The notes below the pieces were generated by a model. The model made no database searches. It saw only the letters and a list, made by a program, of their open reading frames with translations, and was not told the DNA's origin. 64,000 nt of DNA from Sphaerolaimus hirsutus (Eukaryota; Nematoda; Chromadorea; Monhysterida; Sphaerolaimidae): assembly GCA_964036195.1 (NCBI GenBank), contig OZ038458.1:5332001-5396000 (forward strand), in the 5' to 3' direction. Both the position numbers and the translations under genes were made by a program. Shown in pieces: positions 1 through 64,000 of this stretch; the stretch's first letter is position 1, and each line of letters begins with the position of its first letter.

Positions 1-3000
1 GCCATCATCCAATGACAATTTCCCACTATCAAAATCAAGCTGATTAACAGCGAAAAGGCACAAAAAGATTATTAAGGCCACCAGTGCAATGAATCCCGTA
101 ATTATAGCGTTTATGTAGAATATTGGCGATTGGCCAACTGTCGGTAAAAATGCAAATGGGGTACAAATCAAACAGGACATTGACCAGGCTGATTTTATCT
201 GAAAAGTGGAAGACTATTACACTAGATCATCTGAAAAACTCAGTTTTTAACACAGCAAAAAGGAATTTCAATATTTGTGTCAAAAATTTGCAGCGTTTGC
301 AGTAAGGTGCCCTAGCTCAAGTTGAAAATTCTATGTAACTGTTTGAACTGCGCGGCGAAAATTTTGAGACATTTGGCCAACACAAATTGTAATTAAAAAT
401 TGAAGACAGTTTCAAAGGGAATACATACAAAAAATTATTCCTCTAAAAATGTATTCTTTTTATGGTAGGCATTGTAAATACCAACCTTGCAAAACTGAGA
501 GACTTGAACAAAAACAGAAATGTGAACAACGACAAACCTGCCAATCACATTTAGCCAACTGACTATCCCAAATTGGCCAAAGCGACAAAATCGCCAAAAT
601 GGCGCTCAGAACCCATCGATGTTGAAACGTGAGCGCGAGTACAAACGGCGCACAAATGGCCAAAAGCGACCTTTGCAGTAATGATGCGTCTTTTAGAGTT
701 TCCGCGAGATGGTGTTTGGCTTCGGGCCAACTGATGCTGAGGTTTGTCTGAAAAATTTACATTGCATCAAATATTGTAAAAACAGTATTGTAAAACATGT
801 TGCAAAAATGGACAAACTCACAGGCCATTTTTCGGGGGCAAATACTTTCATGGCAGCACCAAACAAAAGCATTGGCGAGACACAATACACGTAGTCGAGC
901 CAGTCGGACCTAAAAACGAATTATACAGTTTGAATAAAACTACTTTTCAATATCGATGTTTTATCTGAACCACAATATTCGATATCGATATCCAATAGGG
1001 AAAAAATGGTCGACATTTGATATTTGTTCAAATTTTTCACATTTTTCAAATTGCTGTATCGAAACTCGGTATGAAAAAAAGAGTCGATATTCGATACGAC
1101 ATGTCTTTACCAATATCCACTCAACCACCGAAAAATCCCCCACCAGAAAAACCCCCTGCAAACAAACCCCATAATTCCGAGCACGCCGACAGCCAATCCA
1201 ATAAAAACCGACCCAAATTTAGTCGGTTTAAACAACGCGCCAGCCAAATGCCTGAATCTTTTCGGTCGCACGGCCACTGCGCACAGCAAAATGGACCAGG
1301 AAATGAATGTGGCAGCTATGCAAGTCGTTTGGAAGTGACGATTGTAGCTGCGAGGTGTGGAAGAACTCGGGAAATCAAATGCGATCACTTGACGCCGCAC
1401 ACACTAGTTTACTGCCAGCTAGTGTGGGCGGTAACATTCGGAAGATTACAAAATGTCTGCCTAGCACCAGGAGGAAGAAGTCCAGTACCTGTCAAATGTC
1501 ATGTAAAATATCAAACAAAATAAAAAAGAAAATATTTTGCTTGCTGAACTTTGCATGACAATTGACACTTTACATCAGTCAAGACAATTGGCTCTCTGCT
1601 TGGCATTTGTCATGATACTTGACAATTTTGTTTACACTTTACAGGGTCTGGGATTGGCACCAGGGATATCTTGAATTTTGACCCTCCAGAGGGTTGGATG
1701 GATAGCAAATCGCGCCTCCGGTAAGATAGATAGCTGAAAACAAAAATTTTTTGTGGGGGGAGTTACCCCCATGCCATTACCCCCGTCTCGCACACCCCGC
1801 CCATCCAATTAAAATTGCAGCGCAAAAAAAACCGACCGATGGAAATAATCAGTTCCATTGTGTAAAATGGGTACCGCTTGCAATGCCACTCTGGTGCCGG
1901 CTTCGAAACGACGCTGCGATTTCAGTCCTTCTAAGTCGCGATCGATAGCCGACAATCTGGGAAACGCAGAAATTCAGATTAATTTTATGTTTCACTAATG
2001 TGAATAGCACTATGTAATAGTACACGAAAATTGGGCCTCAGAATTTTTTTAGAGTCGAGAAAAGACACTTTACATGCTTGTCGGCCATCTCGGTAACAAA
2101 AAAAAACACACAACAAAAATTCACCCACCTGTCCCCCTCAGCCAGTGGCTCAAAATCTCTAAAAATCACACTAAAAGTTCTTTTTCTCCAAATCTCTCTA
2201 ACAGCTTCATATTGTTGTCTAGCCAATCTATAATTCGCAACAGCTGCGTGGAATTTATATCGGACACTGGTGGCGCCCATGTAAGATGTTGGCAGGGTGC
2301 CAAATGAATTTGTAGGGAGAGTTGTGCCGAGAAGGGCAGACATAAGTATGGCTAGATCCACCTATAGGGCGGGGGTAAAATTGAGATAGATTGACATTGA
2401 GATTGAGATGTGATGTTGCATATATTTACCGCAAACACTGGTTTACTAACAAAAGTAAACTAAAATTGGGTGCCCATAAATCAGCTTTGAAAGTATTTCA
2501 GTTTACCAGAGTGAATCATTTAAAATCTTCACAGACACGTCATTCTGGTAACCTCAAATGCGTTCAAAGCCAATTTATGCGTACACCAAAATTCAAGTTT
2601 AGTGTGTGCAACGCTATAGCAGAATGCAGTCATATTGCAAATTGTCACTATTGGTGTGATTTTGTGCATTTCACCAGTTTGAACTGATAAGATAAGGTCG
2701 AACAGCTGCTCACCCCAGGGACGTATCCAGGATTTTCGAGCGGGGGGGGGCTGCTTGTTTACGGAGGCCGGCGAGGGGGGGGCTCAGCCCCCCCCCCTCA
2801 AATTTTAGCTACATAGTGGCGGAATGGCGCCATGGCGCTGGCGCCATTTGTAGGCGCCACGCCATGGCGCCATTGGCGTTGGCGTCAGCGCCATGGAATG
2901 CTGTATATGTATGTAAATATACATACAAAACAGCAAAAAAACACAACATTGAGTGTATTTATAATGATTTGTGGCCACATGGAGCAAATCTGATGATAAT

Positions 3001-5865
3001 ACCTTATTTCTGGTGAAGAATGCGCGCTTGCGCGCAAAATTTTTTACGCTGACGTTGAAAAAGTCGCATTTTCCGGTCACTTTTTGGTCTCGTCCCGGGA
3101 GGGGGGGGGGCTGCAGCCCCCCCCGCCCCCCCCCCCCCTGGATACGGCCCTGGCTCACCCCACCAACTTGCAACAAGTCGCTCCTACTCTCTTCATTGAG
3201 CCACCAGCCTTGCTTATCAAAGTTTATTTTCCGCTCTATTGGCACGCTGCCAACATTTCCATTCGAAACACCAGCACCCCAAGCGACCACGGGCGTAAAT
3301 GTTTCGTGTTCAGTACCAGCGCCATGTGAACCCCAATCGGTCATTCCGTGATCCGCAGTGAAAACGAATAGGGTTGATGGTGAGGCTGCGTTCGGACAAT
3401 ATGGCGCCAATTTTTGGGGGAATTGAACTTGTGAACTTAAAAAGATAGGAACCAACATTCCGTTTCATTGTAGAAATTTCTTACTGCATTCACAACCATT
3501 TCCACACCCTTATCCACATTCTGAATGCACTTCAAATATTCTTCAGAGTGAGGCTTGTATCCATGGCCGGCCGTGTCCAAACCTAACAAATGTAGAAAGA
3601 GAACCAGTTTGTCATTTTGCAGCGCCAAAGTGTCATTTTGTCCATGTGCAGGGGTGGAGTTTGTGGATAAGAAAGCCTGGAGAAATGGGTGATGATGAAA
3701 TCGATATACCACACCTTTTTGCAATGAAAAGGACCGGCGCTACACTCAAAAGCTCGTCACAAAAAAGTTAATAACGACACAAATTCGTGCCTAGTAACCA
3801 AGCTCTGAAAGGCTCAAGCTTCGTCCAGTAAAGATATCAATTGTCTGATAGGACTCGAACTATCGGAAGTAATCGCCGTGAATTTGAATTTAAGTCGATG
3901 TTTCTGGGGGCACTTCCGCACCTTGTAAGTTGTAAACTGTCAAATGTCATGTAAGGTATCAATTAAAATTAAAATGAAAAGATTTCATCATTGAACCATT
4001 GACATTTTATCATTGAACTACTGAACACTTTCCATTACACTTTGCAAGTTGCAGGACTGCCACCTGGTGGGGGAAGTGCCATAGCCCACATCCGTAGCCA
4101 GAAATAATCAAAAACCAAAAATTCGAAAAGAGAACTAACAAGCACCCTACTAAACACCCATTCATCCAATTTGTATGGCTCCGCGCCAAAAAAGTCCTCC
4201 ATTTGGGCACCATATGAAAAGGTGCGCAATTTCCCGTCTGAAATTCCGCGGGAAAATAGTGGAACGATATCTGGACTGCCCCATGCGAATGCAGCTGATG
4301 ATCTGAGTATTTTGGTGTGAGAATTGTTTGTCAACTGAAAATACTCAATGTGCAAAGTGGCAGAGAAGTCATTGAGATGTCTTTTGAAGAGATTCGAGCT
4401 CAATAGAAATTTCAACCCTAACAAATATTTTATCGTGTAACAAACCCCCCTCCCCCTCACCCCGATTTCCATGTCAGCGACCACTGGCGTGCCTATATGC
4501 CAGAACAACCCACCCCTCCCCCGATTTATGTTCTTTCCTCATATCACTGCCATACGGTATACGGTAATAATTTTAAATCGACGACGTCATGTTGCCTCAG
4601 CAACTTATGGCGTCGTCAATATGTGAATGACAAACACGTACACCACGTGTACAACTGTCAGTCCGTGTGAAAAAGAAAAAAATCCCTGCCGACGAGGACT
4701 GAATTTTGTATGGGCTGCCAGTGCAGTCGTCAACTAAAACTCTATAGCTCAACGCATTCCCGCTAAACCTAACACCACCCAAAAAATTAAAACAAAAAAA
4801 ACTGAAAAACCCATCCCCAAGCACCTATTTATGACATGGTCGAATTCCACAGGATTCACACTCCAGCCCTTGGCGACTGCGCTAACATCTTCGCGCATTC
4901 CAGCGAGCAGGGCAACGTGTCCCGGGGGCACTCCCAGACCCTGTAAAATGCCCTGTAGAATGTCAAATGTCATGCAAAGTGTCAAAAGTGATGTGAAATG
5001 CCCTGTAAAATGGCAAACGTACTTTGGTAAATTTGGACTCTTTACAATGCATTTTACATGACTTTTAACACTTTGCATGATATTTGACAATTTGCAGGGC
5101 ATTTCACATTTTCTGGAAATGGCACCGGGCCGCGACTCTGTGGGCACGTGAGTGTGTGAAATGCCCCACGCGCTTTTGGAGGGCGCAGAAATTAGGGCGC
5201 TGTGAGGGGGAGTATGGTTATAATGATTTTTTTTCGATTGAGGTGTGCAATTTTTAGTTGTTCGATATAAAAAAAGCTTTATAATCAATGCGAAATCAAA
5301 TAATTGCGGTGTCGAGATTTGATCTTCTAAAAAGAAATTTTTGGTGGATTCAGTGTACACTGGAAGGTTTCTTTCCGTGTTCAATTCTTGAAGTACCATT
5401 TCCGCACCTGCGGAACCAAAATACTCAATGTACCATAAAACAACGCTTGTCTTCAAAGCGAATATGGTTAATTTTTGATTTATTCGAAACAATCGGACGT
5501 GGCAAGGCGCCAAACTCATAACAAACCGAAAATACTTCGCTCTGGACGCTAGATTGTCATAAAACGCATGCGCCCTCAATCCGTCAGCTACGAAAAGCAC
5601 CAAACGCTTCGCAGGCGCCGGCTTTACACCAACCTGAGAAAGACAAAATTTGGCATGCTGCCAAAGTCACAGAAAATCAAACAATCATTCAAAAACTGGC
5701 CTGTGTTCCTTCTAGGCCATGGATAACGGGTGATCTGTAATAAACATCGAAAATTGCGCCCAGTAGGAAGAGATGCAACGGCACAGCTATCAGCCATAGC
5801 TGAACACTGCTGCTTTTGGATAAGGATTTGGCATGGCGCCATGAAGCGTTCATTTGCGGCCACAT
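1..5865 (-). CDS. PIGN: GPI ethanolamine phosphate transferase 1 (PIG-N), partial at 3' end, 13 exons
   Basis: PIG-N adds ethanolamine phosphate to the first mannose of the GPI anchor in the ER membrane. Exons in transcript order: 5701-5865, 5527-5633, 5126-5199, 4825-4921 (or 4930), 4146-4302, 3457-3676, 3168-3385, 2129-2361, 1837-1956, 1168-1347, 822-909, 549-747 and 1-137. They give about 665 codons; the human protein has about 930 residues, so roughly the last 270 lie off the left edge. Visible motifs: an N-terminal membrane segment followed by [12 protein letters not shown], then FVADGLRA (about residue 70), [22 protein letters not shown], and [16 protein letters not shown] (about residue 283). 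These are the metal-binding blocks of the alkaline-phosphatase superfamily. Hydrophobic spans begin near residue 466. The start could be 5865 (chosen, upstream) or the in-frame ATG at 5853. Oddities: intron 1 has a GC donor, and intron 3 is a transposon copy with a non-AG end. Exon 12's donor (GTGATT at 548) was chosen by phase and is the least certain junction. Confidence 0.92.
1468..1661 (-). mobile_element. Diverged copy of the introner-like family inside PIGN intron 9
   Basis: Its left end on the gene strand reads GGTGCCAATCCCAGACCCTGT and the interior has TCAAATGTCATGTAAAATAT. The other end is eroded (GGTACTGGACTTCTTCCTCC). It lies inside the intron between exons 9 (1837) and 10 (1347), not at the splice sites. 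It may be an independent insertion or a decayed original intron later extended at both sides. Confidence 0.65.
2710..3152. repeat. Mobile-element copy, TATCCAGGATTTT...CTGGATACGGCCCTG family (copy 1)
   Basis: The copy starts GGGACGTATCCAGGATTTTCGAGCGGGG and ends CCCCCCCTGGATACGGCCCTG, inside PIGN intron 7 (2362-3167). It carries G-runs, a GCGCC hairpin (2818-2895), and a segment from CAGCAAAAAAACACAACATT onward that is nearly identical in the copy at 54018-55020. The two copies differ by a 0.55-kb insertion in the second. No protein was recognised. Confidence 0.75.
3905..4070 (-). mobile_element. Diverged introner-like copy inside PIGN intron 5
   Basis: On the gene strand it runs from CCAGGTGGCAGTCCTGC to GGAAGTGCCCCCAG, with GTCAAATGTCATGTAAGG inside. 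The intron itself is 3677-4145, so the copy is internal. The AG at 3905-3906 is a usable acceptor in principle, but the coding match resumes only at 3676 after TTTCTCCAG. Confidence 0.65.
4922..5125 (-). mobile_element. Introner-like element forming PIGN intron 3 (boundary unusual)
   Basis: On the gene strand the interval runs from GTGCCATTTCCAGAAAATG to CTGGGAGTGCCCCCGG, the ends shared with the introns at 56397 and 60720. It separates GAG TCG CGG CCC G from GA CAC GTT GCC, splitting the conserved ESRPGHVAL motif of PIG-N. Removing exactly this interval restores the motif but gives a GT-GG intron. Using the nearest AG (4931-4932) instead adds three residues (V-P-P) in frame before the glycine. 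The interior has family modules of the type GTCAAATGTCATGCAAAGTGTC. The element call is firm; the actual splice site is unresolved. Confidence 0.8.
5634..5700 (-). other. 67-bp GC-AG intron in PIGN
   Basis: Exon 1 ends ...GGA ACA CAG and exon 2 opens GTT GGT GTA AAG after TTTCTCAG. The only phase-0 donor that avoids the stop at 5690 is GCCAGT, so this is a GC-AG intron. The joined protein aligns across the junction with PIG-N (HG...then...[11 protein letters not shown]). The reading is inferred from phase; no transcript evidence is available. Confidence 0.7.
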
Positions 5866-7404
5866 TTCATTGCGCTGGTGAGTCGAATTCGTTCCGGTTC
5901 ACACAAAATCGGTTCCGGCAGAAATCTCAAAAACGGATTTTTTTCATTTTTGCTGCGGCACGAGTTTTGGATACGGCGTGGGAATCGAAATTTTGAAAAT
6001 GCTTTGCGCTGCATTTACAGTATACTCCAGTGACGTTACACCTTGCACGCGTGGTTTATATTGGAAGCGTGCCAACGTCATTTAATGCATGCGATTTATA
6101 TAAAAAGTTGAGAAATTCATCGCTGTTATAACTTTCTAAGTTAACGTATTACCAAAAATGTATTTTTTCACATTTTCAAAGAAATCGCGTACTTTAATTA
6201 TGTGGGCACGCTTCCAACGTGAGACATAAATCAGTGCGGGTGCAGGGTGTCATGTACGTTTCCTCCCGGGAAAATACCGGTACTCACTTACTCGCGTACG
6301 TTTTGAAAGTACGCGAGTACAGAAAACGTATTACAAATGTGCTTCTGTAGAGGCTTTTTTAAGGCATAAAGGTAAAAAAGCAGAGAAAAGCTATAAAAAT
6401 AGCCACAAAATATCAACAAAAAAAATTAAAAATATGCAAAAACACATTCACTAGTGAATTTGATGGTGAAAACGTTTGAAAATTAGTGATTTTGAGCGAA
6501 AATGGGGGAAAAAATTAGCTCAAAAATACCCACTTTTACGTGTTCCGGGGACGAAAGTAATAGCATATTTATTATTATTCAATATTAATATTTCCATATT
6601 TTTCAATTTTTAAATTAGTGATGCTGTTCACTGCATTAAATAGCCGATAAGTGGGAAGTGGAGTCGAAAAAACATGCATATCATACACTGTTTGAAAAAA
6701 AAACCAGTCCGTCAATGACAAACAACAAAATGTGAACGTGTGGTGATGAAAGTAAAATACAATGTAAAAAATCCCAAATATATACAATAGCGACTGTATG
6801 GCACTGACACCATTGGCACCAGCTGCCAAGAGCCAATCCCGAAACTGGAGAAGTAAACAACCACTTTACAAGTGAGAAGCTCAATTAAAAGCGAAGCACC
6901 AAATAAAGAAGTGACAAGTGATAATGAGTGATAAGTGGAAAAAAACGAATAACAAGTTAGACGAAAACGCAAAAAATACAACTTTTATCAGGGCGCTTAT
7001 TGTCTGGCGTTTGGACGCCCTTTGAAGGGTGCCATGGCGACATAGGCGCTTGACGCCCTTTTTCTGTGGCGTCGTGACAGCGCTTGGCGCCATTTTTTCT
7101 GGCACTTTTCCTTTCACTAATGATGAGTGTACATTGGTTTATACTGTGTGGTATTTATTTCATGTGGCGTTAGTGTAATAATCGATACACTTGTTCCGAA
7201 TTTGTGGATCGGCGCTGCGCACACTATTTAGTTTACTCACGCCAGTAAACTCGAAATTTGTGTTCTCATAAATCAGCTTTGAACATACTTGACGTTTAAC
7301 TTGAGCTTGTTTTTAAATCTTCGCAAACTGCAGATTGAAATTCAAACTCAAAATTTAAGTGAAATACGTTAAAAAGTTGATTTTTGGGTACGCAGTCTTG
7401 AGTA

Positions 7405-7722
7405 GTGATGTAGAAAGCGCCAGGACTTTGACGCCAAGCGCCAAAAGCGCTATGGCGTTTTTCTGACCCCGGCGCCAAGCGCCAATGGCGCCAGAAGCGC
7501 CATGGCGCTTTTTGCTTAGGCGTTAGCGCCAAGCGCCAGCGCCAGGGATGTTGTTCCCGGCACCCGGCAAAAATAGCACCAAGCGACAAAAGCGTCATGG
7601 CGCTTTTGGTGGGAATGGCGCCAAGCGCCAATGGCGCCGCAGCAAGATATCGCCAAGCGCCAAAAGCGCCATGGCGCTTTTTGCTTTGGCGCCAGCGCCA
7701 TGGCGCTTTTACATCACTAGTC
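7405..7722. repeat. GCGCC-rich hairpin element (MITE-like) with TAGTGATG ends
   Basis: Bounded by TAGTGATGTAGAAAGCGCC on the left and GGCGCTTTTACATCACTA on the right, which are reverse complements. The interior is built from repeats of GGCGCCAAGCGCCAAAAGCGCC and CATGGCGCTTTT. The same ends and modules recur at 39925-40140, 40655-40880 and 41889-41979, so the unit is a dispersed family. Confidence 0.8.
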
Positions 7723-8489
7723 TTGAGTTAACTGATGTTAGTAAACTAGCCGGTGCAGTAACAATGCTCACGTTTGTATTCAATTGTTCCTTTCATGATC
7801 TACCAGTACCGGTCGAAATTTTGCATAGATGTGATATTTACATTACCAAAGCTCTTCCAACGAATCCTCCAAACTTTGAAATGTGGAAGAAAAGGATATT
7901 TTGTGTCGACAGTGTCGACTCTGCTCAACAATGCTGTTTAACTTTTTTCTTCTTTTTTTTTCTTTTATTGAAGCTGTTATCAATTCAATAAATTTGGTAC
8001 CGTCATTCCATATGTATGTAGAAATGGGTTGTTCTTGTTAGTTCACTCCACCCATTTTTTTCCTGAAATTGCTCCCCTGAAACTATTATTTCACTTTTTG
8101 GTTTTTTGACTTAAAAAATTTTAAAAATAACTTGCTCTCTCTTGAAACAGTCCACCTGGGTTTTTCATTCTGTTCAGCACAGTTATGCATATTGTGTGTG
8201 AAGGAAAAGTATCCTGCTGAACCGGGCCGAAGGTACAAAGAATCCGTCTGCTAGTGTTTCATAAAGCACACACATAATCAATTTCGTTTACTGTAAAATT
8301 TCTTTTAAATGAATTACTTCTTTGCGTAAAAAATATAAGCATGCCATTCCACCTGTTCCACACTGTAAATATTCACAACATTGTGATGTCATCGCTGCTT
8401 CAAAACATCAAAATTTACCTGCAGGAATGATAAGCCAAATTCAAGTAGCACGCATGATTTTAGCTTCAGGCTGTGCGGCATAATGGCGC

Positions 8490-8690
8490 TGCGCACACTA
8501 GTTTACTCACGGTAAACTAAGGATTTAGTAAACCCATTTCTAAGCTTCTGAGCGGATCTGAGTTTACCGGAATGAACTACAGTTGACCGATATTAAAAAT
8601 AACTCATTTCAGTAAACTCAGATGCGCTCAGAAGCTGAAAAATGAGTTTACTAAATTCTTTTAGATTACCGTAGTCAACTAGTGTGCACA
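8490..8690. repeat. CACTAGTTTAC fold-back element
   Basis: Left end GCGCACACTAGTTTACTCACGG; right end GTCAACTAGTGTGCAC. The interior arms carry TAAACCCATTTCTAAGCTTCTGAGCG and its complement at 8600-8650. Related ends occur at 13010-13210, 33778-33994, 41310-41540, 52018-52228 and 58822-59045. Confidence 0.7.
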
Positions 8691-8748
8691 GGCACAATAA
8701 ATAGCCAAGTTATTTTTGTAGCTATTGCGTCGGAAAAATCCGGTCGAA

Positions 8749-9057
8749 ATGTCGAAAATCCTGTCTCACGGAGCCTGCATGTTTATATACCTGTGTTATA
8801 CATGTGTTGTGCTATTACCAATAATACTTATGATTGTGGGACTGATAATAATGATCGCCGGGTCATATTGGTGGATTCCATGTGTGGTTTTGGCAATATT
8901 TCTACTAAGCGTCATATTAGACTATTATTTGAAAAGGGCCATTCCGAAGGGTCACTATGACGCCTGCATGGCATCGATGTTCGTTTGTTGTTCATTTGTT
9001 CTTTTGTTGTCGTTTTTGAAAAAATTTGCTTCGATCGAAAGTCAGAGATCACACTAG
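8749..9057 (+). CDS. Small predicted membrane protein, unrecognised
   Basis: A single-exon ORF of 102 codons from ATG at 8749 to TAG at 9055. It is strongly hydrophobic, with about three membrane spans: FIYLCYTCVVLLPIILMIVG (about residues 12-31), the following IAGSYWWIPCVVLAIFLLSV (about 37-56), and a C-terminal MASMFVCCSFVLLLSFL. A basic DYYLKR lies between spans 2 and 3. A polyadenylation hexamer AATAAA lies at 9153, about 95 bases past the stop. I recognise no family. It could be a small gene, one exon of a larger gene, or a chance ORF in repeat-rich DNA; the hydrophobic pattern and nearby AATAAA are the only support. Confidence 0.35.
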   Translation: MSKILSHGACMFIYLCYTCVVLLPIILMIVGLIIMIAGSYWWIPCVVLAIFLLSVILDYYLKRAIPKGHYDACMASMFVCCSFVLLLSFLKKFASIESQRSH

Positions 9058-9432
9058 ATCGCAAATTCATGGTGGATTTCTCATCGACATAAAATGCATA
9101 AACAGTAACTGTAGTTCTGAACACCTTGGATCTTCTCACCGCCCATTTTTCTAATAAAGGTAAATATCTATGTTTTGGCACTCTTCCAACCATATTTCTA
9201 GCTGCTGCTCTATTGGAGGTGCCGTTCTATTGGAGAAATGTGCAATTACAATGTGCAATTCTATTACAAGAAATAAGGCACTTGTTCATGAAATGTGCAA
9301 TAGATGATATACGGTAAATTTGCCCTACTGTTTGCAGGTATTGCTGCGGCCTGCAAAATACCAAGGTAAGTGAACTTTAATCAGATGGAATACACACGGA
9401 AGCACTCCGTAAAAACACCTTTATTTTATACC

Positions 9433-9748
9433 TAAAGTCGGCGGACATTTCATCCTACAAAATCGGAGAGTTAGAATTCGCTCGTGAATAGAGCGAACAA
9501 CGAAACTTGTGTCCCACGCGGACGCTAGAAATTGACGAGAAATTTCAACGATTTTTAGCTAACTTTGAGTTTTCACTCTCATTTGTATAATACGCAACTG
9601 GTAACTGGGATAAGGGCCAAGTTTTCATACATGACCCGATCTATTCCAATGGTTCAAATATTGCGTCACAATACCTAATGCCGTCATGCACTCTCCACTG
9701 GAGAGATTGACGCAAATGTTTGTAGGGCGATACGTCTGCCGACTTTAC
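9433..9748 (+). mobile_element. CGGCGGAC-ended element, internally deleted copy
   Basis: Starts TAAAGTCGGCGGACATTTCA and ends ACGTCTGCCGACTTTA. It shares both flanks with the 622-bp copy at 12248-12870 but lacks the central ~300 bp, including the ORF remnant. This is the usual form of a non-autonomous deletion derivative. Confidence 0.8.
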
Positions 9749-11664
9749 CTAAATAAAGATTAAGGACGTTGTTAATTTTTCACAGGTAGAGCTGTTTTGC
9801 ATATCCCGCTACGGATTATATTCAGTTTCCACTGCAAAAAAGTGAGTTTTTGGTATGTCTTTTACAGTGTTGTCCAAATACATAAATGTAAAAAGTAGTT
9901 TTGGAAAACGTAAATGTAAATGTAAATACCTTTTCCAAATTAAAAGTATAAATACTAAAATGTAAGGTATTTTTAAAATACCGAGGAAAGCATAAAATAA
10001 AACGTAAATGAAAAAATTTGGACATCCTCTACAACGTTTTCAGTTGATGAATCTAAGCAGTAATTTCAGGTGCAGAGTAATTGCGGATGCAAATACCGTA
10101 TTTCTTCTAATAGAAGTTCACCTTTTTTCATCAACTTGTTTACCCGACATTCTATTCGAGACACCCTCCTATTGGAGACGTCACAGGCAGGGTTGGCAAA
10201 ATCTCAGAAAAAAAAATAAAATGGAAAATTGGAGAATAAAATAAAATAAAATGAAACTAAAATAAAATCAAAATAAAATACAATTTTTATACAGTTTTAG
10301 TAAAAAGAATTTTACAAAAACTAATCCTGGTCACAAACTAAAATATAAAATAACAATAAAATAGAAAATTGAAGAAAAAAAATAAAAATAAAATAAAACT
10401 TTTATACAATTTTTATACAATATTACCAAAATGAATTTTTATAATACCAACCCTGGTCACAGGCAGTGCATAGAATGATGATAAATCCATAGAGTTCATT
10501 CAACATTTGATGTTACAATGGAACAAAATCAATGGACAAAAGCCACTAAGCCACAGCGTCCGCTGCTGATATTTTTTGTTTTTTTTAAACTGATTTATAA
10601 TTAATTTCCATAAAAAAGGCTGCAAATATGTTTCAAAGTGTTGAATATAGGTAAACTGGACATAGGTGCATACAGTATCATGCTATCTACATAAATAGCA
10701 TGAATATAATGTGCAAATACATAAATACATGCACACTGAATTGTCAAATATTTGTGGGAAAATTTATAATATTTTTACGCTTTCTGGTACCCAGGTAATT
10801 GTGCCAGGAAAACGTAACAAAACGTAATGGTATTTTTGGAAAACATAAACGTAAATATAAATACCCGAATAACCGGGTATTTAGGGTAAACGTAAATACG
10901 TTTTTGCAACACTGGATTTTGATACTTTCGGTTTTCGAAACCACTAGAAATAGGCGTGTAAAAGCGTCAGAGCTTCTTGGCGCTTTTGGCGCTTGGCGCT
11001 AGTCTCCCATTGTAACAGAACCAGCACCCGTGGCGCTGGCGCTTAGCGCCATTTTTCATGTGGCGCTGTCGGTCAGAATAGCATTGTGGCGCTCATGGAG
11101 ATTGGCGCCAAAGTCATGGTGCATTTTAGCTAGGTACAATCAATGACAAAGCTGTCCATGGACCATGGAATGTCGACGAGCGCCACAGTGAAACCAAATA
11201 CCTACCTATTCAAAATTGAACACTTTGTATCATTTCATGTCCTGCTTTCAGGCTTTCATCTATTTTACACCTTCCAATCCAATAGCTCATGTTTAACCAA
11301 AACATTTCTGCAGGTTTAATAATATTCCTTCAATACCGGCTGTCCACACTCAAAATTTTGATGTTGCAACATTGCACAAAGAAATGGTACACAGTGTCAA
11401 TGAACATGTGGGCCAGGGTTACAGTGGTGACCCTAGATTGCAGGGGTATGCTGAATGTGATCGAAGGGAGGTGATCTATTGCTCTGAGAACCTATTTTGA
11501 TTGACCTGATGTGGTGCCAAAAGCGGCAAAAAAGGGCTCCATGGCGCGGCGAACTTTGGCGCTCTTTAATGGCTGAGCCGCTGTATCTATTTATAATCTA
11601 AATTATAAATGATCACATACCTAGGTATATACCTATGTACCTATTGAGCTACCTACAACATTTT

Positions 11665-12096
11665 TACTGTATTACCTCCAATATAAGGCATCCCTCTGAT
11701 AAAAGGTACCCTCTAATATAAGGTATAACTTTTAGCCATTTTGAACGCAATGAAATAAATATAAGGTACCCTCTAATATAAGGCATACCTCTAATAAGGC
11801 ACAGCTGGCTGCGTGCCAAAACGCGCAAAATAATACAAACGGTTGCTAAACATGGCGGAAAATGATGAAAATGGTGCCGAAGGGCACTGCCGAAGGACTC
11901 TTTGTGGATTTCCGCCGCTGAAAAATGTGTCAGAATACGGCGGCACTATTCACTCGAAGAGAAACTTTGAATTGTTGACCAGACGAAAATATGGCGAAAA
12001 AAATTGAAGGTACCCTCTAATATAAGGTATAACTTTTGGCTCAAATAATCTGACAAAAACAATATAAGGTATACCTTATATTAGAGGTAATACGGT
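11665..12096. mobile_element. CCGTATTACCTCTAATATAAGG-type element
   Basis: Left end ACTGTATTACCTCCAATATAAGG; right end TATTAGAGGTAATACGGTA. The interior repeats TACCCTCTAATATAAGGTAT several times on both strands. The terminal CCGTATT links it to the TA-target superfamily at 14383, 23297, 27505 and 40909. Confidence 0.7.
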
Positions 12097-12247
12097 ATGT
12101 TGAGTGTTTCATAAATAGGTACTTACGTTTACATTATCTCAAAACCTTACCAAAATACCTTTCAAAAATACCCTATAACATTTTCCTGGCAAATTTTCCT
12201 GGTATGCCATGCCATTTATATGATTTTTGAGCACAGCTGAACATGGT

Positions 12248-12870
12248 TAAAGTCGGCGGACATTTCACCCTACAAAATCGGAGAGTTAGAATTCGCTCAT
12301 GAATAGAGCGACCAAACGAAACTTGTGTCCCACGCGGATGCTAGAAATTGAAAAAGAAAATCATTTTAAAAAAAATTGACGTTTCGCTGCGTCCGTGCGT
12401 GCCACGCCCTAGTTATCTACATTTTCAACGTTGCTCGTAAAAAATTTGACCGTTCAAACAACCTTTTAACCGTTCAAACTACCGTTTTTGTTTTTATTTT
12501 ATTTTTCATTCGTTGGCTCCGTTCCAACAGAAGAGAACTTGGCAGCCGGCCAAAATTTCGAAATCCGCTATTAATATGAATAAAATAGGCTCACAATAGC
12601 TATATAACCATGTATATAAACAAAAATAGCGATTATGAAGGTGGAAATTGACAAAGCGAAGCAAATTTTAACGATTTTTAGCTAACTTTGAGTTTTCACT
12701 CTCATTTGTATAATACGCAACTGGTAACTGGGATAAGGGCCAAGTTTTCATACGTGACCCGATCTATTCCAATCGTTAAAATATTGCGTCACAATACCTA
12801 ATGCCGTCATGCACTCTCCACTGGAGAGATTGACGCAAATGTTTGTAGGGCGATACGTGTGCCGACTTTA
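12248..12870 (+). mobile_element. CGGCGGAC-ended element, long copy with ORF remnant
   Basis: Ends as in 9433-9748. The interior encodes a stretch reading [18 protein letters not shown] at 12376-12579, which is also encoded in the copy at 20448-21079. The other landmarks (GGAGAGTTAGAATTCGCTC, TTGTGTCCCACGCGGA) are shared by all three copies. No transposase was recognised. Confidence 0.8.
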
Positions 12871-13009
12871 CTAGGTATTTATTTTTTATGCAGTATTGTG
12901 TATTGTTATCATCCTCTAAAAAAGCTTTCTATGACTGAAAAGCTATTATTTGCATCATGATTTTGAAAATGAAGCATTTGCCGATTTTTATGTAAAGGCA
13001 GTTTTCAAT

Positions 13010-13212
13010 GCGGCCACACAAGCTAGTTTTCAACCAAAATTTTGAAAACTTGTAAATCTGCATTGAATGCATTTGAGTTTTCTAGAATGAGGTGCCCATC
13101 ATCTACAGTTGACGGAGAGTAAAAATGACTAATTCTAGAAAACCCAATGCATTCAATGCTGATTTAAGAGTTTTCAAAAAGGAACATTGAAAACTAGCTT
13201 GTGTGGCCACAT
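13010..13212. repeat. Fold-back element GGCCACACAAGCTAGTTTTC
   Basis: Left end GGCCACACAAGCTAGTTTTCAACC and right end GAAAACTAGCTTGTGTGGCC are exact complements. Inner arms around CATTGAATGCATTTGAGTTTTCTAGAAT and its complement flank a short centre. No coding signal. Confidence 0.8.
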
Positions 13213-13639
13213 TGTCCTTATTGATACTTACATACGTGAATAATGGAAGCATGTCCCATTTATTTTCTGTCATCCGTTCGATTGACCTTGTTCGCTTTTT
13301 CATCACAAACATTCGCTTAATAATCATCGCCAATTGATATGACCCCAAAAGTGTTCCATGCAATCGATCAACTCCATATAAATCTACCAAAAGCATCGAA
13401 TTGTGATATTTATGATGGACATTATGAAAATGAATTTTGACAATTTGTCACCGTTCCAAAAGTCGTGAACAAAAAATCATTGAAAATCGTTCAAAACTAT
13501 GAAAATATATCGGCGGCTGTTTAGTGATGGGATGGCGCCACAGCCGCTGACCACTCTGGCGCTGTTTGGCGCCAAGCGCCAGATTTTAGAATGGGTGGCG
13601 TTGTCTGTGCTTGTCTTGAACATTAAGGATTTTGGCCTG

Positions 13640-13846
13640 GGGTTACTCCAGACCCTGTAAAATTCCCTGTGAAATGTGAAATGACATGTAAAATGCCAAA
13701 CGTGACATAAAATGCCCTGTAAATTGTAAAATTTTGCTTTTCACTGGTCGCTTGACATTTCACAGGGCATTTTACACGACTTTTGACACTTTGCATCACA
13801 TTTGACATTTCACTGGACATTTTACAATGTCTGGGAGTGGCCCCTG
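13640..13846. mobile_element. Intergenic copy of the introner-like family
   Basis: Left end GGTTACTCCAGACCCTGTAAA; right end TTTTACAATGTCTGGGAGTGGCC, with GTGAAATGACATGTAAAATGCC modules inside. It is far from any coding exon, showing that the family also inserts outside genes. Confidence 0.8.
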
Positions 13847-14382
13847 ACCGCCACACCGCAACCGTCCAAAATTCTGGCGCTATTTCCATCGGTAGCCAAT
13901 GGCTACTGAAATGGAAAATCGCATTATTACATCCGTTTGCGAACGGGTCCGAACACGTTTTTATGCCGAACGCACTTATGATAGTTATGACAAGTGACGT
14001 GATTTTCCGCTGCGCGTTTTCGTCGATTTTTTTTTTACGGCGCGATTTCGCGAGATCACCGATTTGGATTGCATATATAATAGATTGTCGAAGGTTTTCT
14101 AGGTATTTACGCGCCTTTTCAGGTATTTGTCTTTTCTTTTCTTATCCGATACTGAGCTGTACCCGTAGAATTTGAGTAAGAAAGATTCATTTTTTGTGTT
14201 GTTTGAAATAACATGAAAATGGCCCGGATTTCTCGATTGGTCAGATTTTTTTTCGTTTACATTGACCAAAGACTTTTTGTAATTTTTTTACGATGTATTT
14301 TATCTAGGTAATTATGTGAATGCGAAGGCAAAAGATGATACCACTACCATAATATGGTGCTGAAAATGCAGTACATAAAAAC

Positions 14383-14490
14383 CGTATTTTCTCGAAATAC
14401 CCCCAGGGGGTTTATTTTTTAGAGTGGAAAATTTTGAGGGGGGTATTTCGAGAGGGTGTTAATTCAAGGGGGTATTTCGAGGAAATGCGG
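14383..14490. mobile_element. Short CCGTATT/AATACGG-type element
   Basis: ACCGTATTTTCTCGAAATACCCCC...GGGGGTATTTCGAGGAAATGCGG, about 108 bp. One of the smallest members of the family, also found at 23297-23751, 40909-40994, 43797-43900, 46310-46425 and 49395-49810 (the last three more rearranged). Confidence 0.75.
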
Positions 14491-15116
14491 ACAGTGTCAA
14501 TATCTTTTTACAACCTGCGTAGCCGCGTTCAAGTTACCTACCTAGTTTTTTAAAAGCGTTTTAAAAGAGTTGACGAAATATTTATAGTTTTTCGTCGTAT
14601 AAAAAATTACCACCATAAGCTAATCAGGGCGCTTTTTTCTTTAAAAAATTATAAGGTGTCCTGAGATATCGTTTTCACCTTTGTATCATCGGGTATTTTT
14701 CGAGTTTCTGAAGCCAGGAATGTTTGTACTTTGTACAATGCATCCTGGCTATTTTTAAAATCCGCAGTGCACGTTAAAAATGAGCACGTTCCACAATCGC
14801 ACAGTGCGTTAATGAATCCTAATTCACCATTCACTTTCTTTCAAAACGAAAAAAACGAATTGATAAGGCATGATATCGGCGCACAGTGAAATATGTACCT
14901 AAATAATATCACCGTCTTTCGATTTCACTCGTGTGCGGCCGCGCACGCGGAATTTCAAACGATCCACCAAGACAGGTGGGCAGATTTACGGAGCGATATC
15001 GGTGAATAAATATGATAAGCCCGACACTTTTTGTCGGGCAACCCGCTTTCATGTGCCGAGAATCATAGGTTGCCCAAAAATATCTGGTTCTGATTCGAAG
15101 ACGGTTCCAATCAGCG

Positions 15117-15594
15117 GAGTTGTTAAAAGTACTGAACATTTTACAAAGCAAAGTTTTTTCACTCACCCCTGAGACTGAGTACAGAAAACGTAAAGTAGAA
15201 ATTTTTACTTTTACGCTGCGTAAAAGGTGAGTTAACGTAAATAACAGTATTTTTACTCTGGGAAAACGTAAAAGCAACAATTGTTTTCGATTTTGTACGT
15301 AGGAAGATGTAAAAGTGAGCGAAAGTAAAAGCGAGAGTCATCGCTTTCCCTACCTATTACAACTTATATCATCTCCGCTGCCATTTTTGCAGCCCGTTTC
15401 AATTCGTTTGAGTGGTTTGCGTTTTTATGCACCCCAAAGAATTTTCTCAATTACGTTTTCTGTACTCGCATACTTTCAAAGTACGCGAGTATGTGAGTAC
15501 CGTTATTTCTTCGGGAATATACGTAAACGTATTTACGCAGTACTCGAGTATATATATTTATCGGGTATACGTAAATACGTTTTAACAACTATGC
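15117..15594. mobile_element. AGTTGTTAAAA-ended element (copy 1)
   Basis: Starts AGTTGTTAAAAGTACTGAAC and ends AAATACGTTTTAACAACT. The inside is made of ACGTAAA-rich stretches and a hairpin around TACTTTCAAAGTACGCGAGTA. Similar copies lie at 30776-31321 and 34730-35178, and relics at 10790-10920, 21715-21875 and 38165-38310. Confidence 0.75.
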
Positions 15595-17656
15595 CAATCA
15601 GGAAAAATTGGGTCGGGCAGCGCACCGGGTTTTGTCAAGCAGCAAAAACATACACATCCAATACAATCGTCGGGCAGCCCGAAAAAACATGTCGGGCAAA
15701 TTCAATGTCCTCCCCATCCTTACACGGATTTCACCCTCCCACCGGTATATATTTACGTCAGATCAGATGGGCCAAATTGTCGCCGCAACGGCGGCGCGGC
15801 GCCCGAAAACACAGTTCCACCTTGCGTCGCCGCCGCGACGCGACAAAAACCATGTGAAACGTGAAATTTTTATCACCGTGCCGCCGCGGCGCGTTCGGTC
15901 GCATGCGCGCCAGCGGATTTCACTTGTGCCCACTGGTGGTGGGAAGAAATCGGTGAAGAGTGGTGAAGAGGGATTTTTGGGGAATGACGTGTTTCTTCAC
16001 CGCATTACGTTGACTGATAATAGACTGACAACTGACAACGTAGTCGGGTGGAAACGTTGACATTTTACGTAGTGATGACTTTGCGTTTGACTCAGATTTG
16101 TTTATTCCAGCGAATGGATTGTATTTCAATATAGGTAAGCCCGAGTAGTAGAAATTTGTCAAGTAGATTTCAGGATATAAAATGTGCCCATCGGGGATTT
16201 TACATTCCATGACATTTGGTAAATTTCTCAGATGTCTGGTAAATCTATCAGATGTAGACAGGACTGGCCCTGAAACCAAAATACTTAATAAATACAAATG
16301 GTGCATAAAATTTGACAATCAATTTACCTATGCAACTTATCAACTACAAACCCAAAAACATCACCGCCACTCAATTAACTCCCCACCTCTTTTCCCATCA
16401 CTATCAGCACTCCGAAATATTGCATTCGGGCATACAGTTGACTGGTTACCCGCGCAGTGGGTCCATCTATTTGGGATTTCGAATGCACGGATGTCTGGGT
16501 TTAGTCGGTCGAAATTTTTTTATATTTTTGAATTTTAGATTGCGAGATTTGATAGGAATGATGTGAAATGTTGGATTGTTTTGTGTGCGCGTCTGTTTGT
16601 ATGGATTTTTGTTCAGTTTTGGATTAGGTTTTGAGTTGTGTTTGATCATTTTTTGATTGCATCACTCCGAATGTTTCTGTACTGTGGTTACAGGGTGTAA
16701 TTTTGCGCCCTGCGCGCTATGTACCTAGTGATAACTTTGAGGTGCCACCCAGTAAATTGGCAAATGTCATGGAATGTGTCAAGATCTGTTTCTGAATTTT
16801 GACATTTTTCATGGCATTTGACAAATTTCTATGACATTTGACACTTCTGCTCCCGCAAAAAAAGTTTCGAAATTCATCTAGAATGTTTACACAGTGGCTG
16901 AAATTTTAGTTGTCACTTGAACTGGCATCGGATGCTGTTTACAGTTCATCCGACACTTATCTGTCACTTATCAGACTGTCCATAACTTGGTAGTTTGTGT
17001 GGTTGGTAGGATAGTGTATAAAACAGGATAGTGTATACATTCCTTCTTCCCTTGAAGTTATAACTTTGTGAATTTTCTTTTACACATGAAATGTAAATAC
17101 CGTAGGTATACACAGATTTTCGACACACCTCGCTGACTCATCAATTTTCTATAAAAACAATAAGCAGGTAAACAAAAGTGTACTCACCCAACCCCGATGG
17201 CGCAATTCAATTGGCGACAGCAAAATCGAATGCCATCAATATCACCCGATCGATGCGCAGGTGGCTCCGCGACCGTTCTTATATTTGGCTTTTGCACCCA
17301 TCATTTCACCGCGCGGCAGATTTTGCTATCGCAATCACCAGTGCACACGCAAATATCCATGGATATGATCCATCTGTCGCAGCGTAGGCGCCCACGAAAT
17401 CCAAAAACACAACATTGGAGAAGGGCGATTTCGGATTTCTGCCCCTCGGTTTTGAGGGATTTGCGGTTTGCGGCGGCGCGGCGGCGCGACGACATTCATT
17501 TCGAATGTGCCGCGCGGCAGTCACGCGCCGCCGCCGCGCAGCTGCGGCGGCAGTTCGTGCTTACGCGCGGTGATAGGGACTGCCGGGTGGTCCTTTGCGA
17601 CGTGTGGAGGAAATGTTTTTAGGATAGGGAGATTTGGGAGGATGCAGGCAAGCGCC

Positions 17657-18155
17657 GTTCCCAGACCCTGTAAAATGTCATGTGTCATGTAGAATCCCCT
17701 GAAAATGTCATGTGTCATGTAAAAGACCCTGCAAAGTACCATGTGCATCCAAACCTTATTTTATCATATCCAAATCTTATGTTTATATATCTAAATTATA
17801 TGTCAAAAACTAAGATTTGGGTACAAAAAAATATAATATTTGGATACAGTAAAATAACATTTGGATACACATGACACATTGCAGGGTCTTTTACATGATA
17901 TTTGACACTTTACAATGTCTTTTACATGGCACATGACATTTTACAGGGTCTTTTACATGACATTTGACACTTTACAGAGTCTTTTACATGACACATGACA
18001 TTTTACTTGGGGTGGCACAATGTCAAATGTCGTGTAAAGTGGCACTGCCACGTAAAATCCCAAAAGTCATGTAAAATGCCATTTACCTAAAACGTTTTTT
18101 TTACATGACTTTTGACACTTTGTCTAACATTTTATGTTTTACAGAGTCTGAGAGG
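17657..18155. mobile_element. Long, internally expanded introner-like copy upstream of Hr3
   Basis: Left end GTTCCCAGACCCTGTAAAATG; right end TTTTACAGAGTCTGAGAGGG. The interior repeats TGTCATGTAAAA and TTTACATGACATTTGACA modules many times and includes an AT-rich stretch (17760-17870). It illustrates how the family grows by module amplification. Confidence 0.75.
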
Positions 18156-19345
18156 GTAAAGTCTCCATATTGGAACGTGGCAGCCTGCCAAAATTTTGAA
18201 ATCGTTATCCATATATAAAAAACGGCTAAAAATTGCTTAGAAAATGATATAACCGAAGGCGAATTGAATTGAATCTTTACACATGCCAAACTTGTGGAAA
18301 GTTGATTTTTGCATGAAATATCTCAGGGCACTTTCCATGGTGCGGAATTCACCCTAGAGTCAGGAAATGGCAAAAGTTCAGAAACAAGCACTCGACAATG
18401 CAAGTGTCCCACACCACCGTGTACCCTTACAAACAGCCCAGGTGATTGTTGCGCCAGCGCGCATGTGCACGTGCATGTGCGCGTTACGGGCGCAATATCC
18501 CCATAACATCCCACTCGGATGCCGGTCGGGTTGTTGTGATGCACATGCGCGCCCGGCGCCCCGAATGTAGGTCGCGGCCGCCGCGCTGCCAGCGCCGCTG
18601 CGCCGGGCGGCGGGTCGACGTTCCCGCGACTTTTTGCCGCCTTGTGCTAGTGCACGTTGATTGATAAGTAGTGATAGGATGATTTTGGCTCGGTAGTGGC
18701 CACGTGCCGCCGGGCCAGGTACGCGGCGCAACTGCCAAGGCGTCGGTGCACAGTGCGCTCGGAGATGGGCACCTAGCTCGGCAGCGAGTCGCCCGGCACT
18801 GTCTTGAACTATGCGCTTTGTTTTGAGATTGGTGCAAGACCTGCGGCCTTGGATAAGTGTTCACGGCGGTTCAATAGGTACTTTGAGGCACATCCACACG
18901 CATATTACACCTGGAGAACTCGTTCATCTGGCATGTAAATAAGTTTGCGGGAGGTGGTGCGTCCAATGTCCAATGCCAGGCGGTTATCGATTGATCGCCT
19001 CGCAACACTCTGGGTTTGTTGTTGGCCGACGAGCGATTGTTTACGTCACACCGAGTGCAAATCAAACATTTTAAGTCCATGCATAACTACTTCCTTCCTC
19101 GGACCAATCTACGCAAATTTATGACTGGGTGGGGTATTATTTTCGAGCAGCGTGCGTGCCCGCTGACCGCCGCGAAATCTTACATGTTTTTACCTATCCA
19201 TCATCTACCTCCTTGCGCCTAAATCCTCTAAACCAAATTTGGCAACCTTCCAAAATCACCCTGATCAACCTCTTCTCAACCTCCAGGGGGGCGCGCAGCC
19301 CTAAAAGTTCTACCCTACCCCTACATTGTGTCTAATAGCTGCGGC

Positions 19346-19465
19346 ATGTGCAGCATGAGCGACGGCATGTCACTGGACGCCGATGCAGCCGGCCCGTCGA
19401 CGCATGATCACATGCAGCAGCAGCACAGGCAGCGGCAGCATGACTTTGAACTGCACATGCACAGG
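19346..19465 (+). CDS. Hr3: Hr3 putative upstream first coding exon
   Basis: The ATG at 19346 opens [20 protein letters not shown], followed by a Gln/His-rich tail ending HMHR, then a donor GTTAGT at 19466. The composition resembles the next exon, supporting one gene. Oddity: it ends in phase 0, while the obvious acceptor of the next exon (after TGTGTTTACAG, 19665) needs phase 2. A weaker acceptor after CTGCACCAG (exon from 19691) would fix the phase. Confidence 0.5.
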
Positions 19466-22400
19466 GTTAGTGGGGTTGAGGGGGGGTTGGCCATTCACTG
19501 TTTGATTGGCCCTTGAAAAACGCTTCGTTTTTTTTTGTTATTTGTGGGGGGGGGGGGGGTTGGAAATGGAAACAGGATCCAAAACATGCAAAGCAACACG
19601 CTTCATTAGCAAAATTTCAAATGCTGTGCGGTTAATGTCGGATGCGTTGCGGATTGTGTTTACAGAAATTTGAAACCGAAACTGCACCAGACAATTAAAA
19701 AGTCATTCGAAACCACACGAATCACCCCCTCCCAGCCCTTCTCGCCCACCACTCTGCACTGCGTGCCTGGCGACTTGCCAACTGCCGCCGCCGCGGTGGC
19801 CCTGCTAGCGCAGCAGCACCAACAGCAGCAGCACATGCATCAGCACCACCAACAGCAACAGCATGGGCATGAGCAGGTGCAGCTGCACATGCATCATCAC
19901 TTGACCGGGCCGGCTAGAATTAGCACTGCTATTAAAGGTGGGTGGGTGGGTTGTTTGTTAGTGTGTTATTTTTATTTTTTTTGGCGGGGGGGTTCTTCTT
20001 TTCTTTTTTTGGGGGGTGGGGTAAGTTTACCTAGTAACCTAGGTATCAGTTGTTAACGCTTTTCCAAAATTTACATCCTTGCAATATCTGTTTCGCTAGC
20101 TTTCGACATGGTATTTTGATCGAATTTGACTGGTGCTTTCATGTGCTCATATTGTTTATTATAGTTATACTCGGCGGACCGCAAAGTATGCGCCCAAAAT
20201 TATTTATGTCTTGCTCGATAACGCGCGAACCGGATACTTATGTATGCATTTTCACAAAAAGAAAAATATTTAAAAAAGAAAAAGGCGGAGTCGCGTACAA
20301 ACGAGGAATGTTTTTTCCTGTCATGTTTTTTTTTTGCTGGAATTATTTTTACTTTTTTAATGATGACTTCATGATGGAGTGGTGGATCCATGATGGACTT
20401 CATGATGGATCCTTCAGAAAAATGCATAGCATGCTGTCCGCCGAGTATAAAGTCAGCAGACGTATCACCCTACAAACATTTGCGTCAATCTCTCCAGTGG
20501 AGAGTGCATGACGGCATTAGGTATTGTGAGTTGTGACGCAATATTTTAACGATTGGAATAGATCGGGTCACGTATGAAAACTTGGCCCTTATCCCAGTTA
20601 CCAGTTGTGTATTATACAAATGAGAGTGAAAACTGAAAGTTAGCTAAAAATCGTTAAAATTTGCTTCGCTTTGTCAATTTCCACCTTCATAATCGCTATT
20701 TTTGTTTATATACATGGTTATATAGCTATTGTGAGCCTATTTTATTCATATTAATAGCGGATTTCGAAATTTTGGCCGGCTGCCAAGTTCTCTTCTGTTG
20801 GAACGGAGCCAACAAATGAAAAAAATAATAATAATAAAAACGGTAGTTTGAACGGTAAAACCGTAGTTTGAGCGGTCAAATTCTTTACGAGCAACGTTGA
20901 AAATGTAGATAACTAGGGCGTGGCACGCACGGACGCAGCGAAACGTCCATTTTTCTTTTAATATGATTATCTTTTTCAATTTCTAGCGTCCGCGTGGGAC
21001 ACAAGTTTCGTTGTTCGCTCTATTCACGAGCGAATTCTAACTCTCCGATTTTGTAGGGTGAAATGTCCGCCGACTTTACCATGATCATGAATGAAAAGTC
21101 TCTTTGGTGAAAAGTCTCAACTATTCTGCACGGTAGTGTTTAAGAAATACGAATTCTGAAAACACCATTAACTTACAGCACTTGATCAGAAACATTTTTT
21201 CCAATTTTACCAATTTTCCATTTTCATGATAGAATTATTTCTCGAAAATCCTTGAATAGTTCACCTGTTAGCAGAGTGATAAAAAGTAACTCCTCCTTGA
21301 TTTACACCAAGTGTAAATTATTTAGCAAGTTTTATACCACCAACACTCATCAGTAGGGTTGGGAATTTCAAAATTTTTGGTTTCGGTTCTCGGTTCCAAA
21401 AGATTTCGGTTCGGGTATCGGTTCTCGGTTCCCGAAAATTTTCGGTTCCGGTTCTCGGTTCGGTTCTTAAACTCGGTTCCGGTTCGGTTCTTTCGGTTCT
21501 AAAACGATCAAAATTTCAGTTCTGGGTAAAAAAAACCCCGGGTATCGGGTAATAATCGGCTGAACAACAGAAAAACCATATACCCATGTTTACATGTGTA
21601 AGTATTTACATTGGTTCGATATTTTATACTACAGGAGCATATTACAGCTTATTATTTCATGGTAGAATGCAGAAATCAGAGTTGTTATAATAATACTGGT
21701 ATTAAAAAAGTGTAAAAGCAAACATATACGTTTTCTGTACTCGCGTACTTTCAAGAAGTACACGAGTAAATGAGTACTGGTATTTTTTTCTGGAGGAAAC
21801 GTAAATGTATTCATGTAGTACGCGAGTGAGTACGCATATTATTTTGAGTACAAACATAAATGACTTTTGCCAACTACGGTTAAAACTGTCACAAAACCAA
21901 TGAAAACTACTACCAGTGATAATGTGTATACTGCAGCGACATTACACCTTACAATGAAATCTACCATATCCCATTTGAATAAACGAACAAACATAAAAAA
22001 AATTCATAAATAAAAGCAATTTGATAAATATGATGAAAATTTTTTATGTTTGTTCTTTTATTCAGGTGGGATATGGTAGATTTCATTGTAAGGTGTAATG
22101 TCGCTGGAGTATATGTGAAATTACACGCTCCCGCGCAATCATTTTGCAAACAGATGAATTTTGCAATTCTGAACACACACCAAGATGTTCAGCTGCTGTT
22201 TAAATGCTTAGATGTAGGTGTTGAAAAAACGCTGTTTAAAAACTTTAAGATTCCTAGAAAATTTCGGTTCTTTCGGGTATTTACTTCGGTTCCGGGTATA
22301 AGTGCCGGTTCTCGGTTCCGGTTCGGTTCTCAAGCTCGGTTCCGGTTCTCGGTTCTCGGTTCCAAAATAGTGCTCGGTTCTCGGTTCGGTTCGGTTCGGG

Positions 22401-25400
22401 TCGGTTCGGTTCCCCAACCCTACTCATCAGTGCTGAAAACTCCCCTCGAATAAATCCTCCCCTTCCGGATAAATGCTGCTTGCATTGAAAAAAACATTCG
22501 ATAAAACCAGGAGGACCAAAACAGATTGCGCCCAGTCTGATTCTGAAAATTGAGTGAGGCATGGAAACGGAATCTACAATTTGTCCCCAGATTTTTCATC
22601 ATTTTCCAATTATTTTAACGTCAGTTACCCCTTTTTGACACTATTGGAACAATTTGAGGAACGTGAACTTGAGGAATAATTTGCAAAAATAATCTCCAGC
22701 AAGAAGTTAATAAGTCCATGTAAAACGTCGATGAGTCCACTATTTGTGGAGAAAGTAAAGTAAATTAATAGGTCCATTGTGGACACGGATTTATAAAAGT
22801 CAACAAGTCCATAAGTACTTTGTGGACATATTTCCAGTAGTCAATAAGTCCATAAATTAACCTTAATGCAAATGAAAGAGGACTGGGAACAAAATTTTTG
22901 TCACGTTGATAAATCCATTTGCAATTTTATCAAAATCAACTTTTTGCAGTTATGGACTTTTAAAAGTAGAGGCCTCAAATGTATTGCACCAAAGAGAGAG
23001 TCTGTACTCTCAGTAGAGGGACAGAACATAAATAAACAGAACAGACAGATCGCTATACAATGAATGATACAAGATTTTGATGAATAAGGTCACGGCTAAT
23101 ACTGCTCCAAATTCACCCTCCAAAGCAGAAGCAATATGATAAATATGATGAGAAATTGTTTTATGTTTTTTTTATTCATATGGGATATGGTAGATTTCAT
23201 TGTAAGGTGAGATGTCGCTGGAGTATACTTTATGTATGTCTTTTGCATTAATTTTTGTGTAGTTTTTAATTCCTTTGCAGTCGATTGTCACTTATATACC
23301 GTATTTCCTCGAAATACCCCCCGGGGGGTGATTGTTTCATAGTGGTCCCGAGAGGGGGGGTTAAACGGAGGGGGGGGGTATTTCGAGGGGGGGGGGGTTA
23401 TTATTTCGCCAGAAATTTTTGCAAATCCTAGTACAAAATCGTCGTTTGTGATGTATTTACACTGGGGTAGAAAAATGCATCAATAACTGACATGTATAGA
23501 ATCCTGTAGACTAATAGTAGTATAAGTAGATGGTATACTATAAACACTGTTCTAACGTGATTACGACAGTGTTTTAACGTGTGTTCTGCACTACGCAGAA
23601 CACAAACTGCAGTATTTGTCATGTACGTTCTCTTTACACTCAATCTGGGGGGTATTTCGAGGGGGGGTGATTGTTTCATAGTGGTCTCGAGAGGGGGGGG
23701 TCAAACGAGGGGAGGGGTATTCCGAGGGGGGTATTTCGAGGAAATACGGTAGAATTAATTGTAGTTGGAGTTTTATAATTTATGGAAAACCATCCATGCA
23801 ATGGATTGATAGTGACTTTAGTTGAAAATTGTGGTGAAAAAATTACTCTCCCGTGAATAACAGTCCCCCCTCCCCAGTGAACTCCCCAGTAATGATGGAA
23901 AGGAACCGGTGCTGGAGCGGTGCGGTGCCATTTTTCGAGGGTGCCCTGCCGGTGCTGGTGCCATTTTTTTAAGAATAGCACCGGTGCCGGTGCGGTGCGG
24001 TGCCATTTTTCCGGTGCCTTCTCCATCACCACTCCCCAGTCAAAAAATGTGACGTAAACACAACTGCCTAGGAGAGTTATTCAAGGATTTATCACAGCTG
24101 GGGCCCTGTGTTCGTTACTCCCAAGTCCCAATACTCCTGAATTGAGCCTTTCGAGTGGGTAAAGCAATGTCAATGGGTAACGTCATTTAAAAAATCAACA
24201 AGTTAGACCGAATTCTTGTCCGGTGTGGGATACTGTGAGATTTGATGAACTGAATAGAGTTGATGTTCACTTTTGGTGGAATGTTTGCGAAATTTAGCGA
24301 AAAGATAGAACAGTTGTAACTAGGTGCAGAATAAAGTGACGAAATCAATTGTAGGTAAAATAGGTACAGATAGCTACAATTGGAGGTAATAAAGTATACC
24401 TTGCACTCGAAATGAAGCTTTAACCCATTATAATGTCTATTCTTTAATTGCACTCATCTACATTTACTTAAAATACACACATTTCACTCACCAACCTCCA
24501 TTTGAATGTTGTTTTTATAAACATTGATAACTCACTCTGTTTGATACACATTTGCGCAGTTGTGTGACGTTTCACATGCCGAGTATTATCAAGAGCTAAA
24601 TTGTCCCTTTTTTCTGAAAAATTGATTACTCACGTATAGGGTGTCAAATTTCCGTTTCCGCCTTTCCGCAGGAAAATTTTTTACCTTTTTGTTTTCCATT
24701 TTCCGGCAGCCAAAAAATTTTTACCTTTCCGTTTTCCGTTTTCCGGCAGCCGAAAAATTTTTACCTTTCCGTTTTCCGTTTTCCGGCAGCTGAAAATTTT
24801 TTACCTTTCCGTTTTCCGGCAGCTGAAAATTTTTTACCTTTCCGTTTCCGTTTTTCCGGCCCATTTTTCCGTTTTCCAGCTGAAAAATTTTTACCTTTCC
24901 ATTTCCGTTTTACCAGGCAATTTTTCCATTTTCTGGCTCAATTTTCAGTTTTCTGGCATTTTTCCATTGTTTTTCCAATCTGTATTTATCTTCAATTGGC
25001 TCATCCCATTCTGTTGTTTTTGTCTCTTGAGCAGCATTGACAACTGGGATTTCAGGGTCAGTGAAACAGGTGCTGTGAACCCAATTGGGTCATATGCTGA
25101 CACCAATAATTTATTCAAGTTTTGTCTGGTTGGTGTTGTGATGCTGTCAATTTGCAATTTTGGTGTTGATATTGCCAGCATGTCTGTTCGGTGATTTTAT
25201 TTCATGCCCATTACCCTTCATGATACTCTCTTTATACGGCCAGTCAATATAGTATCATTTGTTGTTGTCATTGAATTTTATGCTATTTATTATCATCTCC
25301 TCTGCAATGTTGTCATCAATTGCATAGGGGTCATCAGTGATTCCCACTGCTTCTAGACTGTGAAATTTCCTTTCCTATGGCCACTATGGCTACTTTTTGA

Positions 25401-28400
25401 TGATTTTTTGTTGGTTCAGTTAAGCTTGAACTACAAGTGAAGTTACAGGCATGATCCATAGTTGCAGAATGTACAGCTACCACAATCAAAGCCAAACAGG
25501 CAAACCTGCATGCAGGTTTTCCTTCTGCAAATTTGTCTATTACCGTGCTAAGTTCACGTTATTTTTTCATTTCCGTGAAAATTTTGCTTTCCGTTTTTCC
25601 GGCCCATTTTTCCGTTTTCCAGCTGAAAAATTTTTACCTTTCCATTTCCGTTTTACCAGGCAATTTTTCCATTTTCTGGCTCGATTTTCAGTTTTCTGGC
25701 ATTTTTCCATTGTTTTTCCAATCTGTATTTATCTTCAATTGGCTCATCCCATTCTGTTGTTTTTGTCTCTTGAGCAGCATTGACAACTGGGATTTCAGGG
25801 TCAGTGAAACAGGTGCTGTGAACCCAATTGGGTCATATGCTGACACCAATAATTTATTCAAGTTTCGTCTGGTTGGTGTTGTGATGCTGTCAATTTGCAA
25901 TTTTGGTGTTGATATTGCCAGCATGTTTGTTCGGTGATTTTATTTCATGCCCATTACTGCAACAATTTTATTCACCTTTGGACTCCTGTTGTTTTCTGCT
26001 ATTTCATTCATGACTGATCTGGAGTTTGACAGCTATTCCCTCATGTTCATAGAACATTGGTTAAATAAAGCCTTGACTTTGTAATATAGTTCTAAAGCTT
26101 CAACTTCATTTGTGACACTCATTATGAAGTGATCGACGTAAATGTTGTTTATTATCATCGCCAACTGGTTTTGTTCCCCTTCATTTTCTTCATATTCATT
26201 CATGTTGTTTATTGTCACATTAAAATGGTATTTTATGACTGCTCCCAAAATTGCTGGGCTGCAGACAAGTCCAAACAGTATGCATTTAAAACGAAGTACT
26301 ATTAAGTTACTTTCAGTTACTGGTTTTGAGGCATCTTTCAGCCAGAAAAATTGTGTGTAGTCTCTAGCTTGGTCATGCAATCCTATTTGCAAAAATGCCT
26401 TTTCAATATCGGCAATTAATGCTAGATTGCCTGCCCTGAACCTCAGGAGTAATCCCAGTGCTAATGGTGTTGTAATTGGTCCTCTAAAAAGGCACTCGTT
26501 GAAACTTGGCTTACCTGCCGACCCATCGTACACAATTCTGCATGATGTCGATTTGCCCGGTGTGATTACTGGCTGGTGTGGCAGGTAATGAATCCCCTTG
26601 TTGTCTGTTTTGTTGTCACAGATCTCAATTATTCCATTTTCTAGTTGGTTGTCCAAAACTTTCCGGTATTGTTTGAATAAGTTTGGATCTTTGTTGAATC
26701 TTCTTATCAGTGATTTAAAGTGCACCAAGGCTTCTGCTTTTCCTGTGGGCAGATCACTGATACTCTCTTTATATGGCCAGTCAATATAGTATCATTTGTT
26801 GTTGTCGTTGAATTTTATGCTATTTATTATCATCTCCTCTGCAATGTTGTCATCAATTGCATAGGGGTCATCAGTGATTCCCACTGCTTCTAGACTGTGA
26901 AATTGTCATAGTGTTTCCTTTCCTAAAACCACTATGGCTACTTTTTGATGATTTTTTGTTGGTTCGGTTAAGCTTGAACTACAAGTGAAGTTACAGGCAT
27001 GATCCATAGTTGCAGAATGTACAGCTACCACAATCAAAGCCAAACAGGCAAACCTGCATGCAGGTTTTCCTTCTGCAAATTTGTCTATTACCGTGCTAAT
27101 TTCACTTTATTTTTTTCCGTTTCTGTGAAAATTTGGCTTTCCGTTTTCCGTTTTCCGGCATTTCATTTTTCCGTTTTCCGTTTTCCGGCCGACAATTTTT
27201 TTTTACCTTTCCGTTTTCCGTTTTCTGCTGAGTGAAATTTTGTTACCTTTCCGTTTTCCATTTTCCGGCAGAAATTTTTTTTTTACCTTTCCATTTTCCG
27301 TTTTCCGTAAAGTGAAAAAAATTTACCTTTCCGTTTTCCGTTTTCCGTAAAAAAAAATTTTTGACACCCTACTCACGTACACCAAACAACGATTGCCAAT
27401 GATTTTTTGGAAAGGCAAAAAAATTGAGTGAGAGCAAAAAGAACTAATGAAAGGATGAGAAACGCAGAAAGAAATCGTGTAGGTATTTTCTACCCACAAT
27501 ATTTACCGTATTTCCTCGAATAAGCCCCCTTGAATTACCCCCCCCCTCCAAAACACCCCCAGGGGCCAGATTTAATTCTCCCTACAGATTTGTAGGGTAG
27601 GGCGTACGCCCGATAGATTTTTTAAAGTTCAGCCGCCTCGACGCACATGCACTGAGAGCAAGGCGGTTTGTAAAATATACGAAACCATCCCTTAAGGTCG
27701 CCGATATTGCAATCTGATGTATATCACTTCGATTTTGGCCCAGAAATCATAATTTTGTCATTTCTTGGCCGTCTGCCAATTCGTTTTTTTTATTTTGTCG
27801 GGCGGGTTACTCGCATAAGTCGCGCTTTTGTGTAGTCAGGTGGTCACTTTTTAGTGTTCACTGACTGCAACCGAAACCATGAGGGCAGCGACAAGAAAGA
27901 AATGCATGCACGAGCGTACAAAAGCGCGACTTATGCGAGTAGCCCGCCCGACAAAATAAAATAAAAGGCAAAATGGCAGACGGCCAAGAAATGACGAAAT
28001 AGTGATTTCCGGGACAAAATCGAAGCGATATACATCATACTGCAATATCGGTGACCTTAAGGGATGGTTTTGTATATTTTACAAACTGCCTTGCTCTCGG
28101 TGCATGTGTGTCGATGCGGCTGAACTTTAAAAAATCTATTGGGCATATGCCCTACCCTACAAATCTGTAGGGAGAATTAAATCTGGCCCCTGGGGGTGTT
28201 TCAGGGGGCGGGGGGTAATTCAAGGGGGCTTATTCAAGGTAATACGGTAAATATTGCGGGTAGAAAATACCTACACGATTTCTTTCTGCGTTTCTCATCC
28301 TTTCATTAGTTCTTTTTGCTCTCACTTAATTTTTTTGCCTTTCCTTTGCCTTAATCATTGGCAATAGATGTTTGGTGCACATGCACCAGAGAGCAAGGCG

Positions 28401-31400
28401 GTTTGTAAAATATACAAAACCATCCCTTAAGGTCGCCGATATCGCAATATGACGTATATTGCTTCGATTTTGGCCCGGAAATCACTATTTCGTCATTTCT
28501 TGGCCGTCTGCCAATTTGCTTTTTTATTTTGTCGGGCGGGTTACTCGCATAAGTCGCGCTTTTGTACGCTTGTGCATGCATTTCTTTCTTGTCGCTGCCC
28601 TCATGGTTTCAGTTGCAGACAGTGAACACTACAAAAGTGACCACCTGACTACACAAAAGCGCGACTTATGCGAGTAACCCGCCCGACAAAATAAAATAAA
28701 AAACGAATTGGCAGACGGCCAAGAAATGACGAAATCATGATTTCCGGGCCAAAATCGAAGTGATATACGTCAGATTGCAATATCGGCGACCTTAAGGGAT
28801 GGTTTCGTATATTTTACAAACCGCCTTGCTCTCGGTGCATGTGCGTCGATGCGGCTGAACTTTAAAAAATCTATCGGGCGTACGCCCTACCCTACAAATC
28901 TGTAGGGTGAGAACGAGTGGAGCTATCGCAGCCATATTTTCAGAGATTCTTTCCTATTTAGTTGTTAATGTTGACCTAAAATTTGACGTTAATCCGACTA
29001 CCCAGTGACAAGTTATTCAAAACTTTATGGGGTCCGTCTAAATTGCCGCACCCTGTAGATCAACTGATTCAAATCGTCGCAAATACGTTTTTGACCACTT
29101 CATTAAAACATTCATTGGAAAAATATATTTGAAGTGAATGCATTTTTTGTTGAAGAAGAATTTACGTTATGTTTAATTGAATTGAATGTCATTTGTGAAT
29201 ATGCTTATTTTACTGAATATTCTCACGAAAAAATACCCCCTCGAATAAGTCCCCCCTCAAAAAATTCTGATGAAACAATTACTCACCTGGGGACTTACGG
29301 TAGAATCGAGGATTTACGGTAGAAAGTTTGCTCATCATGAGTCCGAGATAAGGAAAAAGGGACAGCTGGGAAAAAGTCTATAATATATATATAGATACCT
29401 TTTATACTTTTTTATACCTAAATACCTTTTAATTTATTTTTTTTACATTTCCCTTCTTTTACATATTTTACCCTCCATGTTTTTCCCTTTTGAACCATTG
29501 ACTAATTGAGCAATATTGTAGTCACACACGATAGTTTTCTGGCGAAAATTTTGATACAGGGTCTAAACTGCTTGAAACACATTTCAGTTTACCGAATTAA
29601 TTATTACTAGGTAATCCCCATCAAAATAGATATGCCATACCTAATTACTCCTCATTCCCATAAACTCTAGTGCCTTCAAATCTTATTTATGAGTTGTCCA
29701 ATTTTTTCAAAATTTCTGTAAAAAACTAGGCTGTGTAGGCCATGTTTTTCAACAACAGTGAAACTTTTGTATCTGATATTTGCTTAATGGACTCAATTTT
29801 TGAGGACATGCTTAATTTTAGTGCATCAGTTTTTGCATTTGGGTACAGCTCGTGACCAGTGATGGCTCAAGATGTCAAAACTCTCTGGAAAAAAGTTTTA
29901 ATTTTTAAAGTGTTTTTTAATATGACTTTTAAATGTATTTTTTGGATTTTAGACTTTTTGGAAATATTTTTCGAATTTGCTGATTTACTCTAAGGAAGCT
30001 GGCGGCAGAAGCTCTTCCCTTACCCGTTTTTTACAGCTCAAGATTAGTAATCAAGCCCTTCCCCTCCTTTACCCAGCCCAGCTTCATTCACAATGGGGGG
30101 TCGGCTTATTTATTTTACATTTAATCGAGTTAGACAACCCCCCACCAGCTGCGGTCGCTTTTGGGCGGAAGTGCATTCATGCAAGATCAATGCGCGCCCA
30201 TGTTCACTGATAAATAATAGAAATTCGAGAAGAAATCGAGTGATTTTTTTCCCGCACACTCAGATTGCGCTGTTCACACAATCGGTCGGCGTGGTTCAGG
30301 CAAACGTGCGTTCGGAACTTATATCACCGCCGAATGCGAATATTCTAAAATATACTCCAGCGACATTAGACCTCACAATGAAATCTACCATATCCCATCT
30401 TAATAAAAGAACAAACATTGAAAAAAATTTCATCATATTTATCAAGACAATTTGATAAATATGATGAAATTTTTTTTATGTTTGTTCTTTTATTCAGGTG
30501 GGATATGGTAGATTTCATTGAAAAGTGTAATGTCGCTGGAGTATACCTACATGAATATTTTACCCGGCGGCAACACTTGTGCCCGCACAATAGACACCGG
30601 AGAATTGGGGAATTTCCCGCGCCGCCGGCACGGCGTGTTTTTTCCACCCGCTGCCGCTGCGGCACAAACGCACGCGCGCGCGCATTATCAAAATGGCCGG
30701 GCGGCCGAAGTTATCACACGCGCAATCAGAATCACGTGCATGGGAACGCGTGCGCTCGTGCATGATAGTTTTCAGAGTTGTTAAAAGTACTGAACTTTTT
30801 AAAAGTAAACGTAAACGTAAAGTATTTTTGTTTTACTCACACATGAGTACACAAAACGTAAATTATTTTTTAAATCATGCACTGTATTTAATCATGTATT
30901 TTTAAATACTTTTACACTGCGTAAAACGTGAGTAAAATAGTTTTTTTTTTCGGAGAAATCGTAAAAACGAGATTTTTCTTTGAAAAACGTAAAAATGGGC
31001 ATTTTTCCTCACAGAAAACGTAAAAGTGAGTATTTTTCTCACAGAAAAAGCCAGTATTTTTTTCAATTTTTAATCTGGTATTGATAAAAGATGTGTTTTC
31101 CTCTCCTGATACGTATTTCTTAGGAAAATGTCTTATGTTTGTCACTTTCTGTTTGGCAAAATGACATTTTCTGTCCTCTAAAAATACATTTTCTGTACTC
31201 GCGTACTTTCAAAAAGTACGCGAGTAAGTGAGTACGGGTATTTTTTCGCGAGGAAACGTATTTATGCAGTACTCGAGTATACGTATTTAACGAGTAAACG
31301 TAAATACGTTTTAACAACTATGATAGTTTTGTTACACCGGGCCGCGCCGCCGCTGCACAATGCCGCGGCGGCGGCTGCAAATTTGGTCGATTCGACGGAA

Positions 31401-34400
31401 ATTCAGGTGAAAAACGTGACCACGGGAAATGGGTGTCCTACAAATTGAATACATGCTTGATAATTGCTTATCACAATTTTTTGTATTTCAAAAGTTCTGA
31501 ATTGTAGTCTATTGATATGAACTATTAGCGAGGCGGAAGGACCTTATACTGTGGGTAAAATTGTACTGTAGTAAGTTTTCTGAGTGAAAACTTCCCATCT
31601 TTTGTGACGAATATTACACAATAGAAATGGACAGTACATTTGTATTTACAAATGAAAATGAAATTGGTTTGCAACTTTTTGTGTGAAATTTGATTGACCC
31701 GACGCGAACTATCGGGCAGCCCGACTTTTTCTATTGCCCATATTTGTATTTTTACGCTGCTGTCAGAAACAACATTTTTAGCTGGTGTTACTTCCAGACT
31801 ATGTCTAACGCCCTGTAAAATGTAAAATGTCATGAAAAGTGTCAAAAGTCATGTAAAATGTAATGAAATTTTTTTAAAATTTCTGTACTGCTCGTTTGCA
31901 ATTTTCCATTACATTTTCATTATTTTTGACCATTTGCATTACATTTTACAGGGTCTGGGCGTGGCCTCTGGGAAAATTTGTCGCAGACACATGCGATATC
32001 ATATTTTTCGGACTCCAATAATTAATCATCCAACAATTTTACATGAGAGCCATGCTATCAGTTCTATCGCCAATCTGACAAGCACGTAAAATTGATAACG
32101 TCCCTTATAACTGAAAAAAATACCTTCAAAAAATATACAACCAGGTGTGAGTAGCCATAGATGCTCACACCTAAACCGAGTGGACATTGGTCACTCAAAA
32201 GAAAAAAATCCCCATTCAAACAAATAAAAGCACGCCCCCCACTGGCATTCATTCGAAACGAACCGTCATTATCGCATCCCACTCTCAATGCTAAAAAAAA
32301 ATCGATGCCCCACAGTTTTGCATAAAAATGCACAATACCTGAATAAATAATCCCAGGAGTTTGCCAGGGGAAAATCGGCAGATGGGAGTAAAGGTAAAAT
32401 GTGCCCAGTGCCCGCGCGAATGTCTTGCACAATGTTAAACGCGCATCTGCGCTACCGTAATCTGGGGAATATGGGGACGAGGGGGAAAATAAACCAGGTG
32501 CTACTCTCAGTAAAATACCTGTAAAAAGCCCTGTAAAATGTCAAATGTCATGCAACGTGGCCAAAGTCATGGAAAATGCCCTGTAAAATGGCAACCGAGT
32601 TGCCATTTTGCAGGGCATGTTCCATGACTTTTGCCACGTTGCATGACATTTGACATTTTACAGGGCTTTTTACAGGGTCTGGGAGTGCCCCCGCCCAACA
32701 TTTGGGGTCGATTTGGGCGGCCCGATTCATTATATAGGAAATTACGCGCTGACAAGTCCAAGTGTTTGTTTCAGCTTGCACTCAGCTCCATAACAACCCT
32801 TATTCAAACTTCTCCCTTATCAAAACAACCTCCCACAGCGGTCGCTACATTCAGCCGAATTACGGTAGCGTATACCGGGGCGGGGTTGCGTCATGCGCGC
32901 GCAGCATCCGGGCAAAACGGTACTGCCCCAATTTAGAACTGCGCCGCGCGCCCCCGCGCACAGGTAAGGCGGCGCGGCGGCGGGGAAGTTTGAGGGGTTT
33001 TTTTTGGGGGGGGGGGGGGTGTTGTGTTTTTGAAATCTATGGGAGTTGGTGGATTTGGGAGGTTTTGAGTGGGAGAAATGGAATTGATTTGGTTGGTGGA
33101 CATGTGTTGTTGTGAAAGTGCTTTTTGTTTACCTTTGGTATATCTTTAAATATTAGAAAAGTAACCTATTTGAATACCACACAGTTGTGAGTTTCTCTTT
33201 TTTTTATGATGGCATATTTATATGCTGGCCAGCACAAATTCACATCTCAGCACATTATCTCATCAATTCTAGCTATCTTCCACCTTCTCTACCTCACATT
33301 AAACCATCTAATTAATTATCAACCCAGAACCTACATCCACTTAAGCCTAATTAATCTCAAAATTCAAATTTTACCTCAAAAAGTCGAAGTGTAACTTTTC
33401 CCGCCGCTGCAACAACAACAGACAGTGATGTGATTTAGGGTCGGGGGCCAAGTACAGGGTTGCGTGTGCGTCTGTTTTTACGCGCGCCATCTTCACGTAC
33501 CATGTTCATTTGCGCGCAGATTTGGCGAATGTTTTTTGGAGTTTGTTGTTGACGCCATTTTTGGGAAAAACTGAGAGAATGTTTTTTGATTGAGTGTAGA
33601 GATATGATACAGAGATGCTTATGAGTATAGGTAGCTCATGCTTATGGTAGTCAGTATAAAAGAGAAGGCTGTTTTCACAATGTATACATGTGATATGATT
33701 TCAACTGATGGTTATTATAATGCAAATAATGTGCATTTTTAATAATATCATAGTGTTTGACTTGACAAAATAACATTGACAGCCAGCACACTAGTTGACA
33801 CTTGTCAGTCAACTGGTCTGTATCAACTCAGATTTCGGCTTCACGTGTTGCGTAGCGATCTCGAAATGCACATGCAGCATGACAAATATAATGGCAAGTG
33901 CATTGGAAGATCGCTACATGACACGTGAAGCTGAAATTTGAATACCTAGACACAGACCAGTTGACACCCAAGTGTCAACTATGTGCTGGCTGTCTTTAAT
34001 TGCCAAGTTTGTCAGTTCATATGAATGGACATGAAAAGGAAACTCAATTCCTCAAAATTGGAAATTCCTTAACCCCCCCCCCAACCTACCAAGTCCACAC
34101 CCCCCCCCCCATAAATAGTTGCCCCTAGTTAAAATATGTATTCGCGTACCTAAATACTCACTTACGAATGTACACATCGCGCGATTGTCAAGGTACTGGC
34201 GGCGAGGAACAATCACAATGTGCAGATGTGATGGGATATTGCTCTGCCGCGGCGGCGGCGCGTGTGTGGCCCCATTGTGTTGCGCAAAACGGTAGTGCCC
34301 CGGCGCCGTTTGACTGTTTGGGTGGATGGTTTGGGCACCCCCCCCCCACACCCGAGTCTTTGCCGATCTAATGAGTGCACGTGGATTTGGATTGTGTAAT

Positions 34401-37400
34401 CATCCAATCACGGGGATTGCCACCCCTCCCCCCCCCCTTTCTCGAGATTTTAAGATGCACACGCAATAGGAATGAAATGCGCGTACACTATTAAATATTC
34501 TTCGTTTTACAATCATACACTAAATATAGTCGCAGTCGCGTTGTTCTGGTATAATCGCATGCGCGCGCGATGTACATATTTTATTACATTGATATATTTC
34601 ACGTACAAAATGCTCCTATCAGGTCCGTATGTAATTTATATCACTGATACCGATAAAACGGATATGATGTACACACGCACGCTGCAAACTTTGGCGGCCG
34701 CCGCGGCACGGCAACGCGTGTGCACAACAGAGTTGTTAGAATTACGGAACTTTTTGTAAAAGTATATGTAAATGTAAGTATTTATTTTTTACTCACCAAA
34801 AAGTATAGAAAATGTAAAATACTTTTTTTTCCCGGGAAAATGTAAAAGTGAGTATTTTTCCCCCAGAAAATGTAAAAGCTACTACTTTTTACACGAGAGA
34901 GTGAGTTTTACGCTGGAAGACACAATGGATGTTGCTTTTTAGTGATTATTTAGTCTTTTTTAGAAAAATTATATGATTTCTTCAAAAACATATATTTTAG
35001 CAACAGAAAATTGTGATTTTAGCAACAAAAAATACATTTTCTCTGTACGCGTGTACTTTTCAAATGTACGCGTCAAAGTGAGTAAATTACTTTTAAAAAG
35101 TATATGTAGGTAAATGTATTTACCGCGTACTCGCGTACGCGTATTTTTCGAGTAAATATACATACATTTTAACAACTCTGGTGCACAATGCGCCGCGCCA
35201 AGATCGAAACGCTGACGCCCATTTACAACACCCCCCACCTATTTTCCAAACAGATAGAACAGTTTCTCTTGAGAATTTGCACGTCCTTCCGTCTCGTTGT
35301 CTCGCCGTACATTTTCCTTTTGCCCAACTTTTTGAGTAATTATTGCGATTGTATTTTAGTGCCCCGCGCGCGCGCATGGGAACAGAAACGGACTGTATAG
35401 CGCCCATTTTTTTGATGCTGTTTGAATACGTAGTACGCGAATGTATTTGCGTTTGCATAGAAAATGAATACAAAAGCGCCAAGCACTGTACGATGTTATG
35501 TGACTGTAGGGTTGTATTGTAGAAGATGTTGTATTGTAGCGTAGCGGCGGACACCACATAGTGCTACTTTTCATGAGTAATTAGTTTTCTCACCTGAAAT
35601 TCTTTTTACTATGTTTTTTTTCCAACTAGGTCTTATCCAATGTCATGGTATTCACTTCGTATCTACTACATAAACTCCAAGGCGTCAAGCCTCACTACTA
35701 AGCCAGCTTAAACGTCCGAAAACCCCTCACTATTCCACTCAAAACCAAGTAAAACTTCCTTGCCGGCCACTTCGCCCTGTAAACACTTTGCCGCACGCAT
35801 CAGCGACCATTGAAGCGTTCTCACGCAAGCGTCACTCATGTCACACAGTTGGTTTGCCCACCGCTTCTGTATACAGTCCATGAGCGCGCATGTATGCATG
35901 CATTGGGGGTGTGTCGGTGCACATGTAAACCCGGTGCACAAGTAGCAAAAATAGTACAAGGGCGCCATGGTGCTGCTTATTTTGGCGCCCACAAGGAAGG
36001 AAAAAGAGGAGACATATGTAGATAGCTGGAGCGTTTGGGGGGTAACCCAACCCCCCTCCAACCCCCCATACTGAACCCCTGCAGTGCCCATGAATACCCA
36101 GCGCCCAATTACGGGTGCCGTACATAAGCACCAGGTCTACATTGGCACCGGACATTGTTACTTGTGCACCGGGTTTACTTGTGCACTGATCCTGCGCCCA
36201 TGCATTCGCGTTTTGGCAAGCGCCCCGGCGGCGCACTGTGCAAACTGTATGTACTGTACTCAGTTCTACTTGTATTTTTCGTGTGCCGCCGCGCCGCGTG
36301 GAACACCGCGCCGTCTTCTAATGCTTATCGTACTTTCTTGTCGCGCCGCCGCGCCGCCCATGCGCTGCTGCATGAGCGCGTGCAGCGGCGGCGGCTAAGC
36401 GACTAGTAGATGCTATTTTGGGAAGTTGCCGCGACAGGTATTAAATGATCGGGAATATCTGGAATCATATTTTAGCGTCAAGTGAATTTCGATCTCAGAG
36501 AGTAGAGTGAATTTTCGGTTGACATTCAGTTTGCAACTTCTCGCAATTGTAAACACTTACCCTATCACTTTAGAAAGAAATAGGTATATACCTAAGCACT
36601 AGAAATAGGTATAGTAATTTTTTCGCTTTTGAAGCCAAACTTTGCGGTTGGAACCCAAGCTAAATAGTAAGCTAAAACTCAGTATCTCGCTTAGATTTTC
36701 CGCCGCCCCGCCGCATCCGCGGCCAATCAGCGAGCGCGGCGGCGCAGCGGTCGCACTGTAAATGTCGCCGCGGCAGTATGGTTAAGATTTAATTGTCCCG
36801 ACGCGTTTTTTCGGGCAGCCCGATTCAATGACAGGGTATTTTAAGTTTCAAGCTTCCCGGATCACAGGCCATTTTGGGCGGTTTGTAAATTAAATTGGGA
36901 TTTAAAAGCTCGCCCGATAAATCGGGCGAATGAAAAAATTCCCCCCACCCAAAAAAGCGATAGCTCACATCGGTAGCATTTTCTCCCACGCCCAATCAAT
37001 TGATTAGGCGGTCGCGATTGCGTCTTTTCGGTGTATACTTTTTGCATGGTTTACCTGTAAAATACGAATTTCACATTTCGCAAAGCATTGTGCATTTGTG
37101 CATGAGTGAATTGAAATGATAAAGATTTTTTTGTATGGGTGTTTGACGCATGGCATTATAGTGTGCGTGGATGGAGGTTTTTTTAAAAGAAAATGTAAAA
37201 AGGATGATTTTTTTCGACTGATCAGTTTTGACGTTTTTATGATTTGAAGCTGTGATAGTATTTATTGATGCACTATTCTTTTTCTACAATTCTACCTGCA
37301 TTATCATGCAATATTTCGCTGCTTCCCTGGATAAATATACACATGCGATTGTAGGTAGTTTTTTATCACTCTCACATGTACCTGCATCGTACACGAGTAC

Positions 37401-40400
37401 ATCAATACTTACATACTTACCCACGTACACACAACACTCAAACCGACAAAATTAGCCAAAACAGAACGGAAACGGTGATAGTGTTTCTGTGTGTGCCAAT
37501 CATCAATGAAAACTGGGCAAAAGTACCCGCCGAATGTAATTTTTTTGCGTGGTCACGATGCACTTGGGCACGCGGCACTATCATTCTATTACGATACTTA
37601 TCAGACAATATTACCCTGCATCGACCATACTTTTATTCTATCGATATTTATTTATTAGTCTATTGAATGTATTATTTACTGTTTGCTCATGAATAGGTTC
37701 CATATGTTATGCACTTTTTACTTTTTTCATGTGTTCGTTGATAGCAGATGAGGGGGGCCATGAAGTCATATTTTCGGTAGCTTTTTAGTTTTTATGTATC
37801 CATTTATGATGTGGGTGTTATGGTTTTTTTAAACACGACTAGCATTGAAAAAATCTCTGGGAGATTTATATTAAAAAAATCTCAGAAAATATAAGATTTT
37901 CTGAGATTTATATTTTTTCTATGATTTTCCAGAGTGATTTAATTATATTTTCTCCTGATTGAGAAAATCTCTCGAGAAAATCTCTCTATATTTGCCCATT
38001 TTCACCATCAAATTCACTAGTTCATGATCTTTTTTCACCAATTTTCATCTATTTTTAACTATATATTTGCTTCTATACCTATTTTTGGCCATTTTCCCCC
38101 TATTTGTAGTTTTTCCTCCCCTTTTTCTGTTCTATGGCATGCAAGAGCCAATAAAAAAGTTATCTGAAATACATTTTCTGTACTAAAGTACTTTCAAGAA
38201 GTATACATTAAAGTGAATACTGGTACTTTTTCAGAGGAAATTTAGATGTATTTACTTATTACTCAAGTATATGTATTTTTGAGTAAATGTAAATATGTTT
38301 TAACCCCTGAACCATACTGAACCGCTGCAGTCCCATGAAGACCCAGTGCCCAAGTACAGTACATTGGCACTCGATGTTGCTACTTGTGCAATGGGTTAAC
38401 TTATGCACTGGGTTCTAGCCATTTTAACAACTAAAGAGTTGACCGCATGCTTTGAAAATTTTACCAAATTTTGGTGAAAAAGTCATCTTATAAATTGTGT
38501 GGGGATCATCACACATGAAAGCAATGTATTCTACTATGAGCAAGAATGTGCGTAAACCATATTTTTGTTCATCATTCAGATACTAAATACATAGTAAAAT
38601 AGTACAAAGTGTACCATCAGTAGACAATATGCTGCTATCACACCAAATTGTGAATGGAAAGGTGAAACAACACATAATGTGCTTAATATCTACTCTCAAT
38701 GGCTCAAACACCTTGAAATGTGGTTTAAATAATGCTTTAAGTTGAGAGATTTGATGAGATTTTTTTGAACTGCAAGAGATTTTCTCAGAGATTTAATTAT
38801 ATTTTCTAAAATGACCCAAGAGATTTAATTATATTTTTTTCTTGAGAGATTTTCTGAGATAATATTTAATTATATTTTCTCAAAATCGGTTGTTTTTTTC
38901 AATGCTAAACACGACGTCAATTTTTTAGGAAGGTAAAAACAAATACAATATTGCTAATGTGCCCATACACCATTCTAGAGCATAACATCACTGCAAATGT
39001 CAACGTTCACATTGTTTTCTATCAGACTACAATTCAAAATGGCAATTTCTGGCTCATTTATATATTTTTTTCATGGCGATTTTGTTTTTGTTTTGTAAAA
39101 AGCCGCTTTTTTACAAGGGCACATTTGAAAATAATTTTTCATCCATACCAGTGGTAAAAACTGTTATAATAATCTGATTGAGTGTCACGCTCGGCTAATT
39201 ATAAAGTGATACATGTAAATACGGGTATAAATCCATGCATTTGTTCAGCGCAGCGGTTCCATAAGACGATTATCCGAACACACTACGTGTCAATTATCCT
39301 GTTATTAACTATTTATCGCTTTTTCAAAGTCGCCATTAAATTGCGCTGCTTTTGGCAAAGACCCAAATTTTGCCGGCTCAACTGTATTTGCATGACTCAC
39401 CTATAAGGAGCTTTAATCAACAACACTTTTGCAGCATTAATCCCTCCAATTAGAAAACAAACGGTGCATGTGCAAATGGCACCGTCGACTAATCGCGAAC
39501 TCCTACCCTAAATCGCCGACGCGAAAATTAGCCGACAATAATTAAAAAACCCAAAATCGACAAAAAACACCAAAATACCTCACTATACCACAATGCCGAC
39601 TCGACTCGACCACCCCTGACCCGACTCGTCAAAACCCGACATGTCCACCTTGACCGCGTCCAGCCACAGTCTGCAGCACGGCACCTGCAACCCGTCGAAG
39701 CAGCACATGTTGGACAAGGAAAGGGAAAGGGCTAGATTGAGAGCTATAAGCATGGCTAAGTCGGCGCTGGCGGCGAGGGCGGCCCAGCACGCAGCTCAGA
39801 GTGGACATAGAGCGAGAAGTGTGAACCATGGCATTATTAGGAAGACTAATACTATTGTTGTGGATGCTGATAGTCCTGAAGGTGATTGTGGATTGTGGGG
39901 AGGGATTGGGTCTGGCTACGAGACTAGTGATGGAAAAAGCGCCAGGCTTTTGGCGCCAAGCGCCAAAAGCGCCATGGCGCTTTTCTGACCCCGGCGCCAA
40001 GCGCCAATGGCGCCAGAGCAAAATGGCGCCAAGCGCCAAAAGCGCCATGGCGCTTTTCTGAACCCCAGCGCCAAGCGCCAATGGCGCCAGAGGGTAATGG
40101 CGCCAAGCGCCAATAGCGCCAGCGCCAAAAAAATCGTTCTACAATTTGATGGTAGAAAAATGAGTGCATAACTGTGAGTGACGTACCGCTGAAGTCATAG
40201 TAGTCTATTGAACTTTTTTGCCCGTTCAAACAACCACTACCAAATCGGGGCAAAATTTCTCAAATAATCGCTCTGGAGAGATACATATCTGGTTAATTTG
40301 GGGTGGGGGTGGGGGCTCGAGGGATAGTAGCCTAAAATTTAGCCTCAGGTTAGATAGATAGCTGAGCGGCCCGGGAATAGATAGATAGCTGGAGCATTTG

Positions 40401-43400
40401 TTGAGGGGGTAACACCCCCCCCCCCCCCTCCGGCTCCAACCACCGCCAGACTGAACCCCTGATTTAGACTGCAAGAAAGAATTAGGAGCAAAGCACAAAA
40501 GGGGATTTACCGCGATTTTAACACCTCCGCTTTTATTCAATGTATGCATCTATTTATATAATGTCTACCCTAATATTAATCAATATTTATTCAGTGGCCT
40601 CAAAATTGATCAACTGCAGTGTCGATTTCACCGTATTATAACAATTTTTTATTATCATGGTTGGCGCTTTTTTGGCGCCATTTAAAATGCCGGCGCCAGG
40701 CGCCAATAGCGTCACCAGAAAATGGCGCCAAGCGCCAAAAGCGCCATGGCGCTTTCTCAGACCCCAGCGCCAAGCGCCAATGGCGCCAGAGCGTATTAGC
40801 GCCAAGCGCCAAAAGCGCCATGGCGCTTTTTGTTTTGGCGCTAGCGCCAGGCGCCAGCGCCATGGCGCTTTTCCATCACTATACGAGACTTCTTTACAGT
40901 TTATAGTTACCGTATTTCCTCGAAATACCCCCAGGGGGCGTTAATCAAAGGAGGGGGTATTTCAAGGGTTGGTGCATTTCGAGAAAATACGGTAAATACC
41001 TGATTACACAGCCATGGCTGGTTCACATTTACCTATTCCTTGTCCCGCGCGCAATTTTTGCAGTCTCATCATATCTTCTCAATGTACATTTCCCATCACT
41101 ATTATTCTTTTCTTTAATTTTTTTAGCAATTAAAATTGGGGACGCCAATTCGGATTTCGAATTGATATTCCTGAAAGAGTCGCTTCAATCACATTTTTCG
41201 AATGACGGTCGTCAAAAATTCAAATGTGATGGTTTTCGGAGTACGATATCTTTACAGATATAAATTTGACAACTAGACACTAGAAAATCTTGATGATTAA
41301 AATCTCACCGACACACACTAGTTGACATCGAAATTCGTGTCAACTAGACTCGACTAAATTTGGGTTAATTATGTGATTTCAAATTTCAATTGTGATAGAG
41401 CATAGTTAATTTAAAATAGGTATTTATATCGTGACACTTTATTCTCATTTGTTTCTGTAAGTGTGATGTTTTTAAAATTGTTTTTGTTTTATCCAGTTGA
41501 CATTCACTGACACGGATTTGGGAAAATGTCAACTAGAGTATGGGGGTCCATAAACTCAATATTTCCCCCAAACCCCTTCAACCTCAAACAACCCCCCACA
41601 GCTCAAATCGAAGTGATCCCGTGCAAGGTGTGCGGCGACAAAAGTTCCGGCGTGCACTACGGCGTGATCACCTGCGAAGGCTGCAAGGGCTTTTTTCGCC
41701 GGTCGCAATCTTCGGTCACCAATTATCAGTGCCCCAGACAGAGAAATTGCATCGTGGATAGGGTGAACAGAAATCGATGCCAGTATTGCAGATTGAAGAA
41801 ATGCTTGGAATTGGGCATGAGTAGAGATGGTAGAGTCGGGGGGTTTTGGCGATGTTTTTTTTTAGTTTGGATCGGAAATAGTGATATATAGTGATGGAAT
41901 GGCGCCGTGGCGCTGGCACCCTTGAATGGCGCCATCTGGCGCCTGGCGCCATTTTTCCTGGCGCTTTTCCATCACTAGGTAGTCATATCAAAATTTGCAA
42001 AGTTATACACAAATAGTTATAACGACATTTGTGAAATATGTAAAATATCTAAAATTGTAATATATTTATAGAAATATATTCACATGATATTTTGATGATA
42101 GTAACAATTTTATCAGTTTGCTTTTGGTTTTTGTAATTTTCAGTTTTCAATAATCGCAGCATTTGCAGGGTTGACCCATTTTGGATGACAACACCAGTGG
42201 AGAATTGTGGTAATAATTAGACAACCACTATGCTAGCAGTGTTAAGATTGCACTAAATTTCGCGTATTTGTAATTGTAAAATTCCCAGAATTTGAACAAA
42301 AATAAAAAAAATTTTGCAACCAAAACATTATAAATATTTATCCAATATTGTATTCACATAGGTCTCATTCCACAAAAAAACATCCTCAAAGGCACTTTCA
42401 TTACGGCAAAACTTTTCACACACACTTAATCACAACCAAACCTAACTTCCCCCTACCTTGCTCGCACACGCTCACTCACTTCCACGCGCAGCGGTGAAGT
42501 TCGGACGCATGTCCAAGAAACAGCGCGAGAAGGTCGAGGACGAGGTCCGACTGCACAAGCACATGGGCGACACTGGCGGCGGAATGCAGCCCATGGTCGT
42601 GCGGCAGTTTGCCAGCAATAATGGGCAGTATAATGGAGCCTATGTGCCCCCTAGGTTGGTCCTGGTGGGGTATTGTTTGTGTGCGTGCAATATTGCTGCT
42701 GAGTTGCACCCTATTTGCAAGGCGCTGTAGGTAGGGTGACATGATTAGAGTATGAGAGAATAAGTCAATTTGCTGACCGTCTACTTATTTATCGGCTATT
42801 TGAAACGACAAAATCTCTTTTAGACAGAGCCTCTTATCATTCGACAGGGTTAAAGTTTTTACTTCTCACTACTAAAATGTTTTTTAATCCTCCACTTGTG
42901 GAATTGACCCCTGGAACGCACCCATGCTCCGACTTTAACAAAACTCCCAAATACATAAGTACCTGGCACAAGTCCCCAAGTCCAAGGATACAAATAGGTA
43001 CATCGTCACAAAAACAATTTCACAAAAACGAAACAAAAACAATGTTTCCAAATAAATATTTGTAAAAGGTTTTTTTTCTCCCAAACTGTCCCTGAAACCT
43101 GGCACCGGGCCAATATTCCTCACAAACACTCCCCCCCTCACAGCTACCCCTACATGTGCAACGGGTCCAACTTGGTCACATCGACATCCCTGAACGCGTC
43201 CTACGCCAGCAGCAGCGGGGGGCCCAGTCCCTCATCGAGCGACCCCTATCTATCAGCGGGGGTGCCCACGACCAGCGCGCACCCCCATCACGACCACGCG
43301 CAGTTGCACGAGCCGCAAACGCACGCAGTTGGCACCGTGCCAGCGCAGTACAACGGCACCGGCGATATAGACGCTTTGACGCCTCACACAGTAATGGGGG

Positions 43401-46400
43401 GACTAGATGGGCCCCCCATTGGACACACCGTGCACACGTTGGAACCCGTTAAGGGGGAGATTTTGACAGAGTTCAAGACTGAGCCTTTGACCGATTTGAG
43501 TCCTGTTAGCAATATTGGTGGGTTGATCTGGGTTTTTTGTTGGTTGGATTTTATAGAGTTGAAGGCTTGCGTAATTTAAAAACTTTTGGCAATGGTATAC
43601 TAGGTGGACAGCAAAGTATGTGCAGAATCCTACCGCAATTTAACGAATAAAATCTTGTGATAGATTTCGTAATTTATTATTCCATAATAAAAACGAATTA
43701 TTATGAGGAAAAAACTGTATAATTTTTGGTTCATTATTCAGATGGGTTATGGTAGGTTTCCATACTAAGAGTGATGTCCGCGTAGTGAATATATGTACCG
43801 TATATCCTCGAATAAGTCCCCAGGGGAGTTATTTTTTCGTCAGAAGTTTTTGAGGGGGGAGTTATTCGAGATAGGGGAGTTATTCGAGGGGGGAGTTTTT
43901 ATTTCGTCAGAATTTTCAGTATAATGTATGAGTAATTTACTGCACAAATGGGGTAATATTGGTAACATAAATCATTTGTAGGAATACAAAATTGACAATT
44001 CATGCAGTGTAATCAATATTAGTGAACTCTAGGTGCAAAAAAATACATAGGTAAAACATTCTTTGTAAATGTGATTAGCATTGAAAAAAACCACCTATTT
44101 TGAGAAAATATAATTAAATATTATCTCAGAAAATCTCTCAAGAAAAAAATATAATTAAATCTCTTGGGTCATTTTTGAAAATATAATTAAATCTCTGAGA
44201 AAATCTCTTGCAGTTAAAAAAATCTCATAAAATCTCTCAACTTAAAGTATGATTCAGTCAATATTTCAAGGTTTTTGGAACATTGAGAGTAGATATTAAG
44301 CACATTATTGTTGTTTAACCTTTTCATTCACAATTTTAAATGATAACTGCATATTGTATACTGACAGCATGCTCTGTACTACCATGTACTATCTGAAAAA
44401 TCAACAAAAAATATGATTTTAGGTACATTTTTCCTCATAATAAAATACATTACATTCACATGTGATGATCCCCACAGAAATTATCAGATAACTTTATTCA
44501 CCAAAATTTGGTCAGTATATTCATATTTATCCAAAGCATGCATGCGAACTATATAGTTGTCAAAACATATTTATGTTTACTCAAAAATACATATAGCTAC
44601 TTGGGTGCTACTTAAATACATTTAATACATTTTATGTATAAACTGGTGGAAAATATAAATGAGAAAATCACTTTATTGAATTTTACAGATCCCACATGGA
44701 AGCTGTCAGGCTGTCATCTTGTGTGAGGGTGACCCCAAGTGTTCACTATATATACCCTAGGGGGCACCCCCCTCAGGCCACCCTTGGTGCAGAAAAAGAT
44801 TTTTTTTCATTTTTTTCTGGAAAATATAAATGAGAATTCCATACAAATTTTTGTTCCCGATGAAATTTATATTTTTAATATATATTTTTCTAGACACTTT
44901 AGACAAAAAAGTTTTTTTGACATTGGTAGAGTGTAAGTACGTGCAACTTTTCTACCCCCTCAGAAACCCCAGAAGCCCCACACAATGATGGCGTTGTTGA
45001 TCAAATTAAAAAAATTTTTTGGAGAAAAACGTAGGTTAGAAAAAGTGGACAATCCACTATCCCAAGCTATTTATGGAGCACATGGGGGCCAGAATTGGCT
45101 CGCTCAGTGTCAGGGGCCACATATGGCTGCTCCTGGGCCCCATTTTTGCACTTATGTATTTTTTATAGCAAATGATAAAAACAGCCCTGTGTAAAGAGGG
45201 CACTCATGTGACAGCGCGTCCAGCGCCTGCAGTGTCATGATGCTAATCACAAAATACTTGTGCCCATTCAATGTGGACACTAATTATCTGATAAAAACCT
45301 ATAGGGGCTGATGGGCAATGTGCCGTGTATCTAGTGTGACTGGCCCAGACAAATAAAGAGGTCATGTCCAGAAAATCAAAAATCACAGTTTTTTAATTAC
45401 AACCACAATTTAGGTAATCACAAAGTTTAAAATCATTGTTGACATGGCTTCGTGGCACATGTCTGTATATTGGGGGTAATTTTTGTGTGGGGCAGTGGTC
45501 TGGGGGTCAAAATATACCCCCTACTTACCAGTGGGTCAAACAATGGCTTTGGGCAAGCCACAAGGAATTTTTATTTTTTGAAAAAGCACCAACACAAGTG
45601 TATTCATCACTTGTGTTGTCAGCACACCAAAAAAGGCTGCACACTTTACCGCAGCCATATTTTGTGTGTTTTTTTTGAAAATTCTCATTTATATTTTCCG
45701 GGAAAAAATTGGCAAATTTTTTTCATTTATCTGTAGCAGCAGAACAGGGGGGTGCCATGGGGTGCCACTTGGCCTTTATGTAGGCAAATGTTGTGGGCAC
45801 CCCCACAACAAATGGCAGCCATATTGGGCTGCACGTTTCCCTGTGAGATTGTTATGAAAAATGAGGTACCTGATTTCTCATTTAAATGTGCCACCAGTTT
45901 ACTTTCTGAAAGTACTTGAGTACAGAAAATGTATTTCAGATAGACTTTTTTGGCTCTTTCATGCAATAGAACAGAAAAAGTGGAGAAAAAGATAAAAATA
46001 GGGGGGGGGGGAAAGCCAAAAATGTGCATATAAGCACATATATAGTTGAAGATTGATGAAAATTGACAAAAAAGCACATGAACTAGTGAATTTGAAGGTG
46101 AAAATGGGCAATTATAGAGAGATTTTCTTGAGAGATTTTCTCAATCAGAAGAAAATATAATTAAATCTCTCTGGAAAATCATCGAAAAAATATAAATCTC
46201 AGAAAATCTTATATTTTCTGAGATTTTCTGAGATTTTTTAAATATAAATCTCTCAGAGATTTTTTCAATGCTAAATGTGATATGTTGTGACATGTTTTCT
46301 ATCTATAAAGTGGGGGGAGTTATTCGAGGGGGGGGGTATTTTTTCCTCGCACTCACAACAGGGGGGACTTATTCGAGAGGGGGAGTTATTCGAGAGGGGG

Positions 46401-49400
46401 GACTTATTCGAGGATATACGGTATTTTTCATATTATAGCCCTTTCCCGAACAGCAGTGCGAAGCGCTAATGGCGCCAAAGCAAAATGGGGTTAAGCGCCG
46501 AAAGCGCCATGGCGTTTTTCGCATTGGCGCTTGCGCCAAGCCGCAGCGCCAGTTATTTCCATTTCCATGTTCCTGGCGCCATGCGCAATTGCGCTCTTTA
46601 CTCTAGCACCAGCGCCAGGCGCCAGTGCCGTGGCGCTTTTACACCACTATCTAAAGCCGTACAATTAACCCGCAATTTTAAAACCCCTCACAGAAATGCT
46701 GACCAAAACGGTGGCGGGGGCGAGCGCGCACACGGCTTTATACAGTCCGCAGAGGTGGCAAGAAATTCAATTGGCTGGCATTGACCACACATTTGAGTAT
46801 AGAGTCAATGCAATGGTTGGTTGTGATTAGCATTGAAAAATTTTTTTTGATAATTTTTCAATTTTTAGAAAATAAAATTTAATATAATCTCAGAAAATCT
46901 CTCAAGAAAAATATATAATTAAATCTCTCTGAAAAAAAAAACAGAAAAAATATAAATAAATATAAATATCAAAATTTGAGAGATTTTCTGATATTTTTTA
47001 AAATCTCTCAAAAAGAAAATATAATAAAATTACTCTAGAAATTAAATAGAATCTAGAAAATCGTGAAAAAAATATAAATATCAGAAAATCTGATATTTTC
47101 TGATATTTTTTAAATATGAATATCCCAGAGATGAAAAAATCTCTGGGATATTCATATTGAAAAAATATCAGAAAATATCAGATTTTCTGATATTTTTTAA
47201 ATATGAATATCCCAGAGATTTTTTCAATGATGAGTCAAGTTCTGATGAGTGGAGAAGCTTTATACCTGAATAATTAATTTTTGTTTGTACGAAAAATCGT
47301 GGAGCACTTTAGTTGCCATTGGGCAAATCTGCATGCAAGTGCCATAGGATACCTAACTTCAAATCAACTTTATTTGGCAGTTGTTACATAGTCTGAAAAC
47401 CTGAAAAAGACTAATTTGAAAAAACACTGAAAAATCTAAAAAAATTTCCTACAAAAATAAGAAATTTTGGAAATTCGAAAGTGTCTTTGAATTTTCCCGA
47501 ATTTTGGTTGAAAATGCATGTAAAATGCAGAAATACAGTTAAATTTCACATGAAACTATCGGTGGTGAAAAAAATTCGTCTGCTCGAAAAGCCGCAAAAC
47601 ATTAAGACATATTTACTTAAAATTGATCAGAAAAATTTGAAAATACAACAATCCAGGGGGAATAATTCGAAAAGGATTCACAAAAATTTGAAACTAAATA
47701 ATTTTCGGAAAAATTCGAAAACTCTGTCAAAACAGTTAAAATGCAAACACTTTTTGAAAGGGTTTGCCATCGTTACCGATCCACCGAATCCTTCTACAAT
47801 CAGCTAATATACAAAAAAAACATGCCACAATGTTTACCAAAACACTGAAATAAAAAATGGCACCACACGCAGACGCGGACACAATGCTGGCTGATGTGCG
47901 CTGAGGAGTTGACGAACATCATAAAAACAATTATTGAGTTCGCCAAATTGATACCCGGTTTTATGAATTTGCAACAGGACGACCAGATTATGCTGTTGAA
48001 AAGAGGTACGGCTTTTACATTCTTTTCAAAAAGACCGTATTTGGTCGAATAGTTCCACTGTGGAACTTTTCAAGAGAGGATAAATTTTTCAAATTGGGGA
48101 AATATTTTTTCGTCAATTTTCAAGCATGTTTCTACATAACTCATTTCGCTTCATTAAGCGGGAATTAGAGCTCAGCGTCGATTCGACGTGAAATGATGAC
48201 GTGAAATGATGTCGTGAAATTAATTACACGAGTGTGGATCATGCTACGGGTCTACAATTTTCTAAGGATAATATATGAATCAATACCTTAATCGTGTCCA
48301 ATACTGAGTGTTATCAGCCACAACTAGAGCGAATTGAAAAATTCAATTTTTATCATTCCACGTCATCATCATTTCACGTCACAGTGTCAGGGAACAACTT
48401 GACATTTCACGTCAGACTATTGCTTGCAATAGTCTGACGTGAAATGTCAAGTTGTTCCCTGACGTAAAATGATGACGTGGAATGATAAAAATTGAATTTT
48501 TCAATTCGCTCTAGTTGTGGCTGATAACACTCAGTATTGGGCACGATTGAGGTATTGATTCATATATTATCCTTAGAAAATTGTAGACCCGTAGCATGAT
48601 CCACACTCGTGTAATTCATTTCACGACATCATTTCACGTCATCATTTCACGTCGAATCGACGCTGAGCTCTAATTCCCGCTTAAACACCAAATAATACAC
48701 AACTTAAACTTATTTATCATATGCCTAGAAGGAGGAATTATTCGCGAGTTGTTTTTCCTCACTTTTCGAACAGGGCGGACTTATTTAAGTGGGGGAATTA
48801 TTCAAGCAAATACCGTATGCAAGGGGCAACTGAAATTTTTTTAAGACTGTTTTTATGCCGAAGGTATAAGCAGGCAAATAAATATTTACAATGAATTTGC
48901 GTTTATACGTTATGCTCGACCAACCTAAAACAACCCCCTCCCCCCACAGGTTCCTTCGAAGTAGCCCTAGTCCGCGCGGCCTCCTACTACTCGTCAACCC
49001 TGGACAGCATAGCCCTCTCCGGCGGCCTGGTCTCCCTGTACACCCTGTCGGACATGTGCACCGACCGCACCAAGCACTGCGAGCCGACCAACGAGTGCAA
49101 CGCAGAGGTCACCGACATGTGGGCGGCGGATAGAAGGGCTATTTTGCAGTGCTGCAGTGCAGTGAGACAGGTGGCGAGTAGTGGATTGACAGAGACTGGC
49201 CTGAGTCTTTTGGCTGCCCTGTTGTTGATTTGTCCTAATAGGGCGGGGGTTAGGTGAGTGGGATTTTTGGGGGGTGATTGTTTTGAGGATTTACTAGTTT
49301 AAGGAAATGAAAATAAATCAACTGCGCTGCCGTCTGCTATCGATTATCAACTCTGATAGCAGGCACCGCCTCTGAGCAAGCGGTGAAAAGTAAGTACCGT

Positions 49401-50583
49401 ATTACCTCGAAATACCCCCATGGGGGTTTATTATTTCGCCAGCAAAATTGGAGGGGGTTAATTCGAGGGGGGGGTTATAATACTAGAAATTTTCGTGAGG
49501 ACTGTAGCAAAGAGAAGGCATTTGCGCGTACACAAAACACGTAATAAATGCGCTCAAACAGGATATATTTGGACATAAAAACATAGATAGCTACCACAAA
49601 CTAGTCTGTGTAGCTGCGGTGCAAATTACCTAGCAGTGGTAAATACATCATGTATAATACATTGCATACATGATGTACATCATTGCGGACAGGCGATATT
49701 TCGAGGGGGTTTTTTTCGCCAGCCCATTTTGAGGGGGGGTAATTCGAGGGGGGGTTAATTCGAGGGGTAGGTAATTCGAGGGGCGAGGTATTTATGGGGG
49801 TCCATATCGAGGATCTGCAGTACTTTTTACAAGCTACTATTTCCCATAATGCATCGAAAACAAACACGCCAAACTGATAAATCTGTTGTGCATACTGGAG
49901 TCGTTAACTTCACGTTTCCCCCCATGGACTTCTTCCCCCCCGTGGTGTGATGCATTAGCATTATGTCCGTGCGGACATAACGCTAATGGAACACGACAAA
50001 ACGGTAATGCAACACGACAAAACGCTAATGCAACACGGACAAAACGCTAATACAACACACTCCGGGGGCAAGTTGTCCACGGGGGGAAATACTTGAGTTG
50101 ACCGTAATGACTCTGTTTACTTCCGTCAGAAGTAATCGACGGACCTTTTATTTCCGTAAACTCAGTGTTGGAAATTATCACCTTCGGAAATTTCGGTGGT
50201 TAACTAGTGTGAGCAGGGCCAACAAAGCATAAGTATATTGAAAAAAACCCTGGGAAATGCGATTATGAGAGAAATTTTACGACAAAAACTGACGCTTCCC
50301 CGTTAGAGCGCCGATTCACCATACAAGACAAAATCGAAAAACACCCCCCCCCCCCAAACACAGAGACACGACAGCAATCTTGGATCTGCGCCAACAATTA
50401 GTTGCCTGCCTCCAAGTGGAGCTGGGCGGCTGTTCAGACACCTTACAATCCATTTTGGCAATTTGCCCAAATTTGGCGAGTGCTGCGGATGCGCACCTAC
50501 AGGCGCTGGCCCGTTTCAGACTAGAGCAGCCGAACGTGGAATTGCCAGCTTTGTATAGAGAGCTGTTTGTGATCGACGCGTGA
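19346..50583 (+). CDS. Hr3: Nuclear hormone receptor HR3 (ROR/NR1F orthologue), complete C-terminus, alternative 5' ends
   Basis: HR3 is the ecdysone-induced orphan receptor related to vertebrate ROR; it binds DNA as a monomer in the nucleus and acts in moulting. Shared exons: 41602-41829, 42492-42654, 43144-43517, 46694-46815, 47873-48005, 48950-49253 and 50364-50583. With the first exon 39641-39881 all phases agree and the protein is 594 aa. Visible: two C4 zinc fingers starting [15 protein letters not shown], the P-box CEGCKG, the C-terminal extension [17 protein letters not shown] typical of HR3/ROR, a His/Ser/Pro-rich hinge, the ligand-domain signature [20 protein letters not shown], and a terminal helix PALYRELF (AF-2). 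The ligand domain after GSFEVAL is clearly more divergent than in insects I can recall. The second 5' end (19346-19937) lies 21.7 kb upstream of the DNA-binding exon. Whether each 5' end has its own promoter is inferred. Confidence 0.94.
19666..19937 (+). CDS. Hr3: Hr3 second 5' exon, Gln/His-rich
   Basis: Acceptor TGTGTTTACAG; donor AAAG|GTGGGT. It encodes a basic/Ser-Thr stretch, [18 protein letters not shown], then runs of Q and H, ending ISTAIK. Its phase-1 end joins exon 41602 to read [14 protein letters not shown], which parallels the IKAQIEIIPCK junction known from Drosophila HR3. This junction similarity is strong evidence that the exon belongs to Hr3. Confidence 0.8.
20165..20447. 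mobile_element. ATACTCGGCGGAC-ended fold-back element in Hr3 intron
   Basis: Left end TATACTCGGCGGACCGCAAAGTATGC; right end GCATGCTGTCCGCCGAGTATA. It directly abuts the related 20448-21079 element, which begins within the shared TATAAAGTC. The ATGATGGA repeats near 20370-20410 are a local tandem. Confidence 0.7.
20448..21079 (-). mobile_element. CGGCGGAC-ended element, long copy, reverse orientation
   Basis: Reverse-complement copy of 12248-12870: starts TAAAGTCAGCAGACGTATCACC and ends AATGTCCGCCGACTTTA. The ORF remnant on the minus strand (20746-20979) shares [18 protein letters not shown] with the other long copy. Confidence 0.8.
21925..22115. mobile_element. Fold-back element TATACTCCAGCGACATTACACC (copy 1)
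   Basis: Left arm ATACTGCAGCGACATTACACC; right arm GTGTAATGTCGCTGGAGTAT; arms of about 90 bp through ATGAAATCTACCATATCCCA. A second full copy is at 30351-30545 and a lone arm at 23135-23230. Confidence 0.8.
23297..23751. mobile_element. CCGTATT/AATACGG element with TA target duplication
   Basis: Flanked by TA; left end CCGTATTTCCTCGAAATACCCCCC; right end GGGGGTATTTCGAGGAAATACGG then TA. The arms repeat GGGGGGG-rich segments; the centre (23400-23640) is AT-rich with no ORF of note. Confidence 0.8.
24945..25181 (-). pseudogene. BEL/Pao pol fragment (RT-RNase H linker), copy in block 1
   Basis: Same linker as 25688-25924 but directly followed (at 25228-25570) by the protease-side segment, with the RT region missing. 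This is the deletion junction that defines the shorter block. Confidence 0.8.
25688..25924 (-). pseudogene. BEL/Pao pol fragment (RT-RNase H linker), copy in block 2
   Basis: Encodes [20 protein letters not shown], the conserved linker downstream of BEL/Pao reverse transcriptase. It is 97-99% identical by eye to 24945-25181, differing at single bases such as C/T at 25866. It lies in the expected order downstream of the RT fragment. Confidence 0.8.
25956..27105 (-). pseudogene. BEL/Pao retrotransposon pol fragment (reverse transcriptase), inactive
   Basis: Minus-strand reading frame 26033-26728 carries [17 protein letters not shown] (here [19 protein letters not shown]), the preceding [19 protein letters not shown], and a YVDH box, all typical of BEL/Pao reverse transcriptase. 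Upstream on the same strand 26758-26930 reads [17 protein letters not shown], the protease-to-RT linker. Breaks: the catalytic box has His for its second Asp, an in-frame stop lies at 26792-26794, and a frameshift follows near 26905. It is a degraded copy, not a functional element. Confidence 0.85.
27379..28380. repeat. One-kilobase near-perfect palindrome (fold-back element)
   Basis: Left arm begins ACACCAAACAACGATTGCCAATG and the right arm ends CATTGGCAATAGATGTTTGGTG. Arms of about 450 bp contain a CCGTATTTCCTCGAATAAGCCC end, CTACAAATCTGTAGGG, and CATCCCTTAAGGTCGCCGATAT in both orientations. The unpaired centre is about 27837-27920. No convincing ORF. Confidence 0.85.
28381..28910. repeat. 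Second palindrome sharing the inner arms of 27379-28380
   Basis: Repeats the inner arm (GAGCAAGGCGGTTTGTAAAATATAC and its complement), but the central loop (28575-28650) is in the opposite orientation to the loop of the first palindrome. The outer CCGTATT arms are missing on the left. Confidence 0.8.
28911..30350. other. Hr3 intron 1, unassigned AT-rich segment
   Basis: No exon seen. Contains a partial CCGTATT-type end (CTCGAATAAGTCCCCCCTC at 29240), TTTTATACCTTTT repeats near 29400-29440, and AT-rich sequence. The ORF at 29977-30210 has no recognisable product. Confidence 0.5.
30351..30545. mobile_element. Fold-back element TATACTCCAGCGACATTA (copy 2)
   Basis: TATACTCCAGCGACATTAGACC...AATGTCGCTGGAGTATA, arms about 90 bp. 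A near match to 21925-22115. Confidence 0.85.
30776..31321. mobile_element. AGTTGTTAAAA-ended element (copy 2)
   Basis: AGTTGTTAAAAGTACTGAAC...ACGTAAATACGTTTTAACAACT. The inner hairpin ACTCGCGTACTTTCAAAAAGTACGCGAGT is the clearest in the window. GC-rich tracts (30570-30770 and 31325-31385) flank it. Confidence 0.8.
31788..31978 (+). mobile_element. Introner-like copy in Hr3 intron 1
   Basis: Left end GGTGTTACTTCCAGACTATG; right end TTACAGGGTCTGGGCGTGGCC; interior GTCATGAAAAGTGTCAAAAG. Not at a splice site. Confidence 0.75.
32490..32695 (+). mobile_element. Introner-like copy in Hr3 intron 1, second
   Basis: Left end CAGGTGCTACTCTCAG; right end TTACAGGGTCTGGGAGTGCCCCCG. The centre is a near-perfect palindrome around AAAATGGCAACCGAGTTGCCATTTT. 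It carries the GCCCCC-type right end in the same orientation as Hr3 transcription, so it has a donor-like GT but no terminal AG. Confidence 0.8.
32700..33777. other. Hr3 intron 1, no exon seen
   Basis: A GC-rich patch at 32870-33000 with GCGCCGCGCGCCCCCGCGCA followed by a 15-G run, then AT-rich DNA. Translations here are composition-driven. Confidence 0.5.
33778..33994. repeat. CACTAGTTGACAC fold-back element
   Basis: GACAGCCAGCACACTAGTTGACACTTG...CAAGTGTCAACTATGTGCTGGCTGTC. Inner arms TCACGTG-TTGCGTAGCGATC and GATCGCTACATGACACGTGA. Confidence 0.8.
34730..35178. mobile_element. AGTTGTTAAAA-type element (copy 3)
   Basis: Left end AGTTGTTAGAATTACGGAAC; right end ACATTTTAACAACT. Inner hairpin GTACGCGTGTACTTTTCAAATGTACGCGT. 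Confidence 0.7.
35179..37837. other. Hr3 intron 1, GC patches and simple repeats; no exon seen
   Basis: Contains a palindromic segment about 35890-36200 (CGGTGCACAAGTAGCAA... and its complement TTACTTGTGCACCGG) whose right half recurs at 38310-38410. GC-rich tracts lie at 36215-36400 and 36690-36780. Confidence 0.5.
37838..38912. mobile_element. AGCATTGAAAAA-ended AT-rich element (copy 1)
   Basis: Starts CGACTAGCATTGAAAAAATCTCT and ends TTTTTTTCAATGCTAAACACGACG. The terminal arms (~150 bp) are strings of ATATAATTAAATCTCT and AGAGATTTTCTGAGA. The interior carries a relic of the AGTTGTTAAAA family (38165-38310). Confidence 0.75.
39641..39881 (+). CDS. Hr3: Hr3 alternative first coding exon, 80 aa
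   Basis: ATG at 39641, donor GAAG|GTGATT at 39882, phase 1, which fits the same acceptor at 41602. It encodes a basic Ala/Arg-rich, probably helical segment ([20 protein letters not shown]) and ends [11 protein letters not shown]. The GC content and clean frame up to a GT donor support a real exon. The protein sequence itself is not one I recognise, so isoform status is inferred. A GCGCC element begins about 45 bp downstream. Confidence 0.65.
39925..40140. repeat. GCGCC element just downstream of the Hr3 alternative first exon
   Basis: Begins TAGTGATGGAAAAAGCGCCAGG; modules GCGCCAAGCGCCAATGGCGCC. The right end is truncated near 40135. Confidence 0.75.
40655..40880. repeat. GCGCC element, copy
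   Basis: Modules GGCGCCAAGCGCCAAAAGCG and a right end GGCGCTTTTCCATCACTA. Adjacent on the right is a CCGTATT element (40909-40994). Confidence 0.75.
40909..40994. mobile_element. Minimal CCGTATT/AATACGG element, TA-flanked
   Basis: TTACCGTATTTCCTCGAAATACCCCC...GAGAAAATACGGTAAA, about 86 bp between TA dinucleotides. The shortest complete copy in the window. Confidence 0.8.
41310..41540. repeat. CACTAGTTGACA fold-back element before the Hr3 DNA-binding exon
   Basis: Left CACACACTAGTTGACATCG; right AATGTCAACTAGAGTATG; ends about 60 bp before the acceptor at 41601. Confidence 0.6.
41602..41829 (+). CDS. Hr3: Hr3 exon encoding both zinc fingers of the DNA-binding domain
   Basis: Acceptor CCCCCCACAG, donor GATG|GTAGAG, phases 1/1. 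Encodes [20 protein letters not shown] through the second finger, including the P-box and [20 protein letters not shown]. All eight zinc cysteines are present. Near-identity to arthropod HR3 makes this the anchor of the gene call. Confidence 0.97.
41889..41979. repeat. Minimal GCGCC element in Hr3 intron
   Basis: TAGTGATGGAATGGCGCCGTGG...GGCGCTTTTCCATCACTA, 91 bp, complete with both ends. It gives the basic unit of the GCGCC family. Confidence 0.85.
42492..42654 (+). CDS. Hr3: Hr3 exon: DNA-binding C-terminal extension
   Basis: Acceptor ACGCGCAG, donor CCTAG|GTTGGT, phases 1/2. Encodes [19 protein letters not shown], the extension that contacts the A/T-rich half of the ROR response element, then a Gly/Met-rich linker ending AYVPPR/S. 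Confidence 0.95.
43144..43517 (+). CDS. Hr3: Hr3 hinge exon
   Basis: Acceptor CCCTCACAG, donor ATTG|GTGGGT, phases 2/1. A low-complexity hinge rich in Ser, Pro, His and Thr ([33 protein letters not shown]), ending with [17 protein letters not shown]. The ILTEFKTEP motif has a charged core that could be a sumoylation-type site; that is only a suggestion. Confidence 0.85.
43596..43793. mobile_element. ATACTCGGCGGACAGC fold-back family (copy 1)
   Basis: TATACTAGGTGGACAGCAAAG...AGAGTGATGTCCGCGTAGTGAATATA. Inner arms GAATCCTACC and GGTAGGTTTCCATACT. Copies also at 55058-55252 and 60229-60425. Confidence 0.75.
44077..46276. mobile_element. AGCATTGAAAAA-ended AT-rich element (2.2-kb copy)
   Basis: Starts TGATTAGCATTGAAAAAAACC and ends TTTTTTCAATGCTAAATGTGA, with ~200-bp terminal arms. 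It is the longest copy and has a 1-kb unique interior (44640-45880) with short unrelated ORFs (45436-45736) that I cannot assign. It lies in Hr3 intron between 43517 and 46694. Confidence 0.7.
46694..46815 (+). CDS. Hr3: Hr3 exon: start of ligand-binding domain
   Basis: Acceptor CCCCTCACAG; donor CAATG|GTTGGT chosen because the next exon needs phase 0. Encodes [20 protein letters not shown] and then [21 protein letters not shown]. This aligns in position with helix 1 of HR3 (LIKTLAEAHANT in Drosophila). An AT-rich mobile element starts about 8 bp past the donor. Confidence 0.75.
46820..47231. mobile_element. AGCATTGAAAAA element abutting the Hr3 exon 46694-46815 donor
   Basis: Starts TGTGATTAGCATTGAAAAATT and ends GAGATTTTTTCAATGATGAG. 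Interior palindrome AAATATGAATATCCCAGAGA with its complement. It begins inside the first ten bases of the intron. Confidence 0.7.
47873..48005 (+). CDS. Hr3: Hr3 exon: ligand-domain signature
   Basis: Acceptor CACACGCAG, donor AGAG|GTACGG, phases 0/1. Encodes [20 protein letters not shown] and [20 protein letters not shown], the helix 3-5 signature of NR1 receptors, nearly identical to insect HR3. Confidence 0.93.
48154..48690. repeat. 0.53-kb near-perfect palindrome in Hr3 intron
   Basis: The left arm starts TTAAGCGGGAATTAGAGCTC and the right arm ends GAGCTCTAATTCCCGCTTAA. The centre is GACTATTGC-TT-GCAATAGTC at 48415-48434, so the loop is 2 bp. The arms have repeated GACGTGAAATGATGACGTG. 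Confidence 0.88.
48950..49253 (+). CDS. Hr3: Hr3 exon: ligand-binding domain middle
   Basis: Acceptor CCCCCACAG, donor GTTAG|GTGAGT, phases 1/2. [11 protein letters not shown] continues the LLK-GSFE block; later [20 protein letters not shown] matches the helix 8-9 region (LTETELALYQSLVLLWPER in Drosophila). The segment between them is unusually Cys-rich ([17 protein letters not shown]). Confidence 0.92.
49395..49812. mobile_element. Rearranged CCGTATT-family element in Hr3 intron 8
   Basis: Begins TACCGTATTACCTCGAAATACCCCC; several GGGGGTTAATTCGAGGGG blocks near 49690-49790 mark the right arm. The interior holds ATGATGTACATCAT inverted motifs. Confidence 0.65.
49945..50062. repeat. Short tandem repeat AACACGACAAAACGCTAATGC
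   Basis: Four to five imperfect units of about 22 bp (AACACGACAAAACGCTAATG with ACGG variants) in Hr3 intron 8, preceded by an inverted ATTAGCATTATGTCCG unit. Confidence 0.8.
50364..50583 (+). CDS. Hr3: Hr3 last coding exon with AF-2 helix
   Basis: Acceptor AAACACAG, phase 2, stop TGA at 50581. Encodes [20 protein letters not shown] through [20 protein letters not shown] and IDA. The C-terminal LYRELF is the activation helix of HR3/ROR receptors. A possible poly(A) hexamer AATAAA is at 51852. Confidence 0.93.
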
Positions 50584-52477
50584 GAATGAAACTTGATGGC
50601 TATTTGTCACTTTGTAGCACTTTTTTCTGTCGTTGCAAAATGTCGTAGCATTGAATGGGAGATGTGTCATTACAAGTGCAGCTTATTTTGGTGAGCAAAG
50701 GACAGCCAAGCTGATTTTGCAACGACAGGGAAGTAACGGAATGGACAAATAGCGAGGGAAATGCAGGTGCATATAAATATCCAAGGGATGCATAAAAATC
50801 ATTGTATTTATAAAAACTATCATAAAAACATGAAAAAATATAAACGCATCTGCATTCCCTCACTACAAATAATGATTCGCTTAAGTTCACCATAATTTGA
50901 ATGTCAAAATTTCTACTCTGCAGTTACAGATGTGTGGAGTTTTGAACATTCAAATAATATTATATTTTTAATTAGTTGGTAGCATTTGTCTATCTTGTAG
51001 ATCTTGTCTATAGAAACGTCTCTGTCATGTAAAATTTTCACTTTTTTATTTGTTTGAGTAGACCAAAAGTTCCACATGAAGCGTGTATTTAAAAATGTAG
51101 TAGGGATGGATGCATTATGAGCTAAACTTCAAACATTCTACACTATTCCCTTTAATTTTCACTTATATTTATTATCTCTTGTTTTATTTGCATAATTACA
51201 AGGTAGGTAGGTATATTGTACACATACATAATTAGGCTGTCTTGAGTACTAAAACAGTAATTTTACGTGTTTTTTCTCTCTTCATTTTACTCCACACTGC
51301 CTAAGTGCTTTCACACTGCCAAAATGATCCATTAAAGATGCTACTATTCCTGCCGCCTCAAAATTTATTAATAATTCCTTTATTACTTTTATTTTAACTT
51401 ATTTACCTGAGATCTTCCAATCAGTCTTTCACAATATTTTTATATATAGCTTGCAATCACCTGTGGCAATATTTTCTATCATGTTATGCAATATTCAGTT
51501 ATGTTTATGACTCGACTTATTTAAAAGTTGCTTTTTGTGTGAAAACATGTATTTATTTATGTAGGTAGGTTAAGATGATCTGTACCCAGGGGTGAAATTC
51601 GATTGCCCGACATATTTTTGTGCGGTCACATTTTGCGATGTGCAAAATTTTCAAAGGCAAAGGTTTTGCAGTTCCTTTTACTGGCATTCCCACTGCATCG
51701 GGTAATGTATCGGATATAATTAAACGGACTGCCCAAAAATGTGTCGATAAAATTCAATTTCATCCCAATATTATTTATTTAGTATTAAATCATTTCATTT
51801 TCTGTCTCTAACAAAAATTCCCTGTGATTTGCGAGTTCTTTTACTATGAACAATAAATATGATTCATCAAACAGTAAACTCCAACGAGTTGGAATATTTA
51901 TATATTTTTCCACACTGGAATGATAAAGAGCAATTTTGACATAATGTACCACGCTGGCAGGCACAAAGAATTTGCAACCAAAAAAAGAAAAGAAAAACGA
52001 TGTAAAATGTGTGATAGAATGTGCCTACGCATACTAGTTTCCAACCAAAATTATTTTTTTGAGAACTCACACACAAGCTTTGAACATATTCGAGTCGACT
52101 GGAATGAGTAATTTTAAAGCTACGCCAACAGCAGTTGACGGACACCTTATTCCGGTAAACTCAAATGAATTCAACGCTGATTATGATTTTCCAGTTTTGT
52201 AAAAATTTCGGGAGAAAACTAATGTGTTTGGGTAACTTGAAAAAGCACAAAAACCGGGAAGATGTAAAGCTGCCATTCGGAAGGTGTCACCGCTGTACCA
52301 CGGGGACAGGTGCCACTTCCAGAACCTGTGAAAATGTCAATGCCATGCAAAGTGTCAAAAGTCATGGAGAATACCCTGCAAAATGGCAACTGGTTGCTAT
52401 TTTCCATAACTTTTGACATTTTGCATGACATTTGACATTTTACAGGGTCTGGGAGTGGCACGGGGGCGTTATCAAGC
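50584..52477. other. Convergent 3' flanks of Hr3 and DCTN5
   Basis: No gene seen. AT-rich, with a candidate Hr3 poly(A) signal (AATAAA, 51852), a CATACTAGTTTCCAACC fold-back at 52018-52228, and the introner-like copy at 52310-52461 next to the DCTN5 stop. The ORF at 51620-51811 has no recognisable product. Confidence 0.55.
52310..52461 (-). mobile_element. Introner-like copy 17 bp after the DCTN5 stop codon
   Basis: On the gene strand it starts GTGCCACTCCCAGACCCTGTAAAATG and ends CAGGTTCTGGAAGTGGCAC, about 152 bp, the cleanest symmetric copy. The terminal AG of the coding-region copies is absent (GGCACCTGTC follows), so it may be retained in the 3' UTR. Confidence 0.85.
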
Positions 52478-55400
52478 TCAAGACGACGGCACAAACTTTC
52501 TATAGTAGCTTTCAGTGGCGTCTTTCATAAGCTCCATAGTGCAAAATGGTCCCTGACCGACGATCTGACCTGAGAAAAACGCGCATTTACTAGAAACGTG
52601 TCTCGTGTGGCAAATAATCCCCGTGTGACCGGTCCACAATTATCGGTTTTACGGAAATTACATCAATTATAAAATCAATGGTCGAATCCATTTAGTCACA
52701 AATCGATATTGCATTGGGACTTTCAGGATCAGGATCAGGGTTAGGCTTTTCAAATTTCAGACATAGCATGATCCAGAAAATTATCGGGATCCAGTTTGAA
52801 CCCTATCCGAACGAAAAAAAACCCACATTTTTACGCCCCCGGCGAAATTTGCTATGAGATAAAGATTTTCAAATGACGCAAAATGATTCGAGAATTCGCC
52901 CACCATCAAAAAATCTATTCATCACAATAACACAAACCACGCGCTGAAATTTTCCGCCACAAATCTACAAAAAATTTGGCGCCATGCCAACCACCTACCA
53001 GGATTGCCTGAAACCAATGCGAACGGCGGCAGGACAGTGTCCGCTGGAACGACTGTATCCGGCATTATCGTAACGCAATCTTTGACAACCACGCGAGGGC
53101 CCAAAACGCACCGATCGCCTGTTTTTTTTGTTGACATTTAGTCCTTTTTGTTGTCTAGGTGGAGATTTTGGATGGCAAAAAAAGTTGGCGATCTACCTAA
53201 ATACATTCTACAAACAGAATTTTGGTGGATGAAAGTTACTTAAGAGCTCCCTTGAGCCCACTCGAGCGATATGAAAGTGTTTTCCAACATGCCTTCAAAA
53301 TCGACATAAAAGACTATCTGAAACCTACATAATTGTCTACCAGAAATACGTTTTCTGTACTCGCGTACATTCAAAAAGTATACGTAAAAGCAAATAAAGG
53401 AACTTTTTGCGGAGGAAACGTAAACGTATTTACTCTGTACTTGAGTATACGTATTTACCGTATTGGCTTGTTTTGAGTGCCATGCTTGATTTGAGTGCCA
53501 TGCTTGAATACAGTACCAGGGTAACTGCCTTATGAAACAATACAGTGCCATTCTTGAATTGAGTACCCCCCACACGAGAGTATAGCGATTTTTAACCTTC
53601 CCGATTGGTAAGCTCTCGATGGGTAAGCCAAAGTATGTCGATGGGTAAGCCAAAGTGTATCGATAATAAAGCCACACATGGCTTAAAAAAGTGTCTCGAT
53701 TTTTAACCCCTGGTATGTCGATAATAAAGCCAATACATAAATACGTATGGAGCAGACGTAATGAGATGCCGCGGCAAGATATTAAAGTGGTGTTGATGCA
53801 CTGCACCAGCACCTTCAGCACAATGTTGCAATGAGCTAGATCAGTGACTGTATGACATTGGTTTGCTTTTTCCACTGCATTTTACATGACTTTTGGCACT
53901 TTGCATGACATTTGGTATTTTACACCACATTTTTACAGTACTATTCAATGCAAAACATACTTTTTGATCAATATATTTATCTGCAAACTTCACTACAATA
54001 AATATATACATTACATTACACAGGGACGTGTCCAGGATTTTTGAGCGGGGGGGGGGGGCTGCTTCTTTACAGAGGCCGGCGAGGGGGGGGGGCTCAGCCC
54101 CCCCCTAAAATTTTTAGCTACAGGGTTGCGGAATGGCGCCATGGCGCTGGCGCCATAAGTAGGTGCAACGCCATGGCGCCATTGTCGTTGGCGCTAGCGC
54201 CATGGAACGCTGTATATGTATGTAAATATACAGGGATGGGCATCTTCAGTTACCGCTGGAAAAACGCGATAGCTTGAGCTACAGTTGAGCTATCACAATG
54301 AAATTTTAACACAATAGAGTAGACTCCATAGGACACCTATGCTGAAGTTTGCAACCCAAACGGCCACAGTTTGGAGGAGTTGTGGAACACACAGTTTTTA
54401 GTGTAATTTTGTGACTTCACCCCCCTTATCTCGGGACTGGGGGACTATTCGAGTAAAAAAAGAATTTGGTAGTAGGCGCGACCACAACATACTCAAAGGG
54501 CATCAAAATCGGCCGATGTACAACAGAATGGGACGACACCAACGACCGATGCCCCCCCCTCAAATGCCACCCTCGATTTATCCTATGGGTGACGCCAAGT
54601 CACAAAATTACACTAAAAACCGTGTGTTCCACAACTCACCCAAAATGTGGCCGTTTGGGTTGCAAACTTCAGAATAGGTGTCCTATGGAGTCTACTCCAT
54701 TGTGTTAAAATTTCATTATGATAGCTCAACCGTAGCTCAATCTATCGCATTTTCCCAGCGGTAACTGAAGATGCCCACCCCTGTACATACAAAACAGCAA
54801 AAAAGCACAACATTGAGTGTATTTATAACGATTTGTGGCCACATGGAGCAAATCGGATGATAATATGTTATGTTTGGAGAAGAATGCGCGCTTGCGCGCA
54901 AAATTTTTTAAGCTGACGTTGAAAAAGTCACATTTTCCGGTCACTTTCTGGTCTCGCCGCGGGAAGGGGGGGGGGCTGCAGCCCCCCCCCGCCCCCCCCC
55001 CTGGATACGGCCCTGACATTACACTTTTACATTATATTTGTGTATAAATACTTTACATTTATACTCGGCAGACATCACACTTAGTATGAAAACCTACAAT
55101 AACCCATCTGAATAATGAACCAAAAATTATAGTTTTTTTCACCATAATATTGCATTTTTACGATGGAATTATTAATTGCAAAATTTATCACAAGATTTTA
55201 TTCATTTAATTATGGTAGGTTTCCATACTAAGTGTGCAGTCTGCTGAGTATACATAGTATTTATTGGCGCCGCTTATTTTCACCTAGCAGTTTGCACATT
55301 TGATAAAGGTGCCCAGACATAATTGCCTCATGTTCATACCTCAGTAATTCATTGGTGTATTTAATGTTTTGTACACACCAGTAATTCATTGATGTATAAG

Positions 55401-57823
55401 TATGTACGTACGCGGCTTACCAATCGAGACAGTCGGGTTAAAAACCGATATACTTTGGCTTACCAATCGAATGAAAAATAAAATTTGCATGCGGCTTACC
55501 AATCGAGATACATTGGCTTACCCATCGACATACTTTGGCTTACCAATCGAGAGCTTACCAATCGGGAAGGTTAAAAATCGGGATTCCCTCCCCCCCACAC
55601 CTAAGTAATAGAAGCAAACATGACGCGGGAAACGCAGTACGTTTAAAAACGTTACTGCGTGCGAGTGGTTTCTGTTCTGTCGCTTCTGTTGTTAAAAAAT
55701 GTCCAGTCGTTGTTGTATCTAATTGACGCAGCTGTTGCAATTACATCATAATTATGCAGCTGGAATCGATATACATACCAAACTATGTATATCGATGTCT
55801 ATAATGGAATTGAAATGCCTTACCAAATAATACAGTACCATGCTCGAATTGAGTGCCATGTTTGAATTGAGTGCCACTGTAAGGACGTTGTGAAAAAATA
55901 CAGTGCCCGGGGTTAAAAACAAGCCAATACGGTATCTAGTAAAAGTAAATACGTTTTAACAACTATGGATGCAAGGTCGTGGTGCCACTTTAGTAACGAT
56001 GACAAACCTTCTGGAAAAAAGTGTTTTTAGTGGGGGTTTTCAAGCCGAATTTTCAGATATTCTGAAAAAAGTTTTCGAATTTTCGATTTTTTTTGCACCG
56101 AATTATTACATTTTCATATTGTCCTAATGAATTCCAGAATGAATAATTATCAATAATTCATTAATAACGTTTTTAACTGAAATTTTATTATTTAATCGGC
56201 ACGAAAATATTGGACATCCTACTCAAGACCGAGCGTTTATCATTATCACTAATATCGATCACACAATTTTCAAGCACCCCCCAAAAAGACCCCCCTCACC
56301 AATAAACACCGCGTCTCCCACATTAGCGCACTGCAACACCGAATCCTGGCCGATCCACACATGGGCACCAATGTGCAGCGGCAGAAAAGCCCAGCCCTGG
56401 GGGCAGTCCCACACCGTGTAAAATGTCAAATGTCATGCAAAGTGTCAAAAGTCATGTAAAATGCCCTGCAAAATGGCAACTCGGTTGCCACTTATAATGA
56501 TATCCCATGATTCTACAGCCATTCTATGGCTATATTTAACATCACAAAGTACTGCCACTTCTCTGACATACCTATAAATATATGTAAGACTCATGCCGAT
56601 AACTCGGTTGCCATTTTGCAGGGCATTTTACATGACCTTCGACACGTTGCATGATATTAGACATTTTGCAGGGCATTTTCCATGACTTTTGACACTTTGC
56701 ATGACACTTGCCATTTGACACGGTCTGGAACTGGCACCTGCGCGGTGCGTCGGGCCGCCGGGCGCAGGGCTGCCCTTTCATGTACAACGCAGTGGGCGCC
56801 TAGGCGAATGCGACCTAGGTCGCCGCGTAGGATTACCCCAGAGTGGACTATCACCTGGGGTTGTGAAAGGGGTTTTGTGGATTTGGAGAACTGCGGGGGT
56901 TCGGATGGATGGTAAATAAATCGCTAGGGATGGATACCAAATGAAAAAAGATCATTATGACTCAATAGGATGAACAAATGGAAGCTTTTACACTAAAAAT
57001 GCCTTAAAACCAATGATAACAACCACCAATGGTAATGGGTATGTGCAATTGCGCGCTAGTGTGTAGCCTAAATTTTTTGGCCAAGGATTTAAAAAAACGG
57101 TTTCAATGGTCAGTTTTTTTAAAAGATAAAACGTTTTAAAAAAATAAAAACCGTTTGGAAAAACCTCCCGGTCATCAGTAATGGCACTGCACAATTACGC
57201 ATGTAAACCCATCCCGCATGTTGATCCGGAACACATTTAATCATACCCGGCATGCTGAAATTGGGCTATAAAACACCTGACCTAGTGATTTTGAAGGTGA
57301 AAAGCTATAAGAAGTATGAAAATTAGCGATTTTAGGTGAAAATTACAGTAAAATTGCTCAAGATAGCTAGAAATTTGCGGGGGGGGGGGGGTGTTCAGGG
57401 GAAAGTAGCCAGAAAAAATTGCCCCAGGGATAGATAGATAGCTGGGCGGTTTGGGGTGGAGTTCACCGTCCCCCTTTATTACCCCTGCGAGTATAATGTG
57501 CCTATAATGGGTCTAGATGCGTGATGGGTTTAGATGCGGAATAGGCTTGACCCATCAGTAATAAGCCAAAAGTAGCTGAAATGGGTTCGTTTTTAAGGTT
57601 TAAATTGGGAAAAACGTATGAGCGAAAATACGGGCGAATCCCAAACTTCGTCCACTAGTACAATCACGACAAGAAACAAACACACCAAAAACAATACAAA
57701 AATAACCTTTCCATTTAGAACGATCTGCTGCGACCCGTTGAGCGATGTGAGCCGAGCGATTTTGTTTCCATTCGCAGTTTCAATGAAATCTTTCTTGTCA
57801 TAGGTGTCGCCTTGCATTTCCAT
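52478..57823 (-). CDS. DCTN5: Dynactin subunit 5 (p25), complete, 5 exons
   Basis: p25 is a left-handed beta-helix subunit of the dynactin pointed-end complex, which links dynein to cargo membranes. Exons in transcript order: 57707-57823, 56738-56854, 56300-56396, 52999-53118, 52478-52569; 543 coding bases including the stop, 180 aa (human 182). Exon 1 reads DFIETANGNKIARLTSLNGS then QQIVLNGK; exon 2 VILRGDLGRIRLGAHCVVHE; exon 3 GWAFLPLHIGAHVWIGQDSV; exon 4 DRCVLGPRVVVKDCVTIMPD and VLPPFALVSGNPG; exon 5 ELMKDATESYYRKFVPSS then stop. All follow the family alignment, including the hexapeptide-repeat spacing and the C-terminal SYY-KF. Intron 2 is exactly one copy of the introner-like family. Intron 3 (53119-56299) contains a multi-level transposon nest. 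The start is the first ATG of exon 1, matching family length. Confidence 0.95.
54018..55015. mobile_element. TATCCAGGATTTT...CTGGATACGGCCCTG family (copy 2) with internal insertion
   Basis: GGGACGTGTCCAGGATTTTTGAGC...CCCCCCTGGATACGGCCCTG. Same order as 2710-3152 except for an insertion at 54231-54784. Confidence 0.8.
54231..54784. mobile_element. CAGGGATGGGCATCTTCAG inverted-repeat element, TA target duplication
   Basis: Left CAGGGATGGGCATCTTCAGTTACCGC; right GCGGTAACTGAAGATGCCCACCCCTG. The empty site at 2920-2932 reads AAATATACATAC; here it reads AAATATA, element, TACATAC, so TA is duplicated. Arms of about 200 bp include GCTATCACAATGAAATTTTAACAC. No ORF of note. Confidence 0.88.
55058..55252. 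mobile_element. ATACTCGGCGGAC fold-back family (copy 2)
   Basis: TATACTCGGCAGACATCACACTTAGTATG...CATACTAAGTGTGCAGTCTGCTGAGTATA, ~90-bp arms. Confidence 0.8.
56397..56737 (-). mobile_element. Introner element constituting the whole of DCTN5 intron 2
   Basis: Gene-strand sequence begins GTGCCAGTTCCAGACCGTG directly after exon 2 (GCACCGCGCAG) and ends CACGGTGTGGGACTGCCCCCAG directly before exon 3 (GGCTGGGCTTTT). The 5' and 3' ends are reverse complements over about 20 bp and supply the GT and AG. Phase 0. Inside are paired modules (TTTGCAGGGCATTTTCCATG, TGCAAAGTGTCAAAAGTCAT) around a ~110-bp AT-rich centre. The CAG before the element and the CAG closing it look like a short target duplication. 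Confidence 0.92.
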
Positions 57824-58527
57824 ATTGACGCACCTCAGTAAATAGTGTGAAAAATCGAAGATTTTCGAGTTTTTATTGTTTATTTTTTTATTAGTAAAGC
57901 GTGATATTCACGTTAGATTAAAGTACTGAGTTCACGTTGAAAAAAGAACGATTTTAATACGTCGTTCAAATTATTTTTACTCAAATTTTTTAAAGCGACT
58001 GAAAAGTGAAATTGTTGCTTGCAAGCAAACACGGGTTGAGAAAAATGCATCGAATCACAGCATGTTAGGCTCGGTGCGAGCAAAAGATCGCAAGATGAAA
58101 AAAAAACAATTTGAAAATACTTTTTTGCACATAGACAATCACAAAAACATGATACTCAAGGCAACTTAACCAAGGAAAATGTATCCGATGAAAAGGAAGG
58201 GTTAAAACGAGAGTGGGTTCCCGAAATCGGGAACATGACAGAATAACAAAAATGTTTTTTTTTATGGACCACATATCCCGTTTTGCGTGATCCGGGGTTG
58301 TATTGCGCCCCGATAAATGTGAACTTAGTTCGTGGGCTTTGTTCAGAACTTTCAACAGAATCCTCAAACCGTATTATTCGGGTATTAAATCACGATCGAA
58401 AAACATTATCTCAATAAATCATATTCTAAATACCAATACCGCCCTGATCCGAAAACCCGGCCCGCTACAACCCCAATTAAAAGCCAACAAGCTGCACACA
58501 AAAAGTTACAAGACACAAAAAACATGT

Positions 58528-61814
<3,287 letters not shown>

Positions 61815-62693
61815 GGCTTTGTGGATACAAAAATGAGGGTGACTGTTCACTGGAGTGACTCAGATTTTTGGAATTTTTCGTTTTAAAATTAAGGTAATAT
61901 TTAGGTGCCATACCCATACGATAAGTTGGCAGACGGCCAAAAATTTCGACATTCCTATGAGTATAAAAAAATAAGTTGAAAAGAAGTAAATGACCATGCT
62001 TATAGACAAAAATAGCGATTTTGACGTAAAAATTGGCAAAATGGACCAAGTTTGAGCCATTTTGAGCAGAGGTTGCGCATTAGCGCTCAAAATACAACAC
62101 GCAACAAATTCAACCTGGACGTGGGCCATCTTTCCATAAATGACACGATCCGAAAAAGAACGGTATTGTGCTGGCAGAGGGAGTTTGTGGTGAAATGTAT
62201 TGGGTTGAGAAAAGAATCGTTACAAAACAAAAATGTGTTACCAGTTATGCTAACATCTATCTAATTGCGATGAATGTGGAATTGAAATTGAATGTGAAGG
62301 TACCTTAATAATAGACGATTTGATGTGTGTATCCAAATCTGTTTACTTTTCGCACGTAGATTTCTGCGTTCAGAACTTATGTTCAGTTAGATTTTATATC
62401 CCAAATCATATAAGGTCACGCAAATTAAATCGACGAGCGTTTAGACATTTCCATGAAATTTTCAATATTCAAATATTCTCGACCGTATTCAACACAATTC
62501 AACATCAACAATCTCAAATCCGAAATCCTCAAAACATAAACACCCCTTCACTAATCACCTACAATACACACATAAATAAAAAACTTCCCGGAATTCATTG
62601 AAATCCCCTCAGCGCATCCCCTTATCACCCGCCATTATCCTCCCAGGACCGGTTCCACTTGCCGCGCGTCCAAAATCCCGCAGCGCAGCGACA
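61815..62693. promoter_or_regulatory. Shared divergent upstream region of Actr3 and COX4
   Basis: About 880 bp between the two start codons on opposite strands, a bidirectional-promoter arrangement. No exact core promoter can be named. The 62640-62693 stretch just before the COX4 ATG is GC-rich (CGCAGCGCAGCGACA) and probably 5' UTR; the remainder is AT-rich. Confidence 0.4.
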
Positions 62694-63248
62694 ATGAGTT
62701 TGTGCCGCGCGGCGCTTATCCGCTGTGCCGCCGTGCAGTCGCAGCAGCGTTTGTTGCACGCGTCCAGTAGACAAACGGCCGCGGTCGGAGACATTTGGTA
62801 CGGACCTGAGAGGGTCGCCGGCAGGGAGGTTGTTGGATATGGGTGGAATGGCGATATGGTTTGTGGGGTTGTTGTTTTTTGGGGAGTTTTGTGGGTGAGA
62901 ATGATTTGCTTGGGCGTGGAGTGAGATGCTTGGAAAACTTTTAATAAATTGTACGTGCTGATTATTGGCACAGTGCCAATTACTGGCATTCGCCTTTGCG
63001 TCGGTAACCAGAAACAAATCACAGTTTGATACGACACGACACCCCATTTCAAAATCCCAACACAAAATCGCTCCTCAAATTATTCACTCACATTCACAAC
63101 TCCCCCAACTTTCGCCAGAACTACGGCGACCGCCTAGACTACTGGTACCCGGCGGTGCGCTTCAAGAAGCCCGACGCCACCTACAACAAGCTGCACGATA
63201 AGGAGATGGGCGACTGGAAGAACCTCAGCGTGGAGGACAAGAAACTTT
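62694..63248 (+). CDS. COX4: Cytochrome c oxidase subunit 4, first two coding exons (partial)
   Basis: COX4 is a nuclear-encoded subunit of mitochondrial complex IV in the inner membrane. Exon 1, 62694-62858, encodes an Arg/Ala/Ser-rich presequence without acidic residues (MSLCRAALIRCAAVQSQQRL) followed by GREVVGYGWNG. Exon 2, 63119-63248, encodes NYGDRLDYWYPAVRFKKPDA and then KEMGDWKNLSVEDKKL. Both match arthropod COX4 (VGFGWNG..., D-YPLPAVRF, W-LT--EKK). Junction phase 0; exon 2 ends in phase 1 at the GTGGGT donor. The membrane span and C-terminus were not found before 64000 and should lie to the right. The start is the first ATG with a targeting-like N-terminus. Confidence 0.88.
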
Positions 63249-64000
63249 GTGGGTGGTTTTGTGTTTGGTTACTTTTTGGACCATTTTTGTGTGATTTGGG
63301 ATTGATATTGTCAATGTTAGATAAATGTTGCTTGTATGGTAATTTGGCAACTCGTCAGGTGAGAACTGAAGCAACAGTCAAATATAAGTTGAGTGAGGAA
63401 TGGCGCGAAATTATTGATAAAAATAGCTCGAGATCTGTGGATGGCTGACAGATTATTATAATGGTTATTTGTAGGGATGGCAAGCGCTTTTTTTCAAGCG
63501 CTTTTTTTTTTAAAAACGCCGCTTTTTTTTAAAAAAAGCGCAAGGGTCCCAGCGCTTTTTTTAAAAAAAAAAGCGCTGGCAAAAATTTCAGTACTCATGC
63601 ACTAGGTATTTTGCAATTTTTTTGCGCGCAAGCGCATAATTTCACTTGCAAATTGCCATTGGTGGTTGTTTTCATTGGTTTTGTAGCATTTTAGTGGCAT
63701 TGCTTCTATTCCCGCATGGTAATAATAATAATAATCATGTAATAATAAGTTGAGGAGATATGTCAGTGTAGTAAATAATATCCAGCCAATGTGCTTCCAG
63801 TTTTCTACACTGTGAAACATCACTGTCATGTATTAGCCATCTTTTATAGCCAAATTTAAGCACTATTCCATGCCTAACTTTACTTGCAGTCGAGAAACAT
63901 TCAAAAACAGCGATATACATAATTAGTCAACATAAAATTTGAATTTTTTTTGGCAGAAATCAGCACTTATAATGCTATCAGATGATTACATATGGTTATA
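63249..64000. other. COX4 intron 2 (to window edge); repeat, no exon seen
   Basis: Contains a hairpin-rich GCGCTTTTTTT repeat at 63480-63600 (AAGCGCTTTTTTTT and AAAAAAAAAAGCGCTGG), resembling a GCGCC/GCGCT unit, then AT-rich DNA. The next COX4 exon was not found. Confidence 0.5.

Follow-up and report, generated by a model that had tools for sequence, protein, structure and literature searches.

Among the documented sources of new introns, introners are a major one. Huff et al. 2016 reportedly described MITE-like elements becoming introns in Micromonas and Aureococcus, with hosts and termini other than those considered here. According to the available text of a 2022 survey (Gozashti et al. 2022, PMC9860276), the introners of Chrysochromulina sp. 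take their acceptor from the target duplication, as was found at the present locus, but their duplications are 4 bp long and terminal inverted repeats are not evident in them, whereas 3-bp CWG duplications and inverted repeats were observed here. The same portion of that survey describes introners in Symbiodinium microadriaticum which, as here, have terminal inverted repeats, target duplications and one splice site derived from the duplication; however, their duplication is 4 bp long, and the element carries the 3' site while the target gives the 5' site, which is the reverse of the present arrangement (PMC9860276). The introner elements of Amoebophrya, as far as the accessible part of that report goes (PMC7789003), also resemble the present case in having inverted repeats, a predicted hairpin joining the exon boundaries and direct repeats of 3-5 nt at the exon/intron borders, but their splice sites are mostly non-canonical and no inverted-repeat motif is family-specific, in contrast to the GT-AG sites and the single family seen here.

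Introners, including the type with an acceptor from the duplication, are already known from the 2022 survey, which in its available text reports that among animals and land plants they occur in two groups only, both of them animals (PMC9860276). It is possible that the family described here is one of that survey's 548. No introner with a CWG target was found in the literature searched, the scope of which lay outside supplements and most subscription journals. Duplications of the form 5'-CWG-3' characterize NuwaI, a group within the PHIS (Harbinger-like) transposons, for which the consulted part of the original description gives termini that are usually GGG, terminal inverted repeats of 12-61 bp and a distribution in animals only, with autonomous candidates of about 4.5 kb on average that contain two ORFs (Han et al. 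2015, PMC4482050). In its available text, the NuwaI paper does not seem to treat introns.

In the current study the window (the whole stretch of DNA analysed, 64 kb) was followed up from an earlier note, which had claimed that intron 2 of DCTN5 is a complete inverted-repeat transposon, i.e. an introner, with the donor inside one terminus and the acceptor in a short duplicated target. Both termini of the element agreed with that claim base for base (table 1). On the minus strand, exon 2 ended in CGACGCACCGCGCAG (56752-56738; also written ...CGCACCGCGCAG), the intron started with GTGCCAGTTCCAGACC at 56737 and ended with GTGGGACTGCCCCCAG at 56397, and exon 3 began with GGCTGGGCTTTTCTG at 56396. 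The upstream end of the element starts GTG and contains the donor GT, and the acceptor is the duplicated target ending in AG (CAG at 56399-56397). The inverted-repeat arms as called (56389-56475 and 56662-56748) were 87 nt long and 86% complementary, and extended 11 bases into the flanks.

The note had also described the DCTN5 coding sequence as uninterrupted across the intron, and this was borne out by a spliced piece of 111 residues, whose alignment with the PDB entry for dynactin subunit 5 (E 1.5e-31) continued ungapped across the junction (...RTAQ:GWAF..., the colon marking the boundary). Joins of exons 2 and 3 were enumerated for donors within 60 nt and acceptors within 90 nt of the anchors. 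Six in-frame GT-AG joins were obtained, all with acceptor 56397, and only donor 56737 added no residue. In the unspliced sequence, the 27th codon counted from the end of exon 2 is a stop, which lies within the element. Folded as RNA together with 15 flanking exon bases at either end, the intron formed a long hairpin (-174 kcal/mol, compared with a mean of -102 kcal/mol in 100 shuffles, z -13.2), as expected from the inverted repeats. A protein search with DCTN5 returned three relatives with 35-46% identity over 51-70% of the query, none of them close.

A second whole-element intron, absent from the earlier note, was found in ARP3 (...AACAACAG:GTGTCACT...GTGCCCCCAG:GTCACTT..., 60913-60720). The joined ARP3 protein matched 174 residues of solved Arp3 without a gap in both alignments inspected, the best at 317.7 bits. 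The first four solved chains listed covered 174 for 174 residues, and the fifth, 3dwl, covered 169, indicating a gap somewhere in the alignment to that chain. Five GT/GC-AG joins were possible for this intron, and only 60913/60720 yielded an ungapped protein; a rival AG inside the element terminus, at 60729, would add three residues. Without splicing, a stop follows at the 7th codon after the codon that is split by the exon end. The second case favours an introner family over one odd intron. The introner reading of DCTN5 intron 2 was supported in those parts that sequence alone can test.

Among 11 modelled introns of DCTN5 and ARP3, a two-ended copy of the family was present in only two, each of which it filled to the base. 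The other nine were picked by eye among the enumerated joins, and the set does not include the ARP3 intron that follows the second coding exon and precedes the third, for which 26 joins were possible. A search for Arp3 loci in the viral contigs collection gave 16 stretches and no relative. In the genome contigs collection 37 stretches were obtained, the sole match being one of 24 residues in a Bacteroidales bin (OMQK01000092.1, L014:83-154), which is possibly eukaryotic contamination.

Table 1. Coordinates of the DCTN5 and ARP3 features and of the element copies in the window (colons mark exon-intron boundaries).
Feature	Position	Strand	Remarks
DCTN5 exon 1	57707..57823	-	with start codon
DCTN5 exon 2	56738..56854	-	ending ...CGC ACC GCG CAG
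Upstream CAG duplication copy	56738..56740	-	last three bases of DCTN5 exon 2
DCTN5 intron 2	56397..56737	-	341 nt, phase 0; CAG:GTGCCAG...CTGCCCCCAG:GGC; E10 plus one CAG copy
Element E10	56400..56737	-	338 bp; terminal inverted repeats GTGCCAGTTCCAGACC / GGGGCAGTCCCACACC
Downstream CAG duplication copy	56397..56399	-	last three bases of DCTN5 intron 2, acceptor AG
DCTN5 exon 3	56300..56396	-	GWAFLPLHIGAHVWIGQ...
Family fragment	53868..53933	.	inside DCTN5 intron 3
ARP3 intron	60720..60913	-	194 nt; E9 (60723-60913) plus CAG; CAG:GTGTCACT...GTGCCCCCAG:GTC
E1	1471..1660	.	one end decayed; flanks CAG/CAG; no recognised gene
E2	3907..4063	-	CTG/CTG (+ strand) duplication; between two PIGN exons
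E3	4925..5125	-	within ORF taken as PIGN; flanks CCG/CGG
E4	13640..13843	.	GGG at both ends; CTG/CTG duplication; no recognised gene
E5, rearranged family copies	17650..18160	.	ends not definable
E6	31785..31967	.	CTG/CTG duplication; no recognised gene
E7	32498..32691	+	ends GTG / GGGG; flanks CAG/CGC, non-identical
E8	52310..52461	.	both ends GTGCCACT; flanks CAG/GGG, without matching duplication

Nine two-ended copies of the family (E1-E4 and E6-E10, 152-338 bp) were found in the window, together with rearranged copies and fragments. The terminus of DCTN5 intron 2 proved to be dispersed, as the earlier note had stated: allowing at most three mismatches, its pattern occurred six times in the window, compared with a mean of 0.33 and a maximum of 3 in 100 shuffles. 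Seven of the nine copies had GT at one end only, and in five of these (E2, E3, E7, E9 and E10) the opposite end was GGGG. GGG was thereby present in six of nine copies, at one end in the five just named, whose other end was GTG, and at both ends in E4. The element with its downstream trinucleotide read GT..AG only in E2, E9 and E10, and in one orientation only. The GT end lay upstream on the coding strand in all four one-GT-end copies within DCTN5, ARP3 and PIGN (E10, E9, E3 and E2), a bias that is not significant with four copies. When the element termini were scanned in the viral contigs and genome contigs collections, 13 stretches were obtained (10, 0 and 3 in the former, 0 in the latter), and none of the 13 matched the element (blastn, E up to 1). 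E8, both of whose ends are GTG, was located 16 nt beyond the stop codon of DCTN5 and thus in what is presumably the 3' UTR.

Several other repeats were noted in the window. The translations of 2722-2920 and 54034-54229 (+) contained the same peptides in the same order and at near-equal spacing, and constitute another dispersed repeat. DCTN5 intron 3 holds two 22-bp tandem arrays (53616-53674 and 55493-55552) with similar units on opposite strands, and a further tandem array (39951-40128) consists of GGCGCCAAGCGCC-like units with 74-bp and 16-bp periods. An ORF on the minus strand (26033-26791) gave a weak reverse-transcriptase match (RVT_1, 25.3 bits) under the Pfam cut-off.

Identical trinucleotides flanked six of the nine copies (E1, E2, E4, E6, E9 and E10), and all were CAG or CTG; the flanks of E3, E7 and E8 were non-identical. 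Among lengths of 3 to 5 and offsets of -8 to +8, three bases in register gave the highest match count. A four-base match was found in four of nine copies when the last base of the element was counted and in three of nine on the other side, indicating that the length of the duplication is not perfectly fixed. The chance figure for six identical pairs in nine (6e-9) is flattering, as the flanks were visible when the ends were set by eye; a stricter count is five of eight, because the decayed end of E1 was placed with its CAG flank in view. Four of the six copies with identical flanks (E1, E2, E4 and E6) lie outside the DCTN5 and ARP3 introns, indicating that CAG is a footprint of transposition and not only a splice consensus. 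As E1, E4 and E6 are in no recognised gene and E2 lies between PIGN exons, selection for splice sites can hardly account for the CWG pairs of these four copies. The 2022 survey, in its available part, warns that introner families flanked by AG only are ambiguous, and the CWG pairs of E1, E2, E4 and E6 bear on this ambiguity (PMC9860276).

The ORF that holds E3 is taken here to be PIGN, on the basis of known PIGN sequence and of a Pfam match. The joined pieces matched type I phosphodiesterase in Pfam (E 3.4e-10), with the best stretch further along the protein, and matched only a bacterial phosphodiesterase in the PDB, weakly (E 0.00088). E3 lies between ...TESRPG and HVALLAG of the putative frame, and its insertion (204 nt) keeps the frame, contains no stop and reads through. 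With flanks of CCG/CGG, clean removal of the element plus 3 nt would be GT..GG. One of 19 joins, the GT-AG join 5125/4931 with its AG inside the E3 terminus, would give RPVPPGHVA, with three extra residues. Judged from its sequence, E3 may be an in-frame insertion, an internally spliced copy or a polymorphism. As it interrupts a conserved exon and has no canonical acceptor for precise removal, a clean intron is not the invariable result of insertion, and E3 suggests that a clean outcome depends on the CAG target. With a CSG site that lacks AG, this copy offers a natural counter-example. For E2, stops were found downstream in all three frames, the upstream side was open in two of three, and 14 joins were possible around the element. 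E2 may lie within an intron, or it may itself provide a donor in one or more of these joins.

These data make it very probable that a MITE (a short non-autonomous DNA transposon) inserted at a CAG in a coding exon of DCTN5 and was an intron at once, an estimate that excludes the NuwaI classification considered below. The observations behind it are an intron that equals the element plus a CAG copy, the GTG at its upstream end, the ungapped DCTN5 protein, the recurrence in ARP3 and the CWG duplications elsewhere. An origin in one step is suggested by the anatomy, because the end of the element starts with GT and the duplicated CAG is a ready acceptor. A transposase acting in trans would cut a CWG site, and insertion at a CAG on the coding strand would duplicate the CAG. 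The first copy would then form the exon end, the GTG terminus of the element, itself presumably derived from GGG, would supply the donor GT, and the second CAG copy would supply the acceptor AG, with the C-rich opposite terminus (GTGCCCC:CAG) serving as pyrimidine tract. Splicing would remove the element and one CAG, leaving the mRNA unchanged. The two ends are usually unequal, one being GTG and the other GGG, so a GT-AG intron is to be expected only when GTG lies upstream and the coding strand carries CAG.

An introner family should provide introns coextensive with a dispersed element, should do so in several introns of different genes, and should leave the coding sequence intact after insertion and splicing. 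Coextensive introns were found in DCTN5 (E10) and ARP3 (E9), and these are the only two clear whole-element introns in the 64 kb; both derive from one family, which accounts for two of the 11 modelled introns of these genes; and the ungapped alignments indicate an intact coding sequence, splicing being assumed.

It could be argued that the element entered an intron that already existed at the same place and that the old intron sequence was lost later, given that copies of the family do occur amid ordinary intron sequence (E2 between PIGN exons, and the fragment in DCTN5 intron 3). The ends of the DCTN5 and ARP3 introns nevertheless consist, to the base, of the element end and the CAG duplication, with no remnant of an older intron on either side, in contrast to E2, downstream of which every frame contains stops. 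Such an exact loss on both sides would have had to happen twice, and we consider this course of events very unlikely. E3 shows that an exonic insertion of the family need not yield a clean GT-AG intron, so the insertions in DCTN5 and ARP3 might be unspliced, in which case these copies would be broken alleles or pseudogenes. Both genes are, however, otherwise open over conserved stretches, and E10 and E9 each supply GT and AG at the exact positions that restore the frame; as the two cases agree, unspliced insertion was judged highly improbable. The AG flanks could finally reflect a site preference or selection for splice-like sites rather than a target duplication, as with an introner that is not a transposon (e.g. 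one formed by reverse splicing). CAG:GT...CAG is an ordinary splice consensus too, and this is where the ambiguity of AG-only families applies (PMC9860276, available part). Such an origin has very little probability in view of the inverted termini and of the same CWG pairs at E1, E4 and E6, which are not introns of recognised genes, and at E2.

For the MITE favoured above, the CWG duplication together with the GGG terminus suggest a NuwaI-like element of the PHIS superfamily, and the NuwaI group is the likeliest assignment, with roughly an even chance of being correct. The CWG duplication (identical in six of nine copies and not in three), the GGG at one end and the animal host are as in NuwaI, whereas an end that is mostly GTG and the longer arms (87 nt as called) are not. 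The host is indicated to be an animal by a nuclear-receptor DNA-binding domain at 41511-41891 (+; Pfam zf-C4, E 4.7e-33; best PDB match ROR-gamma). Nuclear receptors are, to our knowledge, confined to animals, and of insect HR3 and vertebrate ROR this domain looks nearer to the former. No Pfam match to a DDE transposase or to Myb/SANT was found in 40 of the 47 window ORFs of at least 120 aa, a search that short or split pieces would escape. Nothing was found either when long frames, translated across their stops, were scanned with Pfam, and such scans are insensitive, as the phosphodiesterase of the joined PIGN piece was missed as well. An autonomous copy may lie elsewhere than in the window.

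The duplication of PIF/Harbinger elements proper is TWA. This group was rejected, as an AT-rich duplication is expected of it according to the available NuwaI text (PMC4482050) and CWG was seen instead. CACTA/EnSpm was rejected on the grounds that CACT lies inside the terminus and the duplication lies outside GTG/GGG. The terminus of CACTA/EnSpm elements starts with CACTA or CACTG beside a 3-bp duplication. It is still quite possible that the introner belongs, instead of to NuwaI, to some other superfamily whose duplications are 3 bp long, CACTA/EnSpm for instance, which would alter the classification only: a CACT motif occurs 4 bases inside the terminus, GTG rather than GGG mostly starts one of the ends, and no transposase was seen in the window. 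If CACT is set as the edge, however, conserved letters fall outside the element and no flanking 3-mer is shared in E9, the copy examined, while CWG is the published signature of NuwaI in the part of that paper available (PMC4482050).

If the NuwaI-like assignment is followed, it can be tentatively proposed, though we think it somewhat doubtful, that a transposon with a CWG target was preadapted for making introns. Its obligatory target, where it reads CAG on the coding strand, would serve both as an ideal exon end and as a complete acceptor, a substitution of T for G at the second base of one end (GGG to GTG) would have sufficed for the element to start making introns, and the unchanged GGG end would give the C-rich acceptor side. 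The transposase's own choice of target would then explain why the element inserts as a ready intron, and the occurrence of CAG or CTG on the coding strand, together with the two orientations of the element, should split the copies into introns and non-introns. If this preadaptation is true, there would be an animal genome with a burst of such introns, in a single orientation and all at CAG.
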